Position numbers and translations under genes: made by a program. The notes beneath the pieces are model-generated. The model did not search any database and was not told the origin of the DNA. It was given only the letters and a program-made list of their open reading frames with translations. Below are positions 1 through 64,000 of a stretch of DNA of 64,000 nt, piece by piece. Each line of letters starts with the position of its first letter. The first letter of the stretch is position 1. Source of the stretch: Streptomyces europaeiscabiei (lineage in GTDB: Bacteria; Actinomycetota; Actinomycetes; Streptomycetales; Streptomycetaceae); assembly GCF_036346855.1 (NCBI RefSeq), contig NZ_CP107841.1:8994001-9058000 (forward strand), read 5' to 3'.

Positions 1-19
1 CTCCGCCCCGGACCACGTT

Positions 20-48
20 CGCGCAGTTCCCCGCGCCCCTGAAAGGGG
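20..48 (+). repeat. Dispersed intergenic repeat, copy A, with short hairpin
   Basis: The core GCGCAGTTCCCCGCGCCCC is followed by a CCCCT-GAA-AGGGG hairpin. This is one of nine copies in the window, all between genes. It probably acts as, or sits beside, the terminator of the gene lying left of the window. Confidence 0.75.
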
Positions 49-123
49 TGCGGCGGATGGGGGGCGAAGGGGCGCAGCCCGGGGGATGGGACGGGTAGGG
101 GCGGCGGGGGCGGGAGCTGGTTT

Positions 124-153
124 TTGGTGACCGGGGCCGCCGCTCCGTAGAAT
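124..153 (+). promoter_or_regulatory. Candidate promoter of the SDR-like gene
   Basis: TTGGTG at 124-129 and TAGAAT at 148-153 are separated by 18 bp, a reasonable match to the housekeeping sigma consensus. The predicted start site is about 55 nt before the ATG at 214. Pattern match only. Confidence 0.4.
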
Positions 154-213
154 TCCGCGTTCGACGGCGGATGCGGTTGGCGCGCCGCACGGGATCAGGG
201 AAGCGGCAGCGCG

Positions 214-1707
214 ATGACGGTGACAGAGGACGGTCCGGCGACCACGGACGAGGTCGTGCACGGCCCGGGCATCGATCCGGAGCGGCTCGCCGTGTGCCTC
301 AGCGTGCTGGACGAGCTGGACAAGCTGGAGGTCGACCACCCCGACGCGATCGCGGTGCGCCGGGCGACGGCCGGTGTCTACCGCACGGTGAAGCAGCGCC
401 GCCGCCAGGAACGCCGCGCCGCCAAGACCGCGCACGACAAGGCGGTCACGGAGTCCACCGCCACCGGCTCCGCCCAGCGGATCGACGACGAGACCGAGGG
501 CATTCTCCCGTCGTCGGTGACCGAGGCCGGGAAGATCGCGGGGATACTCCAGCGCCCGCGCTCCTGCTACACCTGCAAGACCCGGTACGTCGAGGTCGAC
601 TACTTCTACCACCAGCTCTGCGCCGACTGCGCCGCCCTGAACCGAGGCAAGCGCGACGTCCGCGCCGACCTCACCGGCAAGCGCGCCCTGCTCACCGGCG
701 GCCGCGCCAAGATCGGCATGTACATCGCCCTGCGGCTGCTGCGCGACGGCGCGCACACCACGATCAGCACGCGTTTCCCGAAGGACGCCATCCGCCGCTT
801 CAAGGCCATGGACGACTCGGCGGACTGGCTGCACCGCCTGGAGGTCGTCGGCATCGACCTGCGCGACCCGGCCCAGGCCGTCGCCCTCGCCGACCAGGTC
901 GCCGAGGCGGGCCCCCTCGACATCCTCATCAACAACGCGACCCAGACCGTACGCCGCCTGCCCTCCGCCTACGCCGCCCTGGTCGAGGGGGAGAGCGCAC
1001 CGCTGCCCGCCGGCGAGCTGCCCGCGCACCACGTCATCGGCGCCTTCAACTCCGGCGCCGTGGACGGCCTGACCGCGCTGCCCGTCGGCATCAGCGGCCT
1101 CGACGCGCAGCAGGTCGCCGACCTCGCCCTGGTCGCGGGCAACGCCAGCGTCGCCCGGCACCTCGACGGCACCGCCATCGACGCGGGCGGCCTCGTTCCC
1201 GACGTGGTCGACAGCAACACCTGGGTGCAGACCATCGAGCAGATCTCCCCGGTGGAGCTGCTGGAGACCCAGCTGTGCAACTACACGGCGCCCTTCATCC
1301 TGATCAGCAAGCTCCGCCCGGCCATGGCCGAGGCCGCCAGGAAGGCGACCAGCAAGCGCGCGTACATCGTGAACGTCTCGGCGATGGAAGGCGTCTTCGG
1401 CCGTGGCTACAAGGGCGCGGGCCACCCGAACACCAACGCCGCCAAGGCCGCGATGAACATGGTCACACGGACCAGCGCCCAGGAGATGTTCCAGACCGAC
1501 GGCATCCTCATGACCTCGGTCGACACCGGCTGGATCACCGACGAGCGCCCCCACTTCGACAAGCTGCGCCTCGCCGACGAGGGCTTCCACGCCCCGCTCG
1601 ACCTCGTCGACGGCGCGGCCCGCGTCTACGACCCGGTGGTGCTCGGCGAGCAGGGCGAGGACGTGTACGGCGTCTTCCTGAAGGACTACGCGCCCGGCAA
1701 GTGGTGA
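214..1707 (+). CDS. SDR-fold protein with N-terminal zinc-ribbon-like segment
   Basis: 497 aa. Residues 1-150 form a charged extension holding two CxxC pairs (CYTCK and CADCA), which looks like a zinc ribbon. From about residue 150 a Rossmann SDR domain begins with TGGRAKIG and continues to LINNAT, the NNAG equivalent. The active-site region reads VNVSAMEG then HPNTNAAKAAMN. The Ser and Lys are kept, but the position four before Lys is Thr, not Tyr, so the classical Ser-Tyr-Lys set is incomplete. The protein is about twice the length of a classical SDR. It may be a binding protein or use another proton donor. The ATG at 214 follows GGGAAGCGG. The gene converges on and overlaps the next gene by 22 bp. 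Substrate unknown. Confidence 0.8.
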   Translation: MTVTEDGPATTDEVVHGPGIDPERLAVCLSVLDELDKLEVDHPDAIAVRRATAGVYRTVKQRRRQERRAAKTAHDKAVTESTATGSAQRIDDETEGILPSSVTEAGKIAGILQRPRSCYTCKTRYVEVDYFYHQLCADCAALNRGKRDVRADLTGKRALLTGGRAKIGMYIALRLLRDGAHTTISTRFPKDAIRRFKAMDDSADWLHRLEVVGIDLRDPAQAVALADQVAEAGPLDILINNATQTVRRLPSAYAALVEGESAPLPAGELPAHHVIGAFNSGAVDGLTALPVGISGLDAQQVADLALVAGNASVARHLDGTAIDAGGLVPDVVDSNTWVQTIEQISPVELLETQLCNYTAPFILISKLRPAMAEAARKATSKRAYIVNVSAMEGVFGRGYKGAGHPNTNAAKAAMNMVTRTSAQEMFQTDGILMTSVDTGWITDERPHFDKLRLADEGFHAPLDLVDGAARVYDPVVLGEQGEDVYGVFLKDYAPGKW

Positions 1708-2270
1708 GACGACGCCCCGACCCGGCCGGCCCGGCCAGCCCGGTCGGCCGCACGGGGGCGGCGGTCCCGCTCGGTCTGGTGCGCCCGGTCCGCCACCAGT
1801 TCCAGCACGGTGCGCCAGTCCTCCAGGACCCCGGCGTCCACCCCGGCCGACCGGCCCGCCTCGTCCGCCTGGCGTAGCGTCAGCACGTCCTCGACGAGAC
1901 CGGTGTCCACCCAGCCGCCCGCATGCAGTCGTACGAGGTGGTCGGGGCCGAGGGCGTGCAGGCGTACGAGATGTGCGACCCGGTCGCCGAGCAGTGGCCG
2001 GACCGCTTCGGCGGCCAGGTCCGCGTGGCTCGTGTCGTCACCCGGTCGGAGCAACTGCCCGAGGGTGTGGACCAGGCCGGCCACCTGGAGCTCCTTGTCG
2101 GCGGGGCGCCCCCGGCGCAGCAGCGCGGCGGTCCGCAGCGCGTGCTCGTGCGGATCGGTACAGGTGCCCGGAGTGCGGTCCGGTCCGTCCCGGCGGCGGT
2201 CCGGCGTCCTGCCGCCGCCCCGGCGGGCGTGCAGCAGATCCATCAGCTCATCGACGCTGCGCAGTTCCAT
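1686..2270 (-). CDS. HD-domain-like protein with degenerate metal site
   Basis: 194 aa from the ATG at 2270, chosen because GGGAGGA lies 7 nt upstream; a longer start at 2351 has no ribosome site. Residues 25-110 resemble the small HD fold of the PhnZ/inositol-oxygenase-like group: EHALRTAALLRRG, then AGLVHTLGQLL, then LVRLHALGPDHL. The family's HD pair in helix 2 is HT here, so metal binding and catalysis are doubtful. The C-terminal 30 residues are Arg/Ala rich and overlap the 3' end of the convergent SDR gene. HD assignment rests on motif spacing only. Confidence 0.6.
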   Translation of the reverse strand: MELRSVDELMDLLHARRGGGRTPDRRRDGPDRTPGTCTDPHEHALRTAALLRRGRPADKELQVAGLVHTLGQLLRPGDDTSHADLAAEAVRPLLGDRVAHLVRLHALGPDHLVRLHAGGWVDTGLVEDVLTLRQADEAGRSAGVDAGVLEDWRTVLELVADRAHQTERDRRPRAADRAGRAGRVGASSHHLPGA

Positions 2271-2765
2271 CCGCCGGTCCTCCCGAGTCCGCCCGTGAGA
2301 AATGCCGTTGCGGCACATGAGCAGATCATGGTCGGCTTGCGATCCGGCCAACGGGACCTGAACTACGCGCCGAGGCCGACGAACCGATGGGTCGTCGGGG
2401 CGGTGCGGGGTTCGAGTACTGAGCCGAACGGGTGATGAGAAAAGCTACCAAATGGGTCAAATTGCCCTAGGGTGTGGCCTGCTGGGCGCTGAACGACTCT
2501 AGACAGTTACCTCTTGTTTTCAGCCCCATAGAGCGGCCGCCCGCTCATTTGGTTACTCTGTACCGGACGGACAGCCTGATATGGGTCCCACCCACACCCA
2601 CGGTCCGTCCCGGGACAAGCCGGTCACCACGGCCTGCTCTCACACCAGGTAATCCGGCGCCACCGCGTCCGAACTGACATCGACTCAGACCCGAGCGGAC
2701 GTCAGGCGCGCAGCGGCAGGCTGGGCCGACGTCCCGAGGGTGACCCGACACATAAGGAGTGCGCG
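2271..2765. other. Intergenic stretch between divergent genes
   Basis: About 495 nt with no convincing gene on either strand. The part from roughly 2440 to 2560 is clearly AT-richer than its surroundings and is the likely place for divergent promoters of the HD-like gene and the 57-aa peptide gene. I could not fix -10/-35 boxes with confidence. Confidence 0.4.
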
Positions 2766-2939
2766 GTGACACCAGAGAACACGAATGGCGATCAACGCCC
2801 CAAGGAACGCACCGAGGGCGGCGGCCGGTCGAAGAAGGAACTCGGCAGCCTGGACGTGTGGGCCAGGTCCGCCCCGATCCGACTGGCGGGCTACGAGGAC
2901 GACCTCGCGGAGCCCCACATCCTGCCCAGCGTGGACTGA
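2766..2939 (+). CDS. Small 57-aa charged protein, unknown function
   Basis: GTG start with a perfect AAGGAG at 2754-2759, 6 nt upstream. The N-terminal half is hydrophilic and Lys/Glu/Gly rich. The C-terminal half is KKELGSLDVWARSAP, then IRLAGYEDDLAEPHI, ending LPSVD. It has no signal peptide, membrane segment or Cys, so it is not a lanthipeptide precursor of the usual type. The strong ribosome site and normal Streptomyces codon bias argue that it is real. Its polar front half and compact aromatic/acidic tail could suit a small regulator or a leader-type substrate, but I do not recognise the family. A GNAT gene starts 49 nt downstream and may be co-transcribed. Confidence 0.65.
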   Translation: MTPENTNGDQRPKERTEGGGRSKKELGSLDVWARSAPIRLAGYEDDLAEPHILPSVD

Positions 2940-2988
2940 CCGGCAGGATCACGATCGCCGTCTGCATGGGCGTGCCAGACTCGCGCCC

Positions 2989-3471
2989 ATGCAGATCAGA
3001 GAAGCCACCGCCGACGACTGGCCCGGGATCTGGCCGTTCTGGCACCGCGTCGTCGCCGCCGGCGAGACCTACACCTGGGACCCGGACATCTCCGAGGAAG
3101 CCGCCCGCACCCTGTGGATGGCGCCCACGAAGCGCGTGTACGTCGTCGAGGACGAGACCGGAGCGGTGGTCGGCTCGGCCTACCTCACCCCCAACTACGG
3201 CGGACCCGCCGCCCGCATCGCCAACGCGGGCTTCATGGTCGACCCCGACCGTGCCGGCCAGGGCATCGGCCGCGCCCTCGCCGCACATGTCCTCACCGAG
3301 GCCGAGATCCAGGGCTTCCGCGGCATGGTGTTCAACGCCGTCGTCGAGACCAACCCCGCCGTACGTCTCTGGACCTCACTCGGCTTCACCGTCCTCGGTA
3401 CCGTCCCGGACGCGTTCGAGCACCCGAAGGACGGCCGGGTGGGGCTGCACATCATGTACAAGGCGCTCTGA
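2989..3471 (+). CDS. GNAT family N-acetyltransferase
   Basis: 160 aa, a complete single GNAT domain. It starts MQIREATADDWPGIW. The acetyl-CoA pyrophosphate loop is visible as RAGQGIGRAL (Q/RxxGxG/A) near residue 87, followed by the helix to NPAVRLWTSLGF. This resembles the phosphinothricin/L-amino-acid acetyltransferase subgroup, but the acceptor cannot be read from sequence. The ATG at 2989 has no good Shine-Dalgarno sequence; translation may be leaderless or coupled to the small gene ending at 2939. Confidence 0.85.
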   Translation: MQIREATADDWPGIWPFWHRVVAAGETYTWDPDISEEAARTLWMAPTKRVYVVEDETGAVVGSAYLTPNYGGPAARIANAGFMVDPDRAGQGIGRALAAHVLTEAEIQGFRGMVFNAVVETNPAVRLWTSLGFTVLGTVPDAFEHPKDGRVGLHIMYKAL

Positions 3472-3541
3472 CGCGGCCGGCCGGACGAGGCTGTTCCGGC
3501 CGGACAGGGCTGTTCCGGCGCCGCCGGGCCGTGTCCCGGGG

Positions 3542-4891
3542 TCAGTCGATCGGCGCCGTCCGCCGCCACGGATTCAGCTTCTCCAACCGGCCCGCCACCT
3601 CCAGGAGTTCGGGCTCCGAGCCCGGGCGGCCCACCAACTGCACCGCACAGGGCGCGCCCGACGGCAGCGTGCCGAACGGCACCGACATCGCCGGCCAGCC
3701 CGTGAGGTTCCACGGCGGGGTCAACGGCGAGTAGTTGGTGTTCACCAGCAGATTGCGCAGCCACCCCCGCTCGTGCCAGTTCGCGGCGGCGGGCCCGCGC
3801 CGGGCGAGCGCCGGTGTGAGCAGCACGTCGTGCTCGGCGAAGAACGGCTCCAGACGCCGGCGCAGCTGCTCCCGGCGGTCGCCCGTGCGGACCCCCTTCA
3901 CAAAGCGCCGCCCCACGGCCGCGTGCACCCGCGTGCGCCGGGTGAGCAGCTTCGGATCGAGGCCCTCGGCGTCCACCGCGGTGCCCGCCGTCCAGTGCGC
4001 CAGCGAGGTCGTGCCCAGCCAGACGGGATACGACGGATCGGCCGGCCGGACCGTCAGCCCGGCCCCGGCCAGCAGCTCGGCCGCCCGGCGCGCGGCATCG
4101 GCGTACGGGCGGGTGACGGTCACGCCGACCAGGGGGCTGCGCACGGACAGGGCGATGCTCGGTGAGGGCGGGGTGGTGCCGCAGGGCCGTCCGGTGTCCG
4201 AGCCCGCCAGTATCCCGAACATCAGCCGGGCGTCCTCGACGGTCGTGGCCAGCGGGCCGTTCTCGGACATGCCGAACCAGTCGCCGTGCCCGATGTCCGC
4301 GGGGACGACTCCGAAGCCCGGCTTGAGCCCGAGCAGACCGCAGTTGGCAGCCGGTATCCGCAGCGATCCCATTCCGTCGTTGCCGAGGGCCAGCGGCACC
4401 AGCCCGGCGGCGACCGCGGCAGCGCTGCCGCCGGACGAGCCGCCCGTCGTACGCGAGGTGTCCCAGGGGTTGCGGGCGGTGCCGTGGACGCCGTCCGTGG
4501 TGCCGAAGACACACAGCTCGGGCACGTTCGTGAGCCCCACGACCACCGCGCCCGCCGCCCGCAGCCGGGCCACCGTCACATGGTCGTCCTCGGCCGGTGT
4601 CCCGGGGGTCGCGGCGGACCCGTTCCGGGTGGACTCGCCCCGCACGGCGAGGTTGTCCTTGATCGCCACCGGTACGCCCGCCAGGGGCAGTTCGGCCAGC
4701 TCGGCGCGGCCGGCCACCTCGTCGGCCTCAGCCAGGGCCGCCTCCGCCCGTACCTTGCGGAACGCCCCGACCCGCCCGTCCAACGCCTCGATCCGCGCCA
4801 GATGCTCCGCCACCACCTCACGCGGTGTGACCCGCTTCTCCCGCACGGCGGCGGACATCTCGGCGGCGGTCCGGCCGACCCAGCTGGTCAC
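3542..4891 (-). CDS. Amidase-signature family hydrolase
   Basis: 449 aa, the usual length for amidases, indoleacetamide hydrolases and aryl acylamidases. The Ser-cisSer-Lys triad is present: Lys in VAIKDNL (about residue 77), cis-Ser in TGGSSGGSAAAVAAG (about 152), and the nucleophile Ser in NDGMGSLRIPA (about 176). It cleaves C-N amide bonds; the substrate is unknown and no GatC or GatB gene is nearby, so a GatA role is unlikely. GTG start at 4891 preceded by AGGGAG. Convergent with the GNAT gene. It should be cytosolic because no signal peptide is present. Confidence 0.9.
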   Translation of the reverse strand: MTSWVGRTAAEMSAAVREKRVTPREVVAEHLARIEALDGRVGAFRKVRAEAALAEADEVAGRAELAELPLAGVPVAIKDNLAVRGESTRNGSAATPGTPAEDDHVTVARLRAAGAVVVGLTNVPELCVFGTTDGVHGTARNPWDTSRTTGGSSGGSAAAVAAGLVPLALGNDGMGSLRIPAANCGLLGLKPGFGVVPADIGHGDWFGMSENGPLATTVEDARLMFGILAGSDTGRPCGTTPPSPSIALSVRSPLVGVTVTRPYADAARRAAELLAGAGLTVRPADPSYPVWLGTTSLAHWTAGTAVDAEGLDPKLLTRRTRVHAAVGRRFVKGVRTGDRREQLRRRLEPFFAEHDVLLTPALARRGPAAANWHERGWLRNLLVNTNYSPLTPPWNLTGWPAMSVPFGTLPSGAPCAVQLVGRPGSEPELLEVAGRLEKLNPWRRTAPID

Positions 4892-5038
4892 GGGCGCTCC
4901 CTGGCGGTGTCGTGCGCGTCGGTGTCGTACGCGACGGAGGGGCGTACTCGTGAGTAGTGGTCGAGTACGGGAGCACTGTGCCCTGCGGCACGGCCCCGCG
5001 TCGAGAGTCCGCCGTGAACAAGTCCGTCCGTGGCCTCG

Positions 5039-6520
5039 CTACGCGCTCCGCGCGGGCGACGTGGTCAGCCGCGTGGGCGGCATGAACTCACGTACGTACG
5101 TCCGGTCCCAGCACGCCCCGGTCTCCCGCAGCTCGCGCCAGGTCGTGTAGCGGTAGCGGAAGAGGCGGGCGCGGACGAACCGGGGCGGGGCGTCGGCGGG
5201 GAAGGGGGAGCGGCGGAGCAGGCGGAGGGTGTCGCGGTCGTTCTCCAGGAGCCGTTCCATCAGGGCGCCGAACCAGGAGCCGGCGTACGCGGGGGAGAGG
5301 GCGGCGAACCACATCAGCCAGTCGAGCCGCAGATGGTACGGGGCGAACTGGCGCGGCCAGCGCCTCGGATCGCCCGGCTTGCCCTTGAACTCGTACTCCC
5401 GCCACTGCGAGTCCTCGCGCGGCACGTCGTCCGCCGTGCCCTCGACCACCACCTCGTACCGCACCCGGCTGACGCTGCCGAACGCCCCGTAGGTGTTGAC
5501 CAGGTGCAGCGGGTCGAAGGAGCGGTTCATGACCTGGCGGCGGGAGACCATGTTGCGGACCGGGTGGTAGCTGAGTCCGAGGAGCAGTGCGGCGGCGGCG
5601 AGCACGACGACCGTGTACCAGAGAGGTGCTTCGGGGGTGTCCGGCGCCGGCGTCCCGAAGTCGACCGCGGACACGGCCAGCACGATCGTGATCCAGTTCA
5701 GCCAGGAGAAGTTGCCCGACAGGACCAGCCACAGCTGGGTCAGGATCATCAGCGAGGCGGCGGCCGTCGCGATCGGCTGCGGGGTGAAGAGCAGGAACGG
5801 GACCACGAGCTGGGTGACGTGGTTGGCGGCCGCCTCGACCCGGTGCAACGGCTTCGGGAGGTGGTGGAAGAACCAGCTGAACGGGCCGGGCATCGGCTGC
5901 GTCTCGTGGTGGTGGTACAGACAGGTCAGCTTCCGCCAGCACGCGTCGCCGCGCATCTTGATCAGCCCGGCGCCGAACTCGACCCGGAACAGCACCCAGC
6001 GCACCAGGAACAGCGCGACGACCGGCGGCGCCACCTCGTCGTTGCCCAGGAAGACGGCCAGGAAGCCGACCTCCAGGAGCAGGGACTCCCAGCCGAACGC
6101 GTACCAGGTCTGGCCGACGTTCACGATCGACAGGTACATCGCCCACGGCACGAGCCACAGCACCATGCCCGCCCAGAGAGGCAGCAGCGAGTCCACCCCC
6201 GCGACGAGCGCCGCCGACACCGCGCAGCCCGCCCAGGCCCACCCCGCGAAGAAACGGTCCGAGTAGTGGCGGTGGAACACGCTCGGCGCCCGCCGGAACG
6301 GCACCCGCTCGACGAATCGGGGCACCGGCAGCATGCCGCGCTCGCCGATCAGCGCGCGGAACTGCAGGGCCGCCCCCAGGAAGGCGACCAGATAGACGAC
6401 GGCCAGGGACCGCTGGAAGAGCAGTCGGCCCAGCCAGTAGTCGGGTGCGGTGAACCAGTCCACGGTACCGACGATAGTGAGCGGATCGACGACGATCTCT
6501 CCACTCGAATAATCGGGCAA
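5039..6520 (-). CDS. Lipase maturation factor (LMF) family membrane protein
   Basis: 493 aa. Several hydrophobic helices (about residues 30-55, 90-140, 150-180, 255-300 and 320-345) precede a C-terminal soluble domain with the LMF-typical segments RYEVVVEGT, YEFKGKPGDP, RQFAPYHLRLDWLMWFAA and RYRYTT. Eukaryotic LMF1 assists lipase folding in the ER; the bacterial role is unknown, possibly folding of secreted proteins. A GTG at 6463 directly before DWFTAPDYW is an attractive alternative start, because it would leave 76 bp of promoter space to the divergent phosphatase gene instead of 19. Confidence 0.85.
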   Translation of the reverse strand: MPDYSSGEIVVDPLTIVGTVDWFTAPDYWLGRLLFQRSLAVVYLVAFLGAALQFRALIGERGMLPVPRFVERVPFRRAPSVFHRHYSDRFFAGWAWAGCAVSAALVAGVDSLLPLWAGMVLWLVPWAMYLSIVNVGQTWYAFGWESLLLEVGFLAVFLGNDEVAPPVVALFLVRWVLFRVEFGAGLIKMRGDACWRKLTCLYHHHETQPMPGPFSWFFHHLPKPLHRVEAAANHVTQLVVPFLLFTPQPIATAAASLMILTQLWLVLSGNFSWLNWITIVLAVSAVDFGTPAPDTPEAPLWYTVVVLAAAALLLGLSYHPVRNMVSRRQVMNRSFDPLHLVNTYGAFGSVSRVRYEVVVEGTADDVPREDSQWREYEFKGKPGDPRRWPRQFAPYHLRLDWLMWFAALSPAYAGSWFGALMERLLENDRDTLRLLRRSPFPADAPPRFVRARLFRYRYTTWRELRETGACWDRTYVREFMPPTRLTTSPARSA

Positions 6521-6539
6521 ATACTGTCAAAGTGTCCCC

Positions 6540-8645
6540 ATGGTTGATCGGGGAGCGAGCGATTCGGACGTCCCGGACGACTGGCTCGCCCACCCGGATC
6601 CGGTCCTGGCGCTCAACCTCATGGGCACCTTCGACTGGGACCTCGACGCCGGTGCGTTCCACATGGACGCCACCGCCCACGAGATCTTCGACATCCGCCC
6701 GGACGAATACGACGGCAGACCCGAAAGCCTGTCGCCGCGGGTGCCGCCGATGGAGGGCCGCAGACTCGACACCCTCGTCTCGCAGGCCCTCAAGGACGGC
6801 AGCGAGAACTACGGGGCCTACTTCCGCATCCGGCTGCGCGACGGCACCCTGCGCTGGACCCACACCCAGGGTTACATCCGCCGCGACGGGACGGGCCGCC
6901 CCTACCGCGTCATCGGCATCGTCCGCGACGCCACCCGGGAGCTGCGCGAGATCCGCTCCCGCACCGAGCGGGCCGCGCACGACGAGGTCCGCCGCAAACA
7001 GACCAACGTCGTCCAGGTCATCACGGCCGCCCTGGCCCACGCCCGGACCGTCCAGGACGTGATCGACGTCCTGGAGGACACCGACGGCCTCACCCACCTC
7101 GGCGCCGCCAGCCTGGTCATGGGCCTGGTCGAGGCCGGACGGATCCGGATGGTCGCCGCCGGCCCCGAGGACAGCTATGTGCCCGGCACCCGGATCACCC
7201 GCCTCGACGTGAAGTACCCGATGAACGAGGTCGTACGACAGCTCGTACCGCACTTCATCGAGTCGCCGGAGGAGTTCGCCGAGTCGTATCCGCTGCTGTG
7301 GCCGCACATCACCGACCTCGAGATCACCTCGGCCGCCTATCTGCCGCTGATCGTGCAGGCCCGCCCGATCGGCGCGATGGGACTGCTCTACAGCGACCGG
7401 CGGGGCTTCACCGGGGAGGAGCGGGACGTCCTCGTCGCACTCGGCAGCAGCATCGCCCAGAGCCTGCAGCGAGCCATGTTCTACGAGCAGGAGAAGGACC
7501 TCGCCGAGGGCCTCCAGCAGGCCATGCTGCCCCGGTCCATCCCCAGCTTCCCGGGCGCCGACATCGCCGTCCGCTACCGGGCCGCCTCCTTCGGGGGCTC
7601 TCTCGGCCGGGACATCGGCGGCGACTGGTACGACCTCATCCCGCTGCCCGGCGGACGCGTCGGCGCGGTGATCGGCGACGTCCAGGGCCACGACACGCAC
7701 GCGGCGGCCGTCATGGGCCAGCTCCGCATCGTCCTGAAGGCCTACGCCACCGAGGGCCACACCCCGGCCACCGTGATGGCCCGCGCCTCCGCCTTCCTCC
7801 ACGAACTCGACACCGACCGCTTCGCGACCGCCCTGTACGCGGAGGCCGACCTGGCCACCGGAGTGGTCCAGGTGGTCCGGGCCGGGCACATCGACCCCCT
7901 GATCCGGCACACCGACGGCACCTGTCACCGGGTGACCGTGGACGGGGGGCTGCCGCTCGGGCTGTCCGCCGAGTTCGGGGGCCTGGAGTACCCGGTGACC
8001 GCCGTCGAGCTGGACCCCGGGCAGACGCTGCTGCTGTGCACCGACGGCCTCATCGAGGAGCCGGGCGCCGACCTCGACGACGGCATGCGGACCCTGAGGG
8101 CACTCGTCGCCACCGGGCCGGACGACGTGGACGATCTCGCCGACCGGCTCATCGACGTGGCGGAGGAGAGGGGCGGCGACGACGACGTGGCCCTGCTCCT
8201 GCTCCGGCGCCGCAGCCGCAGCGCCGAACAGCCCGGCGGGCGGCTCCAGCAGCATGTCGGGCCCGGCGACCCCGAGGCGCTCACCGAGGCCAGGCACATG
8301 ATCGGTGCGGCCGTCCGCACCTGGGGTGCGCGGGACCGGGCCGACGAGATCGAGCTCGTCGCCGACGAGCTGATCACCAACGCGCTCATGCACACGGAGG
8401 GGTCCGCGATCGTGACGCTGCGGGCGCTGGCCGGGTCCGACCGGCGGTTGCGGGTCGAGGTGGAGGACTCCTCCAGCGCGTTGCCGCGGCGGCGGGAGGC
8501 GGGGGAGGCGGGAGTGTCGGGGAGAGGGTTGCTGCTGGTGGACCGGCTGACGGACGTGTGGGGGGTGGAGGCGCGGGGCGGGGGGAAGTGTGTGTGGTGC
8601 GAGTTCGTGCTGCCGGGTGAGCGAGGGGTTGCGGGCGCCAAGTAG
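6540..8645 (+). CDS. PAS-GAF-PP2C (SpoIIE)-HATPase phosphatase
   Basis: 701 aa multidomain signalling protein of a family greatly expanded in Streptomyces. PAS at about 20-140 (GTFDWDLDAG, then TQGYIRRDGTG), GAF at about 150-310, SpoIIE/PP2C phosphatase at about 320-565 with the metal-binding motifs DIGGDWYDL, VIGDVQGHDTHAA and GGDDDVALLLL, and an RsbW-like HATPase at about 585-695 (ELVADELITNALMHT, then GRGLLLVDRLTD). Such proteins dephosphorylate and phosphorylate anti-anti-sigma factors in response to a ligand or redox signal. No anti-anti-sigma gene lies nearby, so the partner must be elsewhere. Divergent from the LMF gene. Confidence 0.9.
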   Translation: MVDRGASDSDVPDDWLAHPDPVLALNLMGTFDWDLDAGAFHMDATAHEIFDIRPDEYDGRPESLSPRVPPMEGRRLDTLVSQALKDGSENYGAYFRIRLRDGTLRWTHTQGYIRRDGTGRPYRVIGIVRDATRELREIRSRTERAAHDEVRRKQTNVVQVITAALAHARTVQDVIDVLEDTDGLTHLGAASLVMGLVEAGRIRMVAAGPEDSYVPGTRITRLDVKYPMNEVVRQLVPHFIESPEEFAESYPLLWPHITDLEITSAAYLPLIVQARPIGAMGLLYSDRRGFTGEERDVLVALGSSIAQSLQRAMFYEQEKDLAEGLQQAMLPRSIPSFPGADIAVRYRAASFGGSLGRDIGGDWYDLIPLPGGRVGAVIGDVQGHDTHAAAVMGQLRIVLKAYATEGHTPATVMARASAFLHELDTDRFATALYAEADLATGVVQVVRAGHIDPLIRHTDGTCHRVTVDGGLPLGLSAEFGGLEYPVTAVELDPGQTLLLCTDGLIEEPGADLDDGMRTLRALVATGPDDVDDLADRLIDVAEERGGDDDVALLLLRRRSRSAEQPGGRLQQHVGPGDPEALTEARHMIGAAVRTWGARDRADEIELVADELITNALMHTEGSAIVTLRALAGSDRRLRVEVEDSSSALPRRREAGEAGVSGRGLLLVDRLTDVWGVEARGGGKCVWCEFVLPGERGVAGAK

Positions 8646-8693
8646 CTCGGGGGTGCGGGAGCGTCGGCGGGGTGCGGGTCCGGTGGGGCTGGT

Positions 8694-8743
8694 CGCGCGG
8701 TTCCCCGCGCCCCTGAAAAGCACGGGCTGCGCCCGTGCTTTTC
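8694..8743 (+). terminator. Dispersed repeat copy B with 12-bp terminator hairpin
   Basis: Core CGCGCGGTTCCCCGCGCCCC (8694-8713) followed by GAAAAGCACGGG, loop CTGCG, and the exact complement ending in TTTTC (8715-8743). The T-run makes it a good factor-independent terminator for the phosphatase gene. It uses the same CTGCG loop as copy E at 33683, with different arm sequence. Confidence 0.8.
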
Positions 8744-8805
8744 GGTCCGCAGACAACCCCCCACTCGCCCGCACCCACCCACGCACCTCATGGCACCCTT
8801 GACGT

Positions 8806-9675
8806 ATGCCTGAATTGCCCGAAGTCGAAGCGCTCCGGGACTTCCTGGTCGGGAGCCTCGTCGGTCATGAAGTCGTTCGGGTGCTGCCCGTGGCGATCAG
8901 TGTGCTGAAGACGTACGAGCCGCCGGTCACCGCGTTCGAGGGGCGGGAGATCACGGGCGTACTGCGGTACGGAAAGTTTCTCGGCATCGAGGCGGACGGT
9001 GGTGAACTGCACCTGGTGACCCATCTGGCCCGTGCCGGGTGGCTGCACTGGAGGGACCGGCTGCCGGACGGTCCGCCGCGGCCGGGCGGCAAGAGCCCGC
9101 TCGCGCTGCGGGTCGCCCTGGAGACCGGCGAGGGCTTCGACCTCACCGAGGCCGGGACGCAGAAGCGGCTGGCGGTGTACGTCGTACGGGATCCGGCGCA
9201 GGTCCCGGGCGTCGCCCGGCTCGGCCCGGACCCCCTCGCCGACGAGTTCGACGTGACCCGGTTCGCGGGGCTGCTCGCGGGTGAGCGGCGGCAGATCAAG
9301 GGCGCGCTCCGGGACCAGAGCCTGATCGCGGGCATCGGGAACGCGTACAGCGACGAGATCCTGCACGCCGCGAGGATGTCGCCCTTCAAGCTGGCTTCGT
9401 CGCTGAGGCCGGAGGAGACCCGGCATCTCCACGAGGCGCTGCGCGCGACACTCACCGAGGCCGTGGAGCGCTCCCGGGGGCTGGCGGCCGGGAGGCTGAA
9501 GGCGGAGAAGAAGAGCGGGCTCCGCGTGCACGGCCGGACCGGGGAGCCCTGCCCGGTGTGCGGTGACACCGTCCGAGAGGTGTCCTTCAGCGATTCCTCG
9601 CTGCAGTACTGCCCGACCTGCCAGACGGGCGGCAGACCCCTCGCCGACCGACGGCTGTCACGGTTGCTCAAGTAG
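8806..9675 (+). CDS. Fpg/Nei family DNA glycosylase/AP lyase
   Basis: 289 aa, full length. The mature N-terminus PELPEVE supplies the catalytic Pro (after Met removal) and Glu. RYGKFLGIE carries the conserved beta-hairpin Lys. The helix-two-turn-helix contains QSLIAGIGNAYSDEIL with the Asn seen in the family. The C-terminal zinc finger is CPVCG ... YCPTCQTGG. The protein removes oxidised bases by base excision repair and nicks the abasic site. The choice between Fpg-like and Nei-like substrates cannot be made with certainty. No operon partner. Confidence 0.93.
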   Translation: MPELPEVEALRDFLVGSLVGHEVVRVLPVAISVLKTYEPPVTAFEGREITGVLRYGKFLGIEADGGELHLVTHLARAGWLHWRDRLPDGPPRPGGKSPLALRVALETGEGFDLTEAGTQKRLAVYVVRDPAQVPGVARLGPDPLADEFDVTRFAGLLAGERRQIKGALRDQSLIAGIGNAYSDEILHAARMSPFKLASSLRPEETRHLHEALRATLTEAVERSRGLAAGRLKAEKKSGLRVHGRTGEPCPVCGDTVREVSFSDSSLQYCPTCQTGGRPLADRRLSRLLK

Positions 9676-9818
9676 CGCGGCCGTGCGGCCGGGGGCCACT
9701 CGACGCGGTCCCGGACCGGTTCGACCATGATCCGCAACCATTGAAGGTACGGACCAATCGGGGGCGGATTCGGTGGCGAACTCGGGGGCGGATTCCGGGG
9801 CGGATCCGGCGGACCGAT

Positions 9819-10478
9819 TCAGCGCCATGCCGGTGCCTTGAGGGTCGCCAGAAGCTCGCCCTCCTGGCTGCGCACCTCGAAGTGGCTGATGTCCTCGCGC
9901 TGCATCGCGGTGCCCCCCATCATCTCGGAGGCCTTGTCGGCGCCCTCGGGGGACTTCCAGTTGGCGGCCGTCTCCTCGGAGCCGTCCTTGCCGATCACGA
10001 CGAGCCGGCAGGCGTGGGCGCCGTCCGCCTCCTTGACCTTCAGCTCGATGTCACTGCCCCAGATCCGGTCCTGGACCTTGACCTCGGCCCACACGCCCGT
10101 CTTGGAGTCGGTGGCGGCGACGGTGTCCGGCGCCTCCCCCGGACCTGCGAGAACGGCCACGGTGGGGCCGCCCACGGCGATGACGACGGAGGCCGCCAGC
10201 GCGAACAGCCAGCGCCTGCGCTTCGCGCGGTGCCGGGCGGTCACCTCGTCGAGCAGCCGTCCCAGCATCCGGGGGCCGGGGGCCGCGAAGGGGTGCACGG
10301 CGCGCGGCGTCGCGTTGCGGTACAGCATCAGCTGCCGGGCAGCCGGACGGAACTCGGTGACCTGTACCGCGCACTGGGGGCAGCCGCGGACATGGTCCTC
10401 GAAGTGGAACGAATCCACCTCGTCCAGCACGCCCAGCGCGTACGCGCCGACGTCGTGATGACGATCCTGGGACCACAT
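9819..10478 (-). CDS. Zinc anti-sigma factor (zf-HC2), membrane anchored
   Basis: 219 aa from the ATG at 10478, chosen for GAGGAA 6 nt upstream. The N-terminus HHDVGAYALGVLDEVD plus HFEDHVRGCPQC forms the HxxxCxxC zinc anti-sigma motif at about residues 30-42. A transmembrane helix lies at about 105-127 (after AKRRR). The C-terminal extracytoplasmic domain is anti-sigma-K-like (GVWAEVKVQD, then WKSPEGADKASE). It should hold the ECF factor encoded at 11357-11902 inactive at the membrane. Unusually, an unrelated gene separates the two. Confidence 0.85.
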   Translation of the reverse strand: MWSQDRHHDVGAYALGVLDEVDSFHFEDHVRGCPQCAVQVTEFRPAARQLMLYRNATPRAVHPFAAPGPRMLGRLLDEVTARHRAKRRRWLFALAASVVIAVGGPTVAVLAGPGEAPDTVAATDSKTGVWAEVKVQDRIWGSDIELKVKEADGAHACRLVVIGKDGSEETAANWKSPEGADKASEMMGGTAMQREDISHFEVRSQEGELLATLKAPAWR

Positions 10479-10684
10479 GGCAATTCCTCGGGCCGGTGTG
10501 CGGTGGGGGTTGCTTCCTGCCCCCACCGGTACGGACCGGACCGGCGAATCACTCAAGCCCCACGACCAATGCCAACCAAAAGATTCGGAGCCCTCCGCCG
10601 CGCGGATTGGTCCAGGACCGAAAAACCTGGTTCATCAAGGCCGGGACAGCCGGGTGGCCGCCACCTGAACACGGGGTGCCGGTG

Positions 10685-11200
10685 CTAGAAGAGGTGGATC
10701 GCCAGGTGCCCCAGCGGCAGACCGAGCTGCCAGGCCGGCGTCCAGACCTTTGGGCCGTCGTCCTCTCCGAGGACCGCGCCGCCACCCGGCACCGCGTCCA
10801 GGTCGGGGGCGAGCAGCTCCGTCTCCTCCAGCCAGCGCCACGCCGCGACCGCCAGCTCCAGGTCCGGCGACGGGCCGCCCGACTCCAGCGCCTCGGCGGT
10901 GAAGTGCGCCGTGCGCTCGCGCACCCAGTCCTGCCACGGCTGGTCGTACGCCGTCAGCGACAGCCAGGTCTCCAGCTGGGTCACGACCCGGATGCCGGAG
11001 AGTTCACCGCCCGCGTCCGAGAGGAAGATGGTCAGCGCCAGGGCGTCCCGCCCCGCACGGAATTCGAAGGACGTCGGCGGCATCAGGTCGCCCGTCCGCA
11101 GCAGCTCCTCCGCGATGTACTCGGCATAGAACCACGCCATCGGGACGGACAGTTCGCCGCCGCCGGCGCCGTCCGTGCTCTCTTGACCTCTGTGCAGCAT
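10685..11200 (-). CDS. Unknown protein between ECF sigma and anti-sigma genes
   Basis: 171 aa from the ATG at 11200, with GGAGGAAGG just upstream. I do not recognise a family. The protein is acidic and apparently soluble, with aromatic helix-rich stretches (SVPMAWFYAEYIAEELLR, then TWLSLTAYDQPWQDWV) and no signal peptide, membrane segment or Cys pair. It lies on the same strand as the sigma gene (156-nt gap) and the anti-sigma gene (206-nt gap), so it may be in the same transcript. The gaps are long enough for separate promoters. A third regulatory partner is possible but only inferred from position. Confidence 0.6.
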   Translation of the reverse strand: MLHRGQESTDGAGGGELSVPMAWFYAEYIAEELLRTGDLMPPTSFEFRAGRDALALTIFLSDAGGELSGIRVVTQLETWLSLTAYDQPWQDWVRERTAHFTAEALESGGPSPDLELAVAAWRWLEETELLAPDLDAVPGGGAVLGEDDGPKVWTPAWQLGLPLGHLAIHLF

Positions 11201-11356
11201 CCCTTCCTGCCTTCCTCCGGTGCGTGCGCGTCGCCCGACCCCGGGCCTGGAGACCAGGCCCCGGGTCCCCATCCGGAACACGGATAGAAGACAGCTGATT
11301 GCTCAACCGGGGTCCTCTGCAAGGCGCTTTACGGAGGTTTGACTCGGCCATGGGTT

Positions 11357-11902
11357 TCACCGCAGGTCGGCCGCGTATCCGGGAAGCACCCGGCGCAGGG
11401 CGCGCAGCGCGTAGTACGCGCGAGATTTCACCGTACCGGGCGGGATACCGAGGGCTTCGGCGGCCTCCGCCACACTCGCCCCCTGGAAGTACACCTGCAC
11501 CAGTACTTCGCGGTGCTCGGGAGTGAGTGTCTTCACAGCTTCGCGCACATCGAGGCTCGCCACCGACCGTTCGGCGTGATCGGCCATCACTCGCGCGTTC
11601 TCCAGCACCGCGTCCCCCACCTCGGCGGGGCGCGCCTGCCGGGCCCGGCGCGCGTCTATGGCGAGCCGCCGCCCGACGGTGAGCAGCCAGGGGCGTACGG
11701 AGTCGAAGTCGTCGGCGCGCAGCGCCTCGGGGTGCTGCCAGGCGCGCACGAAGGTCTCCTGCACCAGGTCCTCGGCGCGATGCCGGTCCCCGTCGGAGAG
11801 CCGCAGCAGCAGGGCGAAGAGGGGGCGGCCGTGTTCGCGCTGGAGTTCGGCCAGCTCGTTTTCGGCGGTCGTCCCGTCGGTGATCGTGGTTCCGGCCGTC
11901 AT
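11357..11902 (-). CDS. ECF-subfamily RNA polymerase sigma factor
   Basis: 181 aa from the ATG at 11902. Region 2: LFALLLRLSDGDRHRAEDLVQETFVRAW, with the core-binding and -10-reading residues, at about 30-60. Region 4: LTPEHREVLVQVYFQGASVAEAA then GIPPGTVKSRAYYALRALR at about 120-170, a standard helix-turn-helix for -35 recognition. No extra C-terminal domain. The Shine-Dalgarno sequence is weak, and longer in-frame starts at 12022 and 12046 exist but would add a Pro/Arg-rich tail. Its likely partner is the zinc anti-sigma factor at 9819-10478. Divergent from the CapA-like gene. Confidence 0.88.
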   Translation of the reverse strand: MTAGTTITDGTTAENELAELQREHGRPLFALLLRLSDGDRHRAEDLVQETFVRAWQHPEALRADDFDSVRPWLLTVGRRLAIDARRARQARPAEVGDAVLENARVMADHAERSVASLDVREAVKTLTPEHREVLVQVYFQGASVAEAAEALGIPPGTVKSRAYYALRALRRVLPGYAADLR

Positions 11903-12077
11903 GGCCGTATGGGAACGCGGGGCGCGACGCGGGGACAGGGGCCGGTCACGGGTGTGCGGCGGGCGGTCGAACCTGTCGGCGAACGGTGCGACGAACGGTC
12001 CGCCGCCGGACGGACCCGCCATGCGACGGTGCGCCCGTATGCCCACTTGACTGGTATGTGGCGATGTGTATGGATTC

Positions 12078-12108
12078 TTACTGACTCGTCATTAAATGTG
12101 ACTAGGTT
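12078..12108 (+). promoter_or_regulatory. Candidate promoter of the CapA-like gene
   Basis: TTACTG at 12078-12083 and TAGGTT at 12103-12108, spacing 19 bp, inside a locally AT-rich stretch between the sigma gene and the CapA-like gene. Initiation would fall a few bases before the ATG at 12122, giving a very short leader. Pattern match only. Confidence 0.35.
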
Positions 12109-12121
12109 GGGGTGCTCATCC

Positions 12122-13276
12122 ATGACCGCACACAGGGGACCCACCGCCCTTGCCCTCGCTGTCCTCCTCACCGCGACCGCCGCCTGTCAGCACCGGGGTT
12201 CGTCCCCTCGGCCCGGTCCGTCGGCCCCCGTCGGTGACGGCCGCGGCTTCACCCTCGTCGCCTCCGGCGACGTCCTCCCGCACATGTCGATCATCGAGAA
12301 GGCGTACATCGACGCGGGCGGCGACGGCTACGCATTCGGGCCGATGCTCGCGGGTGTGAAACCCGTGGTGTCCGGGGCCGATCTGGCGATCTGTCATATG
12401 GAGACGGTCTACGGGGCGGACGGGAACTACAGCGGCTACCCGGTGTTCAGGTCACCGCCGCAGGTGGCGGAGGGGCTGGCGGCCACGGGGTACGACGCGT
12501 GCTCCACCGCCTCGAACCACACACTGGACGACGGCGCGCCCGGTATCCAGCGCACGCTGGACGCGCTCGATCGCGTCGGCGTACGGCACGCGGGATCGGC
12601 GCGTACAGCAGCGGAGGCGCAGAGTCCGACGTTGATGCGCGCGGGGGGCGCTCAGGTGGCGCATCTGGCGTACACCTACGGGACGAACGGCATTCCGCTG
12701 CCGGCGGACCGGCCCTGGGCCGTGAACCTGATCGACCGGGAGCGGATCGTGGCGGACGCGCGCGCCGCCCGGCGGGCGGGCGCCGACGTCGTGGTCGTGT
12801 CGCTGCACTGGGGGACGGAGTGGCAGGACGCGCCGGACGCACAGCAGTTGAGCCTGGGGGAGGAGCTCACGGAGGCGGCCACCGGCGGGCGGCCCGACAT
12901 CGATCTGATCCTCGGCACGCACGCGCACGTCCCGCAGGCGTACGAGAAGGTCAACGGGACCTGGGTCGTGTACGGGATGGGCGACCAGGTGGCGGGGGAG
13001 ATGCGCAACCACTCCGGTGCCGTCGATGCGCGCGGCAACCAGAGCACCCTGGCCCGGTTCACCTTCGCCCCGCCCGTACGTGCGGGCGACCGCTGGGCGG
13101 TGAGCCGGGCGGAGTTCGTGCCGCAGTGGTTCGACGTCGCCCGGGGGCGGGTCGTCGAGCTCAACTCCGCGATCGCCTCCGGGGCGGGGGTGGACGTCAC
13201 CGCCGTGCGCGACCGCATCCGGGACGTCGTCCTCAGCCGGGGCGCGGCGCAGGACGGGTTGGTCATGGGGCGGTAG
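12122..13276 (+). CDS. CapA-family (PGA capsule-like) metallophosphatase lipoprotein
   Basis: 384 aa. The N-terminus is a signal sequence ending LLTATAACQ, a lipobox-like site with Cys about residue 21. The CapA fold of the calcineurin-like superfamily has its metal motifs: ASGDVLPH (about 48-55), ICHMETVYG, ASNHTLDDG (about 128) and LGTHAHVPQ (about 264). Bacillus CapA takes part in poly-gamma-glutamate export, but most homologues in Streptomyces stand alone and are poorly understood, as here: no capB or capC genes are adjacent. Likely attached to the outer membrane face as a lipoprotein. Confidence 0.88.
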   Translation: MTAHRGPTALALAVLLTATAACQHRGSSPRPGPSAPVGDGRGFTLVASGDVLPHMSIIEKAYIDAGGDGYAFGPMLAGVKPVVSGADLAICHMETVYGADGNYSGYPVFRSPPQVAEGLAATGYDACSTASNHTLDDGAPGIQRTLDALDRVGVRHAGSARTAAEAQSPTLMRAGGAQVAHLAYTYGTNGIPLPADRPWAVNLIDRERIVADARAARRAGADVVVVSLHWGTEWQDAPDAQQLSLGEELTEAATGGRPDIDLILGTHAHVPQAYEKVNGTWVVYGMGDQVAGEMRNHSGAVDARGNQSTLARFTFAPPVRAGDRWAVSRAEFVPQWFDVARGRVVELNSAIASGAGVDVTAVRDRIRDVVLSRGAAQDGLVMGR

Positions 13277-13318
13277 CCGCCGTGCGCGCTCCCGGAGCCG
13301 CGTTCGGCCCCGCTGGAC

Positions 13319-13780
13319 CTACGGCACCACCGTCACCGGCCAGCGGCCCGCCTTCACCAGACGCAGGGCCACCGAGCCGACGATGCGGTGGCCCGCCTGC
13401 TGGGAGGCGCCCACCACGACCGCGTCCGCCTTGAGCTGGTCCGCCGCCGTCACCAGGCCGTTGAACGGGTCGCCGCGGAAGGTGTGGAACTCCCAGCGCA
13501 CCTCGAAGACGCCCTTCACCTGCTCGGCGGCCTCCCGGATCTCCGCGACGAGGTGCGCGGCGATCTCCTCGGTCGTCCCGGCCACCGGTACCCCGAGCGC
13601 CGCACCGGCCGCCAGCAGCGGCTGTACGTACACGATCGCGAGCAGCGCGTGCTGGCGGCGGGCGAGGCCGGCGGCGTACGCCACGGCCCGCAGGGACGTG
13701 TCGGAGCCGTCCAGCCCGACGAGGACGACCTTGGGCCCGTCGGTGCCTCGTTCGAACCGGTGCGCTCGCTGATCGGTCAC
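13319..13780 (-). CDS. Universal stress protein (UspA) domain protein
   Basis: 153 aa, one Usp domain. The start is the GTG at 13780 (VTDQRAHRF), because upstream in-frame codons lie inside a simple-sequence repeat and give a nonsense repetitive tail. PKVVLVGLDGSDTSLRAVAYAAGLA is beta1-alpha1. The C-terminal ATP loop is VVVGASQQAG then GSVALRLV ... WPVTVVP; the usual GxxG-S/T pattern is close but not perfect, so ATP binding is uncertain. Convergent with the CapA-like gene with 42 nt between. Confidence 0.88.
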   Translation of the reverse strand: MTDQRAHRFERGTDGPKVVLVGLDGSDTSLRAVAYAAGLARRQHALLAIVYVQPLLAAGAALGVPVAGTTEEIAAHLVAEIREAAEQVKGVFEVRWEFHTFRGDPFNGLVTAADQLKADAVVVGASQQAGHRIVGSVALRLVKAGRWPVTVVP

Positions 13781-13798
13781 GGTCGCGAGGCTATCCGT

Positions 13799-13978
13799 GA
13801 ACCCGTGAACCCGTGAACCCGAGCACCGAGCACCGAGCATCCGAGCACCGAGAATCCGTGAACCCGAGCACCGAGCACCCGTGAACCCGAGCATCCGAGA
13901 ACCGAGCATCCGAGAACCGAGCACCGAGCATCCGAGAACCCGAGCACCGAGAACCCGAGCATCCGTGAACCCGAGTTC
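13799..13978. repeat. Degenerate minisatellite (GAGCACC/GAACCCGT units)
   Basis: About 180 nt built of 7-9-nt variants: GTGAACCC, GAGCACC, GAGCATCC, GAGAACC. Order is irregular. It lies immediately upstream of the usp gene start and about 115 nt before the deacetylase gene, so it could affect the usp promoter. The open frame across it on the minus strand is an artefact of repeated sequence. Confidence 0.85.
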
Positions 13979-14094
13979 CGGCGTGCGCCGGGTGCGTGGC
14001 GGGGGCGCGGACAGCTACTCCCATCGGGTGTTTCCATGCCGCCGCACCGGTGTCGCAGTGGTGCGCCGTCCCCGCCTTGGTCGACTGATGAGTC

Positions 14095-14952
14095 ATGACG
14101 AAGGATCAGATGTTCACGCGTCGCCATGTGTTGACGGGCGGCACCGCCCTGCTGGGCGTGGCCGGTACGGCGGGCACCGCCGGCCTGCTCATCGGCGACG
14201 GGGCCGCCGCTCCGGCACCGACCGGCGCCTCCGTCCCGGCGGCCGGTCCCGTGGCCCGCCCGGCGCTCAGGCCCTCCTCCTACCGTCTCCAGCCCATCGC
14301 CGGGTACGGCCCGCACACCCGGCGCCGCACCCTCGTGCGGGCCGCCGTCCGGCGCGAGCCGTTCCTGAGGGTGGACGGGCGCGGCCGGACCATGGTGCTG
14401 ACCTTCGACGACGGCCCCGACCCCCGCTACACCCCGGACATCCTGCGGATCCTCCGCGACCACGACGTCCGGGCGATGTTCTTCGTGTGCGGCGAGATGG
14501 CGGTCCAGCACAAGGACCTGCTGCGGGAGATGGCCGACGACGGCCACGTGGTCGGCAACCACACCTGGTCCCATCCACTGCTCACCACCCTCTCCCGGTC
14601 CAGGATCCATGTGGAGATGGCCCGCACCTGCGAGATCATCGAGAAGACCTACGGCGAACCGCCGCTGTGGTTCCGTGCCCCGTACGGAGCCTGGAACAGG
14701 GCCGCGTTCCGGTTCGGCGCCGAGCTCGGAATGGAGCCGCTGGCCTGGACGGTGGACACCCTCGACTGGCGGAGGCCCGGCGCGCACACCATCGCCGAGC
14801 GGGTGGAGGACGGAGCGGGCCCCGGCGTCGTCGTGCTCTCCCACGACGCGGGCGGCGACCGCTCGCAGAGCGTACGGGCGCTGCGCGAATACCTGCCCGG
14901 CCTGCTGGACTCCGGTTACCGCATCACCGTGCCCCAGCGGCGATACACATAG
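14095..14952 (+). CDS. Exported polysaccharide deacetylase (NodB homology)
   Basis: 285 aa. The N-terminus FTRRHVLTGGTALLGVAG is a twin-arginine-type signal with a long hydrophobic region. The NodB domain at about 95-280 has all five motifs: TFDDGPDP (metal-binding Asp pair), NHTWSHP (H-x3-H metal site), RAPYGAWN, VDTLDW and VVLSHD. It should deacetylate N-acetylated cell-wall or surface glycans (peptidoglycan or chitin-like) outside the cell using Zn2+ or another divalent metal. It opens the envelope block that continues with the sortase; convergent with it. Confidence 0.92.
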   Translation: MTKDQMFTRRHVLTGGTALLGVAGTAGTAGLLIGDGAAAPAPTGASVPAAGPVARPALRPSSYRLQPIAGYGPHTRRRTLVRAAVRREPFLRVDGRGRTMVLTFDDGPDPRYTPDILRILRDHDVRAMFFVCGEMAVQHKDLLREMADDGHVVGNHTWSHPLLTTLSRSRIHVEMARTCEIIEKTYGEPPLWFRAPYGAWNRAAFRFGAELGMEPLAWTVDTLDWRRPGAHTIAERVEDGAGPGVVVLSHDAGGDRSQSVRALREYLPGLLDSGYRITVPQRRYT

Positions 14953-15045
14953 GCCCGCATGCCCGGCCTGTGGCATGGGCCATGAAGACAGCCCGTACGC
15001 GCAGCGGGATTCCCGCGGCAACTCGCCCGCCCGGCGGGGGAACGC

Positions 15046-15717
15046 TCAGCGAACATCGACCAGGCGGGCGAACACGACGACGTTCCCGTCGTAGCCGTTC
15101 TGCTTGGAGAAACCGCCCCCGCAGGTGATGACCCGCAATTCGGGAATACCACTGTTTCCGTAGACCCGGTCGCCCGGGAAGTTGTTCTTCTCGAATACCT
15201 CGATGCCGTAGATCTCGAACACGGCGGTCTTTCTGTCCGCGCGCCTGATCTCGACCTTGGCGCCCTTCTTCAATGCCCCGAGCCCGTAGAACACGGCGGG
15301 GCCCTGATTGTTGTCGACATGGCCGACGACGACGGCCGTGCCCTTCTCGCCGGGGGAGACCGCGCCGGTGAACCAGCCCGCGAGATTCGGGTCCCGGGCC
15401 GGCGGCGCGTCCACCCAGCCCTGCGTGTCCAGCCCGACGGGCATGGCCGGCGCGTCGACGCGGATCGAGGGGATCAGCACCCGGTCGACCATGGCGTACG
15501 GCATCGGGTCGGGGACGTCGGTGAAGGTGGCGTGCGGTGTGCTGCGGCCGTCCGCGGCCGCCGCCGACGCGGGCTGCGGCGGGCCCACGTCGAACTCCCC
15601 CGAGCCGTTCCGGATCAGCGCGAGGCCGGTCAGCAGAACAAGCGCTATCACGCCCCACGGAGCGCGCTTCTTCCGCGGCTCCTCCCATTCGGCCTCGGCC
15701 GGTCCGGACGAAGACAT
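15046..15717 (-). CDS. Class E/F sortase
   Basis: 223 aa from the ATG at 15717, preceded by GAGAGGGG. N-terminal membrane anchor APWGVIALVLLTGLALI at about 18-36, then the sortase barrel. The catalytic set is visible: His in VVVGHVDN (about 131), Cys in RVITCGGGF (about 198) and Arg in VVFARL (about 217). It is an extracellular transpeptidase that joins C-terminally tagged proteins to the wall. The two neighbouring Ig-like surface proteins end in a membrane helix and Arg-rich tail but show no LPxTG-like motif, so its substrates are not obvious locally. Confidence 0.9.
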   Translation of the reverse strand: MSSSGPAEAEWEEPRKKRAPWGVIALVLLTGLALIRNGSGEFDVGPPQPASAAAADGRSTPHATFTDVPDPMPYAMVDRVLIPSIRVDAPAMPVGLDTQGWVDAPPARDPNLAGWFTGAVSPGEKGTAVVVGHVDNNQGPAVFYGLGALKKGAKVEIRRADRKTAVFEIYGIEVFEKNNFPGDRVYGNSGIPELRVITCGGGFSKQNGYDGNVVVFARLVDVR

Positions 15718-16048
15718 TCGCCATCCCCTCTCGACCCGGCCGTCGCCGTGTCCGTCGCGCATACGAAAAAGCTAAGCGTGCCGCACGGCGAAGGCGACGG
15801 GGCAGGTGCGAACGGGTGGCGGTGAGGGGAGTTCTGCGCCATCCGAGTCGCCGCCCGGAGGAATTTTCTGACGGTCCGTGACCTGCGGCGATTCCGATCG
15901 TGCGGAGATATCCCGGCGTGTCCCCTCACCAGGACGGACCATCGCCGAAATGCGGCCCCGCGCACGGCATCTGAGGGTCTTTTCTGGGAGGCGTTTTCTC
16001 GCCGATCGACCGGGGACGGGACCCGGGGCGTCTTCCGCGGAGGATCAC

Positions 16049-16540
16049 ATGCGTACTACTCGTGTCCTGGCGGCCTCGGCCGCCGCGGTCGCCCTGGTCG
16101 GCGTCGCCGCACCGACGGCCGCCGCCTGGGACCAGCCGAGCTCGGTCACGGCCGCCCCCAACGTCATCGCCCGCGGCGGGCAGCTCGTCCTCACCGTCAA
16201 GGGCGGTGACGCGTGCGCGATCGCCGGCAGCACCATCGGCTCGAACGCGTTCCCCACCACGAATCTCGCCTCCATGGGCGGCACGACCGCCACGGCCAGG
16301 GTGCGGGTCAACGCCGACGCCGGCCCCGGCTCGTACAGCGTCACCACCAACTGTGAGGGCAAGCGCAAGACGTTCACCGGCGTCTTCACCGTCATCGGCG
16401 GTGTCCGCGGCGGTCTCGGCGGCAGCAGCTCCACCGGGGCCACGCCGACCGACATCGCGATCGGCGGCGGACTGGTGACGGCCGCGGTCGTCGGCGGAGG
16501 TGTGTTCTGGATGCGCCGCCGCGCAGAGAACAAGATCTGA
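16049..16540 (+). CDS. Secreted Ig-like protein with C-terminal membrane anchor
   Basis: 163 aa from the ATG at 16049, with GGAGG 4 nt upstream. Signal peptide 1-26 cleaved near APTAAAW. A beta-rich domain at about 30-115 has two Cys (GGDACAIAG, TTNCEGKR) likely forming a disulphide. A Gly/Ser linker is followed by a helix (IAIGGGLVTAAVVGGGVFW) and a tail MRRRAENKI. It is a paralogue of the next gene, with the same layout. A sortase substrate role is suggested by position, but no sorting motif is seen. The stop codon runs directly into a 21-bp repeat. Confidence 0.8.
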   Translation: MRTTRVLAASAAAVALVGVAAPTAAAWDQPSSVTAAPNVIARGGQLVLTVKGGDACAIAGSTIGSNAFPTTNLASMGGTTATARVRVNADAGPGSYSVTTNCEGKRKTFTGVFTVIGGVRGGLGGSSSTGATPTDIAIGGGLVTAAVVGGGVFWMRRRAENKI

Positions 16541-16620
16541 GTCCGAGAACCAGAGATCTGGGTCCGAGAACCAGAGATCTGGGTCCGAGCACGAGATCCG
16601 AGTCCGAGAAAGAGATCCGG
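16541..16620. repeat. Tandem 21-bp repeat immediately after the stop codon
   Basis: Two perfect 21-nt copies (16541-16561, 16562-16582), each with GTCCGAGAACCAGAG then ATCTGG, followed by two shorter 19-nt variants to 16620. The last codons of the upstream gene (AGAGAACAAGATCTGAG) resemble the unit, as if the array grew from the gene end. Confidence 0.85.
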
Positions 16621-16646
16621 CCCGCCCGCCCCTTCGGAGCACGGAT

Positions 16647-16713
16647 CGTACGTGGCACAGCCCTTCGCCCCGGAACCCGTGAGGCTTCGGGGCGAAGGGC
16701 TGTGCCACGTACG
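16647..16713. terminator. Perfect 26-bp bidirectional terminator
   Basis: Arms 16647-16672 and 16688-16713 are exact complements with a 15-nt loop (16673-16687). It lies between two convergent paralogous genes, so it can stop transcription from both sides. Streptomyces terminators are usually shorter and imperfect, so a 26-bp perfect stem stands out. Confidence 0.9.
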
Positions 16714-16724
16714 AGGAACGGCGG

Positions 16725-17246
16725 TCAGGTGTGGCTGCCGTCCTCGGGGCGGCGGCGCGACCAGCGCCAGGCCGCCGTCAGCGAACCCGCGACGAGCGCG
16801 GCGCCGAGGCCGAGCTCGTGAAGGTCGAAGCCCGCGACGGTGCCGCCGGCCCCCGCGTGGGAGCCACGGGTGGGGTGGTGATGGGTGGGGTGATGGGTCG
16901 GGCGGCCGGAGGCGATGGTGAGATCCGTCCGGCCGCTCTCGTCGCCGCACTGGAACGTCACCTCGTACACCGTGCCGGGCCTGGCGTCCCAGTCGACGGT
17001 CGCCGTGGCCGCGGACTGGCCCCTGGGGATGGTGACGGTGTCGAAGACGCCCGAGGAGACGGTCGTCCTGCGGTGGCAGCCGTCGACGCGCAGGGTCACC
17101 TGTCCGCCGGCGGCGACCGTCGAGGGCACGACGCCGAAGCCGAACGACGTGATGTCGCCGGCCCGTGCCGCGTGCGCGGCCGGAGCGGTGAGGGAGAGGG
17201 CGGTCAAGCCCAGCAGAGCGGCCGAAGCGACGCGTATCGCGCGCAT
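16725..17246 (-). CDS. Secreted Ig-like protein, paralogue of the convergent neighbour
   Basis: 173 aa from the ATG at 17246, with GGAGG upstream. Signal peptide 1-26 (SLTAPAAHAA), beta-sandwich domain at about 30-115 with two Cys (DGCHRR, FQCGDES), a His/Pro/Thr-rich linker (THHPTHHHPTRGSH) that could bind metal, a helix (LGLGAALVAGSLTAAW) and an Arg-rich tail. Same architecture as the gene at 16049-16540, indicating an old inverted duplication around the terminator. No LPxTG-type signal is visible. Confidence 0.78.
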   Translation of the reverse strand: MRAIRVASAALLGLTALSLTAPAAHAARAGDITSFGFGVVPSTVAAGGQVTLRVDGCHRRTTVSSGVFDTVTIPRGQSAATATVDWDARPGTVYEVTFQCGDESGRTDLTIASGRPTHHPTHHHPTRGSHAGAGGTVAGFDLHELGLGAALVAGSLTAAWRWSRRRPEDGSHT

Positions 17247-17407
17247 GATGTGCCTCCGGGTCCCCGAGGAGCCCGCCGCGGACCGATTCCGCCTGCGCCT
17301 GAAATGCACCTCGATGACCGAAACGCTAGGAAGGTGCGCCCGGTGGCGCGATCGCAGTCGCGCGAATGGGGCAAGCATGTGCTCCGCACAGGGGACCGGC
17401 ATACGTA

Positions 17408-17449
17408 CGGCCGGAGGACGGGCGCGGCGTGGCGCTCGTCCCCCGGCCG
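17408..17449 (-). terminator. Terminator hairpin downstream of the DUF4239 gene
   Basis: CGGCCGGAGGACG pairs with CGTCCCCCGGCCG, 13 positions with one mismatch and a 16-nt loop. It lies just past the stop of the minus-strand gene ending at 17472. Confidence 0.6.
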
Positions 17450-17471
17450 CACGGCCGGGTTCGAGGAACCG

Positions 17472-18236
17472 TCACCCGCCCGCGTTCGGGAACAGGGTCA
17501 GGAACGGATCCGCGGTGGCCGACAGACCCCGGCTGTAGGGCGCGTCGAAGTCCCAGACGAGGAACAACAGGAACGCGATGAGCGCGGAGAACAGGCCGGC
17601 GAGGATCAGCTCGCGGGGCGTACGCCGGATCTGCAGGGCGAACACCATGCCGACCGTCACGACGGCGCCGGTGATCAGGCCGAACCACACCACCCCGGGC
17701 ATCGTCTCGCCGGTGGAGTCGGCGCGGCTGCCGCGTGCGGCGTCGGCCACGGCCACCTGGTCGAGCAGCGGCTGGTAGGCCTGCGCCTCGAAGTCGCTGC
17801 CCGGCTCGTAGTCGGTGACGTCGTGGCGGACGGTCTCGAACAGCTCGGCGCCGCGCTCGGTCACCTCGCCCTTCTCCGCCATGACCTTCCACTCGGTGGA
17901 CACGACGTGGCCGACGTACGCCTCGATGTCGCCGCGGATGCGGTCGCGTACGTCCTCGGGGTACACCCGCACCCGTTCACTGATCTCGTGCAGTGCCTGC
18001 GCCTCCGTCTGGACCTGGTCCTGGGCGACGCTGCGGGCCTCCCAGACGCCGGCGATGGCCAGGCCCAGCACGATGGCGTACACCACGCCGATCATCATGG
18101 TGATGTACTCGATGACGTCCGGGGTCTCGGACGGGTCCTCGTCCGCGGGTGCGGCGTGATGCCGTACTACGGCCACGATGAGGACGACCAGACAGGCCGC
18201 CCCCATCGCGAGGGTGAGAACAAGCCATTCCGACAA
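17472..18236 (-). CDS. DUF4239 (bestrophin-like) membrane protein
   Basis: 254 aa. Two N-terminal membrane helices (about 5-25 and 43-66), a soluble helical domain of about 100 residues (VAQDQVQTEAQALHEISERV onward), then two C-terminal helices (about 180-200 and 210-232). This 2+2 layout is typical of DUF4239, which is distantly related to bestrophin-type anion channels. Function in bacteria is unknown. Only 16 nt separate it from the upstream proline-rich gene, so they form an operon. Confidence 0.8.
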   Translation of the reverse strand: MSEWLVLTLAMGAACLVVLIVAVVRHHAAPADEDPSETPDVIEYITMMIGVVYAIVLGLAIAGVWEARSVAQDQVQTEAQALHEISERVRVYPEDVRDRIRGDIEAYVGHVVSTEWKVMAEKGEVTERGAELFETVRHDVTDYEPGSDFEAQAYQPLLDQVAVADAARGSRADSTGETMPGVVWFGLITGAVVTVGMVFALQIRRTPRELILAGLFSALIAFLLFLVWDFDAPYSRGLSATADPFLTLFPNAGG

Positions 18237-18252
18237 GAGGTTCCTCCAGGGG

Positions 18253-18879
18253 TCAGCGCGGACGCAGTGCTGCGGCGGCGAACACCGCGGGCACGGTGAC
18301 GAGCAGGGCGAGCGAGACGAGGGACGGACCGGAGCGCTTGGTCCCCGAGTGCGACGGGGCCCGGTACGGCGGGTAGCTCACCGGTGTCGGCGAGATCTCG
18401 GGGCGGGTGCTCGGCCTGCGTTTCGGCTTCGGGGTGGGGGTCGGGCGGGGGACGGGCCGGGCCGCCTCGGTGACGGGCGGTGGTGGTGGAGGCGGCGGTG
18501 GCGCGGGCCTCGGGGGCGGGGTGGGTGGCGGCTTCGGAGCGGGCGGGGGGTCCGGAGCGGGATCCGGGGTGGGGGTGGGCTTCGGCGTCGGAGCGGGTGG
18601 GGGGTCCGGGGTGGGCGTCGGCTCCGGTGGGCACGACGGTGTGGGGGTGGGGGTCGGCGGCGGGGTGGTCGGCGGCTCCGGCTCGCAGGAGTCGGTGCCC
18701 CCGATCGCCACGGCGACCGCGCCCGCGCTGTGCGGGCCGACGGTGGCGTACGCGCAGGCGTCGGCGACTGCCGTGCCGCTCGGTGCTCCGGTGAGGAGCC
18801 AGGTCAGTGCGAGCAGGGCCGACAGCCGTAGGGCGAGAGCGGATCGGGTCCGCTGGGGTCCTTGCACGTCGGAGATCAT
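18253..18879 (-). CDS. Secreted proline-rich surface protein with C-terminal anchor
   Basis: 208 aa from the ATG at 18879; this choice leaves an ordinary signal peptide (LSALLALTWLLTGAP, cleavage near TAVADA). A short Cys-containing region (CAYATVGPH ... GGTDSCEPEP) is followed by about 100 residues of Pro/Thr repeats of the PTPTP and PPPP kind, then a C-terminal hydrophobic segment (SLVSLALLVTVPAVFAAAAL) and RPR. The shape is that of a wall-spanning stalk. The enzyme or ligand it displays is not evident. First gene of an operon with the DUF4239 protein. Confidence 0.75.
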   Translation of the reverse strand: MISDVQGPQRTRSALALRLSALLALTWLLTGAPSGTAVADACAYATVGPHSAGAVAVAIGGTDSCEPEPPTTPPPTPTPTPSCPPEPTPTPDPPPAPTPKPTPTPDPAPDPPPAPKPPPTPPPRPAPPPPPPPPPVTEAARPVPRPTPTPKPKRRPSTRPEISPTPVSYPPYRAPSHSGTKRSGPSLVSLALLVTVPAVFAAAALRPR

Positions 18880-19141
18880 CCGTGCTCGCGCGCCCGCGTA
18901 CGCGGGAGCACGGACCGATTGCTCCAAAAGAGGGAAGAACGGGCCCCGAAGGTTTGAGTGCGGTCGCACGATGCTGACCCCGCTTTCGATACCTCCGCAG
19001 GCAGGCGGCGCGAACCGAAGCACAGGCTCCGGAAAGAAAATCGTGCAGCGTTGAACACACCAGCCACTCCCGCCCGTACTTAGGACCAGCAAGCGGCGCA
19101 GTAGGGCGCTGCAACACCCACCGGATACACGGGGAGTTGGA

Positions 19142-20149
19142 ATGAAGACCTCCTGGCGGAGCGCCTCACTCGTAGCGACAGCTGCGGCTGTACTGGTGCT
19201 GACGACGGCGTGCGGTCAGGAACAGGGGTCGACGTCCTCGCAGAACGTGGGCGCCGCTTCCACCCCGACGCTCGGCGCCGGCACCATCGCGGGCACCGGG
19301 ACCGGCACGGCCGGTGTCGGCGCGGCCGGTTCCGACACGTCGGACCAGGCCCAGTCCACCACGGCGGCCTCCGCGGGCCAGCTGACGGTGTGGAACAGCG
19401 ACGAGTACGGCAAGGTCCTCACGGACAGCGCCGGACGCACCCTGTACCGCTTCGACAAGGACTCCTTCGAGCCGCCGAAGACGACCTGTGAGGGCGAGTG
19501 CGCCACCACCTGGCCGCCGGTGCCCGCCTCGGGCGCCACCGCCGCCGAGGGTGTCGACAAGGCTCTGCTCGGCGAGGTCAGCCGTCCCGACGGCACCAAG
19601 CAGCTGACGGTCGGCGGCTGGCCCATGTACTACTTCGCCAAGGACACCAAGGCCGGTGACATCAAGGGCCAGGGCCTCAAGGGCACCTGGTTCGCCTCGG
19701 CCCCCAACGGCAAGAAGGCCTCCACCAAGGGCGGTTCCGGCGGCGGTACGGGCGGCACCGGCGGCACCGGTGGCGAGGCCGTCGAGCAGGCCGGCCTGAC
19801 CACCCGCAACGACGCCAAGCTCGGCGAGATCGTCGTCGACAAGAACGGCATGACGGTCTACCGGTTCCTCAAGGACAAGCAGTGGCCGATGTCCACCAAG
19901 TGCACCGGCGCCTGCCTCGACAAGTGGCCCGTCGTCGCCCCGGTCGACAAGAACGACACCAAGGGCATCCTGCTGAAGGGCTACACGGTCTTCGACCGTC
20001 CTGACGGCTTCAAGCAGCAGACCATCAACTGCATCCCGCTCTACACCTTCGCCAACGACAAGTCGCCCGGCGACACCAACGGCCAGGGTGTCGGCGGCAC
20101 CTGGTTCGCCATCAACGGCGACGGAGAGCCGATCGGCGCGCAGAAGTAA
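19142..20149 (+). CDS. Secreted-repeat lipoprotein (PF03640 type)
   Basis: 335 aa. Lipobox VLTTACG with Cys at about residue 24. After a Thr/Gly-rich linker there are two copies of the secreted-repeat domain (about 80-190 and 218-330), each with the family's GRTLYRF or GMTVYRF, CxGxCxxxWPPV/WPVV and PLYTF/PMYYFAKD ... GDxxGQGxxGTWFA signatures. A Gly/Thr linker (GGTGGTGGTGG) joins them. The likely counterpart in my memory is S. coelicolor SCO0930. The function is unknown; an envelope role is probable. Two strong hairpins follow the gene. Confidence 0.85.
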   Translation: MKTSWRSASLVATAAAVLVLTTACGQEQGSTSSQNVGAASTPTLGAGTIAGTGTGTAGVGAAGSDTSDQAQSTTAASAGQLTVWNSDEYGKVLTDSAGRTLYRFDKDSFEPPKTTCEGECATTWPPVPASGATAAEGVDKALLGEVSRPDGTKQLTVGGWPMYYFAKDTKAGDIKGQGLKGTWFASAPNGKKASTKGGSGGGTGGTGGTGGEAVEQAGLTTRNDAKLGEIVVDKNGMTVYRFLKDKQWPMSTKCTGACLDKWPVVAPVDKNDTKGILLKGYTVFDRPDGFKQQTINCIPLYTFANDKSPGDTNGQGVGGTWFAINGDGEPIGAQK

Positions 20150-20257
20150 GGATCACCTTCCCCAGGGTGGGTCGCCTCGCCACTCACAACACCGCACGCG
20201 GAAGGGAGTGGACGAGAAGAAGAGTGCCGGACGCACCACACCAGCGCGACCGATCCA

Positions 20258-20334
20258 GGTCCGCCCCCTCCGCACCGCACGGAGGGGGCGGACCGCTTGG
20301 TATGCCCGGACACGCGAACAGCGGTGTCCGGGCA
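20258..20334 (+). terminator. Two tandem terminator hairpins after the lipoprotein gene
   Basis: Hairpin 1: 15-bp perfect stem, 20258-20272 with 20280-20294, 7-nt loop. Hairpin 2: 11-bp perfect stem, 20303-20313 with 20324-20334, 10-nt loop. Both lie within 190 nt of the lipoprotein stop codon. Confidence 0.8.
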
Positions 20335-20345
20335 CAGGCGTTGCC

Positions 20346-20421
20346 GGGGCGGCGGTAACGTCCGGGGTCGAACAGGGATGGTCGGGGCGGCGGTAACGTC
20401 CGGGGTCGAACAGGCATGGTC
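20346..20421. repeat. 38-bp direct tandem duplication upstream of the methyltransferase
   Basis: 20346-20383 and 20384-20421 differ at one position; each contains GGTAACGTCCGGGGTCGAAC. A third copy starts (GGGGCG) and stops. It is in the upstream region of the TTA-containing methyltransferase, between the lipoprotein terminators and the probable promoter. A regulator-binding role is possible. Confidence 0.85.
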
Positions 20422-20567
20422 GGGGCGATGGTTGGGCATGTGCCATCGGCAGTGGACTTGAACGGACGGTCAATTTCCGTTTTCGCTCGCTCCTTCGGCG
20501 GGCGATCAGTAGCCTCAGCTCGAACACCGGATCGCCTACGCCACCCCCGACGCGTTGGAGAACACAG

Positions 20568-21380
20568 ATGGAGCGTCCCGCCTGGGCGCCGCGGAGCATC
20601 GACATCTCGATGCCGTCCGTGGCGCGCATGCACGACTACTACCTGGGCGGTTCGCACAACTTCGAGGTCGACCGGGAAGCGGCCCGAAGGGCCATGGAGT
20701 TCGTGCCGGGCCTGCCCAAGATCATGCAGGCGAACCGGGCGTTCATGCGCCGAGCCGTGCGGTATGCCGCCGGCTCGGGCATCACCCAGTTCCTGGACAT
20801 CGGATCCGGGATCCCCACCTTCGGAAACGTGCACGAAGTCGCCCAGGACGCCAGCCCCGGCGCCCGGGTCGTCCACGTGGATCACGACCCGGTGGCCGTA
20901 GCACACAGCCAGGCGGTTCTGGAGGGGAACGACGACGCGGACGTGATCGCGGCCGACCTCCGCAAGCCCCTCGACATCCTCACGAGCCCCCACGTCGAGC
21001 GACTGATCGACCTGAACCGGCCGGTCGCCCTGCTCCTGGTTGCCATACTGCACTTCGTGGAGGACACGGACGACCCGTACGGAGCGGTGGCCGAGCTGCG
21101 CGACGCGCTCGCGCCCGGCAGCTTACTCGTCGTCTCGCACACCTCCTACGAGGGAATTCCGCTCCCCCGGGAGCGGGTCGAGGGCGCGGTGGACGTGTAC
21201 AAGGACATTCACAATCCGCTGATCATGCGCTCTCGAGGTGAGATCGCGCGGTTCTTCGAGGGGTACGACATGGTGGAACCCGGACTGGTGCCGATGGCGA
21301 AGTGGCGGCCCGACACGGCTCCCGACGACGAGGATCCGTACGCCTTCTCGGGGTTCGCCGGCGTGGGGACCAAGGCGTGA
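20568..21380 (+). CDS. SAM-dependent methyltransferase, DUF574 family, with TTA codon
   Basis: 270 aa. DUF574 proteins are an actinomycete-specific group with a Rossmann methyltransferase fold. The family's opening SVARMHDYYLGGSHNFEVDREAA is present at about 16-38. The SAM-binding loop is FLDIGSGIPT (about 75-84), with VVHVDHDPVAVAHS for the ribose acid and IAADLRKP downstream. The methyl acceptor is unknown. Leu186 is encoded by TTA (21123-21125), so translation should depend on the bldA tRNA. GGAGAACACAG precedes the ATG. Its stop codon overlaps the start of the c-di-GMP gene, so the two are translationally coupled. Confidence 0.88.
   Translation: MERPAWAPRSIDISMPSVARMHDYYLGGSHNFEVDREAARRAMEFVPGLPKIMQANRAFMRRAVRYAAGSGITQFLDIGSGIPTFGNVHEVAQDASPGARVVHVDHDPVAVAHSQAVLEGNDDADVIAADLRKPLDILTSPHVERLIDLNRPVALLLVAILHFVEDTDDPYGAVAELRDALAPGSLLVVSHTSYEGIPLPRERVEGAVDVYKDIHNPLIMRSRGEIARFFEGYDMVEPGLVPMAKWRPDTAPDDEDPYAFSGFAGVGTKA
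21123..21125 (+). promoter_or_regulatory. In-frame TTA leucine codon (bldA target)
   Basis: TTA is very rare in Streptomyces coding DNA and is read only by the bldA tRNA, which matures late in growth. It lies at codon 186 of the methyltransferase and upstream of the coupled GGDEF-EAL gene, so both could be limited by bldA. Confidence 0.8.
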
Positions 21381-23521
21381 GGGCGGAGCCGGACGGGCCG
21401 GAGGACAGACTCCGCCGGTTCGCGACGATCTGGAGCCGCGCGGTCTTCCCCGCCACCTCCACGTCGCTGACCCGGCCCGAGTTCGAGGAACAGCTGCTGC
21501 CGCTGGCCCGCAGGCTGAGCGAGGCGCTGCTCGCCAGGACGTACGACGCCGAGGCGGCCAAGGCCGTCGGCGCCGCCCTCGTCGAGGCGCACTGCACCGA
21601 ACCCGAGGCGCTCGGCCGGACGCTGGACTGCGTAGACGCCTATCTGGTGCTCTACTGCGGCGGCGACGGGCCCCAGGAGGATCTGCGGGCCCGCGCCGCA
21701 CGGCTGCAGTCCGCGATGGCCGCCGGATTCGCCGAGGCGCTGCGGCAGCGGACACTGGCCGAGCAGGAGGCGATCGCCCGTGCGGCGCTGGAGGCCCAGG
21801 GCGCGGTCGCGCTGGCGCTGCACGCGACCGAGGCCCGTTTCCGCGCGGTGTTCGAGGGCGCCGCCATAGGCATCGGCATCGCCGACCTCGAAGGCAACAT
21901 CCTCCAGGTCAACGGCGCGCTACAACGCATGTTCGGGGTCACCGAGCAGACGATGCGCGGGCGCCGCGTCCCGGAGTGGAAACACCCCGAGGACGCGCCC
22001 CAGGTGTGGCGCCTCTACGAGGAGCTGGTCCGCGGCGACCGCGAGCACTACCACACCGAAAAGGCGTTCCACCGACCGGACGGAACGGTCCTGTGGACCA
22101 ACCTGACGGTGTCCCTGCTGCGGGACGCGGACGGCCGGCCCCAGTACCAGCTGGCCCTCATGGAGGACACCACCGAGCGCCGGCTGCTCAACCTCCGCCT
22201 CCGCTACGAGGCCACGCACGACGCGCTCACCGGACTGCCCAACCGCACCCTGTTCTTCGAGCGCCTGGAGAAGGCTCTCGCCGCGGGCGACGGCCAGCGC
22301 TTCGGCCTCTGCTACCTCGACCTCGACGGCTTCAAGACCATCAACGACAGCCTCGGCCACGCGGCCGGGGACCGGCTGCTCGTCGAGGTCGCCGACCGGC
22401 TGCAGTCCTGCGCGACCGCGCCCGGCGAGATGGTCGCCCGGCTCGGCGGTGATGAGTTCGTGGCGCTGACCACCGGCGCCGACACCGAACGCGAGGTCGA
22501 CGAACTCGCCGACCGCATCATGAACGCGCTGGTCACCCCGGTCCGCATCGAAGGCCGGGAGCTGCTGGTCCGTGGCAGCATCGGCATCGTCGAGGGACCG
22601 GCGGGGGAGCGCGGCCCGGCGGAGGTGCTGCGCAGCGCCGACATCACGATGTACCGGGCCAAGTCGGCGGGCGGCAACCGCTACGAGATGGCCGACGCGG
22701 AGGCCGACGCGCGCGCGATCACCCGGCACGGGCTGACCACCGCCCTGCCCGCGGCCCTGGACCGGGGCGAGTTCTTCATCGAGTACCAGCCGCTGGTCCA
22801 TCTCGGTGACGGGACCGTGCGCGGTGCAGAGGCCCTGGTCCGCTGGCTGCACCCGCAGCACGGAGTCCTCGGCCCCGACCGCTTCATCCCGCTCGCCGAG
22901 CGCACCGGCCTGATCGTGCCGCTCGGCCGCTGGGTCCTGGAGCAGTCGGTGCGGCAGGCCCGCGCGTGGCAGGAACGGCACGGCGGCACGGGAGCGGGCG
23001 GCCCGCTGCGCGTCAACGTCAACCTCTCCCCGTGTCAGCTGACCCACCCCGGGCTGGTCCAGGACACGGTGGACATCCTGGAGCGCGCCGGGCTCCAACC
23101 GGACGCCCTCTGCCTGGAGGTCACCGAGTCCGCCCTGATCGGCGCCGACGACGACCTGCTCAAACCCCTGCGCAGACTTTCCGAGATGGGCGTCGACATC
23201 GCCCTCGACGACTTCGGCACCGGCTACTCCAACCTCGCCAACCTCCGCCGGCTGCCGGTCCGTGTCCTGAAGCTGGACCGGTCCTTCACCCAGAGCATGC
23301 AGCAGTTCCCGGCCGACCCCGTCGACCTGAAGATCGTCGAGGGGATCGTCTCCCTCGCCCACAGCCTCGACCTCGCGGTCACCGTCGAGGGCGTCGAAAC
23401 CGGCGCTCAGGCCGAACAGCTGCGGATACTGGGCTGCGACACGGCCCAGGGCTGGTACTACGCCCGCCCGGGCCCGCCCGAGCGGCTGCACGAACTGGCG
23501 CTGGTGGACGCGACGGGATAG
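21377..23521 (+). CDS. rmdA: PAS-GGDEF-EAL cyclic-di-GMP enzyme, RmdA-like
   Basis: 714 aa from the GTG at 21377, whose GTGA overlaps the upstream stop. A helical N-terminal sensor region at about 1-140 is followed by PAS (about 150-270; ATEARFRAVFEGAAIGIG), GGDEF (about 280-440) and EAL (about 455-710). LGGDEF is intact near residue 355 but lacks the usual RxxD inhibitory site just before it. EAL residues are complete: GAEALVRW, LEVTES, DDFGTGYSN, KLDRS and VEGVET. Both synthesis and hydrolysis of c-di-GMP are therefore possible. Domain order and neighbours match S. coelicolor RmdA (SCO0928 by memory), which affects development. No membrane helices. Confidence 0.85.
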   Translation: MRAEPDGPEDRLRRFATIWSRAVFPATSTSLTRPEFEEQLLPLARRLSEALLARTYDAEAAKAVGAALVEAHCTEPEALGRTLDCVDAYLVLYCGGDGPQEDLRARAARLQSAMAAGFAEALRQRTLAEQEAIARAALEAQGAVALALHATEARFRAVFEGAAIGIGIADLEGNILQVNGALQRMFGVTEQTMRGRRVPEWKHPEDAPQVWRLYEELVRGDREHYHTEKAFHRPDGTVLWTNLTVSLLRDADGRPQYQLALMEDTTERRLLNLRLRYEATHDALTGLPNRTLFFERLEKALAAGDGQRFGLCYLDLDGFKTINDSLGHAAGDRLLVEVADRLQSCATAPGEMVARLGGDEFVALTTGADTEREVDELADRIMNALVTPVRIEGRELLVRGSIGIVEGPAGERGPAEVLRSADITMYRAKSAGGNRYEMADAEADARAITRHGLTTALPAALDRGEFFIEYQPLVHLGDGTVRGAEALVRWLHPQHGVLGPDRFIPLAERTGLIVPLGRWVLEQSVRQARAWQERHGGTGAGGPLRVNVNLSPCQLTHPGLVQDTVDILERAGLQPDALCLEVTESALIGADDDLLKPLRRLSEMGVDIALDDFGTGYSNLANLRRLPVRVLKLDRSFTQSMQQFPADPVDLKIVEGIVSLAHSLDLAVTVEGVETGAQAEQLRILGCDTAQGWYYARPGPPERLHELALVDATG

Positions 23522-23561
23522 GGGTTCCCTTCACAGCCGCCGGGGCGTGCGGCGCGCCCTA

Positions 23562-23582
23562 AGGGGCGCGGGGAACTACGCG
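23562..23582 (-). repeat. Dispersed intergenic repeat, copy C (inverted)
   Basis: AGGGGCGCGGGGAACTACGC plus G, on the minus strand, preceded by a GCGCCCTAAGGGGCGC stem. It lies between the convergent rmdA-like and LysR genes and probably terminates one or both. Confidence 0.75.
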
Positions 23583-23656
23583 ACCAGCCACAGCGCACCC
23601 GCAGTCCCGAAACGGCGCGCAGACCAATGGCGCGCCCGGGACCAACAAGCCCGCCT

Positions 23657-24541
23657 TCATCGCTCGACCAACATCCGCTGCAACTCCCGCGCGGCCCTGG
23701 GCGGAGCCACATCGCTGCGGTGGGCCAGGGCGATCGTGCGGTGCAGGCCGGGCCGGGCCAGCGGGGTGACCCGCAGGCCCCGGCCGGAGCGGGTGGCGAC
23801 CATACGGGGGACGACGGCGACGCCGAGGCCGGCCCGGACGAAGCCCAGCACCGCGTCCATCTCACCGCCCTCCACCGCGAAGTCCGGCTCGAAGCCGGCG
23901 GAGCGGCATGCGGCCACCGTGAGTTCGCGCAGGTCGTAGCCGTGGCGGAACATGACAAGACGCTCGCCCTCCAGGTCGGGGACGCGGACGGTACGGCGGC
24001 CGTTGCCGGGCCTCGGTTCGTCCGGGGAGGAGACCACGACCAGGTCCTCGCGCAGCAGCTCCACCGTGGTCAGAGCGGGGGAGGGCGTGGGGAGGGGCAG
24101 GACGACCAGGGCCAGGTCGAGGGCGCCCCGGGCCAGCTGCCGTACGAGGTCGTGCGAGCCGCCCTCCTCGATCAGCAGCCGGATGCCGGGATAGCGGTCG
24201 TGGAAGGCGCGCAGCACGTCCGGAAGCAGACCCGTGCACAGGCTCGGGGTCGCGCCGAGCCGGACCCGGCCCCGGCGCAGCTGGACCAGCTCCTGCACCT
24301 CGTGCCGGGCGGTGTCCGTGTCCGCGAGGATGCGGCGGGCCAGCGGCAGCAGCGCCTCACCGGCGTCGGTGAGGGTGATGTTGCCGCGCGCCCGCCGGAA
24401 GAGGTCCGCCCCCAACTCCCGTTCCAGCGCCTTGATCTGCTGCGAGAGCGACGGCTGCGCCACATGGACCAGCTCGGCGGCCCGGGTGAAATGCCTGGTC
24501 TCCGCCACCGCCACGAAGTACTGGAGCTGCTGGAACTGCAT
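23657..24541 (-). CDS. LysR-family regulator, divergent from sdhCAB
   Basis: 294 aa, full length. Winged HTH at about 1-60 (QQLQYFVAVAETRHFTRAA ... VAQPSLSQQIKALE), then a periplasmic-binding-protein-like effector domain (VRLGATPSLCTGLLP onward; VEGGEMDAVLGFVRAGLGVAVVP near the hinge). It is transcribed away from the succinate dehydrogenase operon, the usual arrangement for a LysR regulator of its neighbour, and a fitting inverted repeat lies between them. The likely effector is a dicarboxylate or related metabolite, which is inference only. Confidence 0.9.
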   Translation of the reverse strand: MQFQQLQYFVAVAETRHFTRAAELVHVAQPSLSQQIKALERELGADLFRRARGNITLTDAGEALLPLARRILADTDTARHEVQELVQLRRGRVRLGATPSLCTGLLPDVLRAFHDRYPGIRLLIEEGGSHDLVRQLARGALDLALVVLPLPTPSPALTTVELLREDLVVVSSPDEPRPGNGRRTVRVPDLEGERLVMFRHGYDLRELTVAACRSAGFEPDFAVEGGEMDAVLGFVRAGLGVAVVPRMVATRSGRGLRVTPLARPGLHRTIALAHRSDVAPPRAARELQRMLVER

Positions 24542-24558
24542 CCCGCCACGATACGGGA

Positions 24559-24577
24559 CGATAGTTTCCAGCTATCG
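24559..24577. promoter_or_regulatory. LysR-type operator between the LysR gene and sdhC
   Basis: CGATAG-N7-CTATCG, a perfect inverted repeat containing the T-N11-A core of LysR sites. It is 17 bp from the LysR start and about 20 bp upstream of the sdhC -35 box, the expected place for auto- and cross-regulation. Confidence 0.75.
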
Positions 24578-24596
24578 AATCGAGCTGTTTCATGTC

Positions 24597-24627
24597 TTGG
24601 ACCGATGGGGTGATGTCGCTCTAGCGT
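24597..24627 (+). promoter_or_regulatory. Candidate sdhC promoter, leaderless
   Basis: TTGGAC (24597-24602) and TAGCGT (24622-24627), spacing 19. Transcription would start at or next to the ATG at 24635. No Shine-Dalgarno sequence precedes that ATG, consistent with a leaderless mRNA. Confidence 0.4.
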
Positions 24628-24634
24628 CGGGGGC

Positions 24635-25369
24635 ATGGCTCTGGCAACGCGGACGGAACGGGCGGCACAGCCGGAACGGTCGGAACGAAAGCCGTCCCTG
24701 GCGCGCTCGGTGTGGGACAGCTCCCTCGGCAAGAAGACGGTGATGGCCGTCAGCGGACTGATCATGCTGGCGTACCTGGTCGCCCACATGCTCGGCAACC
24801 TCAAGATTTTCTTCGGCTCGGACGAGTTCAACGGATACGCGCACTGGCTGCGCACCCTCGGCGAGCCCTTCCTGCATCACGAGTGGGCCCTGTGGATCGT
24901 CCGCGTGGTCCTCGTCGTCGCGGTCGTCGCCCACGCCACGGCCGCCTACCAGCTCAGCCGCCGCGACATCAGGGCCCGGCCGGACAAGTACGTCCACAAG
25001 AAGCGCCGCGCGAGCTACGCGACCCGCACCATGCGCTGGGGCGGCGTCATCCTCGGCCTCTTCATCGTCTGGCACATCCTCGACCTGACCACCGGCACCG
25101 TCCACCCGAACGGCTTCGAGGCCGGACACCCGTACCAGAACGTCATCGACACCTTCTCCACCTGGTACGGCAACGTCATCTACATCGTCGCGGTGCTCGC
25201 CCTCGGCCTGCACATCCGGCACGGCTTCTGGAGCGCCGCACAGACCCTCGGCGCCGGCAGCCGTACCCGCGACCGCGCCCTGAGGACCACCGCGAACGCC
25301 CTGGCCCTGGTGCTGACCCTGGGCTTCGTCTCCGTACCCCTCGCCGTCATGACCGGAGTGGTGAGCTGA
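24635..25369 (+). CDS. sdhC: Succinate dehydrogenase/fumarate reductase cytochrome b subunit
   Basis: 244 aa, five predicted membrane helices (about 33-55, 85-110, 130-150, 178-198 and 215-240), the single-subunit B-type anchor (b558 family) seen in Bacillus. Conserved His in [24 protein letters not shown] and LGLHIRHG are candidates for the two haems. It anchors SdhAB and passes electrons to menaquinone. First gene of sdhCAB; the next ATG is 2 nt after its stop. Confidence 0.92.
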
Positions 25370-25371
25370 AC

Positions 25372-27326
<1,955 letters not shown>

Positions 27327-27330
<4 letters not shown>

Positions 27331-28076
27331 AGCTCACCCTGCGCGTATGGCGGCAGCGGGCCGCCGACGCCGACGGCGCCATGTCCACGTACGAGGTGGA
27401 CGGCATCTCGCCCGACATGTCCTTCCTGGAGATGCTCGACACGCTCAACGAGGAACTCATCCTGCGCGGTGAGGACCCGGTGGCCTTCGACCACGACTGC
27501 CGCGAGGGGATCTGCGGGGCGTGCTCGCTGGTCATCAACGGGGACGCGCACGGGCCGGAGCGGACGACGACCTGTCAGCTGCACATGCGGTCCTTCGCGG
27601 ACGGCGACACGATCGACGTGGAGCCGTGGCGGGCGTCGGCGTTCCCGGTGATCAAGGACCTCGTGGTGGACCGGACGGCGTTCGACCGGATCATCCAGGC
27701 CGGTGGGTACATCACGGCGCCGACCGGGGCCGCGCCGGAGGCGCATGCCACGGCCGTTCCGAAGCCGGACGCGGACTTCGCGTTCGAGCACGCGGAGTGC
27801 ATCGGGTGCGGGGCCTGTGTGGCCGCGTGTCCCAACGGGGCGGCGATGCTGTTCACCTCGGCCAAGATCAACCATCTGAACGTGCTGCCGCAGGGGGCGC
27901 CCGAGCGGGAGACGCGGGTGCTGGACATGGTGGAACAGATGGACGAGGAGGGGTTCGGGGGGTGCACGTTGGCCGGCGAGTGCGCGACCGCTTGCCCCAA
28001 GGGGATTCCGCTGGTGTCCATCACCGGCATGAACAAGGAGTGGCTGCGGGCTGCCCGTAGGGCCGGGAAGCGGTAG
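27327..28076 (+). CDS. sdhB: Succinate dehydrogenase iron-sulfur subunit
   Basis: 249 aa. The 2Fe-2S domain has [14 protein letters not shown] plus a distal Cys in TTTCQLH (about 58-90). The 4Fe-4S motif is [14 protein letters not shown] (about 158-171), and the 3Fe-4S cluster uses the later Cys in [18 protein letters not shown]. It carries electrons from SdhA FAD to the SdhC haems. Overlaps sdhA by 4 nt, so translation is coupled. This is likely the second of two SDH sets known in Streptomyces, from memory of SCO0922-SCO0924. Confidence 0.95.
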
Positions 28077-28125
28077 CGCCGTAGGTGGCCTGTTGTATTC
28101 GGGCTGCGGGATCGTTGTGGCTGGT

Positions 28126-28155
28126 CGCGCAGTTCCCCGCGCCCCTTTGGGGCGC
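28126..28155 (+). terminator. Dispersed repeat copy D with hairpin after sdhB
   Basis: GCGCAGTTCCCCGCGCCCC inside 28126-28146, overlapping a 7-bp GCGCCCC-TTT-GGGGCGC hairpin (28139-28155). It sits between sdhB and the convergent HEAT-repeat gene. Confidence 0.7.
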
Positions 28156-28225
28156 GCTGCAGCGGGCCCCAGTCACAGGTGAACGTTCGCCGACCCGTGC
28201 GGACGGGCGGGGCCGGGTGTGGTGC

Positions 28226-30262
28226 TCATTCCCGGTCCCGCCAAGGTTCGCAGGTCAGTGCCTCGTAGATCAGGGCGCGGAGTTCCTCGTCCTGGAGGAC
28301 CGCCCGGTAGTCGGCACGCGGCGAGAGGCGGTGGTCCTGGTCCCGGAGGAGGCGCAGGGCCGCTTCGATGGCGGGGGTGAGTGTGCGGAAGCGGATGAGT
28401 GTGCGCAGTGCTTCGCCGAACGGGCCGTACCACTGGCCACCGGCCGCGAACGCCAGGATCTCCTCCTCCAGGGTCGGCAGCGCCAACCCGGGGTCGCCTG
28501 TGATCGACCACAGGGCGATCGCCGCCTCCGTCCTGATCCAGCCCTCGGGGGCGGTCAGGGCGTGGCGCACCCGGTCCGTGTACGGCGCGGCCACGGCGCC
28601 GAAGGCGGTGAGGTGGCCGACCATGCCGCTGCGGGGCTCCTCGCCTTCGGCCGACAGGGTTTCGCCGACGGCCCGCAGCGCCTGTGCAGGGTCGTCGGCG
28701 CCGCCGATACGCCAGAGGGCCCAGTACAGCCACGGGTGATTGTTCGGAGGTTCGAGGGACATGCGCTCGCGCAGGACGGGCGCGGCGGAGGCGGCGGCAG
28801 GGCCCATGGCCACCAGGGCCTCGATGGCGGCGAACCCGCGGAAGGGGTGGCTCACGTAGGCCGTGACCTCCGGCAGGGCGGGCAGCGCGTCCGTCTCCCA
28901 GGCCTTGACGATCGCCAGGAGGTCGGTCGTCAGGACGCCGGGTGCGCCAGGGTCGTTCAGGTTGCGGCGGAGTTCCTCACATATCGACGGCAGCAGGGCC
29001 GCCGCGTGGGCGCGGAGCGGGCCCAGGACTTCCGCGATCTCGGGGCGACGGGGTTCGCCACTGCCGTAGCTCCCGCCGTCGAGTTCGTGGAACGGTGCGC
29101 AGAGCCGGTCGACGAGGCCGGGCAGAGCCCGTGGGTCGTGCATCCGGGTCAGTGCCCAGCAGGCGTGGTCGCTGACGGTGGCGTCGTTGAACTCCTCCTC
29201 GCCCGAGTCGTCCAGCAGACCGGCCAGTTGATCGGCGTACGCGGCGGCCCGGCGGCCCAGTATGCCGAGGAGGTGGGCCGCCCTGATGCGTACGGAGGGG
29301 TCCGGGTGGGGCAGCGCAGCGCCCGCGAGCGGCAGTACCGCGGGTTCCACGGACCGGCGGGAGATCAGCAGCAGGACGCAGCGGTCCAGCACGGTCCGCA
29401 GCAGATCGGCGTCCCCGGCGGGGTCCGCCGCCGAGGACAGCCGGGTCAGGAACCCCAACTCCTGGGCGGGTGTGTCGTCGAACAGATCGGCTGTCCAGTA
29501 CGCGACGGTCTCGCGGTCGAAGGGGTGCTCACTGTCCCGTTCGTACCAGACGGTCCCCCAACGAGACCGTGCGGCGGGGTCGGTGAGCGCCTCCACCAGC
29601 GGATCCAGCTCGCGGACCGGCACTTCGGTGTCCAGGCCCGCGTAGGCCTTCACGGCCGCGACCCGCAGGACGGGGTCGGGGTCCTTCAGCGACGCGTCCA
29701 GGACGGCACGGATCTCGGTGACCGTCGTGGTTTCGGCGCCGGGGGCCGCCGCGAGCCGGCCCAGCGCGAACAGCACCGGCAGCCGGACCGACAGGTCCCG
29801 CTCGGTCCGCCACCGCTCCAGGAGCCGACCGGGTCCGTCCGCCAGCGGGACGGCCTCGCGGCGTACCGCCGGATCGGGGTCGGCGAGCAGGGGCTGCACA
29901 GCCTGGTGGGCCTGGCGCCAGGCCTCGGCCCAGCCCGGGGCGACCGACTCGGGCGAAGCCGTCTCCGGCACCTCGGACAGGAACGCGAGCAGTTCCACGA
30001 GGGTCGCGCGGGCGCCCGTCCGGGGATCGGCGGCGAGCGCGACGACGAACGGCAGGGCGGCCGTGGCGACCGACGAGATACCGGGCCCCGACGCCCGAAG
30101 GCTGTCGAACAGCGCCCAGCAGTCGTCCTCGGTCGACTCCGGCCCCTTGCGGTACAGCCGGCGCAGAGCCCGGCGCACCTCCTTGGGCGGGACATCCGGA
30201 TCGATCGACTCCAGCCGGTCCCAGGGCACCGCGTCCAGTGTCTGCTCCGACAGCTCCGCCAC
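28226..30262 (-). CDS. Large HEAT-repeat protein
   Basis: 678 aa, GTG start at 30262. The sequence is an almost continuous series of two-helix HEAT-like units, for example LKDPDPVLRVAAVKAYAGL, HPDPSVRIRAAHLLGILG, PEGWIRTEAAIALWSITGD and AFAAGGQWYGPFGEALRTL. No enzymatic motif, signal peptide or membrane segment. HEAT solenoids bind proteins or nucleic acids; the partner is unknown. It is oriented against sdhB and away from olsB. Confidence 0.8.
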   Translation of the reverse strand: MAELSEQTLDAVPWDRLESIDPDVPPKEVRRALRRLYRKGPESTEDDCWALFDSLRASGPGISSVATAALPFVVALAADPRTGARATLVELLAFLSEVPETASPESVAPGWAEAWRQAHQAVQPLLADPDPAVRREAVPLADGPGRLLERWRTERDLSVRLPVLFALGRLAAAPGAETTTVTEIRAVLDASLKDPDPVLRVAAVKAYAGLDTEVPVRELDPLVEALTDPAARSRWGTVWYERDSEHPFDRETVAYWTADLFDDTPAQELGFLTRLSSAADPAGDADLLRTVLDRCVLLLISRRSVEPAVLPLAGAALPHPDPSVRIRAAHLLGILGRRAAAYADQLAGLLDDSGEEEFNDATVSDHACWALTRMHDPRALPGLVDRLCAPFHELDGGSYGSGEPRRPEIAEVLGPLRAHAAALLPSICEELRRNLNDPGAPGVLTTDLLAIVKAWETDALPALPEVTAYVSHPFRGFAAIEALVAMGPAAASAAPVLRERMSLEPPNNHPWLYWALWRIGGADDPAQALRAVGETLSAEGEEPRSGMVGHLTAFGAVAAPYTDRVRHALTAPEGWIRTEAAIALWSITGDPGLALPTLEEEILAFAAGGQWYGPFGEALRTLIRFRTLTPAIEAALRLLRDQDHRLSPRADYRAVLQDEELRALIYEALTCEPWRDRE

Positions 30263-30537
30263 CTGTACACCCCGTTCGTCGATCGGTCCGTCGAAGAGAC
30301 GGCCTTCCGGGCCGGGAGGTTGCCCCCGCTCACGGGCCGGTCACCGCCAGGCCACCCGCGCGTCGACGGAGTCGGACGCCCCGGACACCTGGTCCGAGCC
30401 GTTCAACGTCCTTACATCCGGGCTCTCGCAACCGGTCACACGCGTGTCAGTCAACGTCGGAAGAACTAGGGCGGCGGACCGCACGTCCCCAGGTCCGCCC
30501 CTGACGCCGCCGAGCCGGCCCGTGACCAGGAGATGCC

Positions 30538-31308
30538 ATGACCGCCTCCACCCTCGACAGCCTGCCCCAGTCGACGGCCCCCATCCGCTACACCGTCACC
30601 CTGGCCCGCAGCGAGGAGGACGTCCGTGCCGCTCAGCGGCTGCGGCACGACGTGTTCGCCGGGGAGATGGGCGCCCTGCCGGCCGGCTCGCAGCCGGGGC
30701 TCGACGTCGACCCGTTCGACGCGTACTGCGACCACCTGCTCGTCCGGGAGACGCTGACCGGACAGGTCGTCGGGACCTACCGGCTGCTGCCGCCCGAGCG
30801 GGCCGCCGTCGCCGGACGGCTGTACTCCGAGGGCGAGTTCGACCTCACCCGCATCGACGCCATCCGGCCCGGCCTCGTCGAGGTCGGCCGCTCCTGTGTC
30901 CACCCCGACCACCGGGACGGCGCGGTCATCGGCCTCATCTGGGCGGGCATCGCCCGCTACATGCTCGACCGGGGTCACGAGTGGCTGGCCGGCTGCTGCT
31001 CCATCCCGCTCGCCGACGGCGGGGCTCTCGCCGCGGCTGCCTGGGACCGGGTGCGGGACAAGCACCTTGCGCCGCAGGAGTACCGGGTACGGCCGCTGCT
31101 GCCCTGGATCCCGAAGGGCGAGGCCCCGGTCGGCCGTACGGAACTGCCCCCGCTGCTGCGCGGCTATCTGCGGCTCGGCGCATGGGTGTGCGGCGAGCCC
31201 GCGTACGACCCGGACTTCGGCGTCGCGGACCTGTACGTGCTGCTGTCGATGCGCCGGGTCGACGCCCGCTACCTGCGGCACTTCCTCTCGCTCGTCCCGG
31301 CGGCGTGA
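30538..31308 (+). CDS. olsB: L-ornithine N-acyltransferase (OlsB-like)
   Basis: 256 aa, an acyl-ACP-dependent GNAT of the OlsB/haemolysin group. Characteristic segments: RLRHDVFAGEMGA (about 34-46), DPFDAYCDHLLV, VGTYRLLPP, LVEVGRSCVHPDHRDG (about 113-128) and GCCSIPL. OlsB attaches a 3-hydroxyacyl chain to ornithine, giving lyso-ornithine lipid. The next gene, 4 nt downstream, is the second acyltransferase of the pathway. Ornithine lipids replace phospholipids when phosphate is scarce; a PHO-box was not identified here. Confidence 0.85.
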   Translation: MTASTLDSLPQSTAPIRYTVTLARSEEDVRAAQRLRHDVFAGEMGALPAGSQPGLDVDPFDAYCDHLLVRETLTGQVVGTYRLLPPERAAVAGRLYSEGEFDLTRIDAIRPGLVEVGRSCVHPDHRDGAVIGLIWAGIARYMLDRGHEWLAGCCSIPLADGGALAAAAWDRVRDKHLAPQEYRVRPLLPWIPKGEAPVGRTELPPLLRGYLRLGAWVCGEPAYDPDFGVADLYVLLSMRRVDARYLRHFLSLVPAA

Positions 31309-31312
31309 CCCG

Positions 31313-32218
31313 ATGAGCGTGTGGCTGCCCAGCGCGCCCTGCAGCCCGCGGGCGTGCGTGGCGGCGACCGTGCCGGTCGTCGCCGTGCCGCGCGCCGTCG
31401 CGCGGTTCGTGGCGGTCGTGGCCCTGGTCGTCGTCGGGGTCATGGTGAGCCTCGTCGGCCTGCGGCTGCCGGCCGGCGTGGTGCGGCGGTGGAGCCGGTG
31501 GGTCGTGCGGGCCTCGGGGGTCCGGGTACGGATCTCCGGCGTCGCCCCGCCCACCGGCGGACTGCTGCTCGTCGCCAACCACGTCTCCTGGCTGGACATA
31601 CCGCTGCTCGGCGCGGTCCGTCCCGCGCGGATGCTCGCCAAGTCGGACATTCGCGGGTGGCCGGTGACAGGCGCTCTCATCGCGCGGAGCGGGGTGCTGT
31701 TCATCGAGCGGGACCGCATCCGCGCGCTGCCGGAGACGGTCGCCCGCATCGTCGACGCCCTGCGCGGTGGTGCGGCCGTCGTCGCCTTCCCCGAGGGGAG
31801 CACCTGGTGCGGCCGCGCGCAGGGCCGCTTCCGGCGGGCCGTGTTCCAGGCCGCGCTCGACGCCGACGTGCCCGTGCAGCCGGTGCGCGTCCGCTACCGT
31901 TCCACCGCGGGCGGGGCGAGCACCACGCCCGCCTACGTCGGGGACGACCCGCTGCTCGCGTCGGTGTGGCGGGTGGTGTCGGCGCACGGCGTCGTCGCGG
32001 AGGTGGAGGTACGGCCCGTCATCGCCCCGGCCGGCCACCTCGACCGGCGGGCCCTGGCACAGGCCGCGCAGACGGCGGTGATCGACGTGGCCGCCATGGT
32101 CGAGCACATGCCGGATGCGCGCGGCGGTTGCCGGGGCGGACGGCCGAGCTCCGCGGCCGGGTTCCCACCGAGGCCCGCGACGGAGATCGGCACCGGCCCT
32201 CGACCGGGGATCGGATGA
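31313..32218 (+). CDS. olsA: 1-acyl-sn-glycerol-3-phosphate/lyso-ornithine lipid acyltransferase (OlsA-like)
   Basis: 301 aa. N-terminal membrane helix at about 28-52 (VARFVAVVALVVVGVMVSLVG), then a PlsC domain with the catalytic NHVSWLD (HX4D) at about 88-94 and FPEGST at about 160-165. It would add the second acyl chain to lyso-ornithine lipid. Paired with OlsB, 4-nt gap. The last 30 residues are low-complexity Gly/Arg/Pro and end just before a 47-bp repeat array, so the C-terminus may have been altered by the repeat. Confidence 0.82.
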   Translation: MSVWLPSAPCSPRACVAATVPVVAVPRAVARFVAVVALVVVGVMVSLVGLRLPAGVVRRWSRWVVRASGVRVRISGVAPPTGGLLLVANHVSWLDIPLLGAVRPARMLAKSDIRGWPVTGALIARSGVLFIERDRIRALPETVARIVDALRGGAAVVAFPEGSTWCGRAQGRFRRAVFQAALDADVPVQPVRVRYRSTAGGASTTPAYVGDDPLLASVWRVVSAHGVVAEVEVRPVIAPAGHLDRRALAQAAQTAVIDVAAMVEHMPDARGGCRGGRPSSAAGFPPRPATEIGTGPRPGIG

Positions 32219-32257
32219 GGCCCGCGACGGGTACCTTCCTCGGCTTGCGGGTGGTGC

Positions 32258-32567
32258 GAGCCGAGGGCCGCGGCGGGGATCTGTTTCAGCCTGTGGTTGA
32301 GGACGAGCCGAGGGCTGCGGCGGGGATCTGTCTCAGCCTGTGGTTGAGGACGAGCCGAGGGCTGCGGCGGGGATCTGTCTCAGCCTGTGGTTGAGGACGA
32401 GCCGAGGGCTGTGACGGGGATCTGCCTCAGCCTGTGGTTGAGGACGAGCCGAGGGCCGCGGCGGGGATCTGCCTCAGCCTGTGGTTGAGGACGAGCCGAG
32501 GGCTGTGACGGGGATCTGCCTCAGCCTGTGGCTGAGGACGAGCCGAGGGCCGCGAGAAGACCGGCTT
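32258..32567. repeat. Six-copy 47-bp tandem array
   Basis: Copies start at 32287, 32334, 32381, 32428, 32475 and 32522, an exact 47-bp period, with a half copy from 32258. Each contains CAGCCTGTGGTTGAGGACGA. Copies 2-6 can fold a CTCAGCC-TGT-GGTTGAG stem, with one G-T wobble in copies 2-5. In copy 6 the wobble T is C, which makes the stem fully complementary. The array lies between olsA and the convergent LLM gene. Confidence 0.93.
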
Positions 32568-32585
32568 CAGTCTGCGAACAGGGGA

Positions 32586-33593
32586 TCAGGTGAGGCCCGC
32601 GAGCCGGGACAGCCTTCGGTAGGAGTCCAGCAGGGCCTCGCGGTCGTACGTGCTCGTCGTGACCAGGACCTCCTGGGCACCCGTCTCCGTGATCACCGAC
32701 TCCAGTTCCTGCGCGACCTGCTCCTCGGTGCCGTACACGTGCCCGGTCAGGCCGGATTCGTAGAAGCCCCGCTCCTTGGCCGTCATCGTGCGCCGCTCGA
32801 CCTCCTCCGCCGGGGCGAGCGGCGGGAACGTGCCGTGGGTGCGGGAGTACGCCATGGCCCAGGCCTCCGGGAGGAGGAGGCGGCGGGCGTGCTCCGGTGT
32901 GTCTGCGACGGCGATCGTGCCGGAGACGACGACGTACGGCTCCGCCGCCCAGGCGGACGGGCGGAACCCGGCGCGGTAGCGGTCGATGCCCTGCCGCATC
33001 CTGTCGCGGTTGCGGAGGTCGCCGATCACCATCGGCAGGCCCGCCCGCGCGGCGATCTCGGCGCCCTCGCCCATCGCGAGCACGAACGGGGGTACGACCA
33101 GGCCCTCCGGGGGACGCGCGTGCACCCCGGTCGGGGAGGTGCCGCCGAACCAGCCGAGCAGTTCGTCGAGCTGTCCCGCGAAGTCGGCGGTGTCGGCGGC
33201 ATCCTTGTCCCGGCCCAGCGCCCTGCGCACACCGTCCGTGAAGCCGACGGAACGGCCGAGCCCCATGTCGATCCGCCCCGGGAACAGCGACTCCAGCACG
33301 CCGAACTGCTCGGCCACCACCAGCGGGCGGTGGTTGGGCAGCATCACACCGCCGGTGCCCACCCGGATGGTGTGCGTGGCCGCGGCGACGGCTGCCGCCA
33401 GCACGGTGGGGGCGGAGCCGGCGACCCCCGGTACGCCGTGGTGCTCCGACACCCAGAAGCGGTGGAAGCCGAGCTCTTCCGTTTCGCGCGCCAGTTCCAC
33501 GGTGTCCCGCAGGGCCTCGGGGGCGGGGTGGCCCTCGCGGGTGCGGGAGCGGTCGAGGACGGAGAAGCGGGTGGAGGAGAGGGCCGGGGTCAT
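32586..33593 (-). CDS. LLM-class flavin-dependent oxidoreductase
   Basis: 335 aa from the ATG at 33593. Bacterial luciferase-like TIM barrel (MsnO8/YhbW-like group): FWVSEHHGVPGVAGSAP (about 48-64), TIRVGTGGVMLPNHRPLVVAEQFGVLE, then FPGRIDMGLGRSVGFTDG. It would use FMNH2 or F420-type reduced flavin with an unknown substrate. The sequence is complete. No clear Shine-Dalgarno sequence; the upstream side holds the nested inverted repeats at 33653-33793. Confidence 0.88.
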   Translation of the reverse strand: MTPALSSTRFSVLDRSRTREGHPAPEALRDTVELARETEELGFHRFWVSEHHGVPGVAGSAPTVLAAAVAAATHTIRVGTGGVMLPNHRPLVVAEQFGVLESLFPGRIDMGLGRSVGFTDGVRRALGRDKDAADTADFAGQLDELLGWFGGTSPTGVHARPPEGLVVPPFVLAMGEGAEIAARAGLPMVIGDLRNRDRMRQGIDRYRAGFRPSAWAAEPYVVVSGTIAVADTPEHARRLLLPEAWAMAYSRTHGTFPPLAPAEEVERRTMTAKERGFYESGLTGHVYGTEEQVAQELESVITETGAQEVLVTTSTYDREALLDSYRRLSRLAGLT

Positions 33594-33652
33594 ATGGGGT
33601 TCAACGCTCTGGGGGTGGGGGGATTCCCGGACGTCGCGGGCTGCGCGTGCGT

Positions 33653-33793
33653 GGGGCTTCTCGCGCAGTTCCCCGCGCCCCTGAAGTGCAAGGGGCTGCG
33701 CCCCTTGCACTTCCCTCTCCGCGTCGGCGCTGCTTTTCGGCGCGAGAGGGCCGTAGGCCCTCAAGGGGCGCGGGGAACTGCGCGAGAAGCCCC
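33653..33793. repeat. Nested inverted repeat made of dispersed-repeat copies E and F
   Basis: A 30-bp perfect inverted repeat (33653-33682 with 33764-33793) whose arms each carry one dispersed-repeat core. Between the arms are two more hairpins: 33683-33713 (13-bp arms GAAGTGCAAGGGG, loop CTGCG) and 33746-33762 (GAGGGCC-GTA-GGCCCTC). It fills the 300 nt between the LLM gene start and the end of the GH43 gene. Confidence 0.92.
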
Positions 33794-33833
33794 ACCGGCC
33801 CGCAGATGACCACGCACCGCCCACCCACCAAAG

Positions 33834-33868
33834 CGAACCGCGCCCGGAAGGAATCCGGGCGCGGTTCG
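33834..33868 (-). terminator. Terminator of the GH43 gene
   Basis: 14-bp stem CGAACCGCGCCCGG with its complement and a 7-nt loop, 26 nt past the stop codon of the minus-strand gene. Confidence 0.75.
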
Positions 33869-33893
33869 GTTCAGGTGTCGCTAGAGCTCGGTG

Positions 33894-36800
33894 TTACTTG
33901 CGGCCGATGGTGATGCCCTTCGTCTTCGCGGCCGTGTTGTTCTCGTAGACGACCGTGCCGGTGGACTTCTTCCAGATCTTGATCTTGAAGGTGTCCGGGC
34001 CGTCGGTGGCCGTGACGCGGAAGAGGTAGCCGCCCTTGCCGTTGACCGTGCCGTAGCCCTGGTAGACGGCCTTGGAACCGGTGACCACGAGCCAGTCGGA
34101 GCTGGTTGAGCGGAACTTCAGCTTGGCCCCGGCGAAGTCGAGCGAGACCTTCCCGGACGGCGTGGTGTCGCTCTTGCCGTACTTGGCGGTGAAGGAGAAG
34201 TCCGCCGTGCCGGTCAGCTTCGGGCCTGCCGGGAACGCCCCGGCGGGTGAGGTGAAGCTGCCGTCACCGGTCGCGGAACCGGCGCTCCGGTCGAAGACGA
34301 CCAGCTCGGGGATCGTGCTGCTCGCCGTGGCGCCGTCGTCGTCGGTGACGGTGATCACCGGGGCGAAGATGCCGGCCGTGCGGTAGGTGTGCTCGGCCTT
34401 GCAACTGCCGGTCGTGACCTTGCCGGCCGTCGGCTTGCCGCCGTCCTTCCAGTCGATCTCGCAGGTGTGCCCGTCGCCGGTGCCCGGGTCGGTGAACTTG
34501 ACCCTGACCCTGGTGACCTTGCCCGTTTCCGAGGTCTTCCGGCTGGTCACCGAGGTGATCTCCGGGGCCGCGTTGGTGACGGTGACGGTGGCAGTGTCGG
34601 TGCTGCGGCCGCCGGTGAGGGTGACCTCGTAGCTGCCGTTGTCGGTGCAGGTGATCGTGGTCTTCGCGGACTTGGCGTCGGCGAAGGTACAGAGTGCGCC
34701 CTTCTCGGCCGTCCACTGGGCGGTGCCCGCGCCGGAGACCGTGCCGTTCAGCTGGATCTTGGCGCCTTCCTTGCCGGAGACGTCCGCGCCGGCCCGGGCG
34801 ATGGTGACCGGGTCGATGCTCTCCAGGGTGGGGACGACCTTCTTCATCAGGCCGTCGGCGTCGAACTCCAGCTTGTCGATGGTGGTTTCGCGGTGGGTGC
34901 CGTCTCCGCCGGGGATGGCGAAGCGGTGGTAGGCGATGTACCAGTCGTCGGTGCCCGGGACATGGACCACCGAGTGGTGGCCGGGGCCCTTGATGCCGAG
35001 CGAGAGGTCCTTCTCCAGGATCACGCCCCGCTTGGTCCAGGGACCGGTGGGCGAGGAGCCGGTGGCGTAGGCGACCCGGTAGTTCTCGTCACGTGTGTCG
35101 TTCTCCGACCACATGAAGTAGTAGGTGCCCTTGCGCTTGATGACGAAGGTGCCCTCGTTGTAGCCGCTCGGCGTGATGTCGGTGACCTTCGAGGAGTCGA
35201 AGGAGACCATGTCGTCGTTGAGCGGGACGACGTAGGCGCGGCCGTTGCCCCAGTAGAGGTACGACGTGCCGTCGTCGTCGGTGAAGACCGCCGGGTCGAT
35301 CATCTGGCCCGCGCGGTCACCGACCTTCAGCAGCGGCTTGCCCAGGGCGTCCTTGAACGGGCCGGTGGGCGAGTCGGAGACCGCGACACCGATGTTCGCG
35401 TCGGCGCAGAAGTAGAAGTAGTACTTGCCGTTCTTCTCCTCCATCGCCGGCGCCCAGGCCCTGCTGTCCGCCCAGGAGACGTCCGGACCGAGGTCCAGGA
35501 TGACGCCGTGGTCCTTCCAGTTGACCAGGTCCTTGGAGGAGTACGCCTTGAACTTCGTACCGCTCCAGCCCTCGAAGCCGTCGGTGGTCGGGTAGATGTA
35601 GAAGGTGTCACCGAAGCGGACGATGTTCGGGTCCGCGTTGAGGCCGGGCAGGACCGGGCTCTTCAGCTCCCGGGCCGACACCGTCCAGGTGCGCTTCTTG
35701 CCGTCCGAACCGGTCACCTCGTACTTCACCGGCTTGCTGAAGTTCTGCACGCTGCCGGAGGCGGGGCTGATCGTCGCGCCGTGGGCGAGGGTGAACTCCG
35801 GTGCCAGCTTGGTGAGATCGGTGCCCGGCTTCATCGGCAGGGTGACGCGGCTGTCGGCGTCGTCGATGATCGCGTCGGTCTTCTGCGCCGGGTGGGTCAC
35901 CTTGGCGATGCCCGTGGTGTTGCCGCTGATCTCCAGGACCTCGGCGGCCGTCAGGGCCCGGTTGTAGATCCGGAAGTCGTCGACCTCACCGCCGAAGTAC
36001 GGGTCGGGGGAGTACATGGACCGGCCGATGTAGCCGCTGTAGTCCTTGTTCGCGTCGTACAGCTCGGACGGCTTGACGATCACGTCGGTGGCGCGGGACA
36101 CCTCGATGCCGTCCACGTAGAGGACCGCCGTCTTGGAGCCGCTGTCGATGGTGACGGTGACGTGCTGCCACTCGCCGACGGTGAGCCGGGCGCCCGACAG
36201 CTTCTTCTCCGCGCCCCAACTCGCCGCCGTGATGGCCGAGTAGAGGGACGAGGAACCGTTCGAGGGGCTGGCGAACAGGTACTTGTTGCTGTCCGGGCCG
36301 AGGCCGAACAGCCACTGCCAGTTGTCGCCGCCCTTCCACTTCGCGTACGTGGAGACGGTGACGCTGTCGGCGTTCTTCAGCACGCCGCCCGGGATCTTGA
36401 CGTACGGCGAGCTGGAGCCGCTGTTGCCGCCGGACATCTTGAACGAGCCGCCGTCGACGCCGGTCCCGAAGTCGGGCGTACGGACGTAGGTGCCGTGGTA
36501 GCCGTGACCGCTGGAGTCACGCGTGATGTTGCCGCCGGTCTCGTCGAAGCCGTAGTGCAGGAGCAGGTCGGCCGGGACGTCCGGGCCCTCGGCGGAGACC
36601 GTGACCTCGGCGCTGACCTCGATCGCCGCGTCGCCCGGCAGGTCGCCCTTCACCGTGAAGGTGCCGGCCTGCGCGTACTTCGAGGCGTCCACGTCCTCCC
36701 AGGTGACCGCGACGGGCCGCTTGGCGCCGTCGGCGAACTCCGCGATGACGGTGGCCGGCAGGACCGGGGCGTCACCGATGCGCGTCTTGACCTTGACGTC

Positions 36801-39086
36801 CTCGACGCTCGTGACGATCCCGTCGGGCTGGTAGGTCTTCAGCAGCCGGTCGTACTCGTCCTGGGTGACCGGGAGCACGGTGCCGTGCCGGGGCTTGGAC
36901 GGCAGGTCGTAGCCGGTGGACGGGGTCCAGACGCCGGAGTCCAGGTCCTTCGTCTCGAAGGGGATGTAGCCGCGGCCGCCGAACTCGTCGAGGAACGCGT
37001 ACCACTTGTCCTCGGTGTTCGACTTGAACACCAGCGGTCCCTCGGCGGCGTTCATCGCGCCCTTGCCGATGCCCTCGGCGACGGAGGTCCAGGAGAGGTT
37101 GCGCAGCGAGTCGCTCTTCTCCTCGAAGATGAACTTGCTGTTGGGCGTGGAGGAGGAGTTGTTCCGCTCGTCCTTGGAGAGGCGGTAGTACTCGCCGTCG
37201 TGCTGGATGACCGTGGAGTCGATGACCGAGTAGCCGCGGTCGACCCAGACCTTGGGCTCGCTGAAGGTGTAGAAGTCACGGGTCGTCGCGTACATCATGC
37301 GGTTGTAGGTGTCGCCGGAGTGGGCCTCGTTGTCGTACAGCTTCGACGCCCAGAACACGACGTACTCGCCGAGCTGCTCGTCGTAGTACGCCTCGGGGGC
37401 CCAGGTGTTGCCGGCCGAGTCGGGGGAGACCTTGACCAGGCGCTGGTTGGTCCAGTTCACCAGGTCGGTGGACTCCCAGACCATGATGGACTTGCTGCCG
37501 GTGCGCTGGGAGGCGTCCCAGTCGCCGTTGCCGTAGATCTTGAGGTCGGTGGCGATCTGGTAGAACTTGTCGCCCTCGGGGGAGCGGATGATGAACGGGT
37601 CGCGCAGACCCTTCTCACCGAGCGTGGACGTCAGGACGGGCTTGCCGTCGTTCAGCTCCCGCCACTTCAGCGGGTCGTTGCCCTTGCTGAGCGCCGCGTA
37701 CAGCTGCTCGCCGTCCGAGGTGCCCTCGCCGGTGAAGTAGCTGAACATGTAGCCCTTGAGGGCTTCCTTCTTGGGCAGTTCCGGCACCTTCGCGGTGAAG
37801 GCGCGGGTCTTCTTCGCGTCGCCCTTGGTGACGGTCGCGGTCAGCTCGGCGGTCGTGGCGCCGTCGCCGTGCGCGGGACGCTTCACCACGCCCTCCGCGG
37901 AGACGACGTCCGTGTTCGCTGAGGACCAGGAGACCTTCGTGCCGAAGGTGCCGGTGGTCGGGAGCGAGAGGTTGCCGCGGGCGTCGTCGAGGTTGTGCAC
38001 GGTCAGTGCCTCGGCGGCCTGCTCGACGGCGGTCGTGTCGTCGAAGGTGGGCAGGACCGTGACCTCGAAGGTCTTGGTGGCGCTCACCGAACCCTTCTTC
38101 AGGGTCGCCGTCAGTGTGGCGTGGCCGTCCGGCTCACCGGCGGCGGGGCGGGTCACCGCGCCGGAGTCCGAGACCACGCCCGTGTTGTCGCTCTTCCAGC
38201 TGATCGAAGAGCCCCCGGCCGTGCCGGTCTTCGGCAGGTCCAGGTCGGCGGTCACGGCGCTGGTGTCGCCCAGGGTGAGGGCCGCCTTGTCGGCGGCGAG
38301 GCCCTCCTCGGCGATGGGGAGCGAGAGCTGCTCGACCTCGGAGCCGGCGAGGGCGCGGTTGTAGACCCGGAAGTCACGGATCTTGCCCTTGAAGAGCTTG
38401 TCGCTGGTGTAGACCGACTTGCCCACGTAGTTGGCGGTCGTGGTGCCCGAGCCGATGGAGCCCGGGGTGGTGGTGACCGACGTGTTGCGGCCGACCTCCA
38501 CGCCGTCCTCGTACAGCACGGCCGTGTTGCCGGTCTGGGTGTAGGTGAGCTGCTTCCACACCGAGCGGCTCAGGTTGTGCGAGTCGGAGGGCCGGGTGTT
38601 CTGCTCGGTCGACCAGTTGCCCGAAGCGATGGCCGTGCGCAGCGAGTTGCCGGTGGCGAAGAGGTAGCCGTTGCCCGCGCCGCTGGTGGTGTTGCCGAAG
38701 CCGTAGATGAAGTACGGGCCCACCTGCGACTCGTCCATCAGCACGTCCATGGACACGCTGATCGAGTTCATGCCCTTCATGACGTCGTTCGGCACCTTGA
38801 TGTAGGTGTCCGAACCGTTGAAGCCGAGGCCCTGGCCGTTGCCCGTCCAGCCGGCGGTGCCGTTCACCGTGCCGTCACGGCCGTTGCCGGAGGCGTCGAC
38901 GGCCGTGGTGCCGGAGGTGGCGTCGAGCTTGTACCAGAGGGCCAGACCGTCGGTGAGGTCGGCGTCGTCCGCGGCGGCCGGGGCGACGGGCCCGGCGAGG
39001 CCCAGAAGAAGTGACGCGGCGGTCAGTCCGGCGAGCGGACCCGCCCAGCGTCTCGCGCGGCCGCGCAGACGTTCGATGTACGTCAT
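33894..39086 (-). CDS. 1,730-aa secreted protein with two GH43 domains
   Basis: Signal peptide 1-40 (AASLLLGLAGPVAPAAAD). Order: LamG-like concanavalin domain (about 45-255), bacterial Ig-like domains (about 255-435), first GH43 propeller (about 440-745; LRDPFII with catalytic Asp near 497, AAEGPLVF near 680), Big_4-like linker (about 750-830), second LamG (about 830-1055), a small beta domain, second GH43 (about 1145-1430; LNADPNIV, MIDPAVF and YNEGTFV supply base, modulator and acid), PKD/Ig-like domains and a C-terminal beta domain. GH43 enzymes cleave arabinan, arabinoxylan or xylo-oligosaccharides. No Cys-rich anchor, so it is probably released. Start ATG at 39086. Confidence 0.9.
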   Translation of the reverse strand: MTYIERLRGRARRWAGPLAGLTAASLLLGLAGPVAPAAADDADLTDGLALWYKLDATSGTTAVDASGNGRDGTVNGTAGWTGNGQGLGFNGSDTYIKVPNDVMKGMNSISVSMDVLMDESQVGPYFIYGFGNTTSGAGNGYLFATGNSLRTAIASGNWSTEQNTRPSDSHNLSRSVWKQLTYTQTGNTAVLYEDGVEVGRNTSVTTTPGSIGSGTTTANYVGKSVYTSDKLFKGKIRDFRVYNRALAGSEVEQLSLPIAEEGLAADKAALTLGDTSAVTADLDLPKTGTAGGSSISWKSDNTGVVSDSGAVTRPAAGEPDGHATLTATLKKGSVSATKTFEVTVLPTFDDTTAVEQAAEALTVHNLDDARGNLSLPTTGTFGTKVSWSSANTDVVSAEGVVKRPAHGDGATTAELTATVTKGDAKKTRAFTAKVPELPKKEALKGYMFSYFTGEGTSDGEQLYAALSKGNDPLKWRELNDGKPVLTSTLGEKGLRDPFIIRSPEGDKFYQIATDLKIYGNGDWDASQRTGSKSIMVWESTDLVNWTNQRLVKVSPDSAGNTWAPEAYYDEQLGEYVVFWASKLYDNEAHSGDTYNRMMYATTRDFYTFSEPKVWVDRGYSVIDSTVIQHDGEYYRLSKDERNNSSSTPNSKFIFEEKSDSLRNLSWTSVAEGIGKGAMNAAEGPLVFKSNTEDKWYAFLDEFGGRGYIPFETKDLDSGVWTPSTGYDLPSKPRHGTVLPVTQDEYDRLLKTYQPDGIVTSVEDVKVKTRIGDAPVLPATVIAEFADGAKRPVAVTWEDVDASKYAQAGTFTVKGDLPGDAAIEVSAEVTVSAEGPDVPADLLLHYGFDETGGNITRDSSGHGYHGTYVRTPDFGTGVDGGSFKMSGGNSGSSSPYVKIPGGVLKNADSVTVSTYAKWKGGDNWQWLFGLGPDSNKYLFASPSNGSSSLYSAITAASWGAEKKLSGARLTVGEWQHVTVTIDSGSKTAVLYVDGIEVSRATDVIVKPSELYDANKDYSGYIGRSMYSPDPYFGGEVDDFRIYNRALTAAEVLEISGNTTGIAKVTHPAQKTDAIIDDADSRVTLPMKPGTDLTKLAPEFTLAHGATISPASGSVQNFSKPVKYEVTGSDGKKRTWTVSARELKSPVLPGLNADPNIVRFGDTFYIYPTTDGFEGWSGTKFKAYSSKDLVNWKDHGVILDLGPDVSWADSRAWAPAMEEKNGKYYFYFCADANIGVAVSDSPTGPFKDALGKPLLKVGDRAGQMIDPAVFTDDDGTSYLYWGNGRAYVVPLNDDMVSFDSSKVTDITPSGYNEGTFVIKRKGTYYFMWSENDTRDENYRVAYATGSSPTGPWTKRGVILEKDLSLGIKGPGHHSVVHVPGTDDWYIAYHRFAIPGGDGTHRETTIDKLEFDADGLMKKVVPTLESIDPVTIARAGADVSGKEGAKIQLNGTVSGAGTAQWTAEKGALCTFADAKSAKTTITCTDNGSYEVTLTGGRSTDTATVTVTNAAPEITSVTSRKTSETGKVTRVRVKFTDPGTGDGHTCEIDWKDGGKPTAGKVTTGSCKAEHTYRTAGIFAPVITVTDDDGATASSTIPELVVFDRSAGSATGDGSFTSPAGAFPAGPKLTGTADFSFTAKYGKSDTTPSGKVSLDFAGAKLKFRSTSSDWLVVTGSKAVYQGYGTVNGKGGYLFRVTATDGPDTFKIKIWKKSTGTVVYENNTAAKTKGITIGRK

Positions 39087-39298
39087 ATCGAGTTATCCCT
39101 GCTGAGAGCACGGCTGATGAAGGGGTGGCGAAGGCAAGGGAAAAGCAAGGAGAGAGAGGGGGTCGAGAAGGGGCGGGAACCCTCGCCCCGGGCGTCCCGC
39201 TGTTTCGACCATGTGACATCGTGTTGCGAGAGTGTCAATCGGCGTGTGGTGAGGCGTCAAGAGGTTTCGAACAACGTCCGACAGGTCGAACATGAGAA

Positions 39299-39324
39299 GC
39301 CCCGTTCTCTGTGGAGAACGGGGC
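39299..39324 (-). terminator. Terminator of the dual GNAT gene
   Basis: GCCCCGTTCTC-TGTG-GAGAACGGGGC, an 11-bp perfect stem starting 16 nt past the stop of the minus-strand gene and ahead of the GH43 gene promoter. Confidence 0.8.
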
Positions 39325-39339
39325 CTTTGCGTGCTGTGT

Positions 39340-40299
39340 CTACTTGACGGGGCGTACCAGCTCCCAGGTGTCGACCGCGAAGTCCAGCTTCATGTCGTGC
39401 CGTTCGTAGAGGGCGAGGGCGCCGGTGCCGTTGTCGGTGTCGACGCCGAGGCCGATGCGGTCGCGGCCCAGCGCCGCGTAGTGACCGAAGGTGTGGCGGA
39501 GCAGCAGGCTGCCGAGGCCCCGGCCGCGGGCCTCGGGCAGGACACCGATGCCGGCGATCCAGGCCATGCCGGAACGGTCGTTGCGCGACCGCAGGGCCGC
39601 GACGTCACCGAGACCGTCGAGGTGCGCGATCCAGATCAGCGACCAGTCGACGTGCTCGGCGTCGATGTCGTCCAGCCACTGCTCGTACGTACGCGGCTGG
39701 AAGTCGAAGTGGTCGGCGAAGGCCGTCTGCAGCAGGGCGTGGGCCCGCCTGCGGTCCGGCTCGGCGGCACAGGTGCGCAGGGTGACGCCGGGCGGGGGCG
39801 TCGGCAGCGGCTCGGCGGGGGACAGCGGGCGGGCCATGACGTGGTAGCGGCGGACCGCGCGCCAGCCGCGCCCGCGCAACGCGTCCAGGTCCGTCGTGGG
39901 CGCGATGTTGAGGTGCATGTGCACCACGGCCCGGTCCGCCCCGTTGGCCGCCGCGCGCTCCGCCGCTCGGGCCTCCATGAGGTCGTACAGGTGCAGTGCG
40001 CCGAGCGGTTGGTCCGGCAGCGTGTAGTGGTCCATGTCGACGCGCTCACCGCCGGACTCGTCCCACAGCAGCCCGTAGGCCACCAGCCGGTCCCCGTCGA
40101 ACAGCAGCCAGGAGTCACGCTGGAGGTCCGCCTCCGGATGCCTCAGATCGGCCTGGACCTCGCCCAGTTCGGTCTCGGCGCGGCCGATCTCCAGCACGTC
40201 GATCTCGTTGAGCAGCGCGCACACCGCCTCCGCGTCGTCGAGCGTCGCCGGGCGCACGGTCAGGCCGGGCGGCAGAGGGGTGGTGTGCGTCGTGGTCAT
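39340..40299 (-). CDS. Two-domain GNAT acetyltransferase (mycothiol-synthase-like fold)
   Basis: 319 aa from the ATG at 40299. Two GNAT domains in tandem: the N-terminal one (about 15-150) has lost a clear acetyl-CoA loop; the C-terminal one (about 165-319) keeps GVLPEARGRGLGSLLLRH (RGRGLG) and YERHDMKLDF. The layout is like MshD but the mycothiol-specific residues cannot be confirmed, so function is open. Upstream in-frame starts extend into Pro-rich sequence and look false. Confidence 0.82.
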   Translation of the reverse strand: MTTTHTTPLPPGLTVRPATLDDAEAVCALLNEIDVLEIGRAETELGEVQADLRHPEADLQRDSWLLFDGDRLVAYGLLWDESGGERVDMDHYTLPDQPLGALHLYDLMEARAAERAAANGADRAVVHMHLNIAPTTDLDALRGRGWRAVRRYHVMARPLSPAEPLPTPPPGVTLRTCAAEPDRRRAHALLQTAFADHFDFQPRTYEQWLDDIDAEHVDWSLIWIAHLDGLGDVAALRSRNDRSGMAWIAGIGVLPEARGRGLGSLLLRHTFGHYAALGRDRIGLGVDTDNGTGALALYERHDMKLDFAVDTWELVRPVK

Positions 40300-40630
40300 G
40301 GGGCCACTGTCGGGGGGCGGAGGTGGGGGCCGCAACGGGATTTCGGGAGCATGGGTGCGGTGGGCCGGGGTCTCGGGGGTGACCTCCACCGGGGCGGGCC
40401 GGGGCGGGGAAGTGCTCGCCGGCGCTGACGGGGTGCCGCTGCGCCCACCCGTGCCGCCCCAGCGGCACGATTGCCCGCAGCCGTGCGGGCGGCGGAGCTG
40501 CGCCGTCGTGGGACCGCGGAGGGGCGCAGCCCTCTCGGGGCGCGGGGAACCTGGGGCGCGGGGAACCGCGCGATCGCCACGTACTGCCGCAGTCGCCGGA
40601 CCACCCGACCCCTGAGTCGGAAGGCGCCCC
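40300..40630. other. Intergenic stretch with dispersed repeat copy G
   Basis: 331 nt without a gene. At 40537-40572 the motif GGGGCGCGGGGAAC occurs twice 16 nt apart, the second followed by CGCGCG, so copy G seems to be partly duplicated. It is downstream of the ApbE gene and upstream of the GNAT gene. Confidence 0.65.
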
Positions 40631-41374
40631 TTACGCCGCCACAGGCAACCCCGGTGTCCGGAAGACCCGCCGCTCCGCGTCGACCGCGAAGACCTCGCAG
40701 CCCTCCCGGGACGCGGCCCACTCGATGCCCTCCGTGCCCATCGCGAAGGCCGCCGTCGCCGTCGCGTCGGCCTCGGTGAGGGACGGGGCCACGACCGTGA
40801 GGCTCAACAGGCCCGTCGCAGGGCGGCCCGTGCGGCCGTCGAGGATGTGGTCGCCGCGCTCGTAGCGGGCGGAGGTGGCGACCGCCCCGTCCGTGAGGGA
40901 CAGGACCGTGCACAGGCGGTCGGCCCGCTCGGGGTGCCGTACACCCACCCGCCACGGGCCACCGGTCGCGGCCACGTCCCCACCCGCGTTGAGGCACAGT
41001 TTCGGCGCGCCGAGGTCAGTCAGCAGCTCGGCGGCCCGCTGTACGGCCCAGCCCTTCACCATCGCGCAGGGATCGAGCCCACGCCCCGGCAGCCGTACGT
41101 CGAACGCGCCTCCCGTCGCCACCCGGTACTCCTCGCAGAGGGCCAGCACCTCGGCCAGGTCCCGGCTGACCACGTCCGGTGCCAGCTCACCCCGGTCCAG
41201 CCGCGACACCTCGCTGTCGGCGCGGAACGGGCTGAATCTGGCGTCGACCTCGCGCAGCCAGGCGAACGCCGGCTCCGTGGCCTCGGCGGTCAACGCCCCG
41301 TTCCCGCCGTCGTTCTCGCCGTCCTCGACGAGCAGCGAGATCGGGAACCCCATGATGTGTTCGACGCGGCGCAC
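40631..41374 (-). CDS. apbE: FAD:protein FMN transferase (ApbE)
   Basis: 247 aa. ApbE fold: MGFPISLLVEDG, FSPFRADSEVSRLDRGE (metal/FAD region), DPCAMVKGWAVQRAAELL, CLNAGGDVAATG and LTEADATATAAFAMG are recognisable. It transfers FMN from FAD to a Thr of a target motif. The target is clearly the FMN-binding protein encoded directly upstream (gap 4 nt). No signal peptide or lipobox is visible, although many ApbE proteins act outside the membrane; this is odd because the target protein appears exported. GTG start at 41374; ATG at 41353 is an alternative. Confidence 0.88.
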   Translation of the reverse strand: MRRVEHIMGFPISLLVEDGENDGGNGALTAEATEPAFAWLREVDARFSPFRADSEVSRLDRGELAPDVVSRDLAEVLALCEEYRVATGGAFDVRLPGRGLDPCAMVKGWAVQRAAELLTDLGAPKLCLNAGGDVAATGGPWRVGVRHPERADRLCTVLSLTDGAVATSARYERGDHILDGRTGRPATGLLSLTVVAPSLTEADATATAAFAMGTEGIEWAASREGCEVFAVDAERRVFRTPGLPVAA

Positions 41375-41378
41375 CGGA

Positions 41379-42119
41379 TCAGGCCTTCGTGTCGATCGCG
41401 GCCTGGAGGGACTCCCGGTAGCCGTCGCTGGTGATGGTGGCGCCGGAGACGGTGTCGATGTCGGCGCTCTGCGCCTCCAGCGTTTCCTTGATCAGCACCG
41501 GGACGGCTGCCTCGGTCTGCGGGTGGTTCGGCTGCTTCAGCATCTCCACGGCGGTGATCTTCTCGCCCTCGAAGGTCACCTGGACCTGGACGTCACCCTT
41601 GGAGGTGCCGACCGTCGAGCCCGCGACCGTCCGGTTCGCGCTCTCCTGCGACGCCGACGAGTCCTCCGAGTCGCCCGAAGCGGAGGACGAGGAGGATTCG
41701 CCGGCCGAGGAGGACGCCGACTTCTCGTTCTCGTCGATCGCGGCCTGGAGCGACTCCCGGTAGCCGTCGCTGGTGAGCGTGGCGCCCGAGACCGTGTCGA
41801 TGTCGGCGCTCTGCGCTTCGAGGGTCTCCTCGATCAGCACCGGCACCGCCGCCTCGGTCTGCGGATGGTCCGGCTGCTGGAGCATCTTGACGGCGGTGAT
41901 CTTCTCGCCCTGGAAGGTCGCCCGGACCTGGACGGGGCCCTTCTCGGTGTCGATCGTCGTGCCCGTGACGACGTTGGAACCGGCCGAGGCGGACGCGGAG
42001 GCCGACGGCGTCGACTCGGCGGTCGTCGTCGTGGACGTCGTGTCGGTGGAGGGGGCGTAACGCCAGACGGGGACCAGCGCGGCGGCGCTCAGGACCAGGG
42101 CGGGTATGACTCGTTTCAC
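41379..42119 (-). CDS. Exported protein with tandem FMN-binding domains
   Basis: 246 aa. N-terminal hydrophobic export signal or anchor (IPALVLSAAALVPVW), Ser/Thr-rich spacer, FMN_bind domain 1 (about 48-130), Ser-rich acidic linker, FMN_bind domain 2 (about 160-244). Each domain ends in the flavinylation site SGATLTS (about 111) or SGATITS (about 226); FMN is attached to the Thr by ApbE. The two domains are almost identical in sequence, pointing to a recent internal duplication. The protein should accept electrons from the flavocytochrome on the outer face of the membrane. Confidence 0.9.
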   Translation of the reverse strand: MKRVIPALVLSAAALVPVWRYAPSTDTTSTTTTAESTPSASASASAGSNVVTGTTIDTEKGPVQVRATFQGEKITAVKMLQQPDHPQTEAAVPVLIEETLEAQSADIDTVSGATLTSDGYRESLQAAIDENEKSASSSAGESSSSSASGDSEDSSASQESANRTVAGSTVGTSKGDVQVQVTFEGEKITAVEMLKQPNHPQTEAAVPVLIKETLEAQSADIDTVSGATITSDGYRESLQAAIDTKA

Positions 42120-42146
42120 AGTGCTTTCCTCGTGTCCCGGTGTCCC

Positions 42147-43490
42147 TCAGCCGGCCAGGCTGAAGCGTTCGAAGTGGATCTGCGGCTTGGGCACGTCCAG
42201 CTCGCGCAGGCTGCTCAGGACCGCGTTCATCATCGGCGGCGGCCCGCACAGGAACACGTCCCGGTCGGTGATGTCCGGCACCATGCGCTGCAGTTCGCGC
42301 GGCGCCAGCAGGTCGGGGCTTACGGGGCCGGAGACCAGGTGCAGCTCGGCGCCCTTGTCGAAGGCGAGCTGCTGGAGCTCGTTGTAGAGGACGGCGTCCT
42401 GCTTCGCGGCCACCCGGTAGATGACCACGGCGTGCCCCTCGATCTCCTCCAGCAGGGCCCGGATGGGGGTGACGCCGACGCCGCCGGCGATGAGCACGGA
42501 CTCCGGCCGGGTGCGGTGCATCGCGGTGAAGGCGCCGTAGGGGCCCTCGGCGAAGACGCGGGTGCCGACCTTGACGTGCCGCAGGGCGGCGGAGCCCTCG
42601 CCGGCTGCCTTCGCGGTCAGCCGCAGCTGCGTGCCGTCGGGCGCGGCCGACAGGGAGAACGGGTTGGCCTGCCACCAGCGGTCCCGGGTCAGGAAGCGCC
42701 ACAGGAAGAACTGGCCGGCCTGCGCGGGCATCCGGTCCAGATCACGGCCGGCCATATAGATCGAGACGACGTTGTCGGCCTCGGGAACGACGGCGGTGAC
42801 ACGGAGCTGGTGACGCCAGTTGCGCCACAGCGGCAGGACCAGCCGGCCCGTGAACACCGAGGCCAGGGCCACGCCCCACAGCACGTACCAGTACGCCGTC
42901 GCGGTCTCCGACGAGGCGAACGACGTCCCCGCCGCGACCTGGTGGGTGAAGGCCAGCACCACCGCGACGTAGGTGTACAGGTGGATGAAGTGCCAGGTCT
43001 CGTAGGCCAGCCTGCGCCGGGCGAAGCGGGCCGAGACCACGCCGATCATGATGATGATGCCGAGCGCGACGATCGAGCGCAGCACGCCCTCGACGGTCTC
43101 GGCGAGATCGATCAGCTGGTTCACCGGGTCCATGTCGGAGGACTGGGCGTAGCCGAAGGTGATGAACACGGCGTGTGCGACCAGCAGCCACAGCACGGAG
43201 AAGCCGGTCCAGCGGTGCCAGGAGGTCAGCCGGTCCATGCCGATGCGCCGGTCGAACCACGGCAGCCGGGCCACCAGCAGCAGTTGGAAGGCCATCAGCA
43301 GCGCGCCGTACAGGCCGGTCAGGCGGCCCAGCACGATGAGGGCGTTCGAGGCGAAGCCGGCTTGCACGAAGAAGAAGGTCACCACGGCCACGTTCGCCGC
43401 CAGCACCGCGTACAGACCGGTGCGGGCGACCACTTTGGGGCGCGCTCCCGAGCGGCTGACCGCCGCGGGGGGTTGTTGGACAGTGGTCAC
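42147..43490 (-). CDS. Ferric-reductase-like flavocytochrome oxidoreductase
   Basis: 447 aa from the GTG at 43490, chosen for AAGGAG 8 nt upstream. Six helices at about 20-230 with haem-type His (TSWHRWTGFSVLWLLVAHAV, WHFIHLYTYVAVV, AFTHQV), then a FAD/NAD(P)H ferredoxin-reductase-like domain: ANPFSLSAAP (FAD), IAGGVGVTPIRALLEE (pyridine nucleotide), FLCGPPPMMNAVL near the C-terminus. It should carry electrons from cytosolic NAD(P)H over two haems to the outer side. First gene of the operon with the FMN-binding protein (27-nt gap) and ApbE. Confidence 0.9.
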   Translation of the reverse strand: MTTVQQPPAAVSRSGARPKVVARTGLYAVLAANVAVVTFFFVQAGFASNALIVLGRLTGLYGALLMAFQLLLVARLPWFDRRIGMDRLTSWHRWTGFSVLWLLVAHAVFITFGYAQSSDMDPVNQLIDLAETVEGVLRSIVALGIIIMIGVVSARFARRRLAYETWHFIHLYTYVAVVLAFTHQVAAGTSFASSETATAYWYVLWGVALASVFTGRLVLPLWRNWRHQLRVTAVVPEADNVVSIYMAGRDLDRMPAQAGQFFLWRFLTRDRWWQANPFSLSAAPDGTQLRLTAKAAGEGSAALRHVKVGTRVFAEGPYGAFTAMHRTRPESVLIAGGVGVTPIRALLEEIEGHAVVIYRVAAKQDAVLYNELQQLAFDKGAELHLVSGPVSPDLLAPRELQRMVPDITDRDVFLCGPPPMMNAVLSSLRELDVPKPQIHFERFSLAG

Positions 43491-43638
43491 GGGGACGGCT
43501 CCTTGATCGGGTGGGGAGTATGAGCTTCGCCGGTGAGTGCTGTCGTTTTCCTGTCGGACAACTTTCAAGTTTTTATCGATCAGCTGCCAACCTGTGAGCG
43601 GCTATGGCGCTGCGCGATCGGTAGCGCAGTATGAACAC
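43491..43638. promoter_or_regulatory. Divergent promoter region of flavocytochrome operon and two-component genes
   Basis: 148 nt with a local AT-rich part at 43557-43580. TGTCG occurs at 43541 and again at 43552, exactly 11 bp apart, a spacing common in OmpR-family binding sites. It could be bound by the regulator encoded next to it. Confidence 0.4.
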
Positions 43639-44328
43639 GTGGAAAAAGTGCGACTTCTCGTGGTGGACGACGACCCGCCGATCGCTGACCTGGTGGCGAC
43701 CGTCGCCCGCTACGAGGGCTGGGACGCGGTGACGGCTCACTCCGGTGAGGAGGCGCTCAGGCAGGCGGCCGCGTTCCGTCCCGACATCGTGGTCCTGGAC
43801 CTGATGCTGCCGGGCGTGGACGGCTTCGGCGTGCTCGACCGGCTGCGCCAGTCCGGCACCATGGTGCCCGTGGTGTTCCTGACCGCCCGCGACGGCGTCG
43901 CCGACCGGGTCGCGGGTCTCACCCGCGGCGGCGACGACTATCTGGTCAAGCCCTTCGCCGTGGAGGAGCTGATGGCCCGGCTGCGCACCGTGCTGCGCCG
44001 CAGCGCCGGGCCCGCCTTCCAGCGGTCCGTGCTCCATGTCGCAGACCTGACGATGGACGAGGACACCCGCGAGGTCCGTCGCGGCGACAAGCTCCTCACG
44101 CTCACCCCCACCGAGTACGAGGTCCTGCGCTACCTCATGCGCAAGTCCCCGACCGTCCTCACCAAGGCGCAGATCCTCGACCACGTCTGGGAGTACGGCT
44201 TCGGCGGCCGCTCCAACGTCGTCGAGCTGGTCGTCAGCCGACTGCGCCGCAAGCTCGACGACACCGGCGAACCCCTCATCCACACCGTGCGGGGCTTCGG
44301 CTACGTGCTGCGGCAGGCCACCGAGTGA
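43639..44328 (+). CDS. OmpR-family response regulator
   Basis: 229 aa from the GTG at 43639 (VEKVRLLVVDDDPP). Receiver at about 3-118 with acidic pocket VVDDDP, phospho-acceptor Asp in VVLDLMLPG, Thr in FLTARD and Lys in LVKPFA. Winged HTH at about 130-227 (LTPTEYEVLRYLMRK, RSNVVELVVSRLRRKL, IHTVRGFGYVLR). It pairs with the kinase overlapping its 3' end and is divergent from the flavocytochrome operon, so control of that operon is likely. Confidence 0.92.
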   Translation: MEKVRLLVVDDDPPIADLVATVARYEGWDAVTAHSGEEALRQAAAFRPDIVVLDLMLPGVDGFGVLDRLRQSGTMVPVVFLTARDGVADRVAGLTRGGDDYLVKPFAVEELMARLRTVLRRSAGPAFQRSVLHVADLTMDEDTREVRRGDKLLTLTPTEYEVLRYLMRKSPTVLTKAQILDHVWEYGFGGRSNVVELVVSRLRRKLDDTGEPLIHTVRGFGYVLRQATE

Positions 44329-45779
44329 TCGGCCGACTCAAGCAGACCTACCGCGGCATGCGCCTCGGCACCCGGCTGGCCCTCGGCCTCGGCGCCCTGG
44401 CGCTCGTCGTGTTCGCCGTCGTGGGCAACGCGCTGACCATGTACATGCGCGACTACCTCTCCGCGCAGCTCAACGAACAGCTGAAGATCGCCCAGATCGC
44501 CCAGTCCAAGAGCATCGCGGACTACGGCACGCTCAAGGGCAAGAAGTACTACCGCTGGTACTACGCGGTGTACGACACGTCGGGCGGCGCCCCGGTGCTC
44601 CGGAAGCCCGAGGACCCCGCCGACGTGCCCAAGGACATCGACGACTTCACCCTCGTGGCCAAGGCGCTGACCGTCGAGGGCACGGAGGTCACCCGCACCG
44701 AGCACCTGAAGGGCCAGGGCCAGTACCGGCTGCGGGCCTGCGAGGTCGAGCCCGGCGTGATCCTGGTCAGCGCCGCGCCCATGGACGACATCGAGGACAC
44801 GGTCGGCCGGCTGATCACGGTCCAGGTCGTCACCTTCGCCCTCGCCCTCATGGCGCTCGTGGTGTTCGGCCGGGCCATGCTGCGGCGCGGCCTGAAGCCG
44901 CTGAGCGACATGGCGCACACCGCCCGCGGCATCACCTCGCACGACCTGACGGACTCGGCACGGCTGCCGGTCCGCCACGACAACCGCGACGGCGGCTTCG
45001 AGGTCGAGGAGCTGCGCACCGCCTTCAACACCATGCTGGAGCACATCGACGACGCCCTCGCCGTCCGCACCGAGGCCGAACAGCGGCTGCGCCGCTTCGT
45101 CGCCGACGCCTCGCACGAACTGCGCACCCCGCTGATGTCGGTACGCGGCTACGCCGACCTCTTCCAGTACGCCGCCGCCCACAGCCCCGAGGAACGCGAC
45201 AAGCACCTGGCCCGGCTGCGCGCCGAGGCCGCCCGCATGGGGTACCTGCTGGACGACCTCCTGATGCTCGCCCGCCTCGACGCCGCCGACGTGGAGACCC
45301 CGCTGCGACTGGAGGAGGCCGACCTGGTGGAGCTGGCGCTCCAGGCGGCGGACGCCTTCCGCGCGGGCCACCCCGGCCACCCGCTGACCGTGAGGACCGG
45401 CTCCGACTCCGTACGGCTGCGCCTGGACCCCCTGCGGCTGAGGCAGGTCCTCGACAACCTCCTCACCAACGCCGCCGTGCACACCCCGCGCGGCACGAAG
45501 GTCCGTCTGGAGGTGTCCGTCGAGTCCGGCTCGGCCGAGGTGCGGATCACCGACTCCGGGCCCGGTATCCCGGCCGACGACCAGGAGCGCGTCTTCGACC
45601 GTTTCTACCGTGTCGACAAGGCGCGCAGCCGTGACCGGGGCGGCAGCGGCCTCGGCCTCGCCGTCGCCCGCTCCCTGGTCCGTGCCCACGGCGGCACCAT
45701 CATCCTGACCGGCGAACCGGGCACGACGACGTTCACGGTGCGCCTGCCGTTGGGCGAGAGCGAAGCGCCCGGGGTGTAG
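44325..45779 (+). CDS. Membrane sensor histidine kinase (HAMP-HisKA-HATPase)
   Basis: 484 aa, GTG start overlapping the regulator stop (GTGA). Helix 1 at about 16-40, an extracytoplasmic sensor of about 120 residues, helix 2 at about 162-185, HAMP, HisKA with the phospho-His in DASHELRTP (about 263), and HATPase with DNLLTNAAVHTP (N box), DSGPGIP (G1), FDRFYR (F) and GGSGLGLAV (G2). Complete kinase. The sensor contains a YYRWYYAVYDTSGG stretch; the ligand is unknown. Confidence 0.93.
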   Translation: MIGRLKQTYRGMRLGTRLALGLGALALVVFAVVGNALTMYMRDYLSAQLNEQLKIAQIAQSKSIADYGTLKGKKYYRWYYAVYDTSGGAPVLRKPEDPADVPKDIDDFTLVAKALTVEGTEVTRTEHLKGQGQYRLRACEVEPGVILVSAAPMDDIEDTVGRLITVQVVTFALALMALVVFGRAMLRRGLKPLSDMAHTARGITSHDLTDSARLPVRHDNRDGGFEVEELRTAFNTMLEHIDDALAVRTEAEQRLRRFVADASHELRTPLMSVRGYADLFQYAAAHSPEERDKHLARLRAEAARMGYLLDDLLMLARLDAADVETPLRLEEADLVELALQAADAFRAGHPGHPLTVRTGSDSVRLRLDPLRLRQVLDNLLTNAAVHTPRGTKVRLEVSVESGSAEVRITDSGPGIPADDQERVFDRFYRVDKARSRDRGGSGLGLAVARSLVRAHGGTIILTGEPGTTTFTVRLPLGESEAPGV

Positions 45780-46029
45780 GGAGTGGGGTGGCGCGGTGGC
45801 CGGGTCGGTCGACCTGCCCCAGTAGGCGGGGGCGGGGGCAGGGGCAGGCGCGCGACGGGTCGTGCCACCGGTCGCCGCAGGAGATCGGCCCCCGCAGGGC
45901 ACGTCGGGGACACCGCAGTCGTCGGAGCGACCGGTACGACTCCGATCGTGCCCGTGCCGTCGCCGGCGAGCGGCCGACCGCGGCGAGCGGTGCCATGGCC
46001 CCGGGCCGGTCCGGTCCCGCCCGGTCGCC

Positions 46030-46035
46030 TAATCT
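46030..46035 (+). promoter_or_regulatory. -10 box of a probable leaderless NarL-type kinase gene
   Basis: TAATCT ends 7 nt before the ATG at 46043. No Shine-Dalgarno sequence is present, which fits transcription starting at the ATG. The 263 nt between the two kinase genes otherwise shows nothing notable. Confidence 0.4.
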
Positions 46036-46042
46036 GATCGGT

Positions 46043-47248
46043 ATGGGCAAGACGGTGCGGCAGGCCGCGCGGGCCACGCTCCAGCTGGTCATCGCCGCCG
46101 CGATGGCCTTCGGCATGTACCTCTTCATCACGGTGCTGCTGATCACCGCGATCGCCACGCTCGCCGTGGTGGGCGCCTGGATGCTGCCCGAGACCGTGAC
46201 GCTGATCCGCCGTATCGCCGGCGCGAAACGCCACCAGGTGGCCGCCTGGACCGGCCGGGCCGTCCCCGAGGCCTACCAGCCCCTGGAGGGCACCCTCCGC
46301 GAACGCCTGCGTATCGCCGTCCGTGACCCCGGCACCCGCACCGACGCCCGCTGGATGCTCGCGTACTACGTCTACGGCGCCCTCTTCTTCCTCGCGGTAC
46401 CCCTGTGGCCGCTGGGCCTGGTCGTCGACGGTGTGTGGTGCGGGGCGCTGCGCCGCGAAGCCCTCGTCCTGCCGCTGATCAGCCGTCTCGCCGACCTCGA
46501 CGCCCACTGGTCCGAGACCCTGCTCAAACCCTCGCCCAAGGCCCGCCTCGCCGAGCGGGTGGAGGAGCTGACGGCGACCCGCGCCGACGCGATCGCCGCC
46601 CACGGTGCCGAACTCCGCCGGATCGAACGCGACCTGCACGACGGCGCCCAGGCCCGCCTGGTCTCGCTGTCCATGCGAATCGGGCTGGCCCAGCGCGCGT
46701 ACGACCGCGACCCGGAAGCCGCACGCCGGCTGCTGCTCGACGCGCAGGAACAGGCCGAGGCCGCGCTGACCGAACTCCGGCACGTCGTGCGCGGCATCCA
46801 CCCGCCGATCCTCACCGACCGGGGCCTGGCCGGTGCCGTACGGGCCCTGGCGGCGAGCAGCGGCCTCGAAGTGACCGTGGACGTGCGCGGGTTGGAGGAG
46901 GCCGACGGGCCGCGCCCGCCCGCCGCGGTGGAGGCCGCCGCCTACTTCGTCGTCGCCGAGGCCCTGACCAACGCGGCCAAGCACAGCGGCAGCGGCAACG
47001 CCGAGGTCCGCCTCGCCCGCACGGCCCGGGGTGTCCGTGTCCTGGTGCGCGACGACGGCCGGGGCGGCGCCGGCCCGGTTGCCCCGTCGAGCCGCCCCGC
47101 CGTACCTGCCGACGCCGCCTTTGCGATGGGCGGATCCGGACTCCTCGGCATGCAGCGGCGGGTCGCCGCGCTCGACGGGAGCACGGCTGTGACCAGCCCC
47201 GTCGGCGGGCCCACCGTGATCGAGGTGGAGCTGCCCTGCGTATGGTGA
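46043..47248 (+). CDS. NarL/DesK-type sensor histidine kinase
   Basis: 401 aa. N-terminal membrane region with helices at about 10-35 (LVIAAAMAFGMYLFITVLLI) and 37-55, and a further hydrophobic pair at about 105-130 (YYVYGALFFLAVPLWPLGLVVDGVW). HisKA_3 with RIERDLHDGAQARL (phospho-His about 199), then HATPase with EALTNAAKHS, DDGRGG and GGSGLLGMQRR. Forms a two-component pair with the LuxR-type regulator 73 nt downstream. The signal is unknown. Confidence 0.9.
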   Translation: MGKTVRQAARATLQLVIAAAMAFGMYLFITVLLITAIATLAVVGAWMLPETVTLIRRIAGAKRHQVAAWTGRAVPEAYQPLEGTLRERLRIAVRDPGTRTDARWMLAYYVYGALFFLAVPLWPLGLVVDGVWCGALRREALVLPLISRLADLDAHWSETLLKPSPKARLAERVEELTATRADAIAAHGAELRRIERDLHDGAQARLVSLSMRIGLAQRAYDRDPEAARRLLLDAQEQAEAALTELRHVVRGIHPPILTDRGLAGAVRALAASSGLEVTVDVRGLEEADGPRPPAAVEAAAYFVVAEALTNAAKHSGSGNAEVRLARTARGVRVLVRDDGRGGAGPVAPSSRPAVPADAAFAMGGSGLLGMQRRVAALDGSTAVTSPVGGPTVIEVELPCVW

Positions 47249-47321
47249 GCGAAACGCCGATCACCGGCCGATCCGCGGACATCGCGTACGCGCGGCGGTC
47301 GAGGACAGAGGTGGGACTGCC

Positions 47322-47966
47322 GTGCGCGTGGTGATCGCAGAGGACAACGCCCTGCTGAGGGAGGGCCTGGTCCTGCTGCTGACCTCGGCCGGACACGAGG
47401 TGCCGGCGGTCGCGGGCAGTGGCCCCGAGATCCTCCCCGCACTGCTGGAACACCGCCCGGACGTCGCCGTCCTGGACGTCCGGATGCCGCCCGCCTTCCG
47501 CGACGAGGGGCTGCGCGCCGCCCTGGAGGCCCGCCGGAGCATTCCGGGTCTGCCGGTACTGGTCCTCTCGCAGTACGTGGAGGAGTCGTACGCCGCCGAA
47601 CTGCTCGGCGGGGGCGCGAGCGGGGTCGGCTATCTGCTCAAGGACCGGATCGGCCGGGTGGACGAGTTCCTGGACGCGCTCGACCGGGTCGCGGCGGGCG
47701 GTACCGCGCTCGACCCGGAGGTGGTGACCGAACTGCTGGCCCGCCGCAAGGACTCACCGCTCGACTCGCTCACCCCGCGCGAGCGCGAGGTGCTGAAGCT
47801 GATGGCCGAGGGACACGACAACGCCACCATCGCCAGGACCCTGGTCGTCACCGAACGCGCGGTCAGCAAGCACATCGGCAACGTCTTCCTGAAGCTGGGC
47901 CTGCCGACCAGCGACAGCGGCCACCGCAGGGTGCTGGCCGTGCTGGCGTACCTCGACAACAAGTAG
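47322..47966 (+). CDS. NarL/LuxR-family response regulator
   Basis: 214 aa, GTG start. Receiver with AEDNALLREG, phospho-Asp in VAVLDVRMPP (about 51), Ser in VLVLSQYVEE and Lys in YLLKDRIG. C-terminal LuxR HTH LTPREREVLKLMAEGHDNATIARTLVV then AVSKHIGNVF. Partner of the preceding kinase. Confidence 0.93.
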   Translation: MRVVIAEDNALLREGLVLLLTSAGHEVPAVAGSGPEILPALLEHRPDVAVLDVRMPPAFRDEGLRAALEARRSIPGLPVLVLSQYVEESYAAELLGGGASGVGYLLKDRIGRVDEFLDALDRVAAGGTALDPEVVTELLARRKDSPLDSLTPREREVLKLMAEGHDNATIARTLVVTERAVSKHIGNVFLKLGLPTSDSGHRRVLAVLAYLDNK

Positions 47967-47985
47967 CCCGGCCACGCACGGCGAG

Positions 47986-48020
47986 GGGCCCGCCGCCGGC
48001 GACAGACCGGTGGCGGGCCC
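47986..48020. terminator. Bidirectional terminator between the NarL regulator and the dehydrogenase gene
   Basis: GGGCCCGCC-G-CCGG with CCGG-T-GGCGGGCCC, 14 positions with one G-T pair and a 7-nt loop, between convergent genes. Confidence 0.75.
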
Positions 48021-48044
48021 TTCGCACCCCAGGACCGCGCGGTC

Positions 48045-49088
48045 CTACTCGTCGAAGGTGACGACCACCTTCTCCGCCGCCCCCGGCGTCAGCGCCAGCT
48101 CGAAGGCCCGGTCGACGTCGGCGGCGGGCACCCGGTGGCTGATGAGCTTGGCGAAGCGCTCGTGGTGCTCGACGATCTCGGGGGTCACCTCGAAGATCTC
48201 CGTGGGGTAGCCCTGGGAGGCGATCAGGGTCAGCTCGCTGCGGAGCATGCCGCCGAGATCGATCTCCGAACCCTTCTTCTGCACGGCGACCATGACGAGC
48301 TTCGCGCCCCACTTGGCCGAGCCCACCACGGTGTTGAACACCGCGGGAACCCCGGCCGCGTCGATGAAGATGTCCGTGCCGGGCCGGGGCTGGCCGAGCG
48401 CGTTGGCGGCCCCGCCGTGCAGCTCGGTGAGCCGCGCGGCGACATCCTCCTGGGCGGAGTCGATGACGGCGTCCGCGCCCACGGCCAGTGCCTTCTCCAG
48501 CCGGGAGGGGATGACGTCGGCGACGACCACGTGCTTCACACCGCGCAGCTTCAGCCAGATCGCCGCGCCGAGACCGATGGGCCCCGCACCGAAGACGACG
48601 ACCTTGTCGTCCGGTCCCGCCCCGGAACGGTTGACGCAGTGCCGGGCCACGGCCATCGGCTCGTTGAGGGAGGCGATGGCGAAGGGCACGGTGTCGGGGA
48701 AGACGGCCACGCCCTTGCCGACCTCGGCGTTCTCGATCAGCAGGTACTCGCTCATCCCGCCGTACCTGCCGCCGCAGCCGATGATGCCGGTCGGCGCGTC
48801 CTGCGGGTTGACCACCACCCGGTCCCCGACCGCGAGACCGATGACCTCGGCGCCGACCTCGACGATCTCACCGGCCGGCTCGTGGCCGAGCGGCACCGGC
48901 ACCATCTCACCGCCCTGGTGACCACGGGCCGGCATGCCTCCCATGTGCAGGAAGGTGACGTCGGTGCCGCAGATGCCGCAGGCGCGGACGCGGACGAGCA
49001 CGTCCTTGGGGCCGGGCGCGGGGCGCTCGACGTCCACGACCTCGACCTTGCCGACACCGGCGGTCCGGACGGACTTCATCGTCGCCAT
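48045..49088 (-). CDS. Zinc-type medium-chain dehydrogenase lacking the structural zinc lobe
   Basis: 347 aa from the ATG at 49088. Catalytic zinc residues: Cys in CGICGTD (about 37) and His in LGHEPAGE (about 70). NAD(P) motif VVVFGAGPIGLGAAIWLK (about 165-182). The stretch where the structural zinc Cys cluster normally lies reads NPQDAPTGIIGCGGRYGG, with a single Cys, so the second zinc is missing. Likely an alcohol, polyol or threonine-type dehydrogenase. Shares a strand with the SDR gene, with a terminator between them. Confidence 0.86.
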   Translation of the reverse strand: MATMKSVRTAGVGKVEVVDVERPAPGPKDVLVRVRACGICGTDVTFLHMGGMPARGHQGGEMVPVPLGHEPAGEIVEVGAEVIGLAVGDRVVVNPQDAPTGIIGCGGRYGGMSEYLLIENAEVGKGVAVFPDTVPFAIASLNEPMAVARHCVNRSGAGPDDKVVVFGAGPIGLGAAIWLKLRGVKHVVVADVIPSRLEKALAVGADAVIDSAQEDVAARLTELHGGAANALGQPRPGTDIFIDAAGVPAVFNTVVGSAKWGAKLVMVAVQKKGSEIDLGGMLRSELTLIASQGYPTEIFEVTPEIVEHHERFAKLISHRVPAADVDRAFELALTPGAAEKVVVTFDE

Positions 49089-49158
49089 GGAAAGACTCAC
49101 TTTCTGGGGGAACCGGAGGAGAGGTACCGCCGCCGTGGGCGGGCGGAGAGAGGTGTTG

Positions 49159-49203
49159 CCGGTCGGGCCGGGCGCGGAATCCGTCCGGCACCGGCCCGAC
49201 CGG
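49159..49203 (-). terminator. Terminator of the SDR gene
   Basis: CCGGTCGGGCCGG with CCGGCCCGACCGG, 13-bp perfect stem, 19-nt loop, starting 22 nt past the SDR stop. Confidence 0.7.
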
Positions 49204-49225
49204 GGTCAGCCGTGGCTCGGGGCCG

Positions 49226-49993
49226 TCAGACGGCGGCCCAGGCGTCGTCGACGGGCAGGACCACGCCGTTGACGAAGGCGGCGGCGTCGGAGGCCAGGAA
49301 GAGGATCGCGTCGGCCTGCTCCTCGGCGGTGCCGAGGCGGCCGATGTTGGCGCCGATCAGCCCGCCGATGACCGCGGGGCCGTGGGCCTGCTGGTCGGCG
49401 TCGACCTTGATGTTGGTCATCGTGGGGCCGGGGGCTATCGCGTTGGCCCGGATGCCCTGCTTGCGGTACATCACCGACAGGCTCTTCACCAGGCCGACGA
49501 CACCGTGCTTCGACGCGGTGTAGGCGGCACCCGCCGCGCTGCCGCGCAGTCCGGCCTCGGAGGCGGTGAAGACGATCGTGCCGCGCCCCGCCTTCAGCAT
49601 GTGCGGCAGAGCGGCCCGGGTGAGCAGGAACGGCGCCGTCAGGTTGACCCGGATGACCCGCTCCCACTCGGCGTCCGCGACGTCCGCGAGGGCCGACATC
49701 CGGTCCATGATCCCGGCGTTGTTCACCAGGACGTCCAGCCCGCCGAAGGCCTCCACGGCACGCTCGACGACCTCGTCGACGACCGACTGGTCGCTGAGGT
49801 CGCCGACGACCCCGACAGCGGTGCCGCCGGCCGTCCCGATCGCCCGGACGGTCTCCTCGGCGGCCTCCTTGTCGAGGTCGGCGACCAGGACCTTCGCGCC
49901 CGCCGCGGCGAACTTCAGGGCCGCGGCCCGTCCGATGCCGGAACCGGCACCCGTGACGACGACACTGCGGCCGTCGAGACCGTTGCTGCTCAT
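49226..49993 (-). CDS. Classical SDR oxidoreductase
   Basis: 255 aa. All SDR motifs: TGAGSGIGRAA (cofactor), LVNNAGIMD, Ser in VFTASEAG, YTASK (Tyr/Lys) and NAIAPGPTMT. VADLDKEAAEE suggests NAD rather than NADP. The substrate is unknown. The neighbouring MarR gene may control it, although a pseudogene lies between them. Confidence 0.9.
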   Translation of the reverse strand: MSSNGLDGRSVVVTGAGSGIGRAAALKFAAAGAKVLVADLDKEAAEETVRAIGTAGGTAVGVVGDLSDQSVVDEVVERAVEAFGGLDVLVNNAGIMDRMSALADVADAEWERVIRVNLTAPFLLTRAALPHMLKAGRGTIVFTASEAGLRGSAAGAAYTASKHGVVGLVKSLSVMYRKQGIRANAIAPGPTMTNIKVDADQQAHGPAVIGGLIGANIGRLGTAEEQADAILFLASDAAAFVNGVVLPVDDAWAAV

Positions 49994-50015
49994 GAACTGT
50001 TCCTCATTTCGTCGG

Positions 50016-50061
50016 GTGGGCCGGCCGCCGGGCGGAGTGATGTCCGCCCGGACCGGCCCAC
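50016..50061 (-). terminator. Nested-stem terminator after the SGNH pseudogene
   Basis: Outer stem GTGGGCCGG with CCGGCCCAC (9 bp), inner stem CCGGGCGG with CCGCCCGG (8 bp). Located 19 nt past the remnant stop codon. Confidence 0.65.
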
Positions 50062-50079
50062 GATCAGTGGTCCGGTGGT

Positions 50080-50431
50080 TCAGGGGTGTGCCCCGAGGGC
50101 GTGCAGGACCGCGTCGGCCATGCCACGCTCACCGCGCTCGTTGGGGTGGACGGCCGCTGCGGGGGAGCGCGGAGTCGGAGGCCTCGATCTTCAACCGCGT
50201 GGCGACGAGGGCCGGGTAGTTCCGGCCGGACGGCTCGCAGCCGGCGGGGGTGCCGTTCTGGTCGGGGATCCCCGACCCGGCCGTGTAGGAGTCGCCGAGC
50301 GCGACGTACGGGCCGGTCGGCGGCGCCGACGCGTCTCCTCCGTCATCCCCGTCCCGTCCGGCAGTCATCGAGGTGACCAGCACGCCACAGGCGAGCGCCC
50401 CAGCCAGGCCGGCTCGTAGGGAGGTGTTCAT
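50080..50431 (-). pseudogene. SGNH/GDSL hydrolase remnant with internal deletion
   Basis: The N-terminal part from the ATG at 50431 has a signal peptide (LAGALACGVLVTSMTAG) and the GDS block VALGDSYTAGSGIP with the nucleophile Ser, then NYPALVATRL. After about 85 codons the frame is lost. In another frame, VHPNERGERGMADAVL ending in GAHP and a stop matches the C-terminal His block of the same family. The central 150 or so residues with the oxyanion Gly and Asn are missing. Normal members have about 260 residues. So a deletion has fused the two ends out of frame near 50150-50165. Confidence 0.8.
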
Positions 50432-50804
50432 CGGTGTGTCCTGTCTTCCGTCCGGGGTGGTCCCATGCGGGTGCGGGCGGTGCGCTGTTCGCTCGGCCGG
50501 GAGGGGGGAGGGCGGCTGGGACGGCCGAGCGAGCTTCGGGTCGTACGGGGGTGGTGCGTGGGGAGTGGGGGTCTGGAAGGGGTGTCCCCGGACCCGGCGC
50601 CGTTCGGGGGAGGATCGGCTGCCGGGCCCGGGGGCGGCGCCGGGCCCCGTCCCCACGGGTGCGGCGCGTCGGGGCCGTCCCGCTCGAACGGCCCCTGTCC
50701 TTTGGCCCCACGGCCGGGGAGGCCGGGGGGACTCGGGTGGCGCACCACCTCCTCCGGTCGTCCGGCCATCCGGCCCGGGTTCGGAAGTAGTGCGTCACGT
50801 CGTC

Positions 50805-50881
50805 TTGCTTGAGTTAGGCAAGCACATATGACTTACTTGAGTCAAGCAATTGAGCTGAATGGAATTGCTTGAGTTAGGCAA
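50805..50881. promoter_or_regulatory. Three 17-bp MarR operator-like sites
   Basis: TTGCTTGAGTTAGGCAA at 50805-50821 and 50865-50881, and TTACTTGAGTCAAGCAA at 50833-50849. Centres are 28 and 32 bp apart, about three helical turns. The sites are partial palindromes around TTGAGTCAA, and the last one overlaps the region just before the MarR ribosome site. Strong AT contrast with the surroundings. Probably autoregulation. The rest of 50432-50804 is GC-rich and shows nothing definite. Confidence 0.85.
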
Positions 50882-50897
50882 TGAGAAGGGTAGGGTG

Positions 50898-51545
50898 ATG
50901 CTCATGTCCCCATCGCCGCCGGCGGCCGGTCCCGCCTCCCCGGAAGTGATCGAGATCGAACGGGCTCTGACACGGATCACCTATCTGAGCACCAGGGCCC
51001 GGCAGCACGAGCGGCTGATGGCCCTCGCCGGAGTGCCGCTGGACCGGGCCGCCGTGGCGCTGCTGCGACAGGTGGCCGACTCCGAGCCGCTGCGCCCGGG
51101 GGAACTGGCGGGCCGGCTCGACGTCGAGGCCTCCCATGTCACCCGCCAGGTGCAGCAGTTGGAGAAGTCCGGCTACGTCACCCGCGTCGCCGACCCCGGC
51201 GACCGCCGCGCCCTGCGCATCCGCCTCACCCCCACCGGCCAACAGGCCATCGACCGCATCCGCGAAGCCGGCGCGGTCGGCATGCGCCTGGCCCTCGCCG
51301 ACTGGCCTCCCGATCGGATCCGCCAACTCGCCGCGCTCTTCCACCGGATGGTCGAGGTGTTCCTCACCTACGCCGTGGACGAGGGCCAGGGCCCCGACAC
51401 GGGTCCCCCGGATCCCCCCGACCGAGGGCAGGGGAGTGCGGGACCGGATCTGTTGGAGGACGGGGCCGGGGCAGGTTCCAGGGGCGGACGTTCCGCCGGC
51501 GAGAGGTGTGGAGCGGGTGGGGGCGACGAGGGGCGGGCGGAGTGA
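50898..51545 (+). CDS. MarR-family transcriptional regulator
   Basis: 215 aa from the ATG at 50898, with AAGGG 7 nt upstream; GTG at 50895 is equally possible. Winged HTH at about 45-130: LRPGELAGRLDVEASHVTRQVQQLEKSG, then YVTRVADPGDRRALRIRLTPTG with the wing signature DxRA. The last 50 residues are a low-complexity Gly/Asp/Arg tail unlike usual MarR ends, so the true end may have been extended. It sits behind three operator-like sites and is oriented away from the SGNH remnant and the SDR gene. Confidence 0.88.
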   Translation: MLMSPSPPAAGPASPEVIEIERALTRITYLSTRARQHERLMALAGVPLDRAAVALLRQVADSEPLRPGELAGRLDVEASHVTRQVQQLEKSGYVTRVADPGDRRALRIRLTPTGQQAIDRIREAGAVGMRLALADWPPDRIRQLAALFHRMVEVFLTYAVDEGQGPDTGPPDPPDRGQGSAGPDLLEDGAGAGSRGGRSAGERCGAGGGDEGRAE

Positions 51546-52322
51546 ACGGGGCCGAAGGGTCGGGCGGAGGGAGCGGGGGTCGATGAGTGTGCCGGAGCGG
51601 ATGAAAGGCGAGGGCGCGGAGTTCGGAAGGCGGCGGGCACGGACGGCAGCGGGCACGGACGGCATCGAGCACGGGCGGCAGCGAGCGCGGAGCAGCCGCC
51701 GTCGGCGAAGGGGCCCGCACGTGCGACACCCGGCGAGTCGTCTGCCCCCGCCCGAACCCCGACGCCACGCTCCGAGCCCGCATGGATGGGTCCCGGAACG
51801 ACAAGCCGCCCCGCCGACGGAAGGGACCGTGCCGGTGCGTAACAGCCCCTCGCATACATCGGCCCGAAGAACGCCGCCCACCCACCCCCGAGCAGCAGGG
51901 CACCAGCGACAGCTCTCCACACCGCCGACACCCCGTTCGCGGCGGAGCCGCGCCCCAAGAGGGGCGCGGGGAACTGTGCGAGCGGCCACACGTCACCCGC
52001 AGGCGCTCGCGCGACAGCACTCCACGTCGATCAGGCGTCCGCCATCGCGCCGGGTGGGCCCGGCCGCCCCGAAGTCCCCGGCCGCACACTCGAACCGGCC
52101 GACCGTTGGAGGTATCTCGTTCGCGGCGGAGCCGCCCCAGGAGGGGCGCGGGGAACTGTGCGAGCGGCCACACGTCACCCGCAGGCGCTCGCGCGGCAGC
52201 ACTCCACGGCGATCAGGCGTCCGCCATCGCGCCGGGTGGGCCCGGCCGCCCCGAAGTCCCCGGCCGCGCACTCGAACCGGCCGACCGCCGGAGGCCCCCC
52301 GCAAGGAAAGAGCCCTACACGA
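51546..52322. other. 777-nt gene-free region
   Basis: No convincing coding region on either strand. It holds the 183-bp tandem duplication (51935-52303) with dispersed-repeat copies H and I. The left half (51546-51930) has a Ser/Arg/Pro-rich apparent translation in all frames and nothing recognisable. Confidence 0.6.
51935..52303. repeat. 183-bp direct tandem duplication carrying dispersed-repeat copies H and I
   Basis: 51935-52118 and 52119-52303 are nearly identical, with a few substitutions and 2-nt indels. Each begins GTTCGCGGCGGAGCCG, contains AGGGGCGCGGGGAACTGTGC (51960 and 52142) and ends near CGAACCGGCCGACCG. The second copy ends 20 nt before the response-regulator start. Confidence 0.9.
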
Positions 52323-53057
52323 ATGGCCTTAACCATGTACGGCAGTGCCAGTGAGAAACCCTCGCTCCCCCGGGGCGCGGGCCAGCACCTCCTGATCGTG
52401 GTCGACGACCCGGACGTCGTCGAACTCCTCTCCACGACACTGGAGTTGGCGGGCTACCGGATTGAGACGGCCGAGTCGGGCACGGAGGCGGTGGCGCGGC
52501 TCACCGAGCGGCGGTTCGACCTGGTGGTGCTCGATCTGGCGCTGCCGGACCTGGAGGACCTCGGGCGGGAGCGCCGCCCCGTCGCCCACCGTCCTCCGGT
52601 GCTGTTCCTGACGCGGTACGACTCGCTCGGCAGACTTCTCCCCGAAGTCGGCCTGGGTGAGCAGGACTACGTCACCAAGCCCTTCCGTATCGCCGAGGTG
52701 CTGGCCCGCGCCCAGGTCCTGCTGCGCGGCCGGAAAGCCGTCCGGCGGGACAACGAACTGTCGTACCGCGACCTGGTCCTGGACGACCCCGCCTGCCAGG
52801 CCCTGCGCGCGGGCCGGGCGTTGAACCTCACCCCGGCGGAGTACCGGTTGCTGCGCTACCTTCTGGTCAACGCGCACAAGGTGCTGTCGAAGGAGCAGAT
52901 CGGCCGCTATGTGTGGGGTGACTTCCATGGCGACAACGCCATCGAGCAGCTCGTCTCCCGCCTCCGCCGCAAGGTGGACCGCGAGGGCCCGCCGTTGATC
53001 CACACCCGCCGGGGCTTCGGCTACTGGCTCGGCAGACCCGGCGACCGGGAGCGCTGA
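52323..53057 (+). CDS. Orphan OmpR-type response regulator with TTA codon 3
   Basis: 244 aa from the ATG at 52323 (MALTMYGS); 52335 is the alternative. With 52323 the third codon is TTA (52329-52331), so the protein should depend on bldA. AAGGAAAG lies 15 nt upstream, rather far. Receiver VVDDPDVVELL, phospho-Asp in VVLDLALPD, Thr in FLTRYD and Lys in VTKPF. Winged HTH LTPAEYRLLRYLLVN then LIHTRRGFGYWLG. No kinase gene adjoins. Repeats of 11-bp phase lie between it and the P450 gene, suggesting control of the cassette. Confidence 0.88.
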   Translation: MALTMYGSASEKPSLPRGAGQHLLIVVDDPDVVELLSTTLELAGYRIETAESGTEAVARLTERRFDLVVLDLALPDLEDLGRERRPVAHRPPVLFLTRYDSLGRLLPEVGLGEQDYVTKPFRIAEVLARAQVLLRGRKAVRRDNELSYRDLVLDDPACQALRAGRALNLTPAEYRLLRYLLVNAHKVLSKEQIGRYVWGDFHGDNAIEQLVSRLRRKVDREGPPLIHTRRGFGYWLGRPGDRER

Positions 53058-53321
53058 ACGAATCTCTCGACCGGGAGTGCCGATGACAAGTCGTGGGCAC
53101 TCCGAGAAGCAAACGCACCCGCACCACGTCGGCATGCGTGACAGCCCACGCGATCGCCCGAAGGGCGGTGCCGGAACCCCCGGCGCCGCCCTTCTCCGTC
53201 CCCGCAGCTCCCACCCCGGACATTTCCGTGTACGTCAACTGATCCCCGAGGCAAGCTGTTTGAGGAGCGACACCAGTCCCGTGCGGTCCGCCACCGACGC
53301 CCGGGATGTGATCTGGGCCAC

Positions 53322-53365
53322 GTCAGGTTCTTGTCAGGCAACTGACCGGGAGCCGTCAGACCGCT
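53322..53365 (+). promoter_or_regulatory. 11-bp-phased direct repeats upstream of the P450 gene
   Basis: GTCAG occurs at 53322, 53333 and 53355, with GACCG at the intermediate phase (53344). The spacing is 11, 11 and 11, the period of OmpR/PhoB-type sites. They are 92-125 nt before the P450 ATG. The rest of the 389-nt gap shows nothing else distinctive. Confidence 0.6.
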
Positions 53366-53446
53366 CTGTTTGCATGTGCTCATCGAGGCCTCGAAGCATC
53401 CCCCGGCGCTCCACCCCACCGGAGCCCCCACCACCGAGGAGAGACC

Positions 53447-54688
53447 ATGGCCGACACACTGACCGACGCCGCGTCCGGCACGAGCGGACAGGTCCCCGAG
53501 TACCCGATGCCCAGGGCGTCGGGCTGCCCGCTCGCGCCGCCGCCGGCCGCGGCGGAGCTGCGCGGCGACCAGCCGGTCACCAAGGTGCGGATCTGGAACG
53601 GCAGTACCCCGTGGCTGATCACCCGCCACGCCGACCAGCGGACCCTGCTCACCGACCCGCGTGTCAGCAACGACGACCACGAGCCGGACTTCCCCCATGT
53701 CAACGCCCACCGGGCGGCCATCGCCCCGCACACCCCGAAGCTGATCACCAACACGGACGCGCCGGAGCACACCCGGCTGCGCCGCTCGGTCAACGCGCCG
53801 TTCCTGGTGAAGCGGATCGAGGCGATGCGCCCGGCCGTGCAGAAGATCGTCGACGACCTGATCGACGACATGCTGGCCGGCCCCAACCCGGCCGACCTGC
53901 TCACCGCGCTGGCCCTGCCCGTGCCGTCGCTGGTCATCGCCGAGCTGCTCGGAGTGCCGTACAAGGACCACGAGTTCTTCCAGGAGAACAGCAACCGCGT
54001 CCTCGACAACTCCCTCACCGCAGAGGAGGCCCAGGAGTCCAGCCGTGCCCTCGGCGGGTATCTTGACGCGCTGTTCCGGGAGAAGCTCGAACAGCCGGGC
54101 GACGACGTGCTGTCCGAGATGGGCACCCGGGTCAAGGTCGGCGAGATGACCCACCAGGAGGCCGTCAGCATGGGCGTCGCCATGCTGATCGCCGGGCACG
54201 AGACCACGGCCACGATGATCAGCCTCGGCACGCTCGCCCTGTTCGAGCACCCTGACCAGCTGGCCGTGCTGCGGGACACCGAGGACCCGAAGGTCGTCGC
54301 GGGCGCCGTCGACGAGCTGCTGCGCTATCTGTCCATCGTCCACTCGGGTCTGCGCCGGGTGGCCAAGGACGACATCGAGATCGACGGTCAGGTCATCCGC
54401 AAGGGCGACGGCCTCCTCTTCGACCTCCAGACCGCCAACTGGGACCCGATCGCCTTCCCCGAGGCCGAGCGCCTGGACCTGAGCCGCCCCGCCCGCCAGC
54501 ACAACGCGTTCGGTTACGGCCCCCACCAGTGCCTCGGCCAGAACCTGGCCCGCCTCGAACTGCAGGTCGTCTACGGCACCCTCTACCGGCGTATCCCCAC
54601 CCTCCGCCCGGCCGCCCCGATCGAGCAGCTGGCGTTCAACCACACGGGGACGACGTACGGCGTGAAGTGCCTGCCCGTCGCCTGGTGA
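53447..54688 (+). CDS. Cytochrome P450 (CYP105-like)
   Basis: 413 aa, a soluble bacterial P450. I-helix AGHETTA with the O2-activating acid-Thr pair (about 250-256), ELLR (ExxR, about 289-292) and haem loop FGYGPHQCLGQ (Cys about 362). The sequence and the ferredoxin immediately after it resemble the CYP105 group, which accepts many hydrophobic substrates. It needs two electrons from the ferredoxin and reductase encoded next. Reaction: probable hydroxylation of an aliphatic or terpenoid-like molecule (inference). Confidence 0.93.
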   Translation: MADTLTDAASGTSGQVPEYPMPRASGCPLAPPPAAAELRGDQPVTKVRIWNGSTPWLITRHADQRTLLTDPRVSNDDHEPDFPHVNAHRAAIAPHTPKLITNTDAPEHTRLRRSVNAPFLVKRIEAMRPAVQKIVDDLIDDMLAGPNPADLLTALALPVPSLVIAELLGVPYKDHEFFQENSNRVLDNSLTAEEAQESSRALGGYLDALFREKLEQPGDDVLSEMGTRVKVGEMTHQEAVSMGVAMLIAGHETTATMISLGTLALFEHPDQLAVLRDTEDPKVVAGAVDELLRYLSIVHSGLRRVAKDDIEIDGQVIRKGDGLLFDLQTANWDPIAFPEAERLDLSRPARQHNAFGYGPHQCLGQNLARLELQVVYGTLYRRIPTLRPAAPIEQLAFNHTGTTYGVKCLPVAW

Positions 54689-54764
54689 CACCGCGCCCGG
54701 TGTCTCCCCACCCGGTGACACCCCCACCTCGCCCCCACAAGTACCAAGAACCGAGGAGCAATCC

Positions 54765-54962
54765 ATGCGTGTGGAACTCGACGAGCCCAAGTGCGTGGCC
54801 TCCGGCCAGTGTGTGATGGCCTCCCCCGAGGTGTTCGACCAGCGGGACGACGACGGTGTCGCGATCCTGCTGGAGGAGCACCCCGCCGACGACCTCATGG
54901 ACGGCGTGCAGGAGGCCGTCGCGATCTGTCCCGCCGCCGCGATCCGACTGGTGGACCGGTGA
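54765..54962 (+). CDS. 3Fe-4S-type ferredoxin
   Basis: 65 aa. Cluster ligands CVASGQC and, towards the end, ICPAAAI; the second Cys of a 4Fe site is absent (CxxxxxC), giving the 3Fe-4S type typical of P450 partners such as SubA/SubB. 76 nt after the P450 gene and overlapping the reductase start (GTGA). Confidence 0.93.
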   Translation: MRVELDEPKCVASGQCVMASPEVFDQRDDDGVAILLEEHPADDLMDGVQEAVAICPAAAIRLVDR

Positions 54963-56170
54963 GGCGCATCCTGGTCGTGGGTGCCTCGGCCGCCGGGATG
55001 GCGGCGGCCGAGACGCTGCGCCGCGAGGGCTACGACGGCACGCTCACCCTCGTCGGCGACGAACCGCACGCCCCGTACGACCGGCCCCCGCTGTCCAAGC
55101 AGCTCCTCGCCGCGGAGTGGGACACCGACCGGCTGACCCTGCGCACCCCGGCCCACCTCGACGGCCTCGACCTGGACCTGCGCCTCGGGGCCGCCGCGAC
55201 AGGCCTCGACCTGAAAGAACGTCAAGTACACCTCGCGGACGGCGATTCGGTGCCGTACGACGGACTGGTGATCGCCACGGGCGTACGGCCGCGGCGGCTG
55301 CCCGGTGAGGGTGCGCATGTGCTGCGCACCCTGGACGACGCGCTGACGCTGCGGGAGCAGCTGGCGCCGGGGACGCGGCTGGTCGTGGTCGGCGCCGGGT
55401 TCCTCGGGGCGGAGGCCGCCGCCGTCGCCTGGCGGCTCGGCGTGAAGGTCACCCTCCTCGAACCGGCGTCGGTACCGCTGGCGCACGCGGTCGGCGGGGA
55501 CGTCGGCGCGGTGCTGTCCCGGGCCCACCTCGACCACGGGGTGGACCTGCGCACCGGCGTCACCGTCACCGAGGTGACCGAGGACGGGGTGCGGCTCGCG
55601 GACGGCGAGTCGATCGAGGCCGACGAGGTGCTGGTCGCCATCGGCTCCCTGCCCAACACCGAATGGCTGGCGGACAGCGGCCTGGACGTCGGTGACGGTG
55701 TGCTGTGCGACGAGTACTGCGAGGCCGCGCGGAACGTGTACGCGGCCGGTGACGTCGCCCGCTGGTACAACCCGCTCTTCGGCGCGTCGATGCGCGTCGA
55801 GCACCGTACGAACGCCGCCGAGCAGGGCATGGCGGTCGCCCGCAACCTGCTCGGGCCCGAGACACGCAAGCCGTTCGCGCCGGTGCCGTACTTCTGGTCC
55901 GACCAGTACGACATGAAGGTTCAGGCCTACGGCCATCTGCGGGGTCACGACGAGGTCGCCGTAGTCGACGGGAACCTGGCCGAACGCCGGTTCGTGGCCG
56001 TCTACCGCACCGACGACCGGGTGACCGGCGCCCTGGCCGTCGGTATGCCACCCAGGGCGATCCGGCAGTGGCGGCAGGCCATCGCGTCCGGTGCGCGCTG
56101 GCACGAGGCGGTACCCGACAAGAGCCCGACCCTGCGGGAGGAGGCCGAACGTGGTGGAACAGCTGCCTGA
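54959..56170 (+). CDS. FAD-dependent ferredoxin reductase
   Basis: 403 aa, GTG start at 54959 overlapping the ferredoxin stop. FAD motif RRILVVGASAAGMAAAETLRR, DRPPLSKQLL (typical of putidaredoxin-reductase relatives), second dinucleotide motif LVVVGAGFLGAEAAAVAWRLG (about 142-162), and NVYAAGDVARW. It passes electrons from NAD(P)H to the ferredoxin for the P450. The 3' end overlaps the SDR gene by 20 nt. Confidence 0.93.
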   Translation: MRRILVVGASAAGMAAAETLRREGYDGTLTLVGDEPHAPYDRPPLSKQLLAAEWDTDRLTLRTPAHLDGLDLDLRLGAAATGLDLKERQVHLADGDSVPYDGLVIATGVRPRRLPGEGAHVLRTLDDALTLREQLAPGTRLVVVGAGFLGAEAAAVAWRLGVKVTLLEPASVPLAHAVGGDVGAVLSRAHLDHGVDLRTGVTVTEVTEDGVRLADGESIEADEVLVAIGSLPNTEWLADSGLDVGDGVLCDEYCEAARNVYAAGDVARWYNPLFGASMRVEHRTNAAEQGMAVARNLLGPETRKPFAPVPYFWSDQYDMKVQAYGHLRGHDEVAVVDGNLAERRFVAVYRTDDRVTGALAVGMPPRAIRQWRQAIASGARWHEAVPDKSPTLREEAERGGTAA

Positions 56171-56990
56171 CCGAGGCGGTGAGGTGGTCGTCGTCACCGG
56201 CGCCGGTGGCATGGGCGTGGCGATCGCGCGGCGGATCGGCAGCGGGCGGACCGTTCTCCTCGCCGACGCCTCGCGCGGTCAACTCGACCGGGCCGTACAG
56301 GCGTTGCGCGACGAGGGGTACGCGGTGCGGGGTGTCCTGACCGACGTGTCCGACCGCGAGTCCGTGGACGAGCTCGCGGCGGAGGCGGCCGGTGCGGGCC
56401 GGGTGGCCGCCGTCGCGCACACCGCGGGTGTCTCTGCCGCCCAGGGTTCTGCGAAGACGATCCTGGAGGTCGACCTGCTGGGCACGGCCCACGTCATCGA
56501 CGCCTTCGAGGCCGTGGCCACGCCGGGGACGGCCATGGTGTGCGTCTCCAGCATGGCCGGCCATGTCGCCTCCCTCGGTCTGGAGGACGAGGCCGCCCTC
56601 GCCACGGCCCCCGTGGGAGAACTCCTCGGGATCGGTGCCGTCGAAGCCGTCGGGGACAGCCCGACAAGGGCGTACATCGTGTCCAAGCGGGCCAACCAGG
56701 TGCGCGTCGAGGCGGCAGCGCTCGCCTGGAGCCGACGCGGCGCCCGCATCAACAGCGTCAGCCCGGGGGTCATCGCCACCGCCATGTCGAAGGCGGAGGC
56801 CGAGGGCCCGAGCGGCGCGCACATGCTCGCGATGCTGGAGGCGAGCGGCGCGGGCCGCACCGGCACACCGACCGAGATCGCCGACGCCGTGGCATTCCTC
56901 GTCGGTCCCGAAGCGCGTTACATCACCGGTACGGACCTCCTCGTCGACGGCGGGCAGGCCGCCTGGCTACGGCGCCACCGACCGGCCTGA
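56151..56990 (+). CDS. SDR alcohol/steroid-type dehydrogenase
   Basis: 279 aa from the GTG at 56151 (56154 is also GTG), inside the reductase 3' end. VVVTGAGGMGVAIARRI (cofactor), AHTAGVSA at the NNAG position, Ser in CVSSMAG, YIVSK (Tyr/Lys) and SPGVIATAMS. The arrangement with Met-Ala-Gly after the Ser resembles 3-alpha-hydroxysteroid dehydrogenase relatives. It would oxidise the alcohol made by the P450 to a ketone. Same operon. Confidence 0.9.
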   Translation: MVEQLPDRGGEVVVVTGAGGMGVAIARRIGSGRTVLLADASRGQLDRAVQALRDEGYAVRGVLTDVSDRESVDELAAEAAGAGRVAAVAHTAGVSAAQGSAKTILEVDLLGTAHVIDAFEAVATPGTAMVCVSSMAGHVASLGLEDEAALATAPVGELLGIGAVEAVGDSPTRAYIVSKRANQVRVEAAALAWSRRGARINSVSPGVIATAMSKAEAEGPSGAHMLAMLEASGAGRTGTPTEIADAVAFLVGPEARYITGTDLLVDGGQAAWLRRHRPA

Positions 56991-57012
56991 CACGACGGCG
57001 CGGACAGGACGG

Positions 57013-57386
57013 CACCACCGAACCACCGGGATCATCGGGGCCACCGAACCACCGAACCACCGAACCACCGGGACCACCGAACCACCGGGGCCACCGAACC
57101 ACCGAACCACCGGGACTACCGGGACCACCGGAACCACCGGGACCATCGGAACCACCGGAACCACCGGGACCATCGGGACCATCGGGACCACCGAACCACC
57201 GGAACCATCGGGACCATCGGGACCACCGAACCACCGGGACCACCGGAACCACCGGAACCACCGGAACCACCGGAACCACCGGGACCACCGAACCATCGGA
57301 ACCATCGGGACCATCGGGACCACCGAACCACCGGGACCACCGGGACCACCGGAACCACCGGAACCACCGGAACCACCGCACCACCC
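57013..57386. repeat. 374-bp minisatellite (GGAACCACC / GGGACCATC units)
   Basis: About 40 head-to-tail units of 8-9 nt, mainly GGAACCACC, GAACCACC and GGGACCATC. One strand is almost free of T, the other of A. Translations are Pro/His/Thr/Gly repeats in all frames. It lies between the SDR stop (56990) and the BVMO start (57422), in a cassette where the other gaps are short or negative. Confidence 0.95.
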
Positions 57387-57421
57387 ACAACAGACGTATC
57401 AGGACCGCAGAGAGGACACCG

Positions 57422-59254
57422 ATGTCCACCCCCCACGCTCCGACCGGCCCCACGTCCATCGACCCGGAGAAGCTGGGCTTCGACCCCGAAGCCCTCCGCG
57501 CCCGGTACCGGACCGAGCGCGAACGCCGGATCCGGCCGGACGGCGGCGCGCAGTACCGGCGGATCGCCGGTGAGTTCGTCTCCTACGACGACGACCCCTA
57601 CGCCGACCAGGAGTTCACCCGCGAGCCGCTGCACGACCGGGTCGAGGCGGTCGTCGTCGGCGGCGGCTTCGGCGGGCTGCTCGCCGCGGCCCGGTTGCGC
57701 CAGGCGGGCGTCGAATCGATCCGGGTGATCGAGAAGGGCGGCGACTTCGGCGGCACCTGGTACTGGAACCGCTACCCCGGCATCCACTGCGACATCGAGT
57801 CGTACATCTATCTGCCGCTGCTCGAAGAGCTGGGCTACGTCCCGAAGTGGAAGTACGCGCCGGGCGAGGAGATCCGGCAGCACACCCGGGCCATCGGCCG
57901 CCACTTCGACCTCTACGGCGACGCCTGCTTCCAGACCGTCGCCACCGAACTGCGCTGGGACGAGACCGAGTTGGAGTGGATCGTCGCCACCGACCGCGGC
58001 GACCGCATGCGGGCCCGCTACGTCGTCGTCTCCAGCGGCACACTCAGCCAGCCGAAGCTCCCCGGCATCCCCGGCATCGAGACCTTCAAGGGCCACACCT
58101 TCCACACCAGCCGCTGGGACTACGACTACACCGGCGGCGACGCGAACGGCGGCCTCACCGGGCTCGCCGACAAGCGGGTGGCCGTCATCGGTACCGGCGC
58201 CACCGCCATCCAGGTCGTTCCCCACCTCGGGGCCGACGCGGCGCACGTGTACGTCTTCCAGCGCACCCCCTCGACGGTCGACGTACGCGGCAACGGCCCC
58301 ACCGACCCGGAGTGGGCGAAGACGCTCACCCCCGGCTGGCAGGGGCGGCGCATGGACAACTTCCTCAAGACCGTCACCGGTGTGCGGGCCGGGAAGGACC
58401 TGGTGAACGACGCCTGGACCAGCAGCGCCCGCCTCCAGGAGAAGCTCATCCCGACCGACGCGTACGCCGACGTACCGGCGGACGAGCGCGAACGGGCGTA
58501 CGAGATCGCCGACTTCCAGAAGATGAACGAGCTGCGCGACCGGGTGGCGGCGATCGTCGAGGACCCGGAGACCGCCGAGAAGCTGAAGCCCTGGTACCGC
58601 TACATGTGCAAGCGCCCCACCTTCAGCGACCACTACCTGCAGACCTTCAACCGGCCCAACGTCACGCTCGTCGACACGGCCGACACCCACGGCGTCGAGC
58701 GGATCACCGACAGGGCCGTCGTGGTCGGCGGGGTCGAGTACGAGGTGGACTGCGTCATCTTCGCCACCGGCTTCGAAGTCGGCGTCTCGGGGCTGCTCTC
58801 GGGCCGGCTCCCGGCGTACGGCCGGGACGGCGTCGGCCTGCTGGAGACCTGGATGACGGCCGGCCCGAAGACCCTCCACGGCTTCTACAGCCACGGCTTC
58901 CCCAACCTCTTCCAGCTCGGCCCCATGCAGAACGCCAGCGCCGTCAACTACGTCCACATCCTCGACCAGCAGTCGGTCCACGTCGGCGAGGTCGTCGCAG
59001 AGGCCCGCAGGCGCCGCGCCCGGTATGTCGAGCCGACCGCCGAGGCCGAGGCCGCCTGGGTCGCCACCATCCGCGAGAAGGCCGCCGACCTGCACGCGTT
59101 CCAGGCGGAGTGCACCCCCGGCTACTACAACAACGAGGGCCGGCCCAGGAAGCGCAGTGAGTCGTACGGCGACGGCCCGGTCGCCTTCCATGAACTGCTC
59201 CGCCACTGGCGCTCCGACGGCGGCATGGACGACGTGCTCGTCGGCGCCGAGTGA
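57422..59254 (+). CDS. Type I Baeyer-Villiger FAD monooxygenase
   Basis: 610 aa from the ATG at 57422, with AGAGAGGA 6 nt upstream. FAD motif VVVGGGFGGLLAAARLRQ (about 77-94), BVMO fingerprint FKGHTFHTSRWD (FxGxxxHxxxWD, about 221-232), NADPH motif VAVIGTGATAIQ (about 253-264), FATGFEV near 446. The N-terminal extension of about 70 residues (ending EPLHDRVEAV) is common in cycloalkanone and steroid or terpenoid monooxygenases. It converts a ketone to an ester or lactone. An HG or TG context at the fingerprint cannot decide the substrate. Confidence 0.92.
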   Translation: MSTPHAPTGPTSIDPEKLGFDPEALRARYRTERERRIRPDGGAQYRRIAGEFVSYDDDPYADQEFTREPLHDRVEAVVVGGGFGGLLAAARLRQAGVESIRVIEKGGDFGGTWYWNRYPGIHCDIESYIYLPLLEELGYVPKWKYAPGEEIRQHTRAIGRHFDLYGDACFQTVATELRWDETELEWIVATDRGDRMRARYVVVSSGTLSQPKLPGIPGIETFKGHTFHTSRWDYDYTGGDANGGLTGLADKRVAVIGTGATAIQVVPHLGADAAHVYVFQRTPSTVDVRGNGPTDPEWAKTLTPGWQGRRMDNFLKTVTGVRAGKDLVNDAWTSSARLQEKLIPTDAYADVPADERERAYEIADFQKMNELRDRVAAIVEDPETAEKLKPWYRYMCKRPTFSDHYLQTFNRPNVTLVDTADTHGVERITDRAVVVGGVEYEVDCVIFATGFEVGVSGLLSGRLPAYGRDGVGLLETWMTAGPKTLHGFYSHGFPNLFQLGPMQNASAVNYVHILDQQSVHVGEVVAEARRRRARYVEPTAEAEAAWVATIREKAADLHAFQAECTPGYYNNEGRPRKRSESYGDGPVAFHELLRHWRSDGGMDDVLVGAE

Positions 59255-59280
59255 GGCCGGGCGAGAGGGTGGGAGACGAC

Positions 59281-61002
59281 ATGAGCAAGCGGCCCAACCG
59301 GTACGACGAGACCGGCGATCTGCGTACCACCAGTGCCCGTTGGCGGGCGCGGCGGCTCAACCTGCCCAGTCCGCTGTGGGGTTCCAACGGGGTCGCGTTC
59401 GGCCCCGACGGTCGGCTGTACGTGGCGCAGTTCCTCGCCGGGCAGATCAGCGCCGTCGACCCGGCCACCGGGGACGTCGACGTCGTCGTCCCGATGGACA
59501 GCCCGGTGCAGTCGCCGGACGACCTCGCCTTCGGCGCCGACGGCTCGATGTACATAGCCGACCTGGTGCCCGGCCGGGTGTGGAGACGGACCCCGGCGGG
59601 GGAGTACAGCCTCGTCACCGACGACGTGACGAACCCCAACGGCATCACCTGTATCGGGGACCGGCTCTTCATCAACGAGATGAAGCCCAACGGCCGTCTG
59701 ATGGAGCTGTTCCCGGACGGTGGCGACCCGGTGGTGCTCACCGAGGGCCTGGCCCTCGGCAACGCGATGCAGCGCGGCCCGGACGGCCACCTCTACTACC
59801 CGCACATGATCACCGGGCAGGTCTGGCGCATCCCGCCGGACGGCGGCACGCCCGAGGTGGTCGCCGAGGACGTGCACGAGCCGGTCGCGGTCCGTTTCGA
59901 CCAGGGCGGTGTCCTGCACGTCGTCTCCCGGGGCGTCGAGGGCATCGTCACCCGCATCGACCTGCACGGCAGCGGTACCCGCACGCTCGTCACCAGCGGT
60001 CTGAAGGGGCTGGACAACGCGGCGTTCGACGCCGAGAACCGCATGTTCGTCTCCAGCTATGCCAGTGGCGGCGTCACCGAGCTGCACCCCGACGGCCGCA
60101 CCCGCGAGATCGTGCGCCGCGGCCTCGACGGCCCCTACGGCGTGACGGTCGACCTCGGCGGTACGGTCTACGCCGCCGACCACTACCGGCTGGCGAGCCC
60201 GGCGGCCACCGACGAGGGCGAGCCGGTCGGCACGTCCGTGGAGACCGGGCCCGGCGGTGTGCGGACCCACCTCCTGCTGCCCTTCGCCCACGGCATCACC
60301 GCCGACGGTGAACTGCTGCACTACACCTCGCAGTTCGGCATGGTGCAGACGTACGACACCGCGAGTGCGGCGGTCCGGGAGCGGGCACGGGGGCTGAACC
60401 GCCCCATCGGCATCGCGGTCGGGCCGGACGGTTCGCTCGTGGTCGCCGAGACGGGAGCGGGCCGGGTCGTGGCCATCGGGGACGAAGGCGGTGCCCGTAC
60501 CGATGCCGATTCCGGCACCGGTACGGGCACCGCCGCCACCGCCGCCACCGTGACCGTGCTCGCCGAAGGCCTCGACCGGCCCACGGACGTGGCCTTCGAC
60601 GCGGAGGGCCGTCTCTACGTCAGCGAGGAGCGGCTCGGGACGGTGCTCCGGATCGACACGGACGGCCGGACGGCCCTCGTCGTGGGCGGGCTGGGCGCAC
60701 CCCAGGGCCTGGCGGTCCTGGGCGAGGAGCTGTTCGTGGTGGAGACCGGGCCGCGCAGGCTTCGCGCGGTCTCCCTCACCACGGGGGAGCGGCGGATCGA
60801 CGCGGAGGACCTGCCGGTCGGGCCGCCCCCGGGTGTCGTCCCCCGCACCGAACCGGCGCTGTTCGCGGACATCATGCCCGGTATGGCCCGCCGCTTCGCG
60901 GGCCTCGCCGCCGCCCCGGACGGCACCCTCCTGCTGTCGGCCAACGGTGAGGGCACCGTGCTGCGGCTGACGCCGAGGACGGGGGCTCAGCCGGAGCGGT
61001 AG
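59281..61002 (+). CDS. SMP-30/gluconolactonase-like beta-propeller protein
   Basis: 573 aa from the ATG at 59281, with GGGAG 7 nt upstream; the GTG at 59251 overlaps the BVMO stop and is a second choice. Repeating propeller blades: GVAFGPDGRLYVAQF, DDLAFGADGSMYIADL, NAFDAENRMFVSSYA-like, GIAVGPDGSLVVAETG and DVAFDAEGRLYVSEE, consistent with two six-bladed lactonase-type propellers or one extended one. Members hydrolyse lactones with Ca2+. Position directly after the BVMO makes hydrolysis of its product likely. Its last 16 nt overlap the convergent LysR gene. Confidence 0.85.
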   Translation: MSKRPNRYDETGDLRTTSARWRARRLNLPSPLWGSNGVAFGPDGRLYVAQFLAGQISAVDPATGDVDVVVPMDSPVQSPDDLAFGADGSMYIADLVPGRVWRRTPAGEYSLVTDDVTNPNGITCIGDRLFINEMKPNGRLMELFPDGGDPVVLTEGLALGNAMQRGPDGHLYYPHMITGQVWRIPPDGGTPEVVAEDVHEPVAVRFDQGGVLHVVSRGVEGIVTRIDLHGSGTRTLVTSGLKGLDNAAFDAENRMFVSSYASGGVTELHPDGRTREIVRRGLDGPYGVTVDLGGTVYAADHYRLASPAATDEGEPVGTSVETGPGGVRTHLLLPFAHGITADGELLHYTSQFGMVQTYDTASAAVRERARGLNRPIGIAVGPDGSLVVAETGAGRVVAIGDEGGARTDADSGTGTGTAATAATVTVLAEGLDRPTDVAFDAEGRLYVSEERLGTVLRIDTDGRTALVVGGLGAPQGLAVLGEELFVVETGPRRLRAVSLTTGERRIDAEDLPVGPPPGVVPRTEPALFADIMPGMARRFAGLAAAPDGTLLLSANGEGTVLRLTPRTGAQPER

Positions 61003-61889
61003 AGCGCCGTCAGCAGTTCGATGGCGGCCGGGGTGGCGGGATGCGGGTCGTCCCGCCACCAGGCGAGCCGTACGGCGATCGGCTCGGCGTCGCGCACCGG
61101 CCGGTAGACGACGCCGGGCCGCCGGTACTGGTTGGCGGTGGACTCCGCCGTCACGCCGATGGCACGGCCCGTCGCGATCGTGGTGAGCCACTCGTCGACG
61201 TCGTGCGTCTCCTCGGTCGCCGGACGGGCGTCGGGCGGCCACAGGTCGGTGGTGGTCGTGCCGGTCCGGCGGTCGACCAGCAGGGTGTGTCTGCTCAGGT
61301 CGGCGAGCCGCACCGACCGGCGGCGGGCCAGCGGATCGTCGCTCGCCATCGCGCACAGCCGCCGTTCCAGGCCCACGATCGCCGAGTCGAACCGGCGGTC
61401 GTCCACCGCCCACCGGACCACCGCGAGATCGCAGGAGCCCTCCGCCAGCCCGGCGGTCGGGGAGTTGGCCCGCACGAACTGCAGATCCGTCGCCGGGTGC
61501 GCGGCACCCCAGCGGCGCTGGAACGCGGGTGTGTGCCGGCCCAGCGCCGACCAGGCGTAACCGATCCGCAGCCGCACCCGGCCCGAGGTCGCCTCCCGCA
61601 CCAGGTCGTCCACCTCGCCGAGCACCCGTCGTGCGTGCGACACCACCCGCAGTCCGGTCGGTGTGGGCGTCACCTCGCGGGAGTTCCGCCGCAACAGCCG
61701 TACGCCCAGGGCCCGTTCGAGCGAGGCCAGGGTGCGGGACACCGCCGCCTGGGAGACGCCGAGCGCGATGGCCGCGTCGGTGAAGGTGCCCTCCTCGACG
61801 ATCGCGACCAGACAGCGCAGCTGTCGCAGCTCCACATCCCTGACGGCCGGGGCCGGACCGGCACCCCGCTGCGGCCTCGTGTCATCCAT
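60987..61889 (-). CDS. LysR-family regulator, divergent from the EamA exporter gene
   Basis: 300 aa from the ATG at 61889. HTH at about 15-75 (VELRQLRCLVAIVEEGTFTDAA, SQAAVSRTLASLERALG). Effector domain RLRIGYAWSALGRHTP onward; the C-terminal domain contains LVDRRTGTTTTDLWPP. It is divergent from the exporter, the usual layout for a regulator of an efflux gene, and a small LysR-like inverted repeat lies between. Confidence 0.9.
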   Translation of the reverse strand: MDDTRPQRGAGPAPAVRDVELRQLRCLVAIVEEGTFTDAAIALGVSQAAVSRTLASLERALGVRLLRRNSREVTPTPTGLRVVSHARRVLGEVDDLVREATSGRVRLRIGYAWSALGRHTPAFQRRWGAAHPATDLQFVRANSPTAGLAEGSCDLAVVRWAVDDRRFDSAIVGLERRLCAMASDDPLARRRSVRLADLSRHTLLVDRRTGTTTTDLWPPDARPATEETHDVDEWLTTIATGRAIGVTAESTANQYRRPGVVYRPVRDAEPIAVRLAWWRDDPHPATPAAIELLTALYRSG

Positions 61890-61915
61890 GACTCCAGCGT
61901 ATGGATCGGGACGCG

Positions 61916-61932
61916 GATGCATTTTGGGCATC
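61916..61932. promoter_or_regulatory. LysR-type inverted repeat at the exporter promoter
   Basis: GATGC-N7-GCATC, containing T-N11-A, between the LysR start and the exporter start. Confidence 0.6.
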
Positions 61933-61957
61933 GGTCGCCCGGGCGCACGATCGGCCC

Positions 61958-62896
61958 ATGGACACCACCGCGGCCTCCGCCCCCGACTCCTCCGGTACGG
62001 TCCCCGCATCCCCCGCCCCCGCCCCCACCTCCGTCTCGGCTCCGGCCCCCGTTCCCGGGTCGGGTGGGGCCCGCCTGGCCGGGGTCCTCACCATGGTCGG
62101 CTGCGGGGTGTCCAACCAGGTCGGGGCCGCGCTGGGTTCACTGGCCTTCCCGGTGCTCGGGCCCGCCGGGGTCGTCGCGGTACGGCAGTACGTCGCCGCG
62201 ATCGTCCTCGTGGCCGTCGCCCGGCCCCGGCTGCGGTCCTTCACCGCGCGGCAGTGGTGGCCGGTGGTGCTGCTGGCACTGGTCTTCGGGACGATGAACC
62301 TGTCGCTGTACACGGCCATCGACCGCATCGGTCTCGGGCTCGCGGTGACCCTGGAGTTCCTCGGCCCGCTCGCCATCGCCCTGGCCGGCTCGCGCCGCCG
62401 GGTGGACGCGTGCTGCGCGCTGATCGCCGCCCTCGGCGTGGTCACCCTGATGCGTCCGCAGCCCTCCGCCGACCACCTCGGCATGGGGCTCGGCCTTCTC
62501 GCCGCCGTCTGCTGGGCGTCGTACATCCTCCTCAACCGCACGGTCGGCCGCCGTATCCCCGGCGCGCAGGGTTCGGCCGCCGCCGCCGGGCTCTCCGCCC
62601 TGGCCTTCCTGCCGGTCGGCATCGTCGTGGTCGTCCGGCAGCCGCCGACCGCCGGGGCCGTCGGCTACGCGATCGCCGCCGGCGTCCTCGCCTCGGCCGT
62701 GCCGTACCTCGCGGACGTGTTCACCCTGCGCCGCGTGCCCGCCCAGGTCTTCGGGCTCTTCATGAGCGTCAACCCCGTCCTGGCCGCCCTGGCCGGCTGG
62801 ATCATGCTCGGGCAGGGCCTCGGGTGGATCGAGTGGGCCGCGATCGGCGCGGTGGTCGCGGCGAACGCGCTGAGCATGCTCGTACCCCGCCGCTGA
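61958..62896 (+). CDS. EamA/RhtA-type DMT exporter
   Basis: 312 aa from the ATG at 61958. After an Ala/Pro/Ser-rich cytosolic start, about ten membrane helices in two EamA repeats: GVLTMVGCGVSNQVGAALGSLAF, VVAVRQYVAAIVLVAVARP, GLGLGLLAAVCWASYILLNRTVG-like and VFGLFMSVNPVLAALAGWIMLGQ. RhtA-like proteins export homoserine, threonine or aromatic compounds and drugs. Here it could export a pathway intermediate or a toxic substrate. Confidence 0.88.
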   Translation: MDTTAASAPDSSGTVPASPAPAPTSVSAPAPVPGSGGARLAGVLTMVGCGVSNQVGAALGSLAFPVLGPAGVVAVRQYVAAIVLVAVARPRLRSFTARQWWPVVLLALVFGTMNLSLYTAIDRIGLGLAVTLEFLGPLAIALAGSRRRVDACCALIAALGVVTLMRPQPSADHLGMGLGLLAAVCWASYILLNRTVGRRIPGAQGSAAAAGLSALAFLPVGIVVVVRQPPTAGAVGYAIAAGVLASAVPYLADVFTLRRVPAQVFGLFMSVNPVLAALAGWIMLGQGLGWIEWAAIGAVVAANALSMLVPRR

Positions 62897-62945
62897 CGCA
62901 CCTGGGGGAGAGGGCCGGGGGTGGATCCACTCTGTGTCGGGGTTC

Positions 62946-62979
62946 ATGGACACTTGCTCATTTCTTGACAGGTGTCCAT
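62946..62979. promoter_or_regulatory. TetR operator overlapping a leaderless promoter
   Basis: ATGGACAC (62946-62953) and GTGTCCAT (62972-62979) are perfect inverted arms 18 bp apart. TTATCT (62979-62984) is a possible -10 just before the ATG at 62990. The operator therefore sits over the core promoter and fits autorepression. Confidence 0.7.
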
Positions 62980-62989
62980 TATCTTGGTC

Positions 62990-63631
62990 ATGAAGCAGGA
63001 ACCCACCGAGTCGACGACGCCCCCGCCGCGCATGGACCGCAGAGTCCGCCGCTCCCGCTCCGCGTTGATGCGGGCGGCGATCGCCCTGGTCACCGAGCGG
63101 GGCACGACGGCCGTGCCGGTGTCGGAGATCGCCGAGGCCGCGGATGTGAGCCGACAGGTGCTGTACCAGCAGTTCGGCGACCGTGACGGGCTGCTGCTCA
63201 GGGCCGCGCTCGACCTCGCCCGGCGCGAACTGATCGAGGGCCCCGCGTACGACTCGGCGGACATGACCGACCGGGCCGGGGTTCTGGCCATGGCACGGCA
63301 CTTCGCGGAGCACCGCGGCTTCTACCGCGCGATGTTCACCGGGTCCTGCGCGTTCGACCTGAACAGGGCGCTGACCGAACTGATCATCCCGGCCAACCGG
63401 GAGGTCGTACGCCACAGACACGGCACCGACCTCGCCCCCGAGCTGGTCGACGACCTCGCGACGTTCCTCACCGGCGGCGCCTCCGCAGTCGTCAACACCT
63501 GGGTCGTGGCGGGCGAAGAGCCGCTCGACCCCGAGGAGTTCACCGACCGGCTCATGCGGATGGTGCCCGTGGTCGCCACCGCGCTGGGCCGGTCCACCAC
63601 ACCCGCACCGAACCAGGAGCAACGCCGGTGA
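62990..63631 (+). CDS. TetR-family regulator
   Basis: 213 aa from the ATG at 62990. N-terminal HTH RSRSALMRAAIALVTERGTTAVPVSEIAEAADVSRQVLYQQFGDRDGLLL in family-typical arrangement at about 20-68. The C-terminal ligand region is helix-rich (MARHFAEHRGFYRAMF). No Shine-Dalgarno sequence; probably leaderless. Overlaps the hydrolase gene start (GTGA), so both form an operon. Confidence 0.9.
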   Translation: MKQEPTESTTPPPRMDRRVRRSRSALMRAAIALVTERGTTAVPVSEIAEAADVSRQVLYQQFGDRDGLLLRAALDLARRELIEGPAYDSADMTDRAGVLAMARHFAEHRGFYRAMFTGSCAFDLNRALTELIIPANREVVRHRHGTDLAPELVDDLATFLTGGASAVVNTWVVAGEEPLDPEEFTDRLMRMVPVVATALGRSTTPAPNQEQRR

Positions 63632-64000
63632 ACCTGAGCAGCCACCTCATCCAACGCGCACTGAAACTGCCGCCGCCGCTCACCCGGGACCTCGTCGTCG
63701 AGCGGGACCTGCGGGTGCCGATGCCCGACGGGGCCGACCTGCTCGCCGACCGCTGGGCGCCGCGCACCGGCGCCGAGGGCCTGCCGACCGCGCTGATCCG
63801 CTGCCCGTACGGCAGGCGGGGCGCGATCGCCCTCGGGGCGGTCCGACCGCTGGCCGAGCGCGGATACCAGGTGCTGATCCAGAGCACCCGCGGCGGCTTC
63901 GGCTCCGGTGGCACCCCCGACCACATGCGGCAGGAGCGTGCGGACGGCCTGGCCACCCTGGACTGGCTCGTCGAGCAGCCGTGGGCCGGTGACGCGATCG
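63628..64000 (+). CDS. CocE/NonD (X-Pro dipeptidase S15) family hydrolase, truncated at the window end
   Basis: Only the first 124 codons are in the window. GTG start overlaps the TetR stop. Motifs of the alpha/beta-hydrolase N-terminal domain: VERDLRVPMPDGADLLADRW, LIRCPYGRRG, RGYQVLIQSTRGGFGSGG and DGLATLDWLVEQPWAGD. The nucleophile Ser lies beyond the edge. Family members hydrolyse esters or acyl bonds (cocaine esterase, glutaryl acylases). It could open the ester made by the BVMO. Confidence 0.85.
   Translation, partial: MNLSSHLIQRALKLPPPLTRDLVVERDLRVPMPDGADLLADRWAPRTGAEGLPTALIRCPYGRRGAIALGAVRPLAERGYQVLIQSTRGGFGSGGTPDHMRQERADGLATLDWLVEQPWAGDAI

Follow-up and report, generated by a model that had tools for sequence, protein, structure and literature searches.

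A composite P450-BVMO gene cassette in Streptomyces europaeiscabiei with a monooxygenase-propeller pair as its core

Several described systems can be compared with a gene cassette located in the window, i.e., the stretch of 64,000 nucleotides of Streptomyces europaeiscabiei (contig NZ_CP107841.1, positions 8,994,001 to 9,058,000) which was analysed here. In the camphor pathway of Pseudomonas putida, a single operon (camDCAB) contains the P450 system and a dehydrogenase, and a Baeyer-Villiger step follows; the excerpted source states that the camphor lactone opens spontaneously (PMC4097962), whereas the Baeyer-Villiger enzyme (BVMO) of the window has a beta-propeller protein as partner. The first Baeyer-Villiger enzymes of the camphor pathway are described as two-component systems (title of PMC6352141), while the window encodes a type I BVMO. 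Degradation of cyclohexanol and a designed P450-ADH-BVMO-lactonase cascade show the identical reaction order, but they deal with small rings and include extra dehydrogenases leading to a diacid (PMC7542165, in excerpt); the window BVMO is of the PockeMO/PtlE type, and no diacid-forming dehydrogenases were found among the 21 scanned genes. Characterised BVMOs of this branch accept bicyclic, phenyl-substituted and steroid ketones (PMC6058054, in excerpt). Two of the characterised enzymes from the PntE/PockeMO-like branch are from Streptomyces, namely Sle_62070 of S. leeuwenhoekii and MO-G35A, the latter with an SDR downstream of the BVMO (PMC6058054, PMC12250605); according to the excerpted source paper, the native substrate of MO-G35A was not determined (PMC12250605). 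For the P450, CYP105Q4 with its ferredoxin Fdx9 from Mycobacterium marinum is a comparable system, although its paper names no BVMO (0 occurrences of "Baeyer" in the text). The available part of a paper on a progesterone BVMO mentions neither a lactonase nor SMP-30, and searches of the open PMC literature, outside of which most subscription journals lie, gave no description of a BVMO-propeller pair, as judged from titles, first lines of abstracts and excerpts.

An earlier note had proposed that positions 53447 to 64000 of the window form a cassette with gene order following reaction order (P450, redox partners, SDR, BVMO, lactonase), followed by an exporter, two regulators and a second hydrolase. 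The presence and order of these genes were confirmed by motifs and Pfam matches, and the features of the region are as follows:

48045-49100, minus strand: Zn-dependent alcohol dehydrogenase beside SDR2, accessory (Pfam)
49226-49993, minus strand: second SDR, SDR2 (Pfam)
52329-53057, plus strand: response regulator preceding the P450, accessory (Pfam Response_reg and Trans_reg_C)
53447-54688, plus strand: CYP105-like cytochrome P450, 413 aa, module A (Pfam p450)
54765-54962, plus strand: single-cluster ferredoxin, 65 aa, module A (Pfam Fer4_13/Fer4_15; motif CXXSXXC...CP)
54959-56170, plus strand: ferredoxin reductase, 403 aa, module A (Pfam Pyr_redox_2 and Reductase_C)
56151-56990, plus strand: SDR dehydrogenase, 279 aa, module A (NCBIfam PRK06940.1; YIVSK)
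57010-57378, no strand: 9-bp tandem array with some 42 repeat units between SDR and BVMO (TRF)
57422-59254, plus strand: type I BVMO of the PtlE/PockeMO branch, 610 aa, core (module B)
59251-61002, plus strand: protein with tandem beta-propellers, candidate for lactone opening, 583 aa, core (module B)
60987-62009, minus strand: LysR regulator, transcribed towards the propeller gene, accessory (Pfam)
61901 (or 62093)-62896, plus strand: EamA-family transporter, accessory (Pfam)
62972-63631: TetR regulator, after the EamA gene
63628-65238: CocE/NonD hydrolase, partly inside the window and running beyond its end

The heme motif of the P450 (FGYGPHQCLG), together with the genes for ferredoxin and ferredoxin reductase, identifies a class I bacterial P450 system. 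The best PDB matches of the P450 were 5y1i and, second, CYP105Q4 (8swl), and the CXXSXXC motif of the ferredoxin is found also in Fdx9. The reductase gene starts with GTG and overlaps the ferredoxin gene by 4 bp; the start of the SDR gene in turn overlaps the reductase stop. The SDR reached 299.8 bits against PRK06940.1 (cut-off 280) and contains the YxxxK motif as YIVSK; a scan for the usual TGxxxGxG motif yielded no match, the sequence at this place being TGAGGMG. In the BVMO, the fingerprint FxGxxxHxxxWD is present as FKGHTFHTSRWD at position 222, between Rossmann motifs at 80 and 257, as is characteristic of type I enzymes; its best PDB sequence match was 5mq6 (E 3e-129). The propeller gene, with its start at 59251, overlaps the end of the BVMO gene by 4 bp; an alternative ATG ten codons on, at 59281, corresponds to the start used by most homologues. 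A scan for promoters and terminators gave signals no higher than those of shuffled sequences.

The cassette is a composite, whose core consists of the BVMO and the propeller protein. Among 392 Streptomyces genomes, 54 carried the propeller gene (55 matches including that of the window), and in 53 of the 54 other loci this gene had a same-strand BVMO gene as neighbour, with partial BVMO coverage in three of these (L046, 36%; L235, 66%; L236, 28%); the sole unpaired locus, L237, has only part of the propeller gene and lacks a BVMO. Three other BVMO genes in the same genome as the window have neither a double-propeller nor an SMP-30-type neighbour, and thus the adjacency is more than chance. Approached from the BVMO side, 80 named loci were kept of 585; three of them (L122, L131, L141) repeat contigs of the propeller loci L038, L040 and L041, so that the two sets overlap. 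A double propeller stood beside the BVMO in 41 of the 80 when propeller genes were counted from 30% coverage (39 if listed by single pieces), and in 34 of 37 loci at ≥75% identity. Nine of the 80 had an SMP-30-type protein directly downstream of the BVMO, in place of the propeller; these include L184, which is labelled Vibrio cholerae and is probably a contamination, and L179, a near-copy of L176. In the four stand-ins which were scanned, the match to Pfam SGL spanned most or all of the profile, and no SMP-30 homologue at ≥40% was present in 60 double-propeller loci. In some loci without either kind of propeller, the sequence stops no more than 1-2 kb from the BVMO. The tree label "LAC" changed at least 9 times over the starred branches (hits of <80% coverage dropped); the pairing is thus clustered, without a single clean origin. 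Outside the genus, 20 propeller loci from 17 genomes were considered, of which 19 contained a BVMO within 6 kb of the propeller gene (partial in L103, none in L119). A Rieske oxygenase homologue was near the pair in 15 of the 20, a CoA-transferase III (≥75%) in nine, and a TPP lyase-type enzyme with an aldehyde dehydrogenase (≥70%) in six, neighbours which give these loci a catabolic look.

With a probability of roughly 0.6, the cassette represents a catabolic or detoxifying route for ring opening, built from two modules that can be separated. The first, module A, comprises P450, ferredoxin, reductase and SDR; it would hydroxylate an unactivated carbon and oxidise the alcohol to a ketone, if the SDR works in the presumed direction; SDR2 could replace the SDR in the latter step. 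The BVMO of module B would then insert oxygen next to the ketone, and the propeller protein may open the resulting lactone, presumably by hydrolysis to a hydroxy acid and less likely by elimination. Four enzyme kinds, P450, dehydrogenase, BVMO and a candidate lactonase, are thus encoded together, and a single substrate might pass through both modules. This substrate is probably bulky, i.e., polycyclic and terpenoid- or steroid-like. The reaction logic of the earlier note agrees with the protein families, the pairing and the exchange for SMP-30-type proteins, but its extension to one fixed pathway had to be rejected, since either module is also found without the other.

This separability could also mean that the modules are stand-alone units, one for P450 oxidation and one for conversion of a ketone to a hydroxy acid, with an adjacency which is accidental or reflects merely shared regulation. 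A P450 of the window type (≥65%) was found in 10 of the 54 other propeller loci (11 of 55 with the window), leaving 44 in which the pair lacks it, and 13 other loci (L205-L217) contain P450, ferredoxin and reductase but neither a BVMO nor a propeller gene. These P450 matches away from the pair had identities of ≥71%; one further match, L221 (G120), lies at a contig end and is not judgeable. The SDR accompanies 11 of the 13 stand-alone sets, with partial coverage in L213 and L215. Of the P450s at lower identity (51-61%), those of L058, L059 and L220 have the pair nearby, and those of L219 and L222 do not; two loci have lost the P450 and retained the pair. However, P450s beside a BVMO are scattered over separate branches of their tree, with strong branches forcing three changes (hits of <80% coverage dropped), and therefore the arrangement arose or was kept more than once. 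In addition, SDR and BVMO are separated by just 45-117 bp in 13 related loci; these gaps are too short to hold the 9-bp array, which makes up most of the 431-bp gap in the window and of which an exact 32-mer occurs in this genome only there. Four P450-BVMO loci are without the SDR, and the BVMO starts 87-198 bp past the reductase. Unconnected modules would therefore appear somewhat unlikely; exchangeable hydroxylases in front of a ring-opening core, with a bulky cyclic ketone as target, are the best reading.

The "lactonase" activity of the propeller protein is presumed. The protein exceeded the cut-offs of Pfam Vgb_lyase (63.1 bits, cut-off 50; profile positions 5-282 of 290), SGL (61.0 bits, cut-off 26.3, with the best stretch spanning only positions 115-216 of 246) and NHL (55.6 bits, cut-off 20), as well as those of the NCBIfam ScyD/ScyE models. 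It thus resembles virginiamycin B lyase and SMP-30/gluconolactonase, with which its N-terminal propeller has the fold in common, but it contains two propellers per chain and is fixed beside a BVMO. AF2 models had pLDDT values of 86 for the whole protein and 91 for the N-terminal propeller. A non-enzymatic role as a binding partner or scaffold for the BVMO would be consistent with the top structural matches of the whole model, which indicate a tandem NHL-like fold, and with a C-terminal half whose conserved residues are mainly Gly and Pro. Against such a role, which we consider unlikely, speak the exchange for SMP-30-type proteins at nine loci and the invariant polar residues of the N-terminal propeller (N46, D90, D91, N130, E143, E152, N171, D255, N256); these were taken from 34 aligned sequences with identities down to 36%, selected from 101 hits, of which 96 remained after removal of those with a stop or ≤450 residues. 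The metal site of SMP-30/gluconolactonase (SGL) consists of Glu, Asn and Asp. Invariant N and D residues are present in the propeller alignment, but the register with the SMP-30-type stand-ins was ambiguous, and a transfer of the metal site was dropped. The propeller could also open the lactone by elimination, the mechanism of virginiamycin B lyase, and the product would then be an unsaturated rather than a hydroxy acid. The stand-ins, however, are of the SMP-30 type, the catalytic His of Vgb (H270 according to the PDB entry title) has no assigned counterpart, and in the fold comparison of the N-terminal propeller the next, non-enzymatic structures lay within 1 to 1.5 Z; elimination is accordingly quite improbable, and the fold comparison is not diagnostic and was rejected as proof of a lactonase. 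Neither sequence nor fold proves a lactone-opening role, which is strengthened by the SMP-30-type replacements and by the Rieske oxygenases near the pair in other genera.

A tailoring set of the pentalenolactone kind, with a lactone being made and exported by EamA, is very improbable: the BVMO shares the subfamily of PtlE/PntE (neopentalenolactone / pentalenolactone D synthase), the P450 matches the pentalenolactone synthase model of NCBIfam, and the EamA gene lies downstream, but the scores (732.5 bits against NF045818 with an equivalog cut-off of 1100, and 264 against 700) are far too low, the BVMO has a candidate for lactone opening as a fixed neighbour, and no PF19086 terpene synthase is near the cassette at 9.05 Mb, the matches in this genome being at 1.03 and 8.16 Mb (nearest about 0.89 Mb away).

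The limits of the cassette differ from those first proposed. LysR and EamA, which occur together in 7 of 40 propeller loci, can be kept as accessory genes; TetR and CocE were rejected as parts, since they occurred together at good identity in L124 only (40 propeller and 80 BVMO loci). On the other side, SDR2 and the Zn-dependent dehydrogenase, situated upstream of the region originally named, also co-occur with the cassette: SDR2 (≥55% identity) was present in 21 of 54 other propeller loci, in several of which it directly adjoins the pair in the same orientation, and the Zn-dependent enzyme accompanied it in L034, L037, L123 and L213. A response regulator precedes the P450 or the BVMO in related loci as well. 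Downstream gallate-like genes were not accepted as a continuation (3 of 40 propeller loci, 4 of 80 named BVMO loci); in L207 they adjoin module A without a BVMO.

Returning to the route of two modules, BVMO and propeller protein may, as a tentative generalisation, constitute a widespread, unnamed actinobacterial core for ring opening with plug-in front ends, such as the CYP105 module in some Streptomyces or Rieske and CoA-type genes in other genera, and with a common environmental bulky cyclic compound as target. If this were true, many actinobacterial genes annotated as "flavin-containing monooxygenase" and "hypothetical" or "SMP-30" would be tied to one pathway. It would also provide a likely natural setting for the PockeMO/PtlE-like BVMOs of biocatalysis, and a source of matched BVMO-propeller pairs with interchangeable hydroxylases.

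The gene list of the earlier note for 53447 to 64000 of the window, which belongs to a 10.95-Mb genome, was borne out by reading frames, family matches and motifs. The best protein matches place the genome close to the S. scabiei/europaeiscabiei group. From the reading frames, the ferredoxin gene runs 4 bp into the reductase gene, within which the SDR gene in turn begins; the BVMO and a tandem beta-propeller protein (the "lactonase" of the note) are joined by a 4-bp overlap or separated by a 26-bp gap, depending on the start chosen. The SDR-BVMO gap measures 431 bp, compared with 45–117 bp in 13 related loci, and is mostly filled by a 9-bp tandem array, an exact 32-mer of which had a single site in the genome. 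Features noted in and around the window are:

57010 to 57378: 9-bp tandem array in the SDR-BVMO gap, about 42 copies, 97-bp higher-order period
49226 to 49993, minus strand: second SDR (SDR2)
51934 to 52294: direct duplication of 182 bp (copies match at 95%), lying upstream of the response-regulator gene
33894 to 39086, minus strand: 1730-aa protein with GH43, laminin-G-like, bacterial Ig and PKD domains
65326 to 69759 (window numbering, beyond the window; fetched locus L003:4326-8759): gallate-like meta-cleavage cluster

The latter cluster contains GntR, a PIG-L protein, a LigK-like aldolase, a 4-oxalomesaconate tautomerase and a catechol-2,3-dioxygenase-type enzyme (the last two over the cut-off), and in some relatives it adjoins the cassette.

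In a sample of 392 Streptomyces genomes the propeller gene was found in 54 (55 matches; E ≤ 1e-60). All 54 matches outside the window were fetched as loci; SDR2 (≥55% identity) was present in 21. The gene order which the earlier note suggested seeking elsewhere recurred for the BVMO-propeller pair, adjacent and co-oriented in 53 of the 54 loci (three BVMOs being partial), but in most loci not for the P450, detected at ≥65% identity in 10 (11/55 counting the window). Thirteen additional P450 loci (71–79% identity) all contained ferredoxin and reductase, 11 also the SDR, and none a BVMO or propeller gene. Locus L207 combines SDR2, a response regulator and the genes from P450 through SDR with a LysR gene and gallate-like genes, but has neither BVMO nor propeller gene. 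In the P450 tree, BVMO-linked P450s formed no single clade, three changes being forced by strong branches. This separability of the modules agrees with natural losses: the SDR is missing in L034, L065, L132 and L218, and BVMO and propeller gene are retained in L123, where the P450 is reduced to its last 39 residues, and in L124, which lacks it. A second CYP105-like P450 (59–64%) was noticed upstream of SDR2 in L040, L041, L131, L132 and L141.

The propeller protein is probably the lactone-opening enzyme. Among 80 named BVMO loci, kept out of 585, the double propeller adjoined the BVMO in 41, including 34 of the 37 with ≥75% BVMO identity. In nine (61–66% identity) the next gene on the same strand encoded an SMP-30-type protein instead; the stand-ins of L164, L166, L176 and L184 matched SGL in a Pfam scan of these four, and the others are their homologues (53–63% identity). 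No SMP-30 homologue (≥40%) occurred in 60 double-propeller loci (L034-L073, L102-L121). Nine residues (N46, D90, D91, N130, E143, E152, N171, D255, N256), all within the N-terminal propeller, were invariant across 34 propeller proteins with identities as low as 36%; profile comparison of this propeller with the stand-ins gave a probability of 98 (E 1.9e-13), with a register that is unsafe due to repeats. Since neither protein was seen in 30 of the 80 loci, including all 11 at 50–60% identity, the pairing is a feature of part of the BVMO family; its label changes at least nine times in the BVMO tree. No propeller homologue was found in 20-kb stretches around the three other BVMO genes of the genome. 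Locus L184 comes from a contig bearing the label Vibrio cholerae 35D and has, at L184:9127-12837, an SDR2-like gene together with a BVMO and an SMP-30-type gene; this set falls among actinobacteria in the BVMO tree, and the assembly is probably contaminated.

A class-wide search (E ≤ 1e-40) yielded the propeller gene in 41 of 394 genomes. In 19 of 20 propeller loci from other genera a BVMO (48–75% identity) was located within 6 kb on either strand; 15 contained a Rieske oxygenase homologous to one initially noticed in L117, nine a CoA-transferase III (≥75%), and six each a TPP lyase-type enzyme and an aldehyde dehydrogenase (both ≥70%). These gene clusters, and the absence of a PF19086 terpene synthase near the cassette (the nearest in the genome is about 0.89 Mb off), argue for a catabolic role. 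Full breakdown at the window locus is disfavoured, since none of 21 genes scanned around the cassette encodes an acyl-CoA or aldehyde-dehydrogenase enzyme; detoxification may be compatible with this.

Most likely, the P450 would hydroxylate the substrate, SDR or SDR2 would oxidise the product to a ketone, the BVMO would perform Baeyer-Villiger oxygen insertion, and the putative propeller enzyme would open the lactone. The substrate is probably bulky, as suggested by the BVMO branch, where Sle_62070 and Sle_13190 are reported to accept bicyclic, phenyl-substituted and steroid ketones (PMC6058054). For the BVMO MO-G35A, the native substrate could not be determined, as stated in a 2025 paper (PMC12250605).

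The remark in the earlier note on familiar reaction logic is correct, the order being known from the camphor and cyclohexanol pathways. The portions consulted of PMC6058054, PMC6237146, PMC7542165, PMC4097962, PMC12250605 and PMC12239570 contained no description of a BVMO-propeller pair with exchangeable hydroxylase modules.
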